NCBI RefSeq assembly: GCF_011806385.1
Contig: NZ_JAATOX010000023.1
Coordinates: 1-42,888 of the forward strand
Direction: 5' to 3'
DNA from: Phaeobacter sp. HF9A
GTDB taxonomy: Bacteria > Pseudomonadota > Alphaproteobacteria > Rhodobacterales > Rhodobacteraceae
Length of the DNA: 42,888 nt
The translations under genes were made by a program, and so were the position numbers. Positions 1-42,888 of the stretch are shown piece after piece. The stretch's first letter is position 1. Each line of letters begins with the position of its first letter. The notes under the pieces are model-generated. The model was not told the DNA's origin, did no database searches, and saw only the letters and a list, made by a program, of their open reading frames with translations.

Positions 1-220
1 GCACCGAGTTGAACGCGGCACGCTGGATGGTCTCGTTGTTCCAGGCGCTGACGTACCAGCGCAGCGACCAGCCACCCCAGACCCCGACCGAGGATTCCGC
101 GTTGAAGGAATAGACCACCAGCGAGACGATCGGCGCATAAAGGATGACAAAGATCGCAAGCGCGACAGGCGCAAAGCCCGGCATCCGGCGCAGGTTGAAG
201 GATTTGGTTCTAGTGGCCAT
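1..220 (-). CDS. ABC transporter permease, PotC type (partial, runs off left edge)
   Basis: Only the first 73 residues are in the window. They start at the ATG complementary to 218-220 and begin MATRTKSFNLRRMPGF. One hydrophobic segment (about residues 14-36, with ILYAPIVSLVVYSFN) is followed by a periplasmic stretch with WGGWSLRWY. This is the usual N-terminus of PotC/YdcV-type inner-membrane permeases of spermidine/putrescine-type importers. The start overlaps the end of the upstream permease by 11 bp, so the two are translationally coupled and should form the heterodimeric channel energised by the ATPase at 1125-2216. The substrate is not shown by the sequence. The matching periplasmic binding protein is not visible and may lie to the left. 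Confidence 0.85.
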   Translation of the reverse strand, partial: MATRTKSFNLRRMPGFAPVALAIFVILYAPIVSLVVYSFNAESSVGVWGGWSLRWYVSAWNNETIQRAAFNSV

Positions 221-1121
221 CTGTTTCGCCTTTCTTCCCGTCCTGACGCACGTAGACGATCAGCAGGATCATCACGATGAACAGCAGGGTCATCGACAGG
301 GCAGAGCCAAGCGGCCAGTTGCGCCCCTGTCCGAACTGGAGTTCGATGAAATTGCCCATCATCATGTTCTTGCCACCGCCCAGAACGCGCGGCGTCACAT
401 AGGCGCCGATAGATGGGATAAACACCAGGATGCATCCGGCGATGATGCCGGGACGGCAGGAGGGCAGGATGACATGGCGCAGCACCTGCGCGCGGTTGGC
501 GTAGAGATCATAGCCCGCCTCGACCAGCCGCAGATCCAGCTTTTCAAGGCTTGCATAGATCGGCAGCACCATCAGCGGCAGATAGACGTAGATCAGGCCA
601 AAGAGCACAGCCCCATCGGTGAAGAGCATCTGGATCGGCTCGTCGATCACACCGATACCGATCAGAATATTGTTGATATGGCCGGTGTTGCGGATCAGAT
701 CCATGATCGCGAAGGTCCGCACCAACAGGTTGGTCCAGAACGGGATCGTGATCAGGAAAAGCCAAATATTGCGGGACTTGGCCGGTCGGGTGGCGATGAA
801 ATAGGCGGTCGGGAAACCGACAAGCAGCGCCCCGCTCATTGTCATCAGGGACAGTTTGAGCGACCGCCAGAAGATCGCCAGGTTGGCGTCGGCAAAGACC
901 AGGGAATCGTCAAAGATATCCTTGGTGTAGATCACACTTAGCCAGCCTTCGGTGGAGAATTGCCCGAATTTCACGCCACCGTAGTCGCCACGCTCCATGA
1001 AGGAGAACAGCAGCACGACGATCAGCGGCCCAGCCGCAAACAGGAGGATCGTCAGGATCGCCGGCGCCGACAAAAGCCAGCGACGGCGGGTATCTTGGGA
1101 CTGTTCTGGTGTCTCGGACAT
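210..1121 (-). CDS. ABC transporter permease, PotB type
   Basis: This 303-aa protein has six predicted membrane segments; the first is near residues 17-40 (LLSAPAILTILLFAAGPLIV). The cytoplasmic EAA-type loop (about residues 200-225, EAGYDLYANRAQVLRHVILP followed by SCRPGIIAG) contacts the ATPase. Length and layout fit PotB/YdcU permeases of the polyamine/opine/iron family. It starts 3 bp after the ATPase gene ends and overlaps the next permease, so it is part of one operon with 2200-3867, 1125-2216 and 1-220. The family is clear. The ligand is not: these importers take polyamines, amino-acid derivatives or other small cations. Confidence 0.9.
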   Translation of the reverse strand: MSETPEQSQDTRRRWLLSAPAILTILLFAAGPLIVVLLFSFMERGDYGGVKFGQFSTEGWLSVIYTKDIFDDSLVFADANLAIFWRSLKLSLMTMSGALLVGFPTAYFIATRPAKSRNIWLFLITIPFWTNLLVRTFAIMDLIRNTGHINNILIGIGVIDEPIQMLFTDGAVLFGLIYVYLPLMVLPIYASLEKLDLRLVEAGYDLYANRAQVLRHVILPSCRPGIIAGCILVFIPSIGAYVTPRVLGGGKNMMMGNFIELQFGQGRNWPLGSALSMTLLFIVMILLIVYVRQDGKKGETDGH

Positions 1122-1124
1122 CGC

Positions 1125-2216
1125 TCAGTCCTTCAACAAACGCGCGGATTGCGGATCGACCACGATGTAGACATCGGCGCCGGGCTCCAGCGGCGCTGTC
1201 GCCGCCGAGCGGTTCTGTTCGCGGGCGATGAAGGGCTCGCCGTTGTGCAGCCGCAGATAGTAATGCGTATCCGTGCCAAGAAAGACCGTGCGCTCCAGCC
1301 GTGCAGGCAGGGCGTTGGCGCTGGCCTCGGTGCTGACCTGCACATGTTCGGGCCGGATCATGAGGGTGACGGCGGTGCCGGGGGCGACATCCACATCGCC
1401 CGTTGCAGAAAGGGTTGCGCCGTCCAGAGTGACGCGATGCTGCGCCCCATCGCGGGACTCGATGGTGCCCGCGATGAAATTCGCCTCGCCGATGAAATCC
1501 GCCACAAAGCGGTCAGCGGGCCGGTCGTAGATCGCCCGCGCATCGCCAACCTGAAGCACTTCGCCCGCGCTCAGGACCGCGATGCGGTCCGACATGGTCA
1601 GCGCCTCTTCCTGGTCGTGGGTCACAAAGATGAAAGTGATCCCGGTTTCGGTCTGGAGGCGTTTCAGCTCGACCTGCATTTCCTTGCGCAGCTTGTAGTC
1701 CAGCGCCGAGAGCGGCTCGTCCAGCAACAGAACCCGCGGCGAGGGCGCCAGCGCCCGGGCCAGCGCCACCCGTTGCTGCTGACCACCGGACAGCTGCCCG
1801 GTGCGCCGCTTGGCAAAGGCCTCCAGCTGGACCAGCGCCAGCATTTCCTTGACGCGGGCGGCGATCTCCGCCCGCGGCTTGCCCAGCATCTTCAGACCAA
1901 AGCCGATGTTCTCGCTGACCGTCATATGCGGAAACAGCGCGTAGTTCTGGAACACCGTGTTGATCGGGCGTTTGAAGGGCGGCAGCGTGGCGATGTTTTC
2001 GCCCATCAGCTTGATTTCGCCCTCGGTGGGGGACTCAAACCCCGCAATCAGCCGCAGAAGCGTTGTCTTGCCACAGCCCGAGGGGCCAAGCAGCGTGAAG
2101 AATTCGTTCTGATTGATCGTCAGATCGACCCGTTTCAGCGCGGTGAAGGTGCCAAATTTCTTGACGACACCTTCGGCTGCGACGGAGGGCTGGGTAAAAT
2201 CAGTTTCCGATTTCAT
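1125..2216 (-). CDS. ABC transporter ATP-binding protein, PotA type
   Basis: A 363-aa ATPase of a Pot-type importer. Walker A is GPSGCGKTTLL (about residues 44-54), the signature LSGGQQQRVALARAL lies near 142-156, Walker B is VLLLDEPLSALD near 162-173, and the switch histidine is in FVTHDQEEA. The last ~120 residues form the TOBE/MOP regulatory domain (MIRPEHVQV motif). It acts on the cytoplasmic face with the permeases at 210-1121 and 1-220. The start overlaps the end of the amidohydrolase gene by 17 bp. This suggests that uptake and amide hydrolysis of the same compound class are expressed together. No residue looks defective. Confidence 0.93.
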   Translation of the reverse strand: MKSETDFTQPSVAAEGVVKKFGTFTALKRVDLTINQNEFFTLLGPSGCGKTTLLRLIAGFESPTEGEIKLMGENIATLPPFKRPINTVFQNYALFPHMTVSENIGFGLKMLGKPRAEIAARVKEMLALVQLEAFAKRRTGQLSGGQQQRVALARALAPSPRVLLLDEPLSALDYKLRKEMQVELKRLQTETGITFIFVTHDQEEALTMSDRIAVLSAGEVLQVGDARAIYDRPADRFVADFIGEANFIAGTIESRDGAQHRVTLDGATLSATGDVDVAPGTAVTLMIRPEHVQVSTEASANALPARLERTVFLGTDTHYYLRLHNGEPFIAREQNRSAATAPLEPGADVYIVVDPQSARLLKD

Positions 2217-3867
2217 GGGTCACCTTTCCGCCGCAGATTGTCATGACCGGTTTCATGGCCGGGATGTCCTCGACCGCAGTTGCCTCGATATCCGCCGACA
2301 ACAGCACGAGATCCCCGAGATAGCCCTTTTTCAACATGCCCTTGCGGTCTTCGGCGTGCTCGGCATAGGCGCCTTCGATGGTGTAGCCGGCCAGCGCCTC
2401 TTGCAGGGTGACGGTGTGATCGGGCAGATGCGGCTCCCAGGGTTTCCAGGTCAGGGCGGCGTGAATGCCGGCCAGAACGTCGATCCGGGCCACCGGCCAG
2501 TCCGACGAGAACGGCACATGCGCGCCCGCGTCGATCATCCGCCGCCAGGGGAAGGCCAGATGCCAGCGATCCGCGCCAAGCCGGGATTTCGCGGGTTCGA
2601 TCTGGAAATCCATCGCGCCCGGGGGGTGCGGAGGCTGCATGGAGGCGATGGCGCCGATTTCCTTGAAACGCGGAATATCGTCTTCGTGGATCAGTTCCAC
2701 ATGCTCGACCCGGTGGCGAGCGTCGCGTTCGCCATTGGCCTTTGCCGCGGCCTCATAGCCGTTGAGCACCTGGCGCACCGCCGCATCCCCGCAGGAATGC
2801 ACCGCGATTTGCAAGCCGCGCCGGTCTGCCTCGACCATCATTTCGGTCATCTGTTCTTCGGTAAACAATGGCTCGCCGCGATGGCCCGGGCGGTCGGCGT
2901 AGTCCTCCAGGAAATAGCCGGTGTAGCCCTCCATGACGCCGTCGCAGAAGCATTTGACCAGGCCGGAGTTGATCCAATCGCCCGTATAGGTCTCATGCAT
3001 CATCGAGGCCTTTTCGAGCATGTCCACATCCATGAAGTTCTTGAAGTGGAACGGCACCTTGATGCGGCAGGTCAGATCGCCGTCGGCCTCGATCTCTTTC
3101 AGAAGCTCCATCGTATAGAGGTTGCCGTCCATATTGTGGATCGAGGTGATGCCATGTTGCGCACACCAGTCCAGACCGGCCAGCAGGTCGGCCTTGTCCT
3201 TGGCGCGTTCCTCGGGCGTCGGGGCGGGATCAGGTTCGCCACCGGTGGAGAGGCCCAGGCTGCTGCGATGCTCGCCGGAATAGAAATCGACCGGGCTGAA
3301 GGCTTCGGCCTCGCGCAGCTCGCCATTGGCCAGCCCGTCCTCGCCCATGACAATCTCGTTGCCGGGGCCGAGTTCCTTGCCATGCAGCAGGCTGGTTTCC
3401 TTGAGCAGCAGCGTGTTGGCCCACATGGTGTGATAGTCAAAGGACACAAAGGCCAGCGGGCGGTCCGAGATCATCCGGTCCAGAACATGCCGGTCAAAGA
3501 GCTGCCCGTCGCCGAGCATGTCGTAATCGACCCCCTCGGCATAGACCACCTTGGCATCGGGGTTGGCTGCGGCCTGGGCGCGGACTTTTTCGCAGATCGC
3601 GTCAAAGCCTTTGGTGCCGGTCAGTTTCAGGTGCTTGAGCGAGGCGCCGCCGCCAAAGAGATGCATATGCGCCTCGATGAAACCGGGCAGCAACGAGCCG
3701 CCCTTGGCGTCAACGATCCGCGTCTGGGGCCCGGCATGAGCCATCACCGCATCGTCAGAGCCGACCTCCAGGATGCGCCCATCGGCGATCGCAACGGCAG
3801 AGGCTTTTGGGTTCTCCGGGTCCATCGTCAGTGCATGCGCACCGGTGACAATAATATCTGCTTTCAT
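2200..3867 (-). CDS. Amidohydrolase family protein, YtcJ type
   Basis: A 555-aa metal-dependent hydrolase. The start chosen is MKADIIVTGAHALTMD, where homology to the family begins; an in-frame extension to 3963 exists but has no convincing start context. The N-terminal beta-sandwich is followed by a TIM barrel with the metal motif LLPGFIEAHMHLFGG (HxH). Later barrel histidines lie in AVHSCGDAA and RVEHVELI, and the C-terminal aspartate in PFSSDWPV. YtcJ-type enzymes hydrolyse amides or cyclic amides; the substrate here is unknown. It is the first gene of the operon leading into the ABC importer, divergent from the GntR gene. A TTGTATACG site lies 62 bp ahead of its ATG, which makes control by that regulator plausible. 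Confidence 0.88.
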   Translation of the reverse strand: MKADIIVTGAHALTMDPENPKASAVAIADGRILEVGSDDAVMAHAGPQTRIVDAKGGSLLPGFIEAHMHLFGGGASLKHLKLTGTKGFDAICEKVRAQAAANPDAKVVYAEGVDYDMLGDGQLFDRHVLDRMISDRPLAFVSFDYHTMWANTLLLKETSLLHGKELGPGNEIVMGEDGLANGELREAEAFSPVDFYSGEHRSSLGLSTGGEPDPAPTPEERAKDKADLLAGLDWCAQHGITSIHNMDGNLYTMELLKEIEADGDLTCRIKVPFHFKNFMDVDMLEKASMMHETYTGDWINSGLVKCFCDGVMEGYTGYFLEDYADRPGHRGEPLFTEEQMTEMMVEADRRGLQIAVHSCGDAAVRQVLNGYEAAAKANGERDARHRVEHVELIHEDDIPRFKEIGAIASMQPPHPPGAMDFQIEPAKSRLGADRWHLAFPWRRMIDAGAHVPFSSDWPVARIDVLAGIHAALTWKPWEPHLPDHTVTLQEALAGYTIEGAYAEHAEDRKGMLKKGYLGDLVLLSADIEATAVEDIPAMKPVMTICGGKVTHEIGN

Positions 3868-3928
3868 TCTTTTTGGGACGCCCGGGTTCCCCCAAAGCGC
3901 CGCTTCTCCCTGTTTTGTGGATTCTTTT

Positions 3929-3940
3929 TTGTATACGTTT
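3929..3940. promoter_or_regulatory. Putative FCD-regulator site TTGTATACGTTT (site A)
   Basis: It contains the self-complementary core GTATAC and shares the 9-mer TTGTATACG with 8120-8128. It lies between the divergent amidohydrolase (ATG at 3867) and gntR gene (ATG at 4018). Cores of this look are common operators of FCD-type GntR proteins. Binding by the neighbouring regulator is inferred. Confidence 0.5.
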
Positions 3941-4017
3941 TCGGTGGGCATCACACTTGTCAACTGATTACTCTTGGGTTAGGCCAAATAGTTACCTTTG
4001 GATCAGAAAGTCGCCCA

Positions 4018-4719
4018 ATGAGCGTTCAAAATCACGGCAACCTTCGGCAAACCACCTATGAGGCGATCAAGAGGCTGATCGTCACCGGGCAATTGCCGCA
4101 TGGGTCCCGGGTCGCGGAGGCCGATCTGGCGGAGCGGCTCAAGGTCAGCCGCACCCCGGTCCGCGAGGCGTTGAACCGCCTTGAACGCGATGGTTTTGTG
4201 CTGCCGCGCCCCCGCAGCGGCTATTCGGTCATGACCATTGACATGGAGACGGTGAACGAAGCGTTCGACGTGCGCGACCTGCTTGAATCTGAGACGACAC
4301 GACTGGCCTGCCGCGCCATCGACGACAGCGGTCGCGCCGCCCTGAACGCCATTATCGACGAATGCGACCGGCTCGCCGCGCTCCCTGATCGCTCGATCGA
4401 GGATGATCTGCGCGAAATGCAGATCGGCATCGACCTGCATCGCGTTATCGCGGACCTTGGCGGCAACCGTCTGCTCTGCGATCTTCTGGACGGCATCCTT
4501 GACCGCTGTCAGGCCTATATCTGGCTGGACGTCAGCCACATGGACACCTTTGGCGACGCCCGTGACGAACATCGCGTTATCGTCGAGGCCATTTGCCGGG
4601 GCGACGAAGAAAACGCCATCGCCCTGACCCGCCGCCACGTGGAGGACTCGCGAGAGAACATCCTTACTGTGTTGCGGCGGCGTCAGGGCATCCATGGTAT
4701 GACGGTTCGCTCCGATTAA
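4018..4719 (+). CDS. GntR family transcriptional regulator, FCD subfamily
   Basis: A 233-aa cytoplasmic DNA-binding protein starting MSVQNHGNLRQTTYEAIKRL. The winged helix (about residues 8-75) holds the typical GntR recognition stretch EADLAERLKVSRTPVREALN and then the wing GFVLPRPRSGYSV. The C-terminal all-helical FCD ligand domain (about 85-220) has the metal/ligand pattern DLHRVIADLGGN, EHRVIVEAI and RHVEDSRE. It stands alone on the plus strand inside a minus-strand catabolic locus, and its last 4 bp overlap the end of the amidase gene tail to tail. It probably represses both flanking units through the TTGTATACG sites until a catabolite binds. The open frame continues far upstream of the chosen start, but that part is antisense to the amidohydrolase. 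Confidence 0.9.
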   Translation: MSVQNHGNLRQTTYEAIKRLIVTGQLPHGSRVAEADLAERLKVSRTPVREALNRLERDGFVLPRPRSGYSVMTIDMETVNEAFDVRDLLESETTRLACRAIDDSGRAALNAIIDECDRLAALPDRSIEDDLREMQIGIDLHRVIADLGGNRLLCDLLDGILDRCQAYIWLDVSHMDTFGDARDEHRVIVEAICRGDEENAIALTRRHVEDSRENILTVLRRRQGIHGMTVRSD

Positions 4720-6137
4720 CTGCGTCTCGGGTCGATCGGGACGGCCTTGTCCAGCCCGAGCATCTGTTCCAGCTGGTAGGCCGCCGCCAGAACCGCATGA
4801 TCGCCACGCGGCGGACCGCAGAGTTGCAGGCCGACCGGCAAGCCCTCGGGCGTCAGGCCGACAGGCAGCGACAGCACCGGGCAGGAGGTGATCGACAGCA
4901 TCGACGTCAGCTGCAACCAGTCCATATAGTCCTTGAAAACATAGCCGTTCAGCTCTTTGGGGCTGCTGATTTCGACCGGGAAAGGCGGCATGCAGGTACA
5001 GGGTGCAAGCAGCAGATCGTGGGTTTCAAAGAACGCCACCATAGCCTGAAACAGGATCCCGCGCTGACGCTCGGCCTCTGCCAATACCGCGCCGGATTGG
5101 GTCAGGCCGCGTTCGGTGTTCCAGATATTGTCGGCCTTCCACATCTCTGGCTGGGCCTGAACCGATGGGCCTTTGCCCGCCGCGAAACTGGCCGCGCGGA
5201 TGGCGTGGAAGGTCTCCATCGCCTTGGAAAAATCGGGGATCTCCTCGGTGACCTCCCAGCCGGCCTTGACCAGGTGTTCCACCGCTTTGTCGCAGGCATC
5301 GGCCACGTCCTTGTGGACCGGCGAGACGCCCAGATCGCGACTATAGGCGACGCGGCGGGGGCGGTCGTCGGGCCGCGCGGCCTCGGAAAACGGGATCGCG
5401 GGGGCGGGCAGCGCGAGCGGATCGCCGGGGTGGGTGCCTGCCATTGCATCCATCATCAACGCCACATCGCTGACGGTGCGACCCATCGGCCCCTCGACCG
5501 CAACGGTATCAAAGGGAAACGGATTCGGCCCATTGGCCACGCGCCCCGGCGAGGGGCGCAGCCCGACAATGCCGCAAAACGCCGCCGGTGTACGCAGCGA
5601 TCCGCCATAGTCGGACCCGCTGGCAAGCCAGACCTCACCGGCCGCCAAAGCCGCCGCCGATCCACCGGAGGAGCCGCTGGCGGTCATGCGGGTATCCCAG
5701 GGTGTCACCGTGGGCTCAAAGACCTGATTGAACGTATTGCCGCCCGCGCCAAATTCCGGCGTGTTGGATTTGCCGATGACGATGGCGCCATTGGCCTCCA
5801 GCCGCTCCACCATGAAATCCGAGCGATCCGGCACATTGTCGGCATAGATCGGCGAGCCATAGGTGGTGCGCACCCCGGCCACATCGTTCAAATCCTTGAT
5901 TGCGATCGGCAGACCCGCCAGCCAGGAGGGATCGTCCTTGCGCACGTCGCCCATGGCCTCAACCGCCTTTGCGGCGGCCAGGGCGCGGTCCTTGCACAAT
6001 GTCGGCAAGGCCTTGATGTCATCCTCGACCGCAGCAATCCGGTCAAAGGCGGCGTTCACTGCCTCGGTCGGGGTGACCTCACCGGCCTTGAGTTTCTGCA
6101 CCAGCGCAACCGCGCTCAGTTTATAAAGCTCTGTCAT
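4716..6137 (-). CDS. Amidase (amidase-signature family)
   Basis: A 473-aa hydrolase starting MTELYKLSAVALVQ; an 18-codon in-frame extension upstream is non-homologous and overlaps the glyoxalase gene. The Ser-cisSer-Lys catalytic system is intact: K81 in PIAIKDLNDVAG, the cis serine in ASGSSGGSAA (about 156-157) and nucleophile S180 in SDYGGSLRTP. The family includes GatA and many degradative amidases. No gatB/gatC partner is nearby, so a catabolic role releasing ammonia and an acid is more likely than tRNA amidotransfer. It follows the glyoxalase gene by 4 bp and ends 4 bp inside the tail of the convergent gntR gene. The substrate probably comes through the PotABC-type importer. Confidence 0.9.
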   Translation of the reverse strand: MTELYKLSAVALVQKLKAGEVTPTEAVNAAFDRIAAVEDDIKALPTLCKDRALAAAKAVEAMGDVRKDDPSWLAGLPIAIKDLNDVAGVRTTYGSPIYADNVPDRSDFMVERLEANGAIVIGKSNTPEFGAGGNTFNQVFEPTVTPWDTRMTASGSSGGSAAALAAGEVWLASGSDYGGSLRTPAAFCGIVGLRPSPGRVANGPNPFPFDTVAVEGPMGRTVSDVALMMDAMAGTHPGDPLALPAPAIPFSEAARPDDRPRRVAYSRDLGVSPVHKDVADACDKAVEHLVKAGWEVTEEIPDFSKAMETFHAIRAASFAAGKGPSVQAQPEMWKADNIWNTERGLTQSGAVLAEAERQRGILFQAMVAFFETHDLLLAPCTCMPPFPVEISSPKELNGYVFKDYMDWLQLTSMLSITSCPVLSLPVGLTPEGLPVGLQLCGPPRGDHAVLAAAYQLEQMLGLDKAVPIDPRRS

Positions 6138-6141
6138 GCTG

Positions 6142-6576
6142 TCACCAGCTGCCCGTATTGGCCATCGAGGCCCAGGGCTCCTGTGGCGCAAGCTTGTCGC
6201 CGGTCTGGATCAGCTCGATGGAAATGCCGTCGGGCGAGCGCACAAAGGCCATATAGCCGTCGCGGGGCGGGCGATTGATGGTGACGCCGCCATCCATCAG
6301 GCGCTGGCAGGTCTCGTAGATATTATCGACCTCGAAACACAGATGCCCAAAGCCACGACCGACGGTATAGTCCTCCGGGTCCCAGTTGTAGGTCAGCTCC
6401 AGCTCCGGGCCTTCGCGGCTGCTGTCCAGATCCCCCTCGGCGCGCAGAAACACATTTGTATAGCGGCCCTCTTCGCTGCTGATGCGTTCGGTTTCGCGTA
6501 GCCCCAGAAGGGTGCAGTAAAACGCCAAAGACGTGTCAATATCAGTGACCCGAACCATCGTGTGCAAATAGTGCAT
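6142..6576 (-). CDS. gloA: Lactoylglutathione lyase / glyoxalase I (VOC family)
   Basis: A 144-aa protein of typical GloA length with two VOC beta-alpha-beta units. The metal ligands fit glyoxalase I: H5 in MHYLHTMVRV, the glutamate in ELELTYNW, the histidine in GFGHLCFEV and the glutamate in GISIELIQTG. The enzyme isomerises the glutathione hemithioacetal of methylglyoxal to lactoylglutathione in the cytosol. A good AGGAAA ribosome site precedes the start. It sits between aldehyde dehydrogenase and amidase genes in one operon, where it may handle a reactive aldehyde made during catabolism. A specialised VOC activity on a pathway intermediate cannot be excluded. Confidence 0.8.
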   Translation of the reverse strand: MHYLHTMVRVTDIDTSLAFYCTLLGLRETERISSEEGRYTNVFLRAEGDLDSSREGPELELTYNWDPEDYTVGRGFGHLCFEVDNIYETCQRLMDGGVTINRPPRDGYMAFVRSPDGISIELIQTGDKLAPQEPWASMANTGSW

Positions 6577-6626
6577 ATCGTGTTTCCTAAACTTATCAGA
6601 GGGTTGAGGGGGATCTTACTCCAGGT

Positions 6627-8057
6627 TTATGCCTCCTCGATCCAACCGCTGACGGCCTTGACCTCGAGGAATTCTTCAATGCCCCAGACACCGCCCTCGC
6701 GGCCAATGCCGGACTGGCCAAAGCCCCCAAAGGGCGCGCCAAAGGGAATATCGGTGCCGTTGAGCCGCACCATGCCGCTGCGCAATTTACGTGACAGGCG
6801 CTGTGCGCGCGCAGCATCCGTGGTCCAGAGATAAGCCGCGAGCCCATAGGGGCTGTCGTTCGCCATGGCGATGGCCTCGGCCTCGGTGTCAAAGGGGATG
6901 ATCGACAGGACGGGACCAAAAATCTCCTCGCGGGCGATGGTCATGTCATTGGTCACATCGGCAAAAACGGTCGGCTCCACAAAAAAGCCGCCCTCGTCAG
7001 CGGCCCCGCCGCCGGTGACCAGCCGGGCCTCTTCCTTGCCCTTCGCCATGAAGCTCTTGACCCGTTCATACTGCGCGAGGTTCGCCAGTGGCCCCATATC
7101 GGTGGCGGCGTCCTCGGGATCGCCAACCTTCAGGGATTGCGCCACATCGCTGGCCGCCTTGACGACCTGATCATAGACGCTGCGCTCGACCAGCATGCGC
7201 GAGGGTGCGTTGCAGGACTGGCCGGTGTTGCGAAACATCGACACCGCGGTCTCCCGCCCTGCGGCCACCGGATCCGCATCGGAGAAAACGAGGCAGGCAC
7301 CTTTGCCGCCCAGTTCCAGGCTGACGCGTTTGATATCATCGGCGGCGGCATGGGTGACAGCGGCCCCGGCGCGGGTCGATCCGGTCAGCGACACCGTGGC
7401 GACATCGGGGTGGCGCACCAGCGCTTCGCCCAGGTCCGGCCCGGTGCCAAAGACCATGTTGAACACGCCTGCGGGCACCTCTGCCGCATGCATGATCTCG
7501 GCAAAGACCTGCGCCGAGAGGGGCGACAGCTCCGAGGGTTTCAGCACCATGGTGCAACCCGCCGCCAGCGCCGCGCCGACCTTCAGCGTGATCTGGTTCA
7601 TCGGCCAGTTCCACGGCGTGATCAACACAGCAACGCCCATCGGCGCCATCATGATCCGGTCCGACCCATCGCCGACGTCGGGCGTGCTGATCCAATGGAC
7701 CTTTTCGATGGCCTTGATGAAGTCTTTCAGATGGCCCTTGCCAGCCCCGACCTGTGCGGCGGCGGACATCGTTGCCGGCGCACCCATCTCGCGGGTCATG
7801 GCCACGGCCAGATCCTCTGCGCGCGCCTCATAGCAGGCCAGAACCCGTTCCAGAACCGCCTTGCGTTCGGCCACGGAGGTCTCTGCCCAGGCATCAAAAG
7901 CCGCGCTTGCGGCCTGAACCGCGCGCGCGCCATCCTCGGCGCCGCTTAGGGCAAGCGTGCCGATTGCGGTGCCAGTTGCGGGGTTAATGATCTCGTGTTC
8001 AGCTACGGCTTGGGTCTTTTGCCATGCGCCGCCGATATAGGCTTGATCCAGTCGCAT
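6627..8057 (-). CDS. NAD(P)-dependent aldehyde dehydrogenase
   Basis: A 476-aa member of the ALDH superfamily. The cofactor-binding stretch ITPWNWPMNQITLKVGAALA, the general base E248 in SLELGGKGA and the catalytic C282 in NTGQSCNAPSR are present, as is the late motif EEIFGPVLSI. It oxidises an aldehyde to a carboxylate in the cytosol. It is the first gene of the ALDH-gloA-amidase operon. A TTGTATACG site lies 63 bp ahead of its start, matching the spacing at the amidohydrolase promoter, so both units probably answer to the FCD regulator at 4018-4719. The exact aldehyde cannot be told; an aminoaldehyde or semialdehyde would fit the context. Confidence 0.92.
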   Translation of the reverse strand: MRLDQAYIGGAWQKTQAVAEHEIINPATGTAIGTLALSGAEDGARAVQAASAAFDAWAETSVAERKAVLERVLACYEARAEDLAVAMTREMGAPATMSAAAQVGAGKGHLKDFIKAIEKVHWISTPDVGDGSDRIMMAPMGVAVLITPWNWPMNQITLKVGAALAAGCTMVLKPSELSPLSAQVFAEIMHAAEVPAGVFNMVFGTGPDLGEALVRHPDVATVSLTGSTRAGAAVTHAAADDIKRVSLELGGKGACLVFSDADPVAAGRETAVSMFRNTGQSCNAPSRMLVERSVYDQVVKAASDVAQSLKVGDPEDAATDMGPLANLAQYERVKSFMAKGKEEARLVTGGGAADEGGFFVEPTVFADVTNDMTIAREEIFGPVLSIIPFDTEAEAIAMANDSPYGLAAYLWTTDAARAQRLSRKLRSGMVRLNGTDIPFGAPFGGFGQSGIGREGGVWGIEEFLEVKAVSGWIEEA

Positions 8058-8119
8058 CTCGGGTCTCCGGTTGGTGTTATGGGGAGGCTAGCCAGTTTGA
8101 GGAAGGCAATCAACATCAT

Positions 8120-8137
8120 TGTATACGATTTTGTATT
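8120..8137. promoter_or_regulatory. Putative FCD-regulator site TTGTATACGA plus TTGTAT half repeat (site B)
   Basis: TTGTATACGA is followed by a second TTGTAT at 8132-8137. It lies upstream of the aldehyde dehydrogenase gene. The 9-mer TTGTATACG is identical to that at 3929-3937 and its distance to the start codon is the same within one base. Confidence 0.5.
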
Positions 8138-8212
8138 TTTGAAGGTGGTGATGCCAGCCCCCTAAATTAGTGGATGTTTTTTAGGCACTTGCGCAATGCA
8201 GGACAAACCAAT

Positions 8213-8243
8213 CGGCCCGGGGCAGCATATGTGCCCCGGGCCG
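8213..8243 (-). terminator. Terminator hairpin downstream of the PhoD gene
   Basis: A perfect 12-bp GC-rich inverted repeat (8213-8224 with 8232-8243) closes a 7-nt loop. It lies 39 bp after the PhoD stop codon. The minus-strand sequence after the stem (ATTGGTTTG) is only weakly T-rich. Confidence 0.7.
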
Positions 8244-8281
8244 ACTCTCTTCTAGGGACGACCGGAAATCGGGTCGTCAGA

Positions 8282-9847
8282 TCAGATGCTGACGCCTTTG
8301 GGGTCCAGGGTGATCTTCCACAGCTCCTCGTCGGCGCGATCCATCAGGCGCACGGTCATCTGCTGGGTCTTGGCGTCGATATCGACCAGACCGAAGAATT
8401 GCAGACCGGCGGAGGGCGGCAGGTTGGCGCCCTGCTCGGCGGTCGGCGCCTTCACAAATTTGACCTCGGGACCAAAGGTGCCATCGAGGGCGTTGGGGCC
8501 GAAGGTGCCGGCGTGCAGCGGGCCGGAGACGAATTCCCAGAATGGATCAAAGTCCTGAAACGCCGCCTTGTCGGGGTTGTAGTAATGCGCCGCGGTGTAA
8601 TGCACATCGGCGGTGAACCAGACGGTGTTCTCGATCTTGGCGGTCTTGATAAAGCGCAGCAGGTCGGCGATCTCGAACTCGCGGCCCTTGGGGGTGCCAT
8701 TGTCGCCATTGGCGACGGCTTCGACATAGTCGCCATCGCGCACCACCAGACCCAGCGGCATATCGCAGGCGATCACCTTCCAGGTCGCGGTGGAGTTGGT
8801 CAGCTCGCGCTTCAGCCAGGCGATCTGCTCGGCCCCCAGCAGCGTGGTCGCCGGATCCTTCGGATCCTCTTGCAGGCCGAGATCATTGCCCGCGCGATAG
8901 CTGCGCAGATCAAGGAAGAACACGTCCAGCATCGGGCCATAGGCGATCTTGCGATAGACGCGACCGGGCTCTGCCGGGGTGTAGCTGATCGGGGTCATCT
9001 CGTGGAAGGCCCGCGCCGCGCGCGAGGCCAGCACATGCACCGATTTCTCCGTGTAGCGGTCATCGGCGGTCAGATCCTTGGAATCGGACCAGTTGTTTAC
9101 CACCTCATGGTCGTCCCACTGGAAGAAGGTCGGGCAGAGCGCATTCATCGCCTGCACGTGTTCGTCCATCAGGTTGTATTTCCACTGGCCGCGGAATTCG
9201 TTGAGCGTCTCTGCGACTTTGCGCTTTTCGTCGATCAGGGTGGTGTTTTTCCAGATCAGCTCGCCATCCTTCACCACCTCGTCCTGCATCGCGCCATCGG
9301 CATAGATGGTATCGCCCGAATGGATAAAGAAATCCGGCTTGTGATGCGCCATGGTGGCATAGGTGCGCATGCCTTCATCGTCGATCCCCCAGCCCTGACC
9401 GGCGGTGTCGCCGGACCAGGCAAAGCGGATGTCACGGCGCGCGGTCGGCGCGGTGCGGAACTGGCCGACGATCGGGTCAGAGCTGGCCTGAAGGTCGTTC
9501 AGATCCGCCGCCACGAAGCGGTAAAAGATATCCTGATCGGAGGGCAGCCCCTCCACCATGCGCTTGACAGCAAAGTCGCCATTGGGGTCGGCATACATCG
9601 GCGCCAGCTGGCGGGCATTGGCAAAGCTCTCGGTGGTGGAGACTTCCATCATCACCTTGGCGGGACGGTCGGTGCGGGTCCAGATCATACCCGAGGAGGT
9701 GCCGACATCGCCCGACTGAACGCCATGGGTGAACATCGGACGCGCCGAAGCGCGTGACAGCGAGGGTGCCGCCAGCGCGGCGGTGAATGCGGTGCCGCCA
9801 GCCAGAAAGGCGCGGCGGCTGGGACGGAGAAAACGAGAAGAAGACAT
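8282..9847 (-). CDS. phoD: PhoD-type alkaline phosphatase/phosphodiesterase, Tat-exported
   Basis: A 521-aa metallophosphoesterase. The N-terminus has a twin-arginine signal (SRRAFLAGG then a hydrophobic run to about residue 33), so it is exported folded to the periplasm. An N-terminal beta domain precedes the calcium/iron-dependent catalytic core, which has WSGDTAGQGW, FFIHSGDTIYADG, WDDHEVVNNW and later FTADVHYTAAH. PhoD enzymes release phosphate from phosphodiesters and monoesters, including teichoic-acid- or phospholipid-like substrates. It is monocistronic with a strong hairpin downstream. A 7-bp hairpin (9868-9884) lies in the leader; I did not see a clear Pho box. Confidence 0.9.
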   Translation of the reverse strand: MSSSRFLRPSRRAFLAGGTAFTAALAAPSLSRASARPMFTHGVQSGDVGTSSGMIWTRTDRPAKVMMEVSTTESFANARQLAPMYADPNGDFAVKRMVEGLPSDQDIFYRFVAADLNDLQASSDPIVGQFRTAPTARRDIRFAWSGDTAGQGWGIDDEGMRTYATMAHHKPDFFIHSGDTIYADGAMQDEVVKDGELIWKNTTLIDEKRKVAETLNEFRGQWKYNLMDEHVQAMNALCPTFFQWDDHEVVNNWSDSKDLTADDRYTEKSVHVLASRAARAFHEMTPISYTPAEPGRVYRKIAYGPMLDVFFLDLRSYRAGNDLGLQEDPKDPATTLLGAEQIAWLKRELTNSTATWKVIACDMPLGLVVRDGDYVEAVANGDNGTPKGREFEIADLLRFIKTAKIENTVWFTADVHYTAAHYYNPDKAAFQDFDPFWEFVSGPLHAGTFGPNALDGTFGPEVKFVKAPTAEQGANLPPSAGLQFFGLVDIDAKTQQMTVRLMDRADEELWKITLDPKGVSI

Positions 9848-10161
9848 CTGAATTTCCTGTCTAAGTAAGGATGGGTGCCATCCTCAGACCGCAGGAATGT
9901 AAAAACAGATCTCGTTTTGGATGAAGAGTTCGCTATGGTTTTGTAACGACCGCCGAGCGGGGCGATCCAGCCTCCACCGCGCCGCTTGCGCGCGCTCCGT
10001 CCAGCGACCGTTGCTTCCCTCTTGGCCGCGTAGCTCTCTTCCTCTTGCGACCCTAGCAAGCGGCCTTGCGCAGCGGGCGGGCCGGTGGCCCGGGCGTCCT
10101 GCCCAGGCCGGCGACAGCCCCCCCCGACGCGGCTGTTGCGCCATGCCCGAGGCCGGGGCTG
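9848..10161. other. Intergenic region between PhoD and TRAP permease genes
   Basis: No gene is supported here. The left part holds the PhoD ribosome site (AGGAAA on the minus strand) and a small perfect hairpin, AGGATGG-GTG-CCATCCT, at 9868-9884. The right part is very GC-rich. An imperfect stem at 10088-10095 with 10101-10108 could end the TRAP operon, but it lacks a T-run, so I do not call it a terminator with confidence. Confidence 0.4.
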
Positions 10162-11478
10162 CTAGCGTCCGGTGAGACCCGGAAACGCCACCAGCAAGCC
10201 GACCGCGAGGATTTGCAGCGCGATAAAAGGCAGCAACGCACGGAAAATCTCGCCCAGCGATATATCCGGTGGCGCCACGGACTTCAGGTAGAAGGCGGCC
10301 GGGCCAAAGGGCGGCGACAGGAAGCTCACCTGCATGTTCATCGCAAACAGCACCCCGAACCACACCGGGTCGAGGCCGAGCGTCTTGATGATCGGCACGA
10401 AGATCGGCATCGTCAAAAGCGCAATCCCGACCCAGTCGAGAAAGGCCCCGAGAACAAAGAGGATGGCCATCATCACCAGCACGATCACGGTTGGATTGTC
10501 GGAAATCCCCGTCATCAGCTCGGAGATGAAACGAATGCCGCCCATCAGGTTATAGACCCCGACAAGCGCCGTGGCGCCGATGCCGATCCAGACGATCATG
10601 CCGACCGTGGCCAGGGTTTGCATGGCGCTGTCGCGCAGCATTTTCAGCGAGAACTCCCCGCGCAGGAGGGTCGAGAGCAGCACCCCGCCTACCCCGACAG
10701 CCGAGGCTTCGGTCACCGAGGCAATACCGGCGTAGATCGACCCCAGCACAAAGAAGACGACCAGCAGCGGCAGGACCAGCCCCTTGAGCAGCTTGATCTT
10801 TTCCGCGGCGGGCATAGGCACCGGATCAGGTGGCGGTGCAATATTCGGGCGGCCGTAGGACAGCACGAGAATATAGATCACGTAGAACATCGCCAGCATG
10901 AAGCCGGGAATAAAGGCCGCCGTGAACAGGTCTCCGATCGACACATTGGCCGTCAGCCCGTAGATGATCAGCACGATCGACGGCGGCACCATCGTGCCCA
11001 GAGAGCCACCGGCGCAGACCACGCCGATCGCCAGCTTGCGGTCATAGCCCTGCCGCAGCATCTGCGGCAGCGCGATCATGCCCAGCAGGACGATCTCGCC
11101 GCCGATGATCCCGGACATCGCGGCCAGCACCACCGCGACAAAGATCGTTTGCACCGCGACGCCACCGCGCAAGCGCCCGCCGATCAGCTTCATCGCGTCA
11201 AAGAGGTCGCGCGCAATCCCGGATCGGTCCAACAGCGCCGCCATCAGCACGAACATCGGCACCGAAACAAAGACGAAGCTTTCGACAAAGGTGTATATGC
11301 GCGAGGTGATGATCGGCACCGCCATGGTGCCATAGCCCAGGAGCGCAAAGACCAGCGCCACCAGCAATGTGACAAAGGCCAAGGGCATTCCCGTCAACAG
11401 CAGCGTGACCATCAGGCCAAACATCCAGAGCGTCAGCGGCCCGATGCCGATGGCCGCGAAATCGAGAAGGGCACTCAT
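10162..11478 (-). CDS. TRAP transporter large permease, DctM type
   Basis: A 438-aa polytopic inner-membrane protein with about 12 hydrophobic segments and typical DctM motifs. These include the early GMPLAFVTLLVALVFALLG, the GxxxPPS loop (LGTMVPPSIVLIIYG) and the C-terminal NMQVSFLSPPFGPAAFYL. It is the ion-coupled translocation subunit of a tripartite ATP-independent importer. Its start overlaps the end of the small permease gene by 4 bp (ATGA). With the DctQ and DctP genes just upstream and sugar-acid enzymes before those, it probably imports an aldonate or similar acid using the sodium gradient. Confidence 0.93.
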   Translation of the reverse strand: MSALLDFAAIGIGPLTLWMFGLMVTLLLTGMPLAFVTLLVALVFALLGYGTMAVPIITSRIYTFVESFVFVSVPMFVLMAALLDRSGIARDLFDAMKLIGGRLRGGVAVQTIFVAVVLAAMSGIIGGEIVLLGMIALPQMLRQGYDRKLAIGVVCAGGSLGTMVPPSIVLIIYGLTANVSIGDLFTAAFIPGFMLAMFYVIYILVLSYGRPNIAPPPDPVPMPAAEKIKLLKGLVLPLLVVFFVLGSIYAGIASVTEASAVGVGGVLLSTLLRGEFSLKMLRDSAMQTLATVGMIVWIGIGATALVGVYNLMGGIRFISELMTGISDNPTVIVLVMMAILFVLGAFLDWVGIALLTMPIFVPIIKTLGLDPVWFGVLFAMNMQVSFLSPPFGPAAFYLKSVAPPDISLGEIFRALLPFIALQILAVGLLVAFPGLTGR

Positions 11479-12026
11479 GCGTCATTCTCCGAGGCGCGCT
11501 CGACCGGGGCGCGCAGGTAGTTGAGGGCGAGGATCAGGAACTGCACCGCCATGGCGATCAACATGAGCAGCAAGAAGCCCTTGACCAGCGCCGGCGTCGG
11601 CGGGTTCCAGGCAGAGCCGGAGGTTTCCATGCGAAAGGCGCCGGACGGTGTCCAGAAGGACTTTGACACCATGATCCAGCAGGCAAAGGCGAAGAACCCA
11701 GAGGCGATCAGCGACAGGAGGGAAATGGCGACATTCAGGCACCGCCTGCCGCGCGGCCCGATCACGTCATAGATCAGCACAACCCGAATATGGCTGTTGC
11801 GCGACACGCAGAACAACCCGCCATAGAGGAAGGCGAGACCGCACAGAAAGGTCGTGGTCTCATGTGCCCAAAGCGTCGGACTGTTGAACACATAGCGCAG
11901 GAAGACCTCGAGCAGCAAAATGCCGGCAGCCAGCACGATGCCCGCCGCAAAGACATAGCCCCCCTTGTCGATGATGCGCCCAAGGCGGCCCGCTTCGGGC
12001 GCCGCGCGCATGGACAAATCACTCAT
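11475..12026 (-). CDS. TRAP transporter small permease, DctQ type
   Basis: A 183-aa membrane protein with four hydrophobic segments, preceded by a short polar N-terminus (MSDLSMRAAPEAGRLGRI). The second segment carries the usual DctQ stretch RYVFNSPTLWAHETTTFLCG, with the conserved W-x-E-E-like turn altered to WAHETT. It pairs with DctM and docks the loaded binding protein. It is separated from dctP by a strong hairpin but has its own GGGGAGGAA ribosome site, and overlaps the large permease gene by 4 bp. Confidence 0.9.
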   Translation of the reverse strand: MSDLSMRAAPEAGRLGRIIDKGGYVFAAGIVLAAGILLLEVFLRYVFNSPTLWAHETTTFLCGLAFLYGGLFCVSRNSHIRVVLIYDVIGPRGRRCLNVAISLLSLIASGFFAFACWIMVSKSFWTPSGAFRMETSGSAWNPPTPALVKGFLLLMLIAMAVQFLILALNYLRAPVERASENDA

Positions 12027-12048
12027 GTTTTTCCTCCCCGCTCAAAAT

Positions 12049-12076
12049 CCGGGGCGGGTCACACCGCCCGCCCCGG
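12049..12076 (-). terminator. Hairpin between dctP-like and dctQ-like genes
   Basis: A perfect 10-bp stem of almost pure G/C (12049-12058 with 12067-12076) and an 8-nt loop lie 7 bp after the dctP stop. On the minus strand it is followed by ATTTTG. It probably attenuates readthrough or protects the dctP message 3' end, so that the binding protein exceeds the permeases. Confidence 0.6.
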
Positions 12077-12082
12077 TTTTGT

Positions 12083-13099
12083 TCACTTGATCAGGCCCTT
12101 GGATTCCAGATACGCGTTCAGGCCGTCATAGACCTTCTGCGCCATCTCGGACTGGCTTGCGACCTTTTCCCATTCACCGCGCGCGATGCCACGGAACTTG
12201 GCGCGCTCCTCGGCGGGCCAATCGTGGATGGTCACCGCACCCGAGGCTTTGGCCGCTTCGATCGCCGCCAGATCGCGCTCTTGCAGGGCGTTGATCTGGG
12301 TTTGCTGGAAATCCTTGATCGACGCGCGGAACATCTCCTGCACCTCTGCGGGCAGCGCGTCCCATTTGGCCTTGTTCATCGAGACCTCAACAAGCGGCAA
12401 CGAGTGGAAACCGGGATAGACCGGGTGCAGGGCCACGTCGTTCATGCCCACCTCCTGGTTGACCGAGAAGACCGAATAGTCGGCAGCGTCGATCACACCC
12501 TTGTCGAGCGAGGTATAGACCTCGGAGGCGGGCAGGTTCACGGGCGCGGCGCCCGCAGCGCGGAAGACATTGGCGATCAACCCCTCCGGGTTACGCACCT
12601 TGATCCCTTCAAGGTCGGCAACGCCATCCAGCGGCACTTTGGAGACAAAAGCCTCCAGCCCCGGGGTCGAGACGCCGATGAATTCCAGCCCATAGGGGTT
12701 CAGAAGCTCGTTCATCAGCTCGGCACCGCCGCCGTTCTCGACAAAGTCGATCATCTCGGCGGGGTCGGACCAGGCGCCGACCGGGTTGGCGATCAGGCCA
12801 AAGGCCGGGTCCTTGCCCGCAAAATAGGACGTGTCGGTGATATGGCCGTCGATGATGCCCGCGCCCACGGCATCCTGGGTTTCCTTGTAATCGACGATGG
12901 AGCCCACCGGCAGCAGCTCGACGACAACATTGCCGTCGCTCATCTCTTTCAGCGTTTCGGTCCAGCCCTGCTGGAACTCGAAATTCGGGTTGCCCGCCGG
13001 ATCGGACGATTGAAAGCGAAAGCTGTAGTCCTGTGCGGTGGCGGCCATGGCCGTCAGGCCAAGGGCCAGCGCGCTGGTGAGCAGGGTCTTGTAGGTCAT
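12083..13099 (-). CDS. TRAP transporter substrate-binding protein, DctP type
   Basis: A 338-aa periplasmic protein with a Sec signal peptide (MTYKTLLTSALALGLTAMAA, cleavage near TAQ-DYS). The mature part shows the DctP fold. Its conserved region near residues 165-185 contains LEGIKVRNPEGLIANVFRAA, with the arginine that binds the ligand carboxylate. It also has LPASEVYTSLDKGVIDAADY and the long helix near the C-terminus. A strong GGAGGAG ribosome site precedes the start. It follows the zinc dehydrogenase gene by 34 bp and precedes the dctQ/dctM pair. The ligand is inferred to be a sugar acid from the operon enzymes. Confidence 0.92.
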   Translation of the reverse strand: MTYKTLLTSALALGLTAMAATAQDYSFRFQSSDPAGNPNFEFQQGWTETLKEMSDGNVVVELLPVGSIVDYKETQDAVGAGIIDGHITDTSYFAGKDPAFGLIANPVGAWSDPAEMIDFVENGGGAELMNELLNPYGLEFIGVSTPGLEAFVSKVPLDGVADLEGIKVRNPEGLIANVFRAAGAAPVNLPASEVYTSLDKGVIDAADYSVFSVNQEVGMNDVALHPVYPGFHSLPLVEVSMNKAKWDALPAEVQEMFRASIKDFQQTQINALQERDLAAIEAAKASGAVTIHDWPAEERAKFRGIARGEWEKVASQSEMAQKVYDGLNAYLESKGLIK

Positions 13100-13133
13100 C
13101 GAGGTCTCCTCCCTCTGGGTGAATTCCGGCCTG

Positions 13134-14177
13134 TCAGCTGCCGGAGAAACGGATCTGCACCTTCATGGCGCGGGTTTTGTCAGCGGCCAGATCAAAGGCC
13201 GCGACGGCGTCGTCAGCGTCGTGAACACCAGTCAGGAGCGGACGCAGGTCAATGCGCCCCTCGGATATGACCCGCGCAGCGGTGGCGAACTCTTCGTGGA
13301 AACGGAACGCACCGCGCAGGGTCAGCTCCTTTGCGACCGCCAGTTGCAGCGGCAGCGGCGCATCGCCTCCCATGCCGACCAGCACCACCGTGCCGCCGGC
13401 CCGCGTCGCATTCAAAAGCCCGCCCAGCGCCTGCGGCGCGCCGGAACATTCAAAACTGACGTCAATCTGCCCCTTGTCGCGCTGCACCGGCGACAAGGCC
13501 TCCGGCGCGCTGGCCAGGTTATGTGTCTCATCCGCGCCCATGTTCCGGGCCACGCCAAGCGGCGTATCGGAAATATCGGTCGCGATGATCCGCGTTGCCC
13601 CGGCCAGACGCGCCGCCGCGATCACCAGACAGCCGATCGGGCCGCAACCTGCGACCAGAACCGTCTTGCCGACCAGCGACCCGGCCTGGCGCACGGCATG
13701 CAGGCAGACCGCCAGCGGCTCGGTCATCGCGGCAAGGGCCAGATCGGCCTCGGGCGCAAAACGTTCAACCAGCGTCGCGGGCAGCGTCAACGACTCGCGA
13801 AACAGGCCCTGTTCATGCGGCATCCGCATCGCCGAGCCGTTGAAACGCATATCAAGACATTGGTTCGGCTGTCCTTGCAGACAGTACGCGCAGCGCGCGC
13901 AGGGTCTTGAAGGGTTCACCGCGACCTTGTCGCCAACCGCCAGCCCCTCGACGCCCGCCCCGACGGCAGCGACCACGCCCGAGACCTCGTGCCCCAGCGC
14001 CATCGGCTCGCGAATGCGGATCGCACCAAAACCACCGTGCAGGTAATAATGCAGGTCGGACCCGCAGATCCCGCCGTTGGTGACCTGCACTTGTACCTCG
14101 CCCGGACCGGGCTGCGCAGCGGGCGCCATGCGTTCGATCCGCAAATCGCGCGCCCCATGTATGACAATTGCCTTCAT
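13134..14177 (-). CDS. Zinc-dependent alcohol dehydrogenase, L-idonate 5-dehydrogenase-like
   Basis: A 347-aa medium-chain dehydrogenase. The catalytic zinc site is C38-G-S-D in GGICGSDLHYY with H in LGHEVSGVV. The structural zinc cysteines are in NPSRPCARCAYCLQGQPNQC, and the nucleotide-binding turn is VLVAGCGPIGCLVI. The best family match by eye is L-idonate 5-dehydrogenase (IdnD) and related polyol dehydrogenases, which oxidise the C5 hydroxyl of aldonates with NAD(P). It follows the SDR gene by 4 bp, the same pairing as idnD/idnO in enteric bacteria. That pairing converts L-idonate to 5-ketogluconate and then gluconate. The exact substrate remains inferred. Confidence 0.85.
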   Translation of the reverse strand: MKAIVIHGARDLRIERMAPAAQPGPGEVQVQVTNGGICGSDLHYYLHGGFGAIRIREPMALGHEVSGVVAAVGAGVEGLAVGDKVAVNPSRPCARCAYCLQGQPNQCLDMRFNGSAMRMPHEQGLFRESLTLPATLVERFAPEADLALAAMTEPLAVCLHAVRQAGSLVGKTVLVAGCGPIGCLVIAAARLAGATRIIATDISDTPLGVARNMGADETHNLASAPEALSPVQRDKGQIDVSFECSGAPQALGGLLNATRAGGTVVLVGMGGDAPLPLQLAVAKELTLRGAFRFHEEFATAARVISEGRIDLRPLLTGVHDADDAVAAFDLAADKTRAMKVQIRFSGS

Positions 14178-14181
14178 CGCG

Positions 14182-14949
14182 TCACAGCACCGAAATCATG
14201 CCGCCGTCGGCATAGATGATCTGGCCCGAGACATAGTTGGACGCATCCGAGGCAAGGTAGATGCAGGTGCCCGCAAGCTCCTCTGGCAGGCCCCAGCGGC
14301 GCATCGGCGTGCGCCCTTTGACCCAGGCGTCAAACTCCGGGTTCGACAACAGCGCCTCGTTCATGTCGGTGACCATGTAGCCCGGACCGATGGCATTGGC
14401 CTGAATGCCCTTCTCGCCCCATTCCGCCGCCATCGCCTTGGTCAACATCTTGATGCCGCCCTTGGCGACCGTGTAGGGCGCGACGGTTGCACGGGCCAGT
14501 TCCGAGGTCAGCGAGCCGATGTTGATCACCTTGCCCCGGCCCCGATTTGCCATGCGTTTCGCGGCCTCGCGCCCCACGACAAAGGCCGCCGTCAGGTTGA
14601 TGTCGATCACCCGTCGCCAATCGGCGGTGTCCAGCTCCAGCATCGGCTTGCGGAACTGGATGCCGGCGTTGTTCACCAGGATATCGACCTCGACGCCGTC
14701 GCCGTCCAGCGCCTCGAAGGCGGCGACGATCGCCGCCTCATCTGCAACGTCAAAGGCGGCGGTCAGCACGTCAAAGCCCTGGTCGCGCATCTCTTGCGCG
14801 GCGGCTTCCAGCCTCTCGGGATTGACACCGTTCAAAACGATGCGCGCGCCAGCCTGCGCCAGCCCCTCGGCAAAGGCGCGGCCCAACCCGCGAGAGGAGC
14901 CGGTGACAAGGGCGGTCTTGCCGGTCAGATCGAACAGGGGATGGCTCAT
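14182..14949 (-). CDS. SDR oxidoreductase, gluconate 5-dehydrogenase-like
   Basis: A 255-aa classical short-chain dehydrogenase. The nucleotide-binding motif TGSSRGLGRAFAEGL lies at about 16-30, NNAG at about 91-94, the catalytic serine in INIGSLTSE and the Tyr-x-x-x-Lys in APYTVAKGGI. The late stretch GPGYMVTDMNEAL and overall resemblance point to gluconate 5-dehydrogenase (IdnO) type enzymes, which interconvert 5-ketogluconate and gluconate. Its start overlaps the stop of the dehydratase gene by 4 bp and it runs 4 bp ahead of the zinc dehydrogenase gene, so the three enzymes are co-translated. Confidence 0.87.
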   Translation of the reverse strand: MSHPLFDLTGKTALVTGSSRGLGRAFAEGLAQAGARIVLNGVNPERLEAAAQEMRDQGFDVLTAAFDVADEAAIVAAFEALDGDGVEVDILVNNAGIQFRKPMLELDTADWRRVIDINLTAAFVVGREAAKRMANRGRGKVINIGSLTSELARATVAPYTVAKGGIKMLTKAMAAEWGEKGIQANAIGPGYMVTDMNEALLSNPEFDAWVKGRTPMRRWGLPEELAGTCIYLASDASNYVSGQIIYADGGMISVL

Positions 14950-16142
14950 GAGACCTCCGAAATACGTGTTGTCAGGTCGCCGCGATCAAAGAAATCGGGG
15001 CGCAGTTCAGTGCCAAGACCGGGGCCTTCCATCGGGTAGACATAGCCGCCTTCGATGCGCGGCACCTCGGTCACCAGCTCGCGATACCAGCCGTTGTAGA
15101 AGGCGCGAACCGATTCCTGGATCAGTGTGTTGGGCTGGCTGAAGCTCATGTGGATCGCGGCGGCAAAGCCCACGGGGCCGATGCAATCATGCGGCGCAAA
15201 GGGGCGGTGGTAGGTGTCGGCCATGGCGGCGATCTTGCGCCCCTCGGTCAGGCCGCCGGTCCAGCACAGGTCGGCCATGACCACATGCGCCGCGTCGCGG
15301 TCAAGGTAGTCCTTGTAGGCAAAGCGCGAGCCCAGCGTTTCCGACGCGCAGGTCCAGATCGAGGTCGAAGCCGCAAATTCCGCCAGCGCCTGCGCGTTGT
15401 TCATACGGATCGGATCCTCGTACCAGCGCGGGGCGTAATCCTCCAGAACGCGGGCGATATCCTTGGCCACCGGCAGGTTCCACAGGCAATGCAACTCGAC
15501 CATGATCTCCATCCGGTCGCCCACGGCCTTGCGGATCTGTTCAAATGGTTTCACCGCCTGTTTCATCTGTTCCGCGGTGATGAACATGCCCTTGTTCTCG
15601 ATCGCGGGCGGATCGAAGGGCCAGATCTTCATCGCGGAAATGCCGCTCTCCAATAGGTTTTCGGCCAGCGCGCCTGCGTCGGTCATGAAGGCGTCGAGAT
15701 CCTCGTACTGGCCCTCGTCCCGGTTCCAGGTGTCCACCGGCTTGATCTTGTTGGTGCGCACATAGCGTGTGCCGGCACAGGTGTTGTAGACCCGGATGCG
15801 GTCCCAGCTCTGGCCGCCCAGCATCACATGCACAGGCTGGCCCGCCACCTTGCCGAAGATGTCCCACAGCGCGATGTCAATGGCCGAGGCCGCGCGGTAT
15901 TCCACGCCGGTGCTGGCCTGCGCATTGGGCAGGCTGACCATCTCCTTGTGCAGCGCCTCGATGTTCAGCGGGTTCTGACCCAGGAGGCGCACCGCAAGCG
16001 TATTGTGGATATGTGCCTCGCAGGCTTCGGCCCCGTAGAAGGTTTCGCCCAGGCCGGTGATCCCGGCATCGGTTTCCACATGCACCCAAAGCACGTTTGC
16101 GAATTCCTCCGCACGGTAGGTGCGGATGGCGGTGATCTTCAC
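14946..16142 (-). CDS. Mandelate racemase/enolase-superfamily sugar-acid dehydratase
   Basis: A 398-aa enzyme. I choose the GTG start at 16142 (VKITAIRTYRAEEFANVL) because GGAGG lies just upstream; an in-frame ATG at 16190 lacks this support. The N-terminal capping domain covers residues 1-125 and the barrel follows. Apparent catalytic positions are SAMKIWPFD (KxW rather than the common KxK), metal ligands in MVELHCLW, WYEDPIR and CASETLGSR, and a barrel histidine in FAPHDCIGPVG. These fit acid-sugar dehydratases of the enolase superfamily, which remove water from aldonates to give 2-keto-3-deoxy acids. It heads the operon, with a palindromic operator upstream. Confidence 0.87.
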   Translation of the reverse strand: MKITAIRTYRAEEFANVLWVHVETDAGITGLGETFYGAEACEAHIHNTLAVRLLGQNPLNIEALHKEMVSLPNAQASTGVEYRAASAIDIALWDIFGKVAGQPVHVMLGGQSWDRIRVYNTCAGTRYVRTNKIKPVDTWNRDEGQYEDLDAFMTDAGALAENLLESGISAMKIWPFDPPAIENKGMFITAEQMKQAVKPFEQIRKAVGDRMEIMVELHCLWNLPVAKDIARVLEDYAPRWYEDPIRMNNAQALAEFAASTSIWTCASETLGSRFAYKDYLDRDAAHVVMADLCWTGGLTEGRKIAAMADTYHRPFAPHDCIGPVGFAAAIHMSFSQPNTLIQESVRAFYNGWYRELVTEVPRIEGGYVYPMEGPGLGTELRPDFFDRGDLTTRISEVS

Positions 16143-16227
16143 GTCAGATGTCCTCCCTGCGCGCCCGGACAGGCCGGTGGCGTTTCTCACGCCATACCTA
16201 CCCGCCCAAACCGATCACAACCACATT

Positions 16228-16236
16228 TTGTGACAA
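16228..16236. promoter_or_regulatory. Secondary FCD-type half-strength palindrome TTGTGACAA
   Basis: TTGT-G-ACAA is an inverted repeat around one base. It lies 19 bp (start to start) before the stronger palindrome at 16247-16259, in the same divergent promoter region. Confidence 0.4.
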
Positions 16237-16246
16237 TTTCCCATTG

Positions 16247-16259
16247 ATTGTCAGACAAT
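16247..16259. promoter_or_regulatory. FCD-type GntR operator, ATTGTC-A-GACAAT
   Basis: A perfect 6+1+6 palindrome lies between the divergent dehydratase gene (start 16142) and the FCD regulator gene (start 16341). ATTGTCnGACAAT is the classical operator shape of FCD-family regulators. Autoregulation and control of the sugar-acid operon by the adjacent regulator are inferred. Confidence 0.75.
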
Positions 16260-16340
16260 TAACATGCAAATCTGCTCAATATCTCAATTTGCGTCCTTCG
16301 ATGAAAGGAACATCCCGAACTGACACAGAGGATGCATGTC

Positions 16341-17051
16341 ATGACAAAACCCATCTCCAGCGAAGCCGGACTGGCCGAAATGGCCATGAAGGGTATTCGC
16401 GACCTGATCCGCGCCCAAGGTTTGCGCCCCGGCGACACGCTGCCCTCCGAGGCCGCCCTGGCCGCGCATCTGGGCGTCTCCCGCCCGGTCACGCGCGAGG
16501 CGCTGCGCGGTCTGGCGACGCTACGAATCCTGGATATCGGCGGCTCACGCAAGGCGCGGGTGGCCTTGCCCGACGCCTCTGCCCTGAGCCTTGTGCTTGA
16601 TCATACCACCTATAGCCGGGGGCTGAGCATCCAGCAGGTGCTGGACGTGCGCAGGACCCTGGAAATGCGCACCGTCGGCCTGGCTGCGATGCGCCGCAGC
16701 GACGCCGAGGCGACAGAGCTGCTGGATCTCACCGCGCGCATGTTTGCCGCCCTGGAAGGCGGGCACACCGAGCTGATGGAGCTGGACATCCGCTTTCATT
16801 CGCTGATCGCCAAAGCCTCGGGCAATCATCTCTATGCGATGATGGTCGACAGTTTCTGGATTATCACGCGCCAGACCTGGGCCATTGGGTGGCGCTCGCG
16901 CGCGACCCAGCAGAACCGCCGCGACAATATCAAATGCCACGAACGCATCGCCACCGCCATCATGGCGCAGGACGCCAGCCGCGCAGAGGCAGCCATGTCC
17001 GAGCATTTCGACAGCGCCGTGAGCGTGCTGCTGCGCGCAGGGGTAACATAG
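16341..17051 (+). CDS. GntR family transcriptional regulator, FCD subfamily (sugar-acid operon)
   Basis: A 236-aa regulator. I take the ATG at 16341 (MTKPISSEAGLAEMAMKGIR), which has AGAGG nine bases upstream; the earlier in-frame ATG at 16332 is too close to that site. The winged helix (about 10-80) includes GDTLPSEAALAAHLGVSRPV then TREALRGL. The FCD domain follows, with metal-type residues in LDIRFHSLIAKASGNH, NIKCHERIATAI and AAMSEHFDSAV. It is divergent from the dehydratase-SDR-ADH-TRAP operon and probably represses it, binding the palindrome at 16247-16259. The inducer should be the imported acid or a keto-deoxy product. Confidence 0.9.
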   Translation: MTKPISSEAGLAEMAMKGIRDLIRAQGLRPGDTLPSEAALAAHLGVSRPVTREALRGLATLRILDIGGSRKARVALPDASALSLVLDHTTYSRGLSIQQVLDVRRTLEMRTVGLAAMRRSDAEATELLDLTARMFAALEGGHTELMELDIRFHSLIAKASGNHLYAMMVDSFWIITRQTWAIGWRSRATQQNRRDNIKCHERIATAIMAQDASRAEAAMSEHFDSAVSVLLRAGVT

Positions 17052-17120
17052 AGCGCAAGATCGCCAAGCGGCGGGCGGCAAGCGCATCAACTCAGCAGTA
17101 TATCGGCGCGACCCTGCGGA

Positions 17121-17414
17121 TCAAACCTCCGCAACGCCGCAGGTGGCCATAGCTTTCAGGCTTTTTAGCAAAGGTTCGGCCTGGCTCTGCGCAACATGGA
17201 CGCGGAACCTGTGCTCATCCCCGAACCTGTAGAGAAACACGCCAAGGCCGAAGAGCGCCCTGGCGACCGACGCCGATGGCACCTCCAGGCTCACCTCCGA
17301 GCCGCGCCTTAGCGTGTCGCCCTGAAAGCCCTGATAGGACTTGCCATCAAATGAGAAATGCAGCGGCTTTGCCCGGTCGATCAGGCCAGCGCGGTCGGTG
17401 CGATGCGAGGTCAT
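17121..17414 (-). pseudogene. soxA-soxG deletion remnant (sarcosine oxidase alpha N-terminus fused to gamma C-terminus)
   Basis: A 97-aa in-frame fusion. Residues 1 to about 36 (including GLIDRAKPLHFSFDGKSYQG and GDTL) are the start of the sarcosine oxidase alpha subunit, SoxA, normally about 1000 aa. From about residue 38 the text changes to the C-terminal end of the gamma subunit, SoxG (VPSASVARALFGLGVFLYRF, then FRVHVAQSQAEPLLKSL). The junction lies near 17301-17306. Its ATG overlaps the soxD stop by 4 bp, exactly as an intact soxA would. The simplest reading is a deletion of roughly 3.4 kb joining soxA to soxG, leaving beta and delta without the NAD/THF-binding alpha subunit. The hybrid is unlikely to work as either subunit. 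Confidence 0.82.
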
Positions 17415-17677
17415 TCCGCCCCCTCTCTCAGAGAGCGGGCCCCCAGCACATCCATCGTGACGCTGTCGCGCTCCATGACAAACAGCTCGGAACAGGGCAG
17501 ATGCATCCAAACCTCATGCACCGCGCCTTTCTCGTTGCGTTGCGCGTAGAGATAGCTCGCCCACTCCTTGGCAGACACAGCCTCGGTTGTCGTCGGTCTG
17601 GCCTTGCCCAACTCGCCGGCGAAGTGAAACTCGGTCTCGTTGCGGGGGCCACAAAAGGGGCATGGAAAAATCTGCAC
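17411..17677 (-). CDS. soxD: Sarcosine oxidase delta subunit
   Basis: An 88-aa protein starting MQIFPCPFCGPRNETEFHF. The zinc-binding knuckle C6-x2-C9 is present, with H59 and C62 in EVWMHLPC as likely further ligands, followed by the family's FVMERD stretch. Length fits SoxD, the small zinc-bearing subunit of heterotetrameric sarcosine oxidase, which converts sarcosine to glycine with formation of methylene-tetrahydrofolate. It lies 9 bp after soxB and overlaps the truncated soxA start. The gene itself looks intact, although its partner alpha subunit is lost at this locus. It could only work with subunits encoded elsewhere. Confidence 0.9.
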   Translation of the reverse strand: MQIFPCPFCGPRNETEFHFAGELGKARPTTTEAVSAKEWASYLYAQRNEKGAVHEVWMHLPCSELFVMERDSVTMDVLGARSLREGAE

Positions 17678-17686
17678 GGGCCTCTC

Positions 17687-18937
17687 CTAATGTGCGATGC
17701 CGGACGCGGCACCCTCGTCAATGAGGTGCCCCGTCTCGAAACGGGCACGGTCAAAGGGGCGGCTGATCTCGTGATGCGCGCCAGTCGCAAGGAGATGCGC
17801 GAAGAGATAGCCGCCCGCCGGGATCGCCTTGAACCCACCCGTCCCCCAGCCGCAATTGAGGTAGAGACCATCCAGCCCCGAGGGCCCCAGTATCGGCGAG
17901 CTGTCCGGCGTCACATCCACAATTCCCGCCCAGTGGCGCAGCAGCTTGACCGAGGCGAGCGCAGGCATCATTTCAACAAGACCGGCCAGCACGGTTTCCT
18001 GCACCGGCAGATTGCCGCGCTGCCCGTAGGACGGGACACGGTCCAGGCCACCGCCGATCACCAGCCCACCCTTGTCGGACTGGCTGAGATAGGTCCCGAA
18101 TGGCGGACAAAGAACAACCGTGTCCAGAACGGGCTTCAGGGGTTCGGATACGAAGGCCTGCAAGGCGTAAGAGGTGATCGGTAAATCGACACCGGCCATG
18201 TCGGCGATCACCGATGAATGCCCCGCCACTGCCGCACCGACCACGCCGGCCCTGATGTCGCCTTTTGAGGTCCGCACCCCGATGCAGCGCCCGCCTTCGG
18301 TCAGCAGATCCAGCACCTCGCAATTCTGGATGATGTCCACGCCCCGTGCATCTGCCGCCCGCGCGTAGCCCCAGGCGACCGCATCGTGGCGCCCGGTTCC
18401 CGCACGCGGCTGCGAGACGCCACCGTGAATCGGAAAGCGCATGTCGGGGCCGAAATTCAGCAGGGGCGCGCGCTTGCGAACCTGATCGCGGGTCAGCAGT
18501 TCCGCATCGACACCGTTCAGCCGCATCGCGTTGACCTGCCGCGCGGCCATCTCCATCTCGGGCTCGGAATGGCAGGTCGCCAGCATACCACGCTGTGAAA
18601 ACATGACGTTGTAGTTCAGTTCACGCGACAGGGTCTCGTAGAGTTTGACCGACAGGTCATAGAGCGCGGCACTTTCGGGATAGAAATAGTTCGAGCGGAT
18701 CACGGTTGTATTGCGCCCGGTGTTCCCACCGCCAAGCCCCCCCTTCTCGATCACCGCGACATTGGTCACACCGTGGGTCCTGGCAAGATAGTAGGCCGTT
18801 GCCAGACCGTGCCCGCCTCCGCCGATGATCACCACATCATAGGCGGCTCTTGGCGTGGGCGTCCGCCAGGCCTTGCTCCAGCCGGTCTGCCCGCGCAGAC
18901 CTTCGCGAAAGACGGAAAAGGCGGAATAGCGGGTCAT
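17687..18937 (-). CDS. soxB: Sarcosine oxidase beta subunit
   Basis: A 416-aa flavoprotein of normal SoxB length. It starts MTRYSAFSVFREGLRG and has the dinucleotide-binding motif VVIIGGGGHGLATAYYLAR (about 35-53), GGNTGRNTTVIRSNYF after it, and GGVSQPRAGTGRHDAVAWGY, which contains the region where the histidyl-FMN link lies in this family. The C-terminal part has DSSPILGPSGLDGLYLNCGW. SoxB oxidises sarcosine and passes electrons to FMN and oxygen within the alpha-beta-gamma-delta complex. It overlaps the tetR stop by 4 bp. All core motifs are intact, but alpha and gamma are destroyed downstream, so the complex cannot be assembled from this operon. Confidence 0.92.
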   Translation of the reverse strand: MTRYSAFSVFREGLRGQTGWSKAWRTPTPRAAYDVVIIGGGGHGLATAYYLARTHGVTNVAVIEKGGLGGGNTGRNTTVIRSNYFYPESAALYDLSVKLYETLSRELNYNVMFSQRGMLATCHSEPEMEMAARQVNAMRLNGVDAELLTRDQVRKRAPLLNFGPDMRFPIHGGVSQPRAGTGRHDAVAWGYARAADARGVDIIQNCEVLDLLTEGGRCIGVRTSKGDIRAGVVGAAVAGHSSVIADMAGVDLPITSYALQAFVSEPLKPVLDTVVLCPPFGTYLSQSDKGGLVIGGGLDRVPSYGQRGNLPVQETVLAGLVEMMPALASVKLLRHWAGIVDVTPDSSPILGPSGLDGLYLNCGWGTGGFKAIPAGGYLFAHLLATGAHHEISRPFDRARFETGHLIDEGAASGIAH

Positions 18938-19605
18938 TGCTGGCTTAGTCCGCCGACAAATGCACGGAACTCCGCCAGCGCATCAGGATCCGGCTCGGCC
19001 CCCGTGAACCCGCGCAGGTAGCCCTCGATCCGCGACAACCTCGCGTCCATCGGCTCACGGACCTCAAGCGCGTGATAGCCAAGCTGCATGTAGTAGAGAA
19101 TGCGAGCACGGGTATCGGCGTCATTCGCGGGATAGCCGAAGCGCGCGAACATGGCGCTGACCGCCTGCAATCGCGTCGCGTCGGCGGCGTCGATGCGCTG
19201 GCGCACGCCGCCATCCCGGCGCGACCATTCACGGACCGCGAAATCCAGGCCGCGATCAAACAGATTGGGATCAATGAAGCAACGAAAGAAGTTGCAAACG
19301 CCTTCGGTGATAGATTCGGCAGGCGCGGCCACGCTTTCGACGATAGTGCGCGTGTTGCGATTCTCCCAGTCATCCAGCAAGTCGGCGAGCAGGTGTTTCC
19401 GGCTTTTGAAATAGCCGTAAAAGCTGGAGCGCGACACCTCCAGCCGCGCGCCGAGAGCCTGCACCTTGACCTCGCCCACGCCATCGCTGACCAGCACGTC
19501 GCGCGCGACATTCAGCCAATCCTCCCGGGTGACCTTCACGTGCCCCACAAGCGGTTCCTTGCTCGGATCATCGCGGTGCAAGAGCGGGGTGATACGTGCG
19601 GTCAT
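18934..19605 (-). CDS. TetR/AcrR family transcriptional regulator
   Basis: A 223-aa regulator. The N-terminal helix-turn-helix spans about residues 25-75, with VQALGARLEVSRSSFYGYFK as recognition region and RKHLLADLLDDWE after it. The remainder is helical ligand domain. It lies inside the operon, 2 bp after mttB and overlapping soxB by 4 bp, so it is probably autoregulated. The palindromes at 23628-23643 and 23661-23676, upstream of the first gene of this operon, have the length and symmetry of TetR operators and are its likely targets. The effector may be a methylated glycine or betaine-like compound. Confidence 0.9.
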   Translation of the reverse strand: MTARITPLLHRDDPSKEPLVGHVKVTREDWLNVARDVLVSDGVGEVKVQALGARLEVSRSSFYGYFKSRKHLLADLLDDWENRNTRTIVESVAAPAESITEGVCNFFRCFIDPNLFDRGLDFAVREWSRRDGGVRQRIDAADATRLQAVSAMFARFGYPANDADTRARILYYMQLGYHALEVREPMDARLSRIEGYLRGFTGAEPDPDALAEFRAFVGGLSQQ

Positions 19606-19606
19606 C

Positions 19607-21157
19607 TTAACTCTCCGGCGGTGCGCCGCCCTCGGCGGTGCGTTTGTCGATGAAGGCCCTTAGCTGTTCGAGCCGATCCGGCGGGATCATCGTCTGTTCA
19701 GGCTTGGCCAGGATGCTTTCCCAGACCTCCGTCGCCCGGGTATTGGCATCGCGCGAACCGCGTTCGGTCCATGTTCCGAAGTTGGCATAATCATGCACGA
19801 TGGGTTCGTAGAACTCTGTATTATAGCGCTCCATCGTCTGCGGCGCGGCAAAGAAATGGCCCTGTGGCGCAACCTGAGACAATGCGTTGGCAAAGCCGAT
19901 CTCATCCGTGCCTGCCTTGTTGCCCGCGCAAAGCTCGGCCACCATGTTCAGCACTTCGACATCGGTGACGATTTTTTCATAGGACACCGTCAGCCCGCCT
20001 TCAAGCCAGCCTGCCGAATGGATGACAACCGTCGCCCCGGAGAGCAGACAGCCCCACAAGCCCATCTGGTTCTCGTTCGCGGCCTGTGCGTCGTTGACGT
20101 TTGATGCAGAACCGGCTGCCGACCGCCAGGGCAGCCCTAGCATCCGCGCCATCTGACCCGCGGCCAGCGACGCCTGAAATTGCGTCGGCGTCCCAAAGGC
20201 GGGAGCGCCTGATTTCATGTCAACGTTGGACGTGAAGGTGCCATAGCAGACCGGCGCGCCCGGGCCGGCCAGTTGTGTCAGCGTGATCGCCGCCAGGCAT
20301 TCCGCATGGCTCAGCGTGATTGCGCCCGCCACGGTAATCGGGGCCATCGCCCCCATCAGCGTGAAGGGGGTGACGATGCAAAGCTGACCGTGGCGCGCAA
20401 AGTCGATCAGCCCCTGCGCCATGGGAACATCGAGTGTCCGGGGCGAGTTGGTGTTGATGACCGTATAGGCATGCGCGCCTGCCTTAAACTCCTCCTCCGA
20501 CAGACCGCGCGCAATGCGCAGCATCTCGAAATTGTCCAGGGCCTGCGGCGTGCCACGTGAGAAGAGGAAGGGGAACTTGTCGGTTCTTTCTGCCTGCGTC
20601 AGCAAGGTGAAGTAATGACGCAGATGGGTCGGCACGTCCTGAGGCTCAACCGACGGCGACATCATCTGGAAGACGTCAAAATGATGCGACATGCGGGCCA
20701 GGTCAGTGAAGTCCTGCGCCGACCCGGGGCGGCGTCCGCGCCGCAGATCGGTGGCATGGGGCGCACCCGCTCCGGGTTGGAAGGCCAGCGCGCCCAGCTC
20801 CAGCACGATGTCGCGCTCGGCTGTGCCAGCGTGGCAGTGGATGGATTTCGGCGCACTGGCAATCGCCGCCTCGACAATCTCGCGCCCGATATAGACCATG
20901 TCGCCGTCGACGCGGGCCCCGGCGGCGGCATAGAGCTTGACCGCCTCCGGCAAAAGGACGCGCATGCCCAGGTCTTCGAGCATCCGCAGCGCCGTTTCGT
21001 GCATGTTCGCGGCTTCGTCGTCGGAAAACACCGACATGACCGGAAACGGATTGCGCAACTGGCGATAATTGACCGTCCGTTTTGAGGCAGGCGGCGTGCC
21101 ATCACCGCGACCGCGCCGCTTTCTTGAACGTGGCTGTGCTGGTGTTTTGGTCGTCAT
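19607..21157 (-). CDS. MttB-family (trimethylamine methyltransferase-like) protein without pyrrolysine
   Basis: A 516-aa member of the MttB superfamily. A basic low-complexity N-terminus (residues 1-30) is followed by the barrel, with ETALRMLEDLGMRVLLPEAV near the start and PITVAGAITLSHAECLAAIT in the middle. The frame is read through without an in-frame amber codon, so this is a non-pyrrolysine homologue. Relatives include glycine betaine:corrinoid methyltransferases and many proteins of marine alphaproteobacteria whose reaction is unproven. No corrinoid-protein gene lies next to it. It overlaps the dehydrogenase gene upstream by 4 bp, which supports a role in demethylating the same amine. 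Confidence 0.87.
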   Translation of the reverse strand: MTTKTPAQPRSRKRRGRGDGTPPASKRTVNYRQLRNPFPVMSVFSDDEAANMHETALRMLEDLGMRVLLPEAVKLYAAAGARVDGDMVYIGREIVEAAIASAPKSIHCHAGTAERDIVLELGALAFQPGAGAPHATDLRRGRRPGSAQDFTDLARMSHHFDVFQMMSPSVEPQDVPTHLRHYFTLLTQAERTDKFPFLFSRGTPQALDNFEMLRIARGLSEEEFKAGAHAYTVINTNSPRTLDVPMAQGLIDFARHGQLCIVTPFTLMGAMAPITVAGAITLSHAECLAAITLTQLAGPGAPVCYGTFTSNVDMKSGAPAFGTPTQFQASLAAGQMARMLGLPWRSAAGSASNVNDAQAANENQMGLWGCLLSGATVVIHSAGWLEGGLTVSYEKIVTDVEVLNMVAELCAGNKAGTDEIGFANALSQVAPQGHFFAAPQTMERYNTEFYEPIVHDYANFGTWTERGSRDANTRATEVWESILAKPEQTMIPPDRLEQLRAFIDKRTAEGGAPPES

Positions 21158-23568
21158 GACGCACCTCGCATTGCCGTGCCTTGCGGATCGTAGGGCGAGG
21201 CCGCGATCACCCGCGCCGGGCGTTCTGCGCCCACGATATGCACGGCCAGATTGGTTCCCGCGTCGGCTGCCGCCCGGTCGACCATGGCCAGGGCCAGCGA
21301 TTTTCCGACGGTGTGGCCATAGCCGCCCGAGGTGACAAACCCCACCAGCGCGCCATCCTTCCAGACCGGTTCGTATCCGCTGGCCTCGGCATCCTGCGCG
21401 TCGATTTCCAGTGTGACGATAACCGTCTCGGGGCCGTCCCCGCCCCGTTCTTTCAGCGCTGCATCACGGCCGATGAAGTCCGGTTTCGTCCAATCAATCC
21501 AGCGGTCCATACCCGTCTGTGCTGGCGTGTAGCCTTGGGTGAATTCGGCGTTCCAGATGCCAAAACTTTTCTCCAGCCGCAGGCTGAGCAAGGCATTGAA
21601 GCCGACTTCCCTGAGGCCCAGCTCCGCCCCCGCCGCCAGCAGCGTCTTGCGCAGCGTGATATGTTCAGCGGCAGTGCAGTGAATTTCATAGCCAAGTTCA
21701 CCGGTGACCGAGAGCCGTCCCACCTTGGCACGGATCAGTCCGACATCGAACGTGCCACAGCCCATGAATGGCAGGTCCGCAATTGGCCCGTCTGTCAGCT
21801 TTTCCAATACTTTGAGGCTGTTCGGTCCCGACAGGCTGAACCCCACCGTCGCGTCGGCTATGTCGCGCAGGATCACGCCGTCGTCCATGTGATCCTGGAA
21901 CCAGCGCATATGCCATTCGCGCAGGTAGTAGCTGCCCATGATCCACCAGCTGCCGTCGCCCCAGTTGAACACCGTGAGGTCGCCCTTGAGCTTGCCCTCA
22001 GGTGACAACATCGGGGCCAGTTTCGCGCGACCGGGCTTTGGCAGTTTGGACGCCATGATCCGGTTGAGCCAGGCCTCTGCACCAGGTCCAGAAACCTCGA
22101 ACCGTGAAAAGCCCGAAATGTCGAGCAGCCCGACGGCCTCTCGCACGGCCTTGCATTCCGCAGCGACGATGGCGTGCGCATTGGACCGCTTGAGCGTGGG
22201 CACCTCCTCGAAATCCGCAGAGGGCGCAAAATACAAGGGCACCTCCAGCCCCCAGCTTGCGCCCCAGCGGCACCCCGCCGCTGACATATCGGAATAGGCC
22301 GGCGCCGTCTTCAGCGGGCGCCCCGCGGGCAGCTGTTCATTCGGGTAGGTCATCACGAAACGACGGGTGTAGAACTGGCCGGTGGTTTCCTTGATGTATT
22401 GCTTGTTCTCGGCGAAGGGACCGAAACGCGCGACATCCATTCCGAAGACGTCAGCCTCCGGCTCACCGTGGATAATCCACTCGGCCAGCGACTTGCCGAC
22501 CCCGCCGCCCTGAAGGAACCCGGCCATCACGCCACAGGCACACCAATAGCCCGGCTTGCCACGCACCGGCCCCACCAGCGGGTTGCCGTCGGGCGCAAAG
22601 GTGAAGGCGCCGTTGACCCATGTCTTGACGCCCACGTTCTGAAGCGCGGGATAGCGTTCAAACCCCAGGATCAATTCCTTTTCGATCCGGTCCGGGTCCT
22701 CCTGCTGCAACTCGAATCCGTACTCCCACGGGGCGCCGTCCATCATCCAATGCTGGTGGTCGATCTCGTAAATGCCCAGCAGCATCCCCTGCTGATCCTG
22801 CCGCATATAGGTGAACCCTTCGAGATCGACCGTCATCGGCATTTCCTTGTCGAGCGCGGCCACCTCGGGGATCGTGTCAGAGATCAGGTAGTGGTGGTTC
22901 AGCGGCGAGACCGGCAATTCGATCCCTGCCATGCGGCCAACCTGCTTGGCCCAGAGACCCGCAGCGTTGATCACATGTTCGGTGTGGATCGTGCCTTTTT
23001 CGGTGACGACATCCCAGCCATCAGCGGTCTGGATCAGCTCCAGCACGCGGTTGTTCTCGATCACCTCGGCGCCGCGTTTCTTGGCGGCCCCCGCGTAGGC
23101 ATGCACGGTGCCGGTGGTGTCGACATAGCCTTCGCGATCCGCATACATGCCGCCGAGGATGCCATGGGTGGACATCAGCGGATTCAGTTCTCCGGCTTCC
23201 TTTGGGGTGATCAGATGCACGTCGTCGATGCCAATCGACTGGAAGGTGCGGTAAGCCGATTGCAGCCATTCCCAACGGTCGGGCGTGCCCGCCAGCGTCA
23301 TGCCGCCTGTCATATGCATCCCGACAGACTGTCCTGATTCCTTTTCGATCTCGCTGAGCAAATCGATGGTGTAGGACTGCAAGACAGCGATGTTGGGGTC
23401 CGCGTTCAGCGCGTGAAAACCGCCAGCAGCGTGCCAGCTGGACCCTGCCGTGAGCACCTTGCGCTCGATCAGGCAGACATCAGACCAGCCGAATTTTGCC
23501 AAATGATACAACACCGAAGCGCCGACGACGCCTCCGCCAATAACAACGGCACGGTAGTGAGACTTCAT
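21154..23568 (-). CDS. FAD-dependent dimethylglycine/sarcosine dehydrogenase-like protein with GcvT domain
   Basis: An 804-aa two-part enzyme. I take the ATG at 23568 (MKSHYRAVVIGGGVVGASVL), which has GAGGAG upstream. Residues 1 to about 400 are the DAO-type FAD domain, with the GxGxxG turn and the SSWHAAGG motif that carries covalent FAD in this family. The rest is an FAO-M linker and a GcvT-like tetrahydrofolate domain (about 420-800), ending YGHTVGKSLALAMV. Such enzymes oxidatively remove an N-methyl group and pass formaldehyde to tetrahydrofolate. It heads the six-gene operon and faces two TetR-type operators. With SoxA/SoxG lost, it may be the only working demethylase here. Confidence 0.9.
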   Translation of the reverse strand: MKSHYRAVVIGGGVVGASVLYHLAKFGWSDVCLIERKVLTAGSSWHAAGGFHALNADPNIAVLQSYTIDLLSEIEKESGQSVGMHMTGGMTLAGTPDRWEWLQSAYRTFQSIGIDDVHLITPKEAGELNPLMSTHGILGGMYADREGYVDTTGTVHAYAGAAKKRGAEVIENNRVLELIQTADGWDVVTEKGTIHTEHVINAAGLWAKQVGRMAGIELPVSPLNHHYLISDTIPEVAALDKEMPMTVDLEGFTYMRQDQQGMLLGIYEIDHQHWMMDGAPWEYGFELQQEDPDRIEKELILGFERYPALQNVGVKTWVNGAFTFAPDGNPLVGPVRGKPGYWCACGVMAGFLQGGGVGKSLAEWIIHGEPEADVFGMDVARFGPFAENKQYIKETTGQFYTRRFVMTYPNEQLPAGRPLKTAPAYSDMSAAGCRWGASWGLEVPLYFAPSADFEEVPTLKRSNAHAIVAAECKAVREAVGLLDISGFSRFEVSGPGAEAWLNRIMASKLPKPGRAKLAPMLSPEGKLKGDLTVFNWGDGSWWIMGSYYLREWHMRWFQDHMDDGVILRDIADATVGFSLSGPNSLKVLEKLTDGPIADLPFMGCGTFDVGLIRAKVGRLSVTGELGYEIHCTAAEHITLRKTLLAAGAELGLREVGFNALLSLRLEKSFGIWNAEFTQGYTPAQTGMDRWIDWTKPDFIGRDAALKERGGDGPETVIVTLEIDAQDAEASGYEPVWKDGALVGFVTSGGYGHTVGKSLALAMVDRAAADAGTNLAVHIVGAERPARVIAASPYDPQGTAMRGAS

Positions 23569-23627
23569 GGCATTCTCCTCAAACTCTGCGCGGCGCGCGT
23601 CGGTTGTATCATTCACAACTTGCTTTT

Positions 23628-23643
23628 TGGACACTGATGTCCA
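23628..23643. promoter_or_regulatory. TetR-type operator 1, TGGACA-N4-TGTCCA
   Basis: A perfect 6+4+6 inverted repeat lies 60 bp ahead of the dehydrogenase start, in the divergent promoter region shared with the solute-binding protein gene. A second copy follows 33 bp away. The operon-encoded TetR protein is the likely binder (inference). Confidence 0.7.
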
Positions 23644-23660
23644 TTATCTAGAAACACCAT

Positions 23661-23676
23661 TAGACACCAATGTCCA
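23661..23676. promoter_or_regulatory. TetR-type operator 2, TAGACA-N4-TGTCCA
   Basis: It has the same geometry as operator 1 with one mismatch in the left arm. It lies 66 bp ahead of the solute-binding protein start, so each divergent gene has an operator at a similar distance. Confidence 0.65.
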
Positions 23677-23741
23677 ACAAAAAATATCGGGACTAAATCC
23701 AAACAAGAAACGCCAAGACAACGACGACAGGGAGACCAAAG

Positions 23742-25370
23742 ATGACATCAAAGAAACTGCATCCTGCGGTACAGATGTACGCGCAGGAGTATCAATCCGG
23801 CCAACTCTCGCGGCGGGAGTTTCTCTCGCGCGCAACCATGTTGGGCCTCAGCGCGACGGCAGCCTATGGGCTGATCGGGATCGCCTTGCCCGGCAAGGCC
23901 AGCGCTCAGGCAACCAGGGGCGGGACATTGCGCGTCAATATGGAAACCAAGGCAATGAAAGAGCCGCGCCTTTGGGACTGGAGCGAATATGCCAACTTCT
24001 GCCGAGGCTGGCTCGATTACCTGGCCCTGTTCAATCGCGACGGCAGCGTGACCGGTGGCCTGATCGAATCTTGGGAGGCCAATGACGATGCGACGCAATA
24101 CACGTTGCACCTACGCCCGGGCGTCACCTGGAACAACGGAGATGCGTTTGGCCCCGAGGATGTGATCCACAACTTCGAACTTTGGGCTGATGGCACCGTC
24201 GAGGGCAACTCGATGGCCTCGCGTGTCGCGGCCTTGCAGGACCCGGAGACGAAAATGCTGCGCGATGGTGCTGTCGTGGCGATTGATGACCTGACGGTAC
24301 AACTCAACTTGAACAGCCCCGATATCAGCATCATGGCGGCGCTTTCGGACTATCCCGCCGCCGTCGTCCACCGCAGCTTTGTCGCTGGCAGCAATCCGAT
24401 CGAATCGCCGATCGGCACCGGCGCATATCTGCCCGAAAGCTACGAGGTCGGGGTCAAAGGCGTGCTTGTGCGAAATCCGCACCATAACTACTGGCGTGAA
24501 GGGGGATGGCTTGACCGGATCGAGTTCATCGACCTTGGAACGGATCAAAACGCCCTTGCCGCTGCCGCCGAGGGGGACGAAATCGACCTGACCTACCGCA
24601 CCGACAGCGACTATGTCGATGTGTTCAACGCGATCGGATGGACACCGAGCGAGGTGGTCACCGCCAACACGCTCGCGGTCCGGTTCAACCAACGGTCGGC
24701 TCCCTACGACAATCTCGACGTCCGGCGCGGCATCCAGATGATGGTCGACAACCAGACCGTGCTTGAACTCGGTATCGACGGGCTTGGTCTGCTGGGGGAA
24801 AATCATCACGTCTGCCCAATTCACCCAGAATACGCAAAGCTGCCCCCGCTTGAATTTGACGCGGCAAAGGGCGCGTCGTTGGTCGCCGATTCCGGACATG
24901 CCGACACCGAATTCGAGATCATCTCCAGCGACACCGACTGGCAAAAGAACACCTGTGACGTGGTGGCGGCGCAGATGCGAGACGCCGGGCTGAACGTCAA
25001 GCGGACCATCCTTCCCGGCGCGACGTTCTGGAACGACTGGTTGAAATATCCGTTCTCCGCCACCGAATGGGGCCCGCGCCCCTTGGGCATCCAGATGATG
25101 GCATTGGCATATAAATCCGATGCAGCGTGGAACGAAACGGGCTTTTCCAATGCCGAATTTGATAGCTTGCTGGAAAAAGGGCTGTCGGTTGCCGATGTCG
25201 ATGCGCGGCGCGAGATTATGGCGAAAATTGAAAAAATCATGCAGGATGAAGGCGTTGTCATCCAAGCCTTCTGGCGATCAGTGTTCAACCACTCCAATGG
25301 CAAGTTTGCGAATGTCGACGTGCATCCCTTCTATGAACTCTTCCTACACGACATTCATCTGATCGGCTGA
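23742..25370 (+). CDS. ABC transporter solute-binding protein, family 5, Tat-exported
   Basis: A 542-aa periplasmic protein of the dipeptide/oligopeptide (DppA/OppA) binding class. A twin-arginine signal (LSRREFLSRATMLGLSATAA, cut near ASAQA) directs folded export. The mature part has the family pattern TLRVNMETKAMKEPRLWDWS and VTWNNGDAFGPEDVIHNFEL, and the typical C-terminal region with EKIMQDEGVVIQAFWRSVF. Proteins of this class also bind opines, betaines and nickel complexes. It is divergent from the demethylation operon with operators between, so its ligand is probably an N-methylated compound. No permease or ATPase genes follow; a strong terminator does. The rest of the importer must be elsewhere or has been lost. 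Confidence 0.9.
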   Translation: MTSKKLHPAVQMYAQEYQSGQLSRREFLSRATMLGLSATAAYGLIGIALPGKASAQATRGGTLRVNMETKAMKEPRLWDWSEYANFCRGWLDYLALFNRDGSVTGGLIESWEANDDATQYTLHLRPGVTWNNGDAFGPEDVIHNFELWADGTVEGNSMASRVAALQDPETKMLRDGAVVAIDDLTVQLNLNSPDISIMAALSDYPAAVVHRSFVAGSNPIESPIGTGAYLPESYEVGVKGVLVRNPHHNYWREGGWLDRIEFIDLGTDQNALAAAAEGDEIDLTYRTDSDYVDVFNAIGWTPSEVVTANTLAVRFNQRSAPYDNLDVRRGIQMMVDNQTVLELGIDGLGLLGENHHVCPIHPEYAKLPPLEFDAAKGASLVADSGHADTEFEIISSDTDWQKNTCDVVAAQMRDAGLNVKRTILPGATFWNDWLKYPFSATEWGPRPLGIQMMALAYKSDAAWNETGFSNAEFDSLLEKGLSVADVDARREIMAKIEKIMQDEGVVIQAFWRSVFNHSNGKFANVDVHPFYELFLHDIHLIG

Positions 25371-25389
25371 GGCATCTGAAGCACAGCAA

Positions 25390-25421
25390 GAGAAAGGGCC
25401 GCCTCGTTGCGGCCCTTTCTC
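25390..25421 (+). terminator. Rho-independent-type terminator after the solute-binding protein gene
   Basis: A perfect 13-bp stem (25390-25402 with 25409-25421) and a 6-nt loop lie 19 bp after the stop codon. The stem's right arm ends in CCCTTTCTC and is followed by GTCTT. Confidence 0.85.
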
Positions 25422-25481
25422 GTCTTGAGCGCCCTGGGCTCGGGCCTCCTCCGCACAGCTGCTGCCGCCCTCTCATCCCAT

Positions 25482-25520
25482 AAGAGAGCCGTAACTCTCC
25501 AAAGAGATCCACGCCTCTCC
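25482..25520 (+). promoter_or_regulatory. Tandem 19-bp repeats upstream of the precursor-like gene
   Basis: Two copies of AAGAGA-n-CC-n4-CTCTCC start at 25482 and 25502, exactly 20 bp apart. Each is also an imperfect inverted repeat (GAGA...TCTC). They lie 68-106 bp ahead of the ATG at 25588. The spacing of about two helical turns suggests cooperative binding of an activator; the SARP-like or LuxR-like regulators nearby are candidates (inference). Confidence 0.5.
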
Positions 25521-25587
25521 TTTGCCGGGGCGAAAACAGAGTTGCCAGAACACTGGCGCAGTTTTCAAACCGACAAAGGATTACCAA

Positions 25588-26004
25588 ATGTCTGATTATA
25601 CCGCCGCCGAATTGCAGGAAATGGAAGCCGAGTTTTCGGCAATGGATGCCGAGTTCGCAGGTCTCGGCCTTGAAGAACTGGACAGCGAATTCGGCGAGGC
25701 TTTTGCCGAGTTGGACGCGGAACTGGACGCCGCCGGGATCAGCACGCTGGATGTCGATGCGATGTCCATCGCCGAAATGGCCGACAATGACTATGATGCG
25801 CAGTTCATTGGCCGCTTCCTGCGCAACAAGGCCCAGAAACTGATCGCCACCGTTGTCCGCCTGGTCAAGCGCTATGGCAAATGCGCCAAATGTGCGCCCA
25901 AGGTCCTGACGGCGGTGAAGTATTTCAAGGCAAAGAAATACGCATCCGCGATCCGCGCCGCCTATGATGCCTATCGCTGCATCCGGGCCTGCACAAAGAA
26001 ATAA
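25588..26004 (+). CDS. Candidate peptide precursor: acidic leader, cationic four-cysteine C-terminus
   Basis: A 138-aa protein of no family I recognise, starting MSDYTAAELQEMEAEFSAMD with AAAGGA upstream. Residues 1-70 contain 22 Asp/Glu and no Lys or Arg, in EF/ELD-rich heptad-like text. Residues 71-138 contain 19 Lys/Arg and one Asp. They form two likely amphipathic helices: about 72-98 (AQFIGRFLRNKAQKLIATVV) and 104-135. Cysteines sit at 99, 102, 131 and 135 (KCAKC and RCIRAC), well placed for two disulfides clamping a helical hairpin. There is no signal peptide. The pattern matches proforms of cationic antimicrobial peptides, with an acidic pro-part neutralising the toxic part. A hairpin, a small protein gene and a protease gene follow. 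Confidence 0.75.
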   Translation: MSDYTAAELQEMEAEFSAMDAEFAGLGLEELDSEFGEAFAELDAELDAAGISTLDVDAMSIAEMADNDYDAQFIGRFLRNKAQKLIATVVRLVKRYGKCAKCAPKVLTAVKYFKAKKYASAIRAAYDAYRCIRACTKK

Positions 26005-26011
26005 CACCCGC

Positions 26012-26050
26012 GCGCGAGACCATGCATTCCCCTCCCTCATGGTCTCGCGC
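26012..26050 (+). terminator. Strong hairpin directly after the precursor-like gene
   Basis: A perfect 13-bp stem (26012-26024 with 26038-26050) closes a 13-nt pyrimidine-rich loop and is followed by CCCCTTTTCGC. It starts 8 bp after the stop codon. It could act as a leaky terminator or 3' stabiliser, giving many more precursor transcripts than transcripts of the next two genes. Confidence 0.7.
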
Positions 26051-26102
26051 CCCTTTTCGCCGGGTTCGCAAGATTGTCCGGCACCCCCAACAGGAGCCTC
26101 CA

Positions 26103-26378
26103 ATGACACCCCTCAGCCTTCCCAGCGATCAAGAGGTAATTGATGCGTTCTTTGCGGAACACACCACCGCCGAGCCAGTGATTGACGCCATGTCGGATGA
26201 CACCTCCATCGACAGGTTGATTGCACAGCTCGAAGCCAGCTTTGCAACCGCGACGCAACTGAGCGAGCCCGCCCGCACCAAGCAGGGCAGCCTGCGCGAC
26301 GCGGTGCGCGACCTCGCCACGCGGCTAGAAGAGATCGCCACCGATCTGGCCCTGATCAATCAGCAACTCAACGATTGA
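26103..26378 (+). CDS. Small acidic helical protein of unknown function
   Basis: A 91-aa protein starting MTPLSLPSDQEVIDAFFAEH, with AGGAG six bases ahead of the ATG. I do not recognise the family. It is acidic and apparently all-helical. The last half (LRDAVRDLATRLEEIATDLA then LINQQLND) reads as a coiled coil with leucine/isoleucine at heptad spacing. It has no signal peptide, membrane segment or cysteine. It sits between the precursor-like gene and the protease gene and ends 11 bp before the latter, so it belongs to their operon. It could be an immunity factor, a chaperone for the cationic product or an adaptor for the protease; the sequence does not decide. Confidence 0.7.
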   Translation: MTPLSLPSDQEVIDAFFAEHTTAEPVIDAMSDDTSIDRLIAQLEASFATATQLSEPARTKQGSLRDAVRDLATRLEEIATDLALINQQLND

Positions 26379-26389
26379 AGGATAAGACA

Positions 26390-28069
26390 ATGAACGAGGT
26401 CATATCCCGCAAAGATCGCAAAGCCACCCGCCATTTCATCATCGGCAAACCCGCGACACAGCCGGCCCATCTGCAAGAGGTGGACCTGGAGGCGCTTGGC
26501 GCGGAGCTCACCCAGCGCCAGGCAAAAATCGCGGCGCAAACCGTCGATGGCGCGCCCGCCGCGCCGCTGGCGTTTAAGGCGATGCGCGACCCGGACAGCC
26601 AGAAGGTCCACACGCTGCAAGCTGAACTGACCGAGGCCCATGTCGAAGAGCTGCGAACCCGTCACGGCGCGGCACTGATCATCGAAGAAGACCACGATCT
26701 CGAGATGTTCTCGATCCGCCCTGGCGCCGACGCGTTTGAGATGAGCATGGCCCGGGCGTTTTCCACGCAAGACGACGAGCTGAAAGTCACCCTGAAGGTG
26801 GTGGATGAAAACGACGCGCCGCTGCCCAAGGTGCAGGTCGATCTTGCCGGTGACCTGTGGTCGGATCGGCAATTGACCAACACACAGGGCAAGGTCACGC
26901 TGAAACTGTTCGGCGAAACGCTCGACAGCCTGACCCAGCTGCGGCTGAAACCACCGCATGGCCATTGGAGCCGCGTGATCGAGAGCCCGGCGCTGTCGGC
27001 GCAGGAGAACACGGTGCAGCTCAGCAAATTGCCGGTCTCCCCTGAGGGGCCGCAGGCCAATATGTGGGGCAACGACACCATCGGCAATGTCACCATGCCC
27101 GAGGGCGCGCGGGTGCGCGTTGCGGTGATCGACAGCGGTTTTGCCGATGGTCACCCTGATGTGGTCGCCGCAGGCGGGCGCGGTTTCGCCGAGGGCGGCG
27201 ACCCCGAGGAAGACTGGAAGAGCGATGACAGCGGGCATGGCACCCATGTGGCGGGCACAATCGGCGCGCTGAACAACACCATCGGCATGCGCGGCGTGGC
27301 GGACAATGTCGATATCTTTGCGCTGCGGGTGTTCCCGGGGGCCAGCATTTCCAAGCTGATGGCGGCGATCGACACCGCCATCGAGTTGCAGGTGGACGTG
27401 GTCAATATGTCGTTAGGCGGCGCCAACCCCAGCGCGCTGTTGCAGCAGCGCATGCAGGCGGCGCGCCAGGCCGGAATCCTTCTGGTGGCGGCGGCCGGCA
27501 ATAACGCAGGGCCGGTGATGTATCCCGCCGCCTACCCCGAGGTCATGGCCGTGGCCGCGATCGGCAAGCACGGCACCTTCCCGGAGGACAGCTTTCACGC
27601 CCGCCACGTCACCCAGCAGACCAGCACCGACGGCAGCTATTTCGCCGCCGCCTTCACCTGCCGCGGTCCCGAGATCAATGTCTGCGCCCCGGGGGTGGCG
27701 ATCATCTCGACCGTGCCCGGCGACAGCTACGTGGCAAACGATGGCACCTCCATGGCGTCGCCGCATATCGCTGGCATCGCAGCCGTGCTGCTGGCCCAGA
27801 ACCCGCGGATCCAGATGATGCCGCGCAGCGATGCCCGCTCGCAGGCGTTGTTTCAGGCGGTGCTGGATGCGGCGCGCCCCTTGGGGCTCCCTGCGGAGTT
27901 CCAGGGCAGCGGGCTGCCGATCCTGACCGGCGACACACCAATTGCGCCACAACCGGGCGAAAACGAGACCCCGACCACTCCGCCGCCCAATGATACTGGT
28001 CTCGACGCGGTGGCGAACCTCATCCAGAAGGCGCTGAACGCGGCCAAGGCAATCAAGGAACGGGCCTGA
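26390..28069 (+). CDS. Subtilisin-family (S8) serine protease with prodomain and beta domain, no signal peptide
   Basis: A 559-aa protease; the ATG at 26390 has GAAGGA seven bases upstream. The triad is complete: D248 in VAVIDSGFADGHPD, H283 in SGHGTHVAGT and S454 in GTSMASPHIAG; the oxyanion asparagine is in AAAGNNAGPVMYPA. Residues about 75-105 (LTEAHVEELRTRHGAALIIE) resemble an I9-type inhibitory propeptide. Residues about 125-195 look like a carboxypeptidase-regulatory or Ig-like beta domain, with LKVVDENDAPLPKVQVDLAG. No signal peptide or membrane segment is seen, unusual for S8 enzymes with a prodomain. The C-terminus is Pro-rich, then helical. The likely role is cutting the acidic half from the precursor. 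Confidence 0.9.
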   Translation: MNEVISRKDRKATRHFIIGKPATQPAHLQEVDLEALGAELTQRQAKIAAQTVDGAPAAPLAFKAMRDPDSQKVHTLQAELTEAHVEELRTRHGAALIIEEDHDLEMFSIRPGADAFEMSMARAFSTQDDELKVTLKVVDENDAPLPKVQVDLAGDLWSDRQLTNTQGKVTLKLFGETLDSLTQLRLKPPHGHWSRVIESPALSAQENTVQLSKLPVSPEGPQANMWGNDTIGNVTMPEGARVRVAVIDSGFADGHPDVVAAGGRGFAEGGDPEEDWKSDDSGHGTHVAGTIGALNNTIGMRGVADNVDIFALRVFPGASISKLMAAIDTAIELQVDVVNMSLGGANPSALLQQRMQAARQAGILLVAAAGNNAGPVMYPAAYPEVMAVAAIGKHGTFPEDSFHARHVTQQTSTDGSYFAAAFTCRGPEINVCAPGVAIISTVPGDSYVANDGTSMASPHIAGIAAVLLAQNPRIQMMPRSDARSQALFQAVLDAARPLGLPAEFQGSGLPILTGDTPIAPQPGENETPTTPPPNDTGLDAVANLIQKALNAAKAIKERA

Positions 28070-28091
28070 CCCAAGCACCGCTTTTATCGCA

Positions 28092-28117
28092 ACTCCGCAT
28101 GGCAAGCCATGCGGAGT
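28092..28117. terminator. Hairpin between convergent protease and LuxR genes
   Basis: A perfect 11-bp stem (28092-28102 with 28107-28117) has a CAAG loop. It sits 22 bp after the protease stop and 33 bp after the end of the convergent LuxR gene, so it can serve both directions. T-runs are weak on both sides. Confidence 0.75.
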
Positions 28118-28149
28118 ATCTTGCGTCTTCGCCTACCGCCGAACAGGGA

Positions 28150-28824
28150 TCACGCGCAGTGGAGCGTGGCCTGTTCTGACGGCATCACTCCGGCCTGAAC
28201 CGCCGACACCGCCAGCGCGGTGCGATTGGCAGCTCCCGTCTTTTGCATGATGGATTTCACATCGCTCTTTACGGTGGTGAGCGGAACATCCAGCGCCCGG
28301 GCGATCTCCTTGTTCGGCGCACCGCGGAGCAATTGCCCCAGGACCTGTGTCTCGCGCGGGGTCAGCCCGGTCTGGATCGCGCGCAAACTGGCCAGCGGGC
28401 GGGTGCTCTGGACCAGCCGGTGCAGCACATCCGCCGCCCCATCCGGGAGCACACGCTGGCCTTCGGCCGTCAGCCGGACATACTGCGGGAATGTCGAAAG
28501 CGGCGCGCTGGACTGTACACAGCCGACCGGCCCGCTGGCAAAGATCCGGGCCAGTTGTGCAGCATCAAAGCCAGGCACCACCAGCAGGGAGCGCAACCGC
28601 GGCTGGTCCTTGTGCAACTGCGACAAGGCCCGAAACGTCAGCTCCGACAACCCCTCTCCCAGATCGACCACCAGCACATTCGCGCTGCCACTTGCCTTGC
28701 ACCGGCCCCTGCACAGCGTCAAGAAATCTTCCTCCGAGACGGAAAACCGAATGCCGTCTTGCTCCAGCACCGCGCCCAGAGCCGATGTGAAAAACGAATT
28801 TCGAGACACTAATAAAGCCTTCAT
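28150..28824 (-). CDS. LuxR/NarL-type transcriptional regulator with degenerate receiver
   Basis: A 224-aa regulator. The C-terminal LuxR helix-turn-helix (about 150-210) is textbook: LTPRETQVLGQLLRGAPNKE followed by VPLTTVKSDVKSIMQKTGA. Residues 1-125 have receiver-like layout (MKALLVSRNSFFTSALGAVL, then VLVVDLGEG with a possible phosphoacceptor Asp). The acidic pair near residues 7-9 is replaced by SRN, so phosphorylation is doubtful. No sensor kinase lies nearby. It converges on the precursor-protease operon and is divergent from the SARP-like gene. It may sense a ligand or partner protein and control the peptide genes. Confidence 0.87.
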   Translation of the reverse strand: MKALLVSRNSFFTSALGAVLEQDGIRFSVSEEDFLTLCRGRCKASGSANVLVVDLGEGLSELTFRALSQLHKDQPRLRSLLVVPGFDAAQLARIFASGPVGCVQSSAPLSTFPQYVRLTAEGQRVLPDGAADVLHRLVQSTRPLASLRAIQTGLTPRETQVLGQLLRGAPNKEIARALDVPLTTVKSDVKSIMQKTGAANRTALAVSAVQAGVMPSEQATLHCA

Positions 28825-29267
28825 GATGCGATCCTCGCTGGAAATACGAAATCCTTAAAACACCTCCATGATCACCACCCCGCGTTAGCCCACCGTGAAG
28901 CTTCCCTTGGGTAAATTCGGGATCTGAAAAAGGGAAATCGCCCTGCAAGCTCAGACAGCTGGCGGAACGCGCAGCTACCGGATCAGCAGCGTCAGCCCGG
29001 CGTCGCCTGACAGCCTAACGCTGCCGCCCCGCAAACCTTAACACTTCCCTAACGCAGCCCTTGGCAGAGTGATTCTTGCATTTGGGCGGGAAGTGGAAAA
29101 TGCTTTTCAACACGAAACCTTTGGAATATGCGATAGACCTACACACCGAGCCGTCCTTTTCGCAGCCCGGCCCTCCCTCCTCTGGGGAAGCCTGCGCCAA
29201 GATCACAAGGACGCACCATAGTCCCTCTTCTCTTCCAAATGCACCCGTTTCTCCACATACTCGGCCT
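28825..29267. promoter_or_regulatory. Divergent promoter region of LuxR-like and SARP-like genes
   Basis: No convincing gene lies here. The right half has three similar direct words, CCTAACGCTGCC (29014-29025), CCTTAACACTTCC (29036-29048) and CCTAACGCAGCC (29048-29059), starting 22 and 12 bp apart. SARP-type activators bind direct repeats with about 11-bp periodicity, so these are candidate autoregulatory sites. An in-frame ATG at 29100 could extend the SARP-like protein by 56 residues, but codon use there is unlike the rest. Confidence 0.4.
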
Positions 29268-30992
29268 ATGCCGACGCCAACACAAACCGTTGCCAAGCTT
29301 TTTGTGATCGGCCCCCTCCGATTGAGTGACGGGGCCGGCAAAACGGTGACGCCGCGCAGCAAGAAAGCCTGCGCGCTGCTGGCCCTGCTGGCCCTGGCGC
29401 CGCGCTGTCAGCGCACCCGGGTCTGGTTGCGCGATAAACTCTGGAGCGAAAGCTGCGAGCGGAAATCCTCGACCAGCCTGCGTCAGCTTCTGTTTGAACT
29501 GCGCCGCGATTTGGGCGGGTTGTTCGATGCCATCTTCGAAGTGGATCGCCATGCCATCATGCTTCGGCGCGATGCCGTCTGGATCGACATCCGCAATATC
29601 GAAACAGACCTCAGCACCCTGACAACGCTGCGTGTCACCGCAGACACGGATCTCCTTGAAGGGATCGACGTGGCGGATGAAGAATTCGAAGATTGGTTGC
29701 TGCTGGAACGCCAAGCCTGGCGCAACCGTGCGGCGGATCTGTTTGCTCAACTCGCGCAGCTGCCCAGCCCCGCAACCCCGCAGGCCACGCCCCCGGCCGC
29801 CGTCTTTAGCGAAACCATCCCGGAGCCGCGTCTCTGCGTTGGTGTCTTGCCCAATATCCAGCAAGGATGCGACGCCGACACCGCCTTCATTGCCGACCAC
29901 CTGGTCGAGGGGATTGTAAAGAACCTCAGAGAACTGCACCCGCTGGATATCTACGACCTGCGCGACGCCAGCGGGCCCTCCGACGGGTTGGTCGGGGCCG
30001 GCAATACCGATTACCTGCTGCGCGTCCGGGCACTTCAGATCCGCCATTCGCTGACGCTCACCTTCTTCTTTTACGCGGCCAAGAACATGGCGCTGGAATG
30101 GAGCCAATCCATTCAAACCAGCGTCGACGAGGCGCTGACCTTTGACAGCTACGTCCTGGCGGGCTTTATCAACCAGAACGTGGACCGCATCTCGCGCCAT
30201 TTCGAGCAGCGCCTGAAAACGGAATTCACCGACCAGCCCAAGCCCATCGTTGCGGCCATGTCGGCGCTGAACATGATGTTCCGACTTGATGATCGCGCCC
30301 TGGAAAACGCCGAGGCGATGCTGAGAGATCATGCCGATACGGCCTCGGCGGGCCTGTTTGACGCGATGCGCGCCTATGCCGCCAGCTTCAAAGTGGGCGA
30401 AAACCTTGGCGCGCTTGACCCGCAGGATGTCAAAGCCACGGATGCGCTGGCCCGCGACGCGCTGAACGGCAACCCGTTCAATTCCATTTCCCTGGCCTGC
30501 CTCGCCCATGCGATGGGCTATGTGTTTCATGAACATGGGCTTGCCAGCGATCTCTTGGAAAAGGCGTTGCGCCTGAACCCGAACCAGGCCTTTGTGTGGG
30601 ATCACTACGCGCTGAACCGCATGTATGTCGGCGATTTTGAAGCCGCCCATAAGGCCGCCGAACGCGCCGTCTATCTGGGCAGCTTCAGCCCGCTGAGCTA
30701 CAGCTATGACACCACATTGGCGATGACCTCGACAATGCTGGGGCGCAACCAGCTTGCCATTGCCTCCAGCCGCAATGCGCTGCGCAAACAGCCCAGGTTT
30801 GCCGCTGCCATGCGCTACCTGCTTGTGAATCTTTCCAAAATGGACCGCGAGGAAGAGGCCCGCAGCACCTATGAATCGCTGCTGCTCCGCGATCCTGATT
30901 TCGCCGACCCAGAGGTGCAGAAAGCCCGTTTTCGCCTTGTTCAAGAAGGCACCGAAACAGATCTGATTTCAACGATTAAGAAGTTTACTTGA
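29268..30992 (+). CDS. SARP-like transcriptional regulator with TolB-like and TPR domains
   Basis: A 574-aa protein from the ATG at 29268 (MPTPTQTVAKLFVIGPLRLS); 29100 is an alternative start. Residues about 8-100 form an OmpR/SARP-type winged helix, with TPRSKKACALLALLALAP and SSTSLRQLLFELRRDLGGLF. A short BTAD-like helical part follows (FEDWLLLERQAWRNRAADLF). About 185-320 resembles the TolB/adenylate-cyclase-associated domain common in alphaproteobacterial SARP-like proteins (VGVLPNIQQG, FIADHLVEGIVKNL). The C-terminal 200 residues contain TPR-like helical pairs (LEKALRLNPNQAFVWDHYAL). It is cytoplasmic and one-component. It heads the operon with the PAP2 and second protease genes, 12 bp ahead of the former, and is the best candidate activator of the whole peptide locus. 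Confidence 0.82.
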   Translation: MPTPTQTVAKLFVIGPLRLSDGAGKTVTPRSKKACALLALLALAPRCQRTRVWLRDKLWSESCERKSSTSLRQLLFELRRDLGGLFDAIFEVDRHAIMLRRDAVWIDIRNIETDLSTLTTLRVTADTDLLEGIDVADEEFEDWLLLERQAWRNRAADLFAQLAQLPSPATPQATPPAAVFSETIPEPRLCVGVLPNIQQGCDADTAFIADHLVEGIVKNLRELHPLDIYDLRDASGPSDGLVGAGNTDYLLRVRALQIRHSLTLTFFFYAAKNMALEWSQSIQTSVDEALTFDSYVLAGFINQNVDRISRHFEQRLKTEFTDQPKPIVAAMSALNMMFRLDDRALENAEAMLRDHADTASAGLFDAMRAYAASFKVGENLGALDPQDVKATDALARDALNGNPFNSISLACLAHAMGYVFHEHGLASDLLEKALRLNPNQAFVWDHYALNRMYVGDFEAAHKAAERAVYLGSFSPLSYSYDTTLAMTSTMLGRNQLAIASSRNALRKQPRFAAAMRYLLVNLSKMDREEEARSTYESLLLRDPDFADPEVQKARFRLVQEGTETDLISTIKKFT

Positions 30993-31004
30993 AGGGAGAC
31001 ACCA

Positions 31005-31877
31005 TTGAGTATTCAAGACATTCTCACCCAACACAGGTTCATAGTGACCCCCACCGGGTTGCGCCTTGATGACCAGGCCGAAGCTGCCGTCGATAATCCC
31101 GACACCGCAGCAAACGCCGGCGCGACCCTGTCGCTGTTGTCGCTGAACCGCAACCGGAATCGCAATCGCAACCGGAACAGAAACCGCAATCGAAATCGCA
31201 ACAGGAACCGGAACCGCACTCTGGACACAACCGCGAGCGCAGCGCTGCAAGAACCCTGGAAAGAGCGGGAACTGCTGCATGATCTGCGGTCGGAATGGCA
31301 GGATCTGCCGGTGCCGCTGCCGCCAAATGCGGAAGGCTTGCGCCGCCATGCCCGTGATCTATTGGTCAAGCAGGCCCTGCGCGCCACTCCGCAAGAGGCC
31401 CATCGCGAAGCAGAAATCCTGCGCGAGGCCAACATCGAGCTTTCCGGCTATCTGCGTCCCCTTGGCATCGAGGAGCTGGGCGGCTATGGCGCCACCGAGG
31501 GTCTGTTTTACCTGATCCTGGCGCTGACCGACGAAATCGGCCTGCGCTACAAGGATCGCTACAACGTGCTGCGTCCCAATCAGATCGAGCCACGCCTGCG
31601 CCCGCTGTTGCCCAACCCGCCGCATCAATCCTATCCGTCAAACCACTCGTTTCAGTCTTTCTCGATTGCCTTTCTGTTCTCTCGGATCCTGCCGGAGCAC
31701 CCGGCCAGTTCCGAATTGTTCAACAGCGCAAGACGCATCGCCGAGAACCGCGAATGGGCGGGGCTGCATTACGCATGTGACACGCAGGCCGGCTATCAAC
31801 TGGCCCGCATGATCGCGCCGGTTCTAGAAAAAGTCTGCAAAAAGCAAATGCTCGCAGCTCAAGCGGAGTGGCTCTGA
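31005..31877 (+). CDS. PAP2-superfamily phosphatase/haloperoxidase-like protein with (Asn-Arg)12
   Basis: A 290-aa protein. I take the TTG at 31005 because AAGGGAG lies just upstream and no ATG is near. The C-terminal half has the complete acid-phosphatase signature: KDRYNVLRP (K-x6-RP), PSNHSF (PSGH motif with Asn) and REWAGLHYACD (R-x5-H-x3-D). These are the residues that bind phosphate or vanadate in type-2 phosphatidate phosphatases and vanadium haloperoxidases. No signal peptide and no clear membrane segments are seen, so it is soluble. Residues 48-71 are twelve Asn-Arg dipeptides. Its stop codon shares one base with the start of the next protease gene. The substrate is unknown. Confidence 0.85.
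   Translation: MSIQDILTQHRFIVTPTGLRLDDQAEAAVDNPDTAANAGATLSLLSLNRNRNRNRNRNRNRNRNRNRNRNRTLDTTASAALQEPWKERELLHDLRSEWQDLPVPLPPNAEGLRRHARDLLVKQALRATPQEAHREAEILREANIELSGYLRPLGIEELGGYGATEGLFYLILALTDEIGLRYKDRYNVLRPNQIEPRLRPLLPNPPHQSYPSNHSFQSFSIAFLFSRILPEHPASSELFNSARRIAENREWAGLHYACDTQAGYQLARMIAPVLEKVCKKQMLAAQAEWL
31146..31217 (+). repeat. Coding 6-bp repeat encoding (Asn-Arg)12
   Basis: Twelve hexamers AAY-CGN/AGR occur in frame within the PAP2-like gene. The hexamers use AAC and AAT for Asn and CGC, CGG, CGA, AGA and AGG for Arg. The mixed codons argue that the peptide is kept by selection and is not a fresh slippage tract. Confidence 0.9.
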
Positions 31878-33256
31878 TGGGACAATATGAAACCGATCTG
31901 ACTGTCGCCGGGCAGGAGAACTATCCGCAGTATAACGCGCTGTGGCACCTGCAAACCCTGGGCGTGCTGGACGAGCGCAATGCACCGCGGGGCTGGTCCC
32001 CGATGACACCGCAGAAACCCACGCGCGTGGCCGTGATCGACACCTCTGTCGCGCCGCAGCATCCCAACCTCAAGGACACGATCAACACGGAGCTGTCGAT
32101 CGACTTTTTCTCCGCGCGGCTCGGCTCCTTTCCCTATCGTGGCGAGCTGGACACGCTTGATCTGGACTGGGACACCAACATCGCTGATGGGCTGCCTCAT
32201 TCCGTGCGTCTGTTGACAGAATTCACGGATCGGCTGTCGAACGGGTCTGCCGCCCATCACAACAAGGTCCAGCCCTGCACACAGCCCGATTTCTCCGGCC
32301 ATGGAACCTGTATCGCAGGCCTTGTCGGCGCCCGGCCCTGCGTGGCGCAGCGCCGCCTAGCATCCGGCGAGACCCAGCCTCTGGTCCTGCCCTATGCCGG
32401 TGTCGATCCGATGTGCGAAATCGTTCAGCTCTCGACCAATTTTGATCCCGAACCGGAAGGTATGATTCTGGCCTTCCTCTACGCCGAGCTGATCCAGGCC
32501 GATGTCGTGCTGCTGCCGCGCACGATTTCGGACCCCAGCCGGATTGTGCCTGAACTGGGCGATATCATGCTCGGCAATCACAGCATAAAGGATCTGGTTC
32601 GTCAGATTGCCGCCACCCCGGCCCAGGACGAGATGTGGAGCGAACTGGCTGAACTCATCGTCAACGTGTCGCAAAAACGGCCCGTCGTCTGCGCCGCCGG
32701 GAACGCCAATGAAGAGGGCGCGATCTATCCGGCGAACCTCGCCACCGATCACAATGGCATCATCTCGGTCGGAGCGGTAAACGCCAAAGGGTTCCCCAGC
32801 AGCTACTCGGGCCGTCAAGGCATCACCGTCTTTGCCCCGAGCAATGACGCCAAGTCCTTTGACGCCACCTCGGTACGTTTGGACGAGCGATCAGCTGACT
32901 ACGAGGGGATTGGTGTTCCTGCGAGCAATGAGAACGAGAAGTATTCCAGCTTTGACGTGATCAGCACCGATGTGCCCGGGCCAGCGGGCTACTCGGGCAG
33001 CGTCTTTGCGGGCCCGCCGCGCGATGGGGCGCTCCAGGAATATGGGTCGTATTTCAGCCGGTTTGGCGGCACCTCTGCGGCCTCTGCCTTGGTGGCGGGC
33101 TTCTTGTCACTGGGGCGCACGGTCGCGGCGTATCCCTGCGGTTCGGGGAGCGCGGCGAAGAGTTGGCTCTTGTCAAAAAGCCACCAGCAAGCGGACAGCG
33201 ATATCCCTTTCCAGGTCCCCTGCTGGTCAGGGACGCCCCAGTTTCCTGACTCATAG
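31877..33256 (+). CDS. Second subtilisin-like (S8) serine protease, no prodomain
   Basis: A 459-aa protein starting MGQYETDLTVAGQENYPQYN at 31877, one base into the stop of the PAP2-like gene. The triad is present: D55 in VAVIDTSVAPQHPN, H142 in FSGHGTCIAG (Cys instead of the usual His after GHGT) and S400 in GGTSAASALVAG. The oxyanion Asn is in VVCAAGNANEEGAIYP. There are large insertions between D and H (about 85 residues) and between the Asn and Ser motifs. There is no signal peptide and no inhibitory prodomain, so it would be active on folding and is probably cytoplasmic. It may act on the same precursor or regulate the first protease. It ends the operon; only weakly structured sequence follows. 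Confidence 0.88.
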   Translation: MGQYETDLTVAGQENYPQYNALWHLQTLGVLDERNAPRGWSPMTPQKPTRVAVIDTSVAPQHPNLKDTINTELSIDFFSARLGSFPYRGELDTLDLDWDTNIADGLPHSVRLLTEFTDRLSNGSAAHHNKVQPCTQPDFSGHGTCIAGLVGARPCVAQRRLASGETQPLVLPYAGVDPMCEIVQLSTNFDPEPEGMILAFLYAELIQADVVLLPRTISDPSRIVPELGDIMLGNHSIKDLVRQIAATPAQDEMWSELAELIVNVSQKRPVVCAAGNANEEGAIYPANLATDHNGIISVGAVNAKGFPSSYSGRQGITVFAPSNDAKSFDATSVRLDERSADYEGIGVPASNENEKYSSFDVISTDVPGPAGYSGSVFAGPPRDGALQEYGSYFSRFGGTSAASALVAGFLSLGRTVAAYPCGSGSAAKSWLLSKSHQQADSDIPFQVPCWSGTPQFPDS

Positions 33257-33625
33257 AGCCATATCGGCGGCAGGTGCGCAGAGCGTGTGATGCGGGTTTG
33301 TGATCTTTCACACCCACGCGCCTGCTGCTGTGTCGTTTTTGTGTGGGGACCGGGCGCAAACGCGAACATCCGCCTTATTTGAGGCGGTTTTGATTTTGGT
33401 ATTTGGTTGCGGGAGTAGGATTTGAACCTACGACCTTCAGGTTATGAGAGCGCTTAGGGCGTCTCGCACCCTCTGCCCCGATTTGCGCCCGCCTACTATA
33501 TCTTATTGGTTTTGCTCATTTTTCATTGACGTCAAACTTCACCGGCTTCTACCTCTTACGCCAAGATATGCGTTCATTTGCTTCCACAGTGCTTCCACGG
33601 AAGCGAAGCAGAGAGGAGACCAAAC
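33257..33625. other. Non-coding junction between the peptide locus and the integrated element
   Basis: No gene is supported. It contains several imperfect short inverted repeats just after the second protease gene (for example TGTGA-TCTT-TCACA near 33300), the tRNA fragment at 33404-33448 and about 175 bp of leader before the integrase, with its GAGAGGAG ribosome site at 33611-33618. Confidence 0.5.
33404..33448 (-). other. 3' fragment of an initiator tRNA-Met gene (attachment-site copy)
   Basis: Read on the minus strand, the 45 bases run from anticodon loop CTCATAA through stem CCTGA, variable AGGTC, T-arm GTAGG-TTCAAAT-CCTAC and acceptor TCCCGCA to the encoded end ACCA. The CTCATAACC...GGTC...CCCGCAACCA pattern is that of bacterial tRNA-fMet. 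Beyond 33448 the sequence no longer pairs or matches, so the 5' half is absent. Such a displaced 3' end beside a tyrosine integrase marks one end of an element that targets this tRNA gene. Confidence 0.85.
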
Positions 33626-34804
33626 ATGCCAAAACTGACGAAACGAACCGTCGAAGCCCTCATGCCAGAGGCCAAGGATTACTTCCTCTGGGACAGCCAA
33701 ATTGCAGGTTTTGGCGTCCGGGTCATGCCCTCTGGCGCGAAGACCTATCAGGCGCAGTATCGAAAAGGTGGCAGAACCCGGCGCGTATCGGTTGGGCGGC
33801 ATGGCAAAATCACCGTTGATGAAGCCCGTAAGCTGGCCAAGGAGATCATGGGACAGGTCGCCAAGGGCGAGAACCCCGCCGAAGAGATCTCACAGCACCG
33901 CAAGGCCCCCACCGTGGCTGCGCTCTGTGAGCGCTTCTTTGAGGCCCACGCAAAGGAACGTTGCAAGCCTTCCACCCAAAAGGAATATCGGCGCGCCATT
34001 GATCTGTTTATCGTACCCGCACTGGGGAGCTTTAAGGTCGTAGACGTCGAGCGCCGGGACATTGCCGAGTTGCATCACAAATTCCGCGACAAACCCTATC
34101 AGGCAAACCGGACGCTGGGCGTTCTGTCGAAGATGTTCAATCTGGCCGAGATCTGGGGCCTGCGCCCGGATGGCTCTAATCCCTGCCGCCATGTCCCGAA
34201 GTATCGCGAGGTGAAGCGGGAACGCTTCTTGAGCCAATCGGAGCTGCAACGGTTGGGGCAGGTTCTGACCGAGGTGGAACGCGAAGACAGCGAGACGCCG
34301 CATATGGTCGCGGCGTTCCGGCTATTAATCCTGACCGGCTGCCGGTTGGGTGAGATCCAAACTTTGAAATGGGACTACATCACCACCAACGGCATGGAGC
34401 TGCCCGACAGTAAAACCGGGGCGCGGCGCATCCCCCTGCCCCAACCGGCGCGGGATGTGCTGGCGCGCCTGCCGCGCACCCCCGGCAACCCTTACGTGAT
34501 CGAAGGGAAACTGCCCGGCCAATATGCCACTGACCTGCAACACCCATGGCGGCGCATCCGAGACCGGGCGGGCCTTTCTGGCGTGCGCATTCATGACTTG
34601 CGCCATACCTATGCATCGAATGCGGTCTCTGCCGGAATGCCGATCCAGATGGTTGGGCGATTGCTGGGCCATACCCAGATCCAAACCACAATGCGGTATG
34701 CACATCTGGCAGATGATCCGGTCCGGCAAGCCGCAGAAGAAAACGCCGCGCGGCTGGGATCTATGGTCGGTGATATTGGACGTCCGAGATTGCGGGCCGT
34801 GTAG
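33626..34804 (+). CDS. Tyrosine recombinase / site-specific integrase
   Basis: A 392-aa P4-type integrase; the ATG at 33626 has GAGAGGAGA upstream. It has an N-terminal arm-binding DUF4102-like domain (about 1-90, starting MPKLTKRTVEALMPEAKDYF), a core-binding SAM-like domain (about 100-190) and a catalytic domain. The catalytic residues are Arg in LTGCRLGEIQ, His/Arg in HDLRHTYAS, His in LLGHTQIQTT and the nucleophile in MRYAHLADDP. It cuts and joins DNA at the tRNA-fMet site through a 3'-phosphotyrosine. It lies 178 bp from the tRNA fragment, reading into the element, the usual place for such an integrase. All catalytic residues are intact. Confidence 0.95.
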   Translation: MPKLTKRTVEALMPEAKDYFLWDSQIAGFGVRVMPSGAKTYQAQYRKGGRTRRVSVGRHGKITVDEARKLAKEIMGQVAKGENPAEEISQHRKAPTVAALCERFFEAHAKERCKPSTQKEYRRAIDLFIVPALGSFKVVDVERRDIAELHHKFRDKPYQANRTLGVLSKMFNLAEIWGLRPDGSNPCRHVPKYREVKRERFLSQSELQRLGQVLTEVEREDSETPHMVAAFRLLILTGCRLGEIQTLKWDYITTNGMELPDSKTGARRIPLPQPARDVLARLPRTPGNPYVIEGKLPGQYATDLQHPWRRIRDRAGLSGVRIHDLRHTYASNAVSAGMPIQMVGRLLGHTQIQTTMRYAHLADDPVRQAAEENAARLGSMVGDIGRPRLRAV

Positions 34805-34815
34805 CGGCACGTACC

Positions 34816-34930
34816 GATACGTAGGGGCTAAGGTTGCCGCCAATCCCGTACGTTACGTATAAGGGTTTCTAGACCCACCAACCGACCGTTACCTATACGT
34901 AGGGACCGGCCAACGCCTACGTATACGTAT
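34816..34930. repeat. TACGTA repeat cluster (candidate iterons or operators)
   Basis: Five TACGTA hexamers lie at 34818, 34854, 34896, 34918 and 34924 within 112 bp. Several are embedded in a longer ATACGTAGGG/CCTACGTA word. They fill the gap between the integrase and the 243-aa gene. The density is far above chance for a 6-mer, which suggests a binding array for an element-encoded protein. Confidence 0.7.
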
Positions 34931-34954
34931 CATAACAGACAAGAGACATTTCCT

Positions 34955-35686
34955 TTGACCAGTCATTCCACAGATCAGCTAAAATACCTGTGGCGCATCA
35001 GCGTGCCGCTGTCCCGCGTTTGGGTCGAGTACGGCGAACCCAAACTCAAGGCACGCTGGGAAGAATTGCAAAAGGTCTCCGCCATCACTGCATTCGATGA
35101 CGCAGCGCAACAAGTTCGCGATGCAGAATGTAGCCCGATGGAAAAGATGCAAATGCTTTTGCAGAAACCACAGGAAATCTTGACCGCGCGGGCAGAAGTT
35201 GAACGTAAGCTCAAACAAAATATCCTAAGCTATATCTCGCAGGGGCATGCCCATGCCTACGGGTTTGAAGCCCCGCGCAAAGTCGCCAATGCTCCGGTCT
35301 ACATTCCCAAATCAACTTGGGCTGGAAAGGTTGATTGGTACGAGCGCACGCTTAGCCATCAGGGGCTAGAATTTGTGGAAGTGCGCATAACCACCAACCG
35401 TATCCGCAATGAGATCCTAGACCGTGGCAATGTCACGGTAAAAGCCCCCACGCCTGCTGGCCGCCCCACTATCGGCCCATCGATCCAAGCTGCATTCAAG
35501 GCCTTGGAAAAAAGTGGGGAGATCGATCTGTCTGCGTCTCAACGGTCGCACTACCCCAAGATCCAAGCGTGGCTGGAATTGAACGCACCTGATCTGAACG
35601 TGCCTGCCGCGCAAATTTCCGGCAAAACAATACACAAATATTTTTCGCCTCTTTTCAAAGACTTAAAGAAAGTCTCAAATCTATAA
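34955..35686 (+). CDS. Element-encoded protein of unknown function
   Basis: A 243-aa protein starting MTSHSTDQLKYLWRISVPLS. I do not recognise a named family. The first 110 residues are helical and charged (EKMQMLLQKPQEILTARAEV). Residues about 110-165 look like a beta-rich segment (LEFVEVRITTNRIRNEILDR). The end after the PTPAGRPTIGP linker resembles a small helical DNA-binding domain (LSASQRSHYPKIQAWLELNA). It is soluble, with no signal peptide. The TACGTA array lies directly upstream, so autoregulation or replication/excision control is possible. An AT-rich hairpin (35681-35690 with 35695-35705) overlaps its stop codon and may end the transcript. Confidence 0.7.
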   Translation: MTSHSTDQLKYLWRISVPLSRVWVEYGEPKLKARWEELQKVSAITAFDDAAQQVRDAECSPMEKMQMLLQKPQEILTARAEVERKLKQNILSYISQGHAHAYGFEAPRKVANAPVYIPKSTWAGKVDWYERTLSHQGLEFVEVRITTNRIRNEILDRGNVTVKAPTPAGRPTIGPSIQAAFKALEKSGEIDLSASQRSHYPKIQAWLELNAPDLNVPAAQISGKTIHKYFSPLFKDLKKVSNL

Positions 35687-35769
35687 ATCCTAGAGGAATT
35701 TATAGAACTATTTAGAGATTTTGTCTTGGGGCAAGCCTAGAGCATCGAAAACGAAACAAGGGTAAAACG

Positions 35770-36018
35770 ATGCTCAACAAGACACCAGCCAACGCAAACA
35801 ACGCCCCCGCACAGGACTATTTGGACGGCTTCATTGACGAACGCACAGCGGCGGATTTCCTCTGCCAGAGCGTGCGCACCATCCAGAAATGGCGCGTCAC
35901 CGGCTACGGCCCGAAGTTCTACAAATCGGGCCGTTCTGTGCGCTATCGCCGCCGCGACCTGCTGGAATGGGCAGAAGGTCGCCGCCACGGCAGCACCAGC
36001 AGCTACAGCGCCGCATAA
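35770..36018 (+). CDS. AlpA/excisionase-like helix-turn-helix protein
   Basis: An 82-aa protein with AAGGG upstream of the ATG. Residues about 18-68 form a MerR-type helix-turn-helix of the excisionase/AlpA (HTH_17) class: DERTAADFLCQSVRTIQKWR then GPKFYKSGRSVRYRRRDLLE. Such proteins bend DNA at the attachment site or activate the integrase gene of P4-like satellites and islands. It stands between the 243-aa gene and the small conserved protein, in the early-control part of the element. It could act as recombination directionality factor; the sequence alone cannot separate this from transcriptional activation. Confidence 0.87.
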   Translation: MLNKTPANANNAPAQDYLDGFIDERTAADFLCQSVRTIQKWRVTGYGPKFYKSGRSVRYRRRDLLEWAEGRRHGSTSSYSAA

Positions 36019-36135
36019 GTTTTGCCCGCGTCGGGGTTGGCAGCGCCGCGCGGGATTTTGGGGCCGGATGGCTCTCAGGGGCGCGGGCGAAACAGTCTCG
36101 CGCCCTTTCTTCTCCCAAATTCAGGACAAATCACC

Positions 36136-36354
36136 ATGGCAAATCAGCCTGCACAGAAATTCAAGATCGGCCTTATCACGGCCACCGTCTGGCAGAATGA
36201 CGGGTTCTATTCCGTTGATCTGTCGCGCAGCTACAAGACCGATACCGGCGAGTGGCGCAATACCGGCAGTTTCCACCATTCAGATCTTCTCAATCTGGCC
36301 AAATGCGCGGAACGCGCTGAGATCTGGATTGGCCGTCAAATATCTGCAAAGTGA
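36136..36354 (+). CDS. Conserved small protein of integrative elements
   Basis: A 72-aa protein starting MANQPAQKFKIGLITATVWQ; I prefer this ATG because AGGACA precedes it and the upstream part of the frame overlaps non-coding text. It is a compact, probably all-beta domain with WQNDGFYSVDLSRSYKTDTG and FHHSDLLNLAKCAERAEIWI. I recognise this as a type repeatedly seen beside integrases and replication genes in proteobacterial islands, but I know no proven function. A small OB-like nucleic-acid-binding fold would fit the length. Three hairpins and the replication-initiator-like gene follow. Confidence 0.75.
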   Translation: MANQPAQKFKIGLITATVWQNDGFYSVDLSRSYKTDTGEWRNTGSFHHSDLLNLAKCAERAEIWIGRQISAK

Positions 36355-36360
36355 TCCAGC

Positions 36361-36506
36361 GCCGGGCCATGCCCGGCCCCAAAACCCATGCTGCCCCGCC
36401 GGAGGCAGAAAGGGGGTCAAAGACCCCCGCCCCCTTTCCCAACATCTCGACAGACACGGCGGCCAAATGGGCCGCGCGGGAGGGGGGGCTTGTAACACCC
36501 CCCTCC
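36361..36506. promoter_or_regulatory. Three-hairpin region ahead of the Rep-like gene (candidate origin)
   Basis: Three perfect inverted repeats follow each other: 36361-36367 with 36371-36377 (7 bp), 36412-36418 with 36422-36428 (7 bp) and 36479-36487 with 36498-36506 (9 bp). They lie in the 180-bp gap directly before the initiator-like gene. They could be a nicking origin, a leader-control region or terminators. Confidence 0.45.
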
Positions 36507-36534
36507 ACGAATACGAAAGCGAAGGCCAGCGTAA

Positions 36535-37683
36535 ATGGAAGCGGATATCCTGCATTCGGGCTTTGATGGGCTTAAATTCACTGTCGAGACCGATATCCCA
36601 CCAGAACTGCGTACCGCGCTGGCGGAGGCCAAAGCGCAGGCAGTTCAATCCAGCGCTGAGGCCATTCTAGAATTCGGCTCTGTGGCCCTCTCAGTGCGCC
36701 GTACAGGCGGTTCTGCCTTTTCCGCCCATACTGGGGAGTATGGGGCCGAGTGGTACTTTCTCGACCCGGAAAACCGCCCTGCAAACAATCCCGGCATCAC
36801 CGTGGACTTTCGCGCTTTCCTGCTCGCCACTGGCGGGCTGGACGCCGCAGAGAAACACTTTCGCACTTGCATGGACGCCTTTGGCATCCGTTATTCCGAT
36901 CACCTGTTGCGAGTGACGCGCGTGGACTATGCCATCGACTTTCTCGCGCCATGGTTTGAACCAGACCGCGAGGCTCTGGTGGTGCCTCCCGGCACCCGTG
37001 TTCAGGAACACACCGGCATTGATGAAACCGAAACCCACGCAACTGGCGCGCGTGTCACCGGCCTACGCGCCGGAGCCGTCGCCAACCGACAATTGGTGAT
37101 CTACGACAAACGGCAAGAGGTCATGCAGAAGGGCAAGCTGGGCTGGCTGACGATCTGGAACGACGCGCGCGCCCAATTGAACCGCCCGCCCTTGGATCTG
37201 TCCGACCGGCTGGCAAGCCAAGTCTGGCGGTTTGAGCTACGCATGGGGTCCAAACAACTGCGCAACCGCTGGGAAATGCGAAGTTGGCAAGACCTACGCG
37301 ATATGGTCGGAGACGCCTACACCGAGTTCTGCGACAAAATCCGTTACACCTGCCCCACCAGTGACAGCAACCGCGCCCGCTGGCCCACGCACGACCTCTG
37401 GCGCGAGGTCGCCAGCGTCATCGCCAATGACCTGTATGAGAATTGCTCTGGCGTGCTACCCAGCGATGTGATCGAGACCAACCTGGCCGAACACATGCGC
37501 ATGCTGGACCGACAAATCCTAGGCCTTCTGGTGTCACGAGCTGCCGCGTCAGAGGTGCAACCGGAGGGGTTTGCAGAGTTTCTCGACACGCATATCGAAG
37601 CGATCCAGCGTTTGTCTGAGGAACACCCTACACCGCTGGCAGAGCGCATCGGCAAGGCGGCGGGGCGGTACCGGTTTAGGTAA
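36535..37683 (+). CDS. Replication-initiation-factor-like protein (Rep_trans type)
   Basis: A 382-aa protein starting MEADILHSGFDGLKFTVETD. The layout recalls rolling-circle initiators of the Rep_trans/replication initiation factor class: an early beta-rich domain, the paired motif LRVTRVDYAIDFLAPW near residue 125, NRQLVIYDKRQEVMQKG near 185, and SQVWRFELRMGSKQLRNRW near 225. The C-terminal 120 residues are helical. I cannot identify the nicking tyrosine with certainty. It follows a hairpin-rich stretch that may be its origin. Such proteins let integrated elements replicate as circles after excision. The assignment is by motif look only. Confidence 0.65.
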   Translation: MEADILHSGFDGLKFTVETDIPPELRTALAEAKAQAVQSSAEAILEFGSVALSVRRTGGSAFSAHTGEYGAEWYFLDPENRPANNPGITVDFRAFLLATGGLDAAEKHFRTCMDAFGIRYSDHLLRVTRVDYAIDFLAPWFEPDREALVVPPGTRVQEHTGIDETETHATGARVTGLRAGAVANRQLVIYDKRQEVMQKGKLGWLTIWNDARAQLNRPPLDLSDRLASQVWRFELRMGSKQLRNRWEMRSWQDLRDMVGDAYTEFCDKIRYTCPTSDSNRARWPTHDLWREVASVIANDLYENCSGVLPSDVIETNLAEHMRMLDRQILGLLVSRAAASEVQPEGFAEFLDTHIEAIQRLSEEHPTPLAERIGKAAGRYRFR

Positions 37684-38016
37684 TCCTGAACTTGTCTGCG
37701 CTCCGCTTCAAATGTCAGCAAAGCGCAGAAAGCGCCCTTTGCAAACTCAGCCGTTTGTCGCAATCAGCTGAGTATTTATGCTGCGGCGCAGTCCGCCGTT
37801 CCTGCCGTTCGCTGTGTCTGCGAGGGTTTCTGACTCGACGACCTCACACAGTTCGGGACGGAAACGCCGCTCCCATCGCAAAAGCAGTTTCGGCTGGCAG
37901 CCCGAAGCGGACAAGCATTTTAGGTCTCTCCTGCGCTGCTCAGATGGTTCAATTTTTGGTTGATTAGCCCTTTGCGGCAGAGTGTAGTGACTCACAAATC
38001 TGATTTGGAACGCAAA
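37684..38016. other. Intergenic stretch between the element core and its cargo
   Basis: No gene is supported in this 333-bp gap. It holds short self-similar words such as AAAGCGCAGAAAGCGCCC near 37720 and a GC-rich central block. It has the look of the decayed intergenic repeats often seen in Rhodobacterales, but I cannot confirm this. Base composition changes here, from the GC-rich element core to the AT-richer cargo. Confidence 0.35.
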
Positions 38017-41000
38017 ATGATAGATACGAACATTCTACTACGTGGTTCTGAGTGGCGCAGATGGGATCCACATATCCATGCGCCAGGGACCGTATTGAAT
38101 GATCAGTACCCCACTTTCGAAGGGGAGCCAACAGAAGAGGCTTGGGACCTCTATCTGCGAGCTTTAGAGACCTCTACTCCAGTTATCGAGGCGCTTGGGG
38201 TTACCGATTACTACAGCACTGAGTGCTATCAGAAAGTCCGGGAGTTCGGTCAACGTGGGCGGCTAGGTAGCGTCGGTCTTATCTTTCCAAATGTTGAATT
38301 GCGATACGGTGTAGGCACCGCTAAGGGCGCGCCTGTAAACTTTCACCTGATGGTATCGCCGGAAGATCCAGAACATCTGGAAAAACTGTCTCGTTTCCTC
38401 GCCAAGCTAACTTTCAAATCGGGAACTGACACGTACCGATGCACCCCCGAAGACATCAGACGTCTCGGACGGGATTTTACAGGTAAATCGCTAAATGATC
38501 GCGCGGCCTTTTCGGCGGGGGCAAACCAATTCAAGATTGAAGTCGATCCGTTCATCGAAGCTTGGCAGGACACGCCGTGGATCAGAGACAATGCACTAAT
38601 TGCAGTTCCCGGAAGCAATCAAGATGGATCTGCTGGACTGCAAAAAGACGCTTCTCTCGCAGCACTTCGCCGCAAGATTGAACGTATTGCTAATGTTATT
38701 TTTGCTTCGCAGCCGAAGCAACGTGACTTCTGGGCCGGATTATCCGGAAAACTTTCAGAGGAAGACTTCATCGACTCCTACGGCTGCTACAAGCCCTGCA
38801 TGCATGGCAGCGACGCCCATGAATTGGCAAGAGTAGGCGTACCAGATCTGCAAAGATATACGTGGATCAAGGGCGACTTGAGCTTTGAGAGTTTACGTCA
38901 AGTCTGCCTTGAACCCGTTCACCGCGTCATAGTGGCGACAGATCCCCCCACCGGGGCGTTGTCCTCGCAAGCCATCAGTTGTGTCAGTGTAAAAAATGCT
39001 GACTGGTTTGGTAATAAACCTATTCCTCTGAACGCAGGTTTAATCGGGATTATTGGCGCGCGAGGATCGGGGAAAACCGCACTAGCTGATATGATTGCCG
39101 GTGGCGCATATGCACTTTCCGATCATGTAAATGAAAAGTCGTTCGTGCGAAGAGCACGGGAACTTTTGGGCGACGCGGAACCATGTCTATGCTGGCAAGA
39201 TGGTACCGAAACTTCCAATCCGCTCAGTTCTATCGACCATGAAGAAGTGTGGGATGCGCCGAAGGTTCAATATTTGTCGCAGCAGTTTGTAGAACAACTC
39301 TGCTCATCTGATGGTGCTACCGAAGCGCTTCTAAAAGAAATACAGCGTGTTATCTTCTTGTCGCATCCACGTGAAACGCGAGCTGACGCGGTAGATTTTG
39401 GCCAACTATTGGACCTAAGAGCTGCTAGAGGACGAGAGGCGCGGCAACGCTACGAAATCGCTATCGCTCAGATTGGCGAACAAATCGGAAAGTTGCGAGA
39501 TCAACAAAATGCCTTGAATGGGCTGAAGAGAAAGCGAGATGATCTCGCCGATCAGAAGCGCAAAGATAATGATCAGCGAGCAAAACTCGTACCAAAATCG
39601 GCTGAGAAGCACGCCCAAGATTATGAGAAGGTAACATTAGCTGCTGAAAAAGTACGCCAAGCCATCGAAGGTGAGGATCGTAGGCTAGCCCAGCTAGATT
39701 TGCTGGAAGACTACGTCAATGACTTTCAGAATAGACAAGTACCTAACCAGCTGGCTGAACTGAAAGCTGAGCACGCACGAGCGGGCCTCGAAGATGCAAT
39801 GTGGGAGTCTTTCCGTCTTAAGTTCACTGGTGATGTCTCCGGGACCATTGAGGCCGAAAGAAAGCAAGCCGGGAAGAGAAAGAAGCAGTTGACAGGTAAG
39901 GCTGCAGTCAAACCGTCGCCGGAGGATCCACCAACAGAGGTCAGTCTACTGCCCGCAGATACACCGATTGAAACACTGCCATTGTCTCTTTTGGCCGCCG
40001 AAGAAGAACGGCTACAACGTTTGATCGGAGTGGACAAAAACAAGCAAAGGCAACACGCTCAGCTGTCTGAGAAAATCCGCCGAGCTGACGCGTCGTTGAA
40101 GTCGCTAGAAACTCAAATACAAACATCGGAGGCGGCTAAAACCGAGATTGCGGCAAAGCTCGAAGAAAGAGATCGGAGTTACGAAGGGGTTTTCGCGGGT
40201 ATCGTTGCGGAAGAAGTAGCTCTCGCTGACCTCTATGCCCCCTTGATGAAGCGCTTGGACCGAGAAAGCGGTGCCCTAGGTAAGCTCCGCTTTTCTATCA
40301 GACGACATGTTGACGTTAAGAGCTGGGCAGATCGCGGAGAGGAATTGTTTGACAAGCGCCGCAGCAGCGGTTTTCAGGGGCTTGGAGCCTTACAGAAAGC
40401 AGCCATGGTGCATTTAGCCCCATCTTGGCAAAACGGTGATGCCGCCGCAGTTTCCGCCGCAATGGCGGAGTTTCGGGACAAGCACGATCAAGACATTCGA
40501 GCGAGTGCCAAAGTGGATCCAAACATTGATCGACCGAGTTGGCTCAGGTGGCTAAAAGACGCCTCAGAATGGCTATATAGCACGGAGCATATCCGATTGT
40601 CGTATGGCATTCAGTATGAAGGTGTTGAACTCGAGACACTGTCTCCCGGAACGCGCGGTATTGTGCTGTTGCTGCTTTATCTTGCCATCGATACCGAAGA
40701 TGACAGGCCGCTGATAATTGACCAACCTGAAGAAAACTTGGACCCGAAGTCGATCTTCAATGAGTTGGTCGGACTTTTCAGAGATGCCAAACTTCGCCGT
40801 CAGATTATCGTTGTAACCCATAACGCCAACCTGATCGTTAACACTGACGCAGAGCAAGTCATCGTTGCGGAATGTGGGCCCCTGCGCGCCAATTCTTTGC
40901 CAAACTTCACTTACACTAGTGGATCTCTAGAAAACCCAGTCATTCGCAAGCACGTCTGCGAAATTCTTGAGGGAGGCGAAAGAGCTTTTCAAGAACGTGC

Positions 41001-41028
41001 AAAACGACTCCGAGTAAGCCTGACCTAG
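38017..41028 (+). CDS. PHP-domain plus SMC-like ATPase (TrlF-like), putative defence protein
   Basis: A 1003-aa protein; I take the ATG at 38017 (MIDTNILLRGSEWRRWDPHI). Residues about 10-290 are a PHP-type metal-dependent phosphoesterase: WDPHIHAPGT, LGVTDYYS, NVELRYG and the late HGSDAHE. An ABC/SMC-like ATPase follows, with Walker A IGARGSGKTA (Lys353), a long charged coiled coil (about 485-790), signature-like LSPGTRGIVLLLLYLA near 875 and Walker B IDQPEENLD (Asp902, Glu905-906), then VVTHNANL. The architecture matches PHP-ATPases called TrlF-like in databases, often found in islands. Expected role: a nucleic-acid-responsive nuclease or hydrolase. GC and codon use (AGA, CTA, GTA) differ from the host genes. 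Confidence 0.85.
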   Translation: MIDTNILLRGSEWRRWDPHIHAPGTVLNDQYPTFEGEPTEEAWDLYLRALETSTPVIEALGVTDYYSTECYQKVREFGQRGRLGSVGLIFPNVELRYGVGTAKGAPVNFHLMVSPEDPEHLEKLSRFLAKLTFKSGTDTYRCTPEDIRRLGRDFTGKSLNDRAAFSAGANQFKIEVDPFIEAWQDTPWIRDNALIAVPGSNQDGSAGLQKDASLAALRRKIERIANVIFASQPKQRDFWAGLSGKLSEEDFIDSYGCYKPCMHGSDAHELARVGVPDLQRYTWIKGDLSFESLRQVCLEPVHRVIVATDPPTGALSSQAISCVSVKNADWFGNKPIPLNAGLIGIIGARGSGKTALADMIAGGAYALSDHVNEKSFVRRARELLGDAEPCLCWQDGTETSNPLSSIDHEEVWDAPKVQYLSQQFVEQLCSSDGATEALLKEIQRVIFLSHPRETRADAVDFGQLLDLRAARGREARQRYEIAIAQIGEQIGKLRDQQNALNGLKRKRDDLADQKRKDNDQRAKLVPKSAEKHAQDYEKVTLAAEKVRQAIEGEDRRLAQLDLLEDYVNDFQNRQVPNQLAELKAEHARAGLEDAMWESFRLKFTGDVSGTIEAERKQAGKRKKQLTGKAAVKPSPEDPPTEVSLLPADTPIETLPLSLLAAEEERLQRLIGVDKNKQRQHAQLSEKIRRADASLKSLETQIQTSEAAKTEIAAKLEERDRSYEGVFAGIVAEEVALADLYAPLMKRLDRESGALGKLRFSIRRHVDVKSWADRGEELFDKRRSSGFQGLGALQKAAMVHLAPSWQNGDAAAVSAAMAEFRDKHDQDIRASAKVDPNIDRPSWLRWLKDASEWLYSTEHIRLSYGIQYEGVELETLSPGTRGIVLLLLYLAIDTEDDRPLIIDQPEENLDPKSIFNELVGLFRDAKLRRQIIVVTHNANLIVNTDAEQVIVAECGPLRANSLPNFTYTSGSLENPVIRKHVCEILEGGERAFQERAKRLRVSLT

Positions 41029-41092
41029 TCTTCGGGTCCAAGTTTACTCTTGCTTACGGACGGCATTTTTGATCGCGGGGAAATTTCAACTC

Positions 41093-42472
41093 ATGGATTA
41101 CAGCAAATACTCTACGATTGTGTTTTTGGATGCAAACGTCATCTTGGAAGGCGGCAAGATTGGTGATCAGCCATGGCATGAGATTGATGATTCCGGCGGA
41201 ATTTTGCTGCTTTTTGTTCCTCAAGTCCTGAAAGAGATTGATAGCAAGAAGCGGGATGGTCGACTTGCTAAACATGCACGGGACTTCAATCGGTTGATTG
41301 CGCCCGCAGCCGAGACAGGCGGGCCTGTTCGATTGGTTGACGGTCCACCTTTGGTCGATCTGTCACTTGCAGTAACGAACCGCGTCGATTGGGACAAGCT
41401 TCATGATCTTGATCCCGAGGAGCCAGACGCTCGCGTTGTGGCGCAGGTGCTAAACGAAAAGCACACTAACTTTGATGCAAGGTTGTTTGTAAGTCAGGAT
41501 ATTAACCCCATCGGGATGGCGACACGACATGGTTTGAAAGTGAAAAGATTGCCAGAAAGCTGGTTGCGAGCAGCGGAGCCGAGTCCAGATCAACGAAAGA
41601 TCAGCAAGCTCGAGGAGCAGGTCCGGGTTTTGAAGGCCACCGAACCAGACCTTGAGGTACTGGTAAACTTTTCAAGTGGGGAACCATTTGTGCATGTCGC
41701 TGTTCCAGATCTGACTCCAGAACAGAAACAGGAGTTACAGCAGGTCATAATCGATGAAAACCCAAGGGTTTCGGAGGGACAACGTGGTATGTTGACTGCT
41801 GCATTAAATTATGACCACGAATACAATGGGAAATACAAGCGATGGCAGAATAAGACAGTACCGAACTTCGCCAAATCTCTTAGCAATGACATCAATCTCA
41901 TGTGGGCGCAAACGCCAATATCTTTCGAGCTGCGCAATAACGGAGCAGTTCAAGCAGAGGACTTGGTTCTAAATGTGAAGGTAGTTAATGGCACGATATC
42001 AGATCGTTGGAATATTGTTCCAGTCTACCCCCCTGCTCCGAGGCCGGATCCGAACAGACTTTTCTCTGGCATGCATAACTACACATCATTGAGTGACGTT
42101 CGCACGCTGAACATTGGCCGTCATGAAATGTGTTTCTACAATGATGCAGATGGTGGCGATTCATTTGAGGTGCATTGCCAGGACTTCCGGCACGGTCGAA
42201 GCTGGGTGTTTGATGCTATCTTGACCGCTGAACCAACAACGAGCGACGATGTCGTTCTAATAATAGACATCACGGCCTCTAACATGAGAGGCAGCACTCA
42301 AAAGGTGTTCAAACTTTCTCATGCTGTCTGTTCAAAGGAGCTGTCGTCGATTTACGATATCCGAGGCTTGGGATTTGTAGCTGATCTGCCAATGAAAGAG
42401 GAACTAAAACAGTTTGACGAGGATCATGACTTCTCCCGGTTCAATTTTTTGAACTATGACAAAGAGGATTGA
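41093..42472 (+). CDS. PIN-domain protein with a C-terminal unknown domain
   Basis: A 459-aa protein; I choose the ATG at 41093 (MDYSKYSTIVFLDANVILEG) because the PIN fold begins directly after it; an in-frame TTG at 41069 is possible. Acidic PIN positions include Asp in VFLDANVI, Glu in QVLKEIDSKK, Asp in EEPDARVVAQVL and Asp in LFVSQDINPIGMATRHGL. Together they coordinate metal for RNA cleavage in this family. A short coiled coil follows (KISKLEEQVRVLK), then about 270 residues of beta-rich text I do not recognise (FELRNNGAVQAEDLVLNVKV). It lies 64 bp after the ATPase gene with matching AT-rich codon use, so the pair is probably a unit: sensor ATPase and RNase effector. Confidence 0.8.
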   Translation: MDYSKYSTIVFLDANVILEGGKIGDQPWHEIDDSGGILLLFVPQVLKEIDSKKRDGRLAKHARDFNRLIAPAAETGGPVRLVDGPPLVDLSLAVTNRVDWDKLHDLDPEEPDARVVAQVLNEKHTNFDARLFVSQDINPIGMATRHGLKVKRLPESWLRAAEPSPDQRKISKLEEQVRVLKATEPDLEVLVNFSSGEPFVHVAVPDLTPEQKQELQQVIIDENPRVSEGQRGMLTAALNYDHEYNGKYKRWQNKTVPNFAKSLSNDINLMWAQTPISFELRNNGAVQAEDLVLNVKVVNGTISDRWNIVPVYPPAPRPDPNRLFSGMHNYTSLSDVRTLNIGRHEMCFYNDADGGDSFEVHCQDFRHGRSWVFDAILTAEPTTSDDVVLIIDITASNMRGSTQKVFKLSHAVCSKELSSIYDIRGLGFVADLPMKEELKQFDEDHDFSRFNFLNYDKED

Positions 42473-42509
42473 GCCCGCCTCAAAAATTCGCTTTCGCGGC
42501 GAAGGGCCG

Positions 42510-42794
42510 TTATGCGAGTTGCGACTGCAGCAATCTGGAAAAGGCTATAGCCTCCGGTCTGGGCAGGTCAGTCAGGTCCCGCCGAAGCCGCTGGTTCTCT
42601 TTCTCAAGCTCATTCAGCCGCGTCAGTTGCGACCGCTGCATCCCGCCATAAAGCTTGCGCCATCGATAGAAAGTCTGCTGCGTCACCCCGATCTGGCGCA
42701 CCGCTTCGGCAATCGTCGCACCTTGTCCTTGAAGAACTTCAACCTGCCGAAGCTTCGATACAATCTCTTCCGGCTTCTCTCTCTTCCCAGCCAT
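42510..42794 (-). pseudogene. Truncated IS3-family transposase OrfA
   Basis: A 94-aa frame starting MAGKREKPEEIVSKLRQVEV, with the IS3 OrfA helix-turn-helix (IAEAVRQIGVTQQTFYRWRK) and leucine-zipper region (LTRLNELEKENQRLRRDLTD). In related OrfA proteins the next residues read like SDLTLDK and lead to the frameshift into OrfB. Here, after TDL, the text turns to PRPEAIAFSRLLQSQL, which is unrelated. No OrfB exists to the left, where the PIN gene ends at 42472. The transposase is therefore broken at about 42566-42572 and cannot act. Confidence 0.82.
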
Positions 42795-42888
42795 CGCTGA
42801 TCCTCCAAATTGCGGGGTAATCCCCCCGTTTCTGCGGGGACTTGGTCGTAGAATTTACGCGGCCGTTCTCAGTTTCTGGGCGGGGGTC
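42566..42888 (-). mobile_element. IS3-family insertion-sequence remnant (upstream end)
   Basis: This is the promoter-proximal part of an IS3-type element on the minus strand: the OrfA start plus about 94 bp upstream reaching the window edge. The outermost minus-strand bases GACCCCCGCCCAG could be close to the terminal inverted repeat, but this cannot be fixed here. The downstream end, with OrfB, has been lost. Confidence 0.6.

What the first reader, a model, noticed from the sequence alone, without database searches (positions are those of the whole stretch)
25588..28069. Possible undescribed peptide system: charge-segregated precursor, small helper and dedicated subtilisin
Seen: a 138-aa protein with 22 acidic and no basic residues in its first 70 positions, then 19 basic and one acidic residue in its last 68, with four cysteines in two pairs (99/102 and 131/135). 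The same operon encodes a 91-aa coiled-coil protein and an S8 protease. Known: acidic pro-parts mask cationic antimicrobial peptides until a protease removes them; many bacteriocin loci pair a precursor with a dedicated protease. Inference: the protease releases a disulfide-clamped helical-hairpin peptide that attacks membranes or nucleic acids. No modifying enzyme (lanthionine, radical SAM, YcaO) is visible, so it would be an unmodified or disulfide-only product.
Basis: partly seen in the sequence, partly recalled or inferred. Interest (0 to 1): 0.85.

Follow-up and report, generated by a model that had tools for sequence, protein, structure and literature searches.

The report
Protease-paired, charge-masked peptide precursor
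Marine bacteria carry a small gene island whose first gene makes a protein that is acidic in its first half and strongly basic in its second, always found beside a protein-cutting enzyme, which suggests a basic peptide kept masked until the enzyme frees it; what the peptide does is untested.

Summary
Thirteen distinct loci with a homologue were found. All 13 keep the acid-then-base split, although leader identity falls to 18-31% in the four distant ones, and all keep Cys102 and Cys131; 9 keep four Cys. All 13 have a protease on the same strand downstream: the S8 subtilisin with P91 between in 9, an unrelated S1 trypsin-like protease next to it in 4. A SARP/TPR-type regulator is in all 13. Swapping the protease fold argues for a real precursor-protease pair. 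The unit is larger than reported: seven genes, about 25477-33255, same order in 9 of 9 S8-type loci; it joins P138, P91 and S8 to a wider SARP-PAP2-protease module. A hydropathy scan shows no signal peptide or membrane segment in the cassette proteins, and no exporter or immunity gene was recognised. One relative has a YcaO gene. Models (mean pLDDT 68 and 57) give a helical basic core and a poorly defined leader. Best reading, about 0.5: a protease-activated, electrostatically masked helical peptide, perhaps acting on its own cell. Function is untested.

The parts
25588..26004 (+). P138, charge-segregated presumed precursor (138 aa)
   Evidence: 12 other distinct loci
25588..25797 (+). Acidic leader half (residues 1-70), with a conserved S-x-x-E/D-x-A-D motif near 60-66
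   Evidence: 22 D/E, 0 K/R; motif from alignment A2
25798..26001 (+). Basic helical half (residues 71-138), Cys 99, 102, 131, 135
   Evidence: 19 K/R, 1 D/E; C102 and C131 invariant in 13 of 13; helices 71-95, 97-114, 118-137
26012..26050 (+). 13-bp GC-rich hairpin just after the P138 stop, possible attenuator between precursor and protease genes
   Evidence: z -4.9; stem of 10 bp or more in 10 of 12 P138 loci against 21 of 74 control gaps
26103..26378 (+). P91, small helical protein, S8-type loci only
   Evidence: 9 of 9 S8-type loci, 0 of 4 S1-type loci
26390..28069 (+). S8a subtilase (559 aa), catalytic D/H/N/S motifs present by eye
   Evidence: Pfam E 9.2e-44; 9 of 9 S8-type loci
28150..28824 (-). 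LuxR/NarL-type regulator
   Evidence: Pfam GerE 7.7e-14; 9 of 9 S8-type loci
29160..30992 (+). SARP-type wHTH/TPR regulator; true start codon not determined
   Evidence: TPR hits; homologues annotated SARP family transcriptional regulator
31005..31877 (+). PAP2-superfamily protein (soluble), KX6RP / PSNH / RX5HX3D signature; N-terminal (NR)12 tract at about 31146-31217
   Evidence: Pfam PAP2 4.9e-06, just under cut-off; acid phosphatase 7f17/7f18; repeat
31868..33256 (+). S8b subtilase (462 aa), overlaps the PAP2 stop
   Evidence: Pfam E 2.7e-17; 9 of 9 S8-type loci
25477..33255 (.). Extent of the conserved cassette; flanks are not shared
   Evidence: blastn against L007-L012, L016, L017

Best explanation
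P138 is a pro-effector: an acidic helical leader masks a cationic, cysteine-clamped helical core, and the protease encoded just downstream (S8 here, S1 in distant relatives) cuts near residues 67-75 to free a roughly 65-aa basic amphipathic peptide. The freed peptide would bind anionic targets, membranes or nucleic acids. Because a hydropathy scan shows no signal peptide or membrane segment and no exporter or immunity gene was recognised, activation probably happens inside the producing cell, so a self-directed, triggered toxin in the manner of bacterial gasdermins is at least as likely as an exported bacteriocin. A SARP/TPR-type regulator, with PAP2 and a second protease in most loci, would control it. 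Shown: the split, its conservation, the protease pairing with fold swap, the synteny. Inferred: cutting, masking, disulfides, target, trigger.
For: Split kept in 13 of 13 loci while leader identity drops to 18-31% in the four distant ones (core 34-49%), as expected if leader charge rather than sequence is selected. A protease lies downstream on the same strand in 13 of 13, of two unrelated folds. C102 and C131 are invariant; 99+135 and 102+131 sum to 234 and 233, matching an antiparallel hairpin about the predicted turn at 115-117. Helices 71-95 and 118-137 are more amphipathic than shuffles (127 and 77 of 5000 reach them). A hairpin follows the P138 stop, as in operons that make more precursor than protease. 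Precedents: bacterial gasdermins and pro-nucleases unlocked by neighbouring proteases (PMC9079055 passages; PMC12799240 abstract); an acidic pro-part abolishes activity of a cationic peptide (PMC6057973 abstract).
Against: No cutting, toxicity or localisation data. Helix 97-114 is not significantly amphipathic (768 of 5000 shuffles). Models are weak and the larger alignment gave the lower confidence (57.1 against 67.9). No fold match at E 0.001 or better. The core is well conserved, unlike many fast-changing toxins. A second protease and PAP2 remain unexplained. Hairpin energies are not exceptional among gene ends (10 to 72 of 170 ends are as low or lower).
Confidence: 0.5

Rival explanations
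1. An exported, possibly modified peptide (bacteriocin or RiPP-like): the acidic part is a leader removed by the cognate protease, and the product is released to act on other cells, in some lineages after YcaO or oxidative tailoring.
For: Precursor-protease gene order; SARP-type regulators often control antibiotic genes (recalled); YcaO gene next to the regulator in G754; wider SARP-PAP2-protease loci carry haem peroxidase (Palleronia L018, L071, L072, L079) or ThiF (Rhizobium L020) genes.
Against: No exporter or immunity gene recognised in the cassette; modifying enzyme in 1 of 13 P138 loci only; core more conserved than leader, the reverse of many RiPPs (recalled).
Confidence: 0.22
2. A nucleic-acid- or protein-binding regulator whose activity is switched by proteolysis: the acidic half shields a basic binding domain.
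For: Basic helical core, strong conservation, regulators in the same cassette.
Against: No DNA-binding family hit; the polyacidic leader and Cys pair are not explained better than by the pro-effector reading.
Confidence: 0.13
3. P138 is an inhibitor, chaperone or scaffold for its protease (block polyampholyte), never meant to be split into an effector.
For: Constant adjacency to a protease.
Against: The protease fold changes (S8 to S1) while P138 stays the same, which is awkward for a specific inhibitor; P91, present only with S8a, is the better candidate for a protease partner.
Confidence: 0.1

Closest known systems
Bacterial gasdermins with neighbouring proteases
   Same: Inactive cytosolic effector, activated by an adjacent protease; several protease types
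   Different: Gasdermins are larger, masked by a short C-terminal part, palmitoylated in one described system; P138 is small, masked by an N-terminal acidic part and matches no Pfam model. PMC9079055 passages seen.
Protease-activated pro-nucleases (Hachiman, AVAST, canu)
   Same: Pro-effector plus partner protease recruited by different systems
   Different: Effector there is an MBL-fold nuclease. PMC12799240 abstract and outline seen.
Animal antimicrobial peptides with anionic propieces (defensins, cathelicidins)
   Same: Acidic pro-part in front of a cationic peptide
   Different: Secreted through the Sec pathway with signal peptide; no sequence relation. PMC6057973 abstract seen; rest recalled.
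Plant alpha-hairpinins
   Same: Two antiparallel helices clamped Cys1-Cys4 and Cys2-Cys3
   Different: CX3C/CX3C motif and secreted plant precursors; here CX2C-X28-CX3C, and only one Cys pair in the S1-type relatives. PMC7191063 passages seen.
QhpE intracellular subtilisin-like leader protease
   Same: Cytosolic S8 protease acting on one precursor
   Different: S8a scores 96 bits against a cut-off of 165 for NF049966; no quinohemoprotein genes beside it. PMC7876137 seen in a search listing only.

Membership tests
P138 family (new, defined here) | Acid-then-base split, invariant C102/C131, adjacent protease | tested here: met
   13 of 13 loci
Bacterial gasdermin | Gasdermin domain | tested here: not met
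   No Pfam, PHROGs or PADLOC match to P138 above cut-off
Bacterial gasdermin | Pore formation after cleavage | not testable with these tools
   Needs bench work
Plant alpha-hairpinin | CX3C-Xn-CX3C spacing | tested here: not met
   CX2C (99/102) and CX3C (131/135)
RiPP | Modifying enzyme in the locus | tested here: inconclusive
   YcaO beside one of 13 (G754); none recognised in the S8-type cassette
Exported bacteriocin | Dedicated exporter and immunity gene | tested here: not met
   None recognised among the seven conserved genes; flanks not conserved
QhpE | NCBIfam NF049966 cut-off 165 bits | tested here: not met
   96.2 bits
Known anti-phage defence system | PADLOC match of the effector | tested here: not met
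   P138 none; S8a matches a general subtilase model PDLC03014

The most novel reading that the evidence does not exclude
A minimal, gasdermin-like suicide or defence module in which an acidic leader electrostatically masks a disulfide- or thiol-clamped cationic helical hairpin inside the cytosol, and interchangeable proteases (S8 or S1) under a SARP/TPR sensor release it; P138 would be the smallest known protease-unmasked effector of this type.
Probability: 0.25. Interest if true: 0.82.

Novelty: new variant of a known kind. Interest (0 to 1): 0.6.

Why it matters
If true, bacteria use simple electrostatic masking, with the mask kept by charge rather than sequence, plus swappable proteases to hold a helical peptide in check inside the cell. 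That links animal-type propiece masking to bacterial protease-triggered effectors, gives a compact system to test, and assigns a first role to one branch of a widespread, unexplained SARP-PAP2-protease module.

Tried and rejected
Weak P138 matches in G061 and G017 and G347 were dropped: E 0.004-0.009 at lower identity or over part of the query; for G061 and G017 the fetched surroundings hold no cassette; G347's surroundings were not examined. S8a relatives on Agrobacterium, Pararhizobium, Paracoccus and Variovorax plasmids have a neighbouring ORF of about 80 aa, but it does not look like P91 (by eye). No P138 relative in viral contigs. Only a truncated one in plasmids: two Tritonibacter mobilis records, of which the F1926 one was examined and keeps the upstream region and the first 68 residues before a stop. 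No charge-split ORF passed the filter in the P138-less triad loci examined. P138 library searches: Pfam and NCBIfam only below cut-off (DUF7945 E 0.03; SCO4402 family E 0.074), PHROGs and PADLOC none, PDB one designed bundle at E 0.028. Foldseek: 0 matches at E 0.001 or better. Nine paper searches; those combining SARP, PAP2, S8/subtilisin, YcaO, Roseobacter or bacteriocin terms returned 1, 0, 0 and 0 papers, the one being a secretion-system review.

Full report
Observation. The charge split is exactly as described: 22 acidic and no basic residues in positions 1-70, 19 Lys/Arg and one acidic residue in 71-138, Cys 99/102/131/135; 0 of 100,000 shuffles match. The start at 25588 is supported by homologues beginning MSDYT and by the AAAGGA box upstream. 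P91 and the S8 protease follow on the same strand.

The real unit. Six loci came from the genome collection; all six carry P138, P91, S8a, LuxR(-), SARP, PAP2 and S8b in the same order. Blastn puts the conserved block at about 25477-33255; flanks are not shared. A gene reading as a phage-type integrase starts at 33578 in the window but has no match in the six loci (named by eye, no library search). Adding G921 and G721, the S8-type set is nine loci, all nine with seven genes. T. mobilis F1926 keeps only the upstream region and 68 codons of P138, while the strain at L007/G678 (L080) has the whole cassette beside the same left flank (97% over 8.2 kb), so presence varies within the species.

Distant relatives. 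Samples gave 5 of 295 family genomes (two of them weak and dropped), 2 of 385 class genomes (one weak and dropped), 3 of 18 genus genomes and 9 of 390 order genomes; the draws overlap. With and duplicates removed there are 13 distinct loci, two of them strains of one species (L010, L011). The four distant ones (G145, G783, G754, G944) share 26-40% identity with P138 and sit directly beside an S1 trypsin-like protease (Pfam Trypsin), not S8a. In all four the serine protease and P138 are on the same strand, P138 first. A SARP/TPR-type regulator is nearby in all four (for G944 and the window Pfam sees TPRs but no BTAD). PAP2 is present in G145 and, fused to S8, in G944; G783 is cut by a contig end, and none was found in the 15.9 kb of G754.

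What is conserved. All 13 keep the split: leaders 21-28 D/E and 0-3 K/R, cores 14-22 K/R and 0-3 D/E. Leader identity to P138 in the distant four is 18-31%, core identity 34-49%. So leader charge is kept while its sequence drifts, apart from a short S-x-x-E/D-x-A-D motif near residues 60-66. C102 and C131 are invariant; C99 and C135 occur in the nine S8-type proteins.

Structure. The second (13 sequences) is poorer, 57.1, with the same core helices and a leader mostly below 50. Neither shows a confident single domain over both halves. Foldseek found nothing significant. With the turn at 115-117, pairs 99-135 and 102-131 face each other; cytosolic proteins may keep them reduced, so the clamp is an inference.

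Expression signal. Just after the P138 stop lies a hairpin; a stem of 10 bp or more occurs in 10 of 12 P138 loci tested (L011 not given) against 21 of 74 control gaps, Fisher p 0.0005, with the caveat that loci are related. Fold z-scores are -3.4 or lower in 7 of 12 and weaker in 5. Folding energies are not exceptional among gene ends. It may lower expression of protease relative to precursor.

Wider module. A PAP2 search hit 91 of 295 family genomes at 1e-5. Of the 12 closest genomes without P138, 11 were fetched: S8 lies next to PAP2 in 11 of 11, a SARP-like gene was seen in 10 of 11. More divergent loci replace S8 by a papain-like protease or fuse PAP2 to S8; one (L078) showed no protease beside PAP2. 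Rhizobium, Palleronia and Aliiroseovarius plasmids carry the triad too. So P138-P91-S8a is an add-on to a wider module.

Mechanism. The conserved facts (split kept by charge, protease pairing with fold swap, no recognised export or immunity) are best met by a protease-unmasked cationic helical peptide. Whether it attacks the producer or neighbours is open; I lean slightly to the producer because S8-type cassette proteins show no hydrophobic N-terminus or membrane segment in a simple hydropathy scan, though in G944 the PAP2-S8 fusion and a second S1 protease begin with signal-like sequences (by eye), which would allow a periplasmic version there.

Known or new. Protease-activated effectors and acidic propieces are known; this combination, and the family, matched no library entry above cut-off here. 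Hence a new variant of a known kind.

Noticed in passing
31146-31217 (PAP2 residues 48-71) and PAP2 of other triad loci: 32 of 32 triad PAP2 proteins given to carry an exact short tandem repeat in their N-terminal part (start at residue 5-163); the unit differs by lineage (NR, NK, SR, NRG, NGGM, GGLN, NGA, DGAV, HSGS, SHG, SGH, NSF, GR, TH). In the 13 checked the DNA units differ synonymously (window 6 distinct of 12; L066 and L077 11 of 13), so exact repetition seems selected at protein level. No explanation found.
   Followed up: partly
L090:12484-13284 (-): YcaO-domain protein (29.8 bits, cut-off 25.7) 11 bases from the SARP/BTAD gene in the G754 P138 locus.
   Followed up: partly
L020:12553-15151: Downstream of the Rhizobium SARP-PAP2-S8 triad: a 481-aa protein without Pfam match, a ThiF/E1-like protein and a 65-aa ORF.
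   Followed up: no
L018:12497-16254, L071, L072, L079: Animal-type haem peroxidase genes beside the triad in several Rhodobacteraceae.
   Followed up: no
33578-42472: Next to the cassette: a gene reading as an integrase, an AlpA-like ORF, a 1022-aa protein and a 467-aa protein that read as PHP/AAA and PIN types; possible mobile element (named by eye, no library search).
   Followed up: no
L073:7485-10265, L091:4622-7225: PAP2 and S8 protease fused in one protein (Pfam PAP2 and Peptidase_S8).
   Followed up: no
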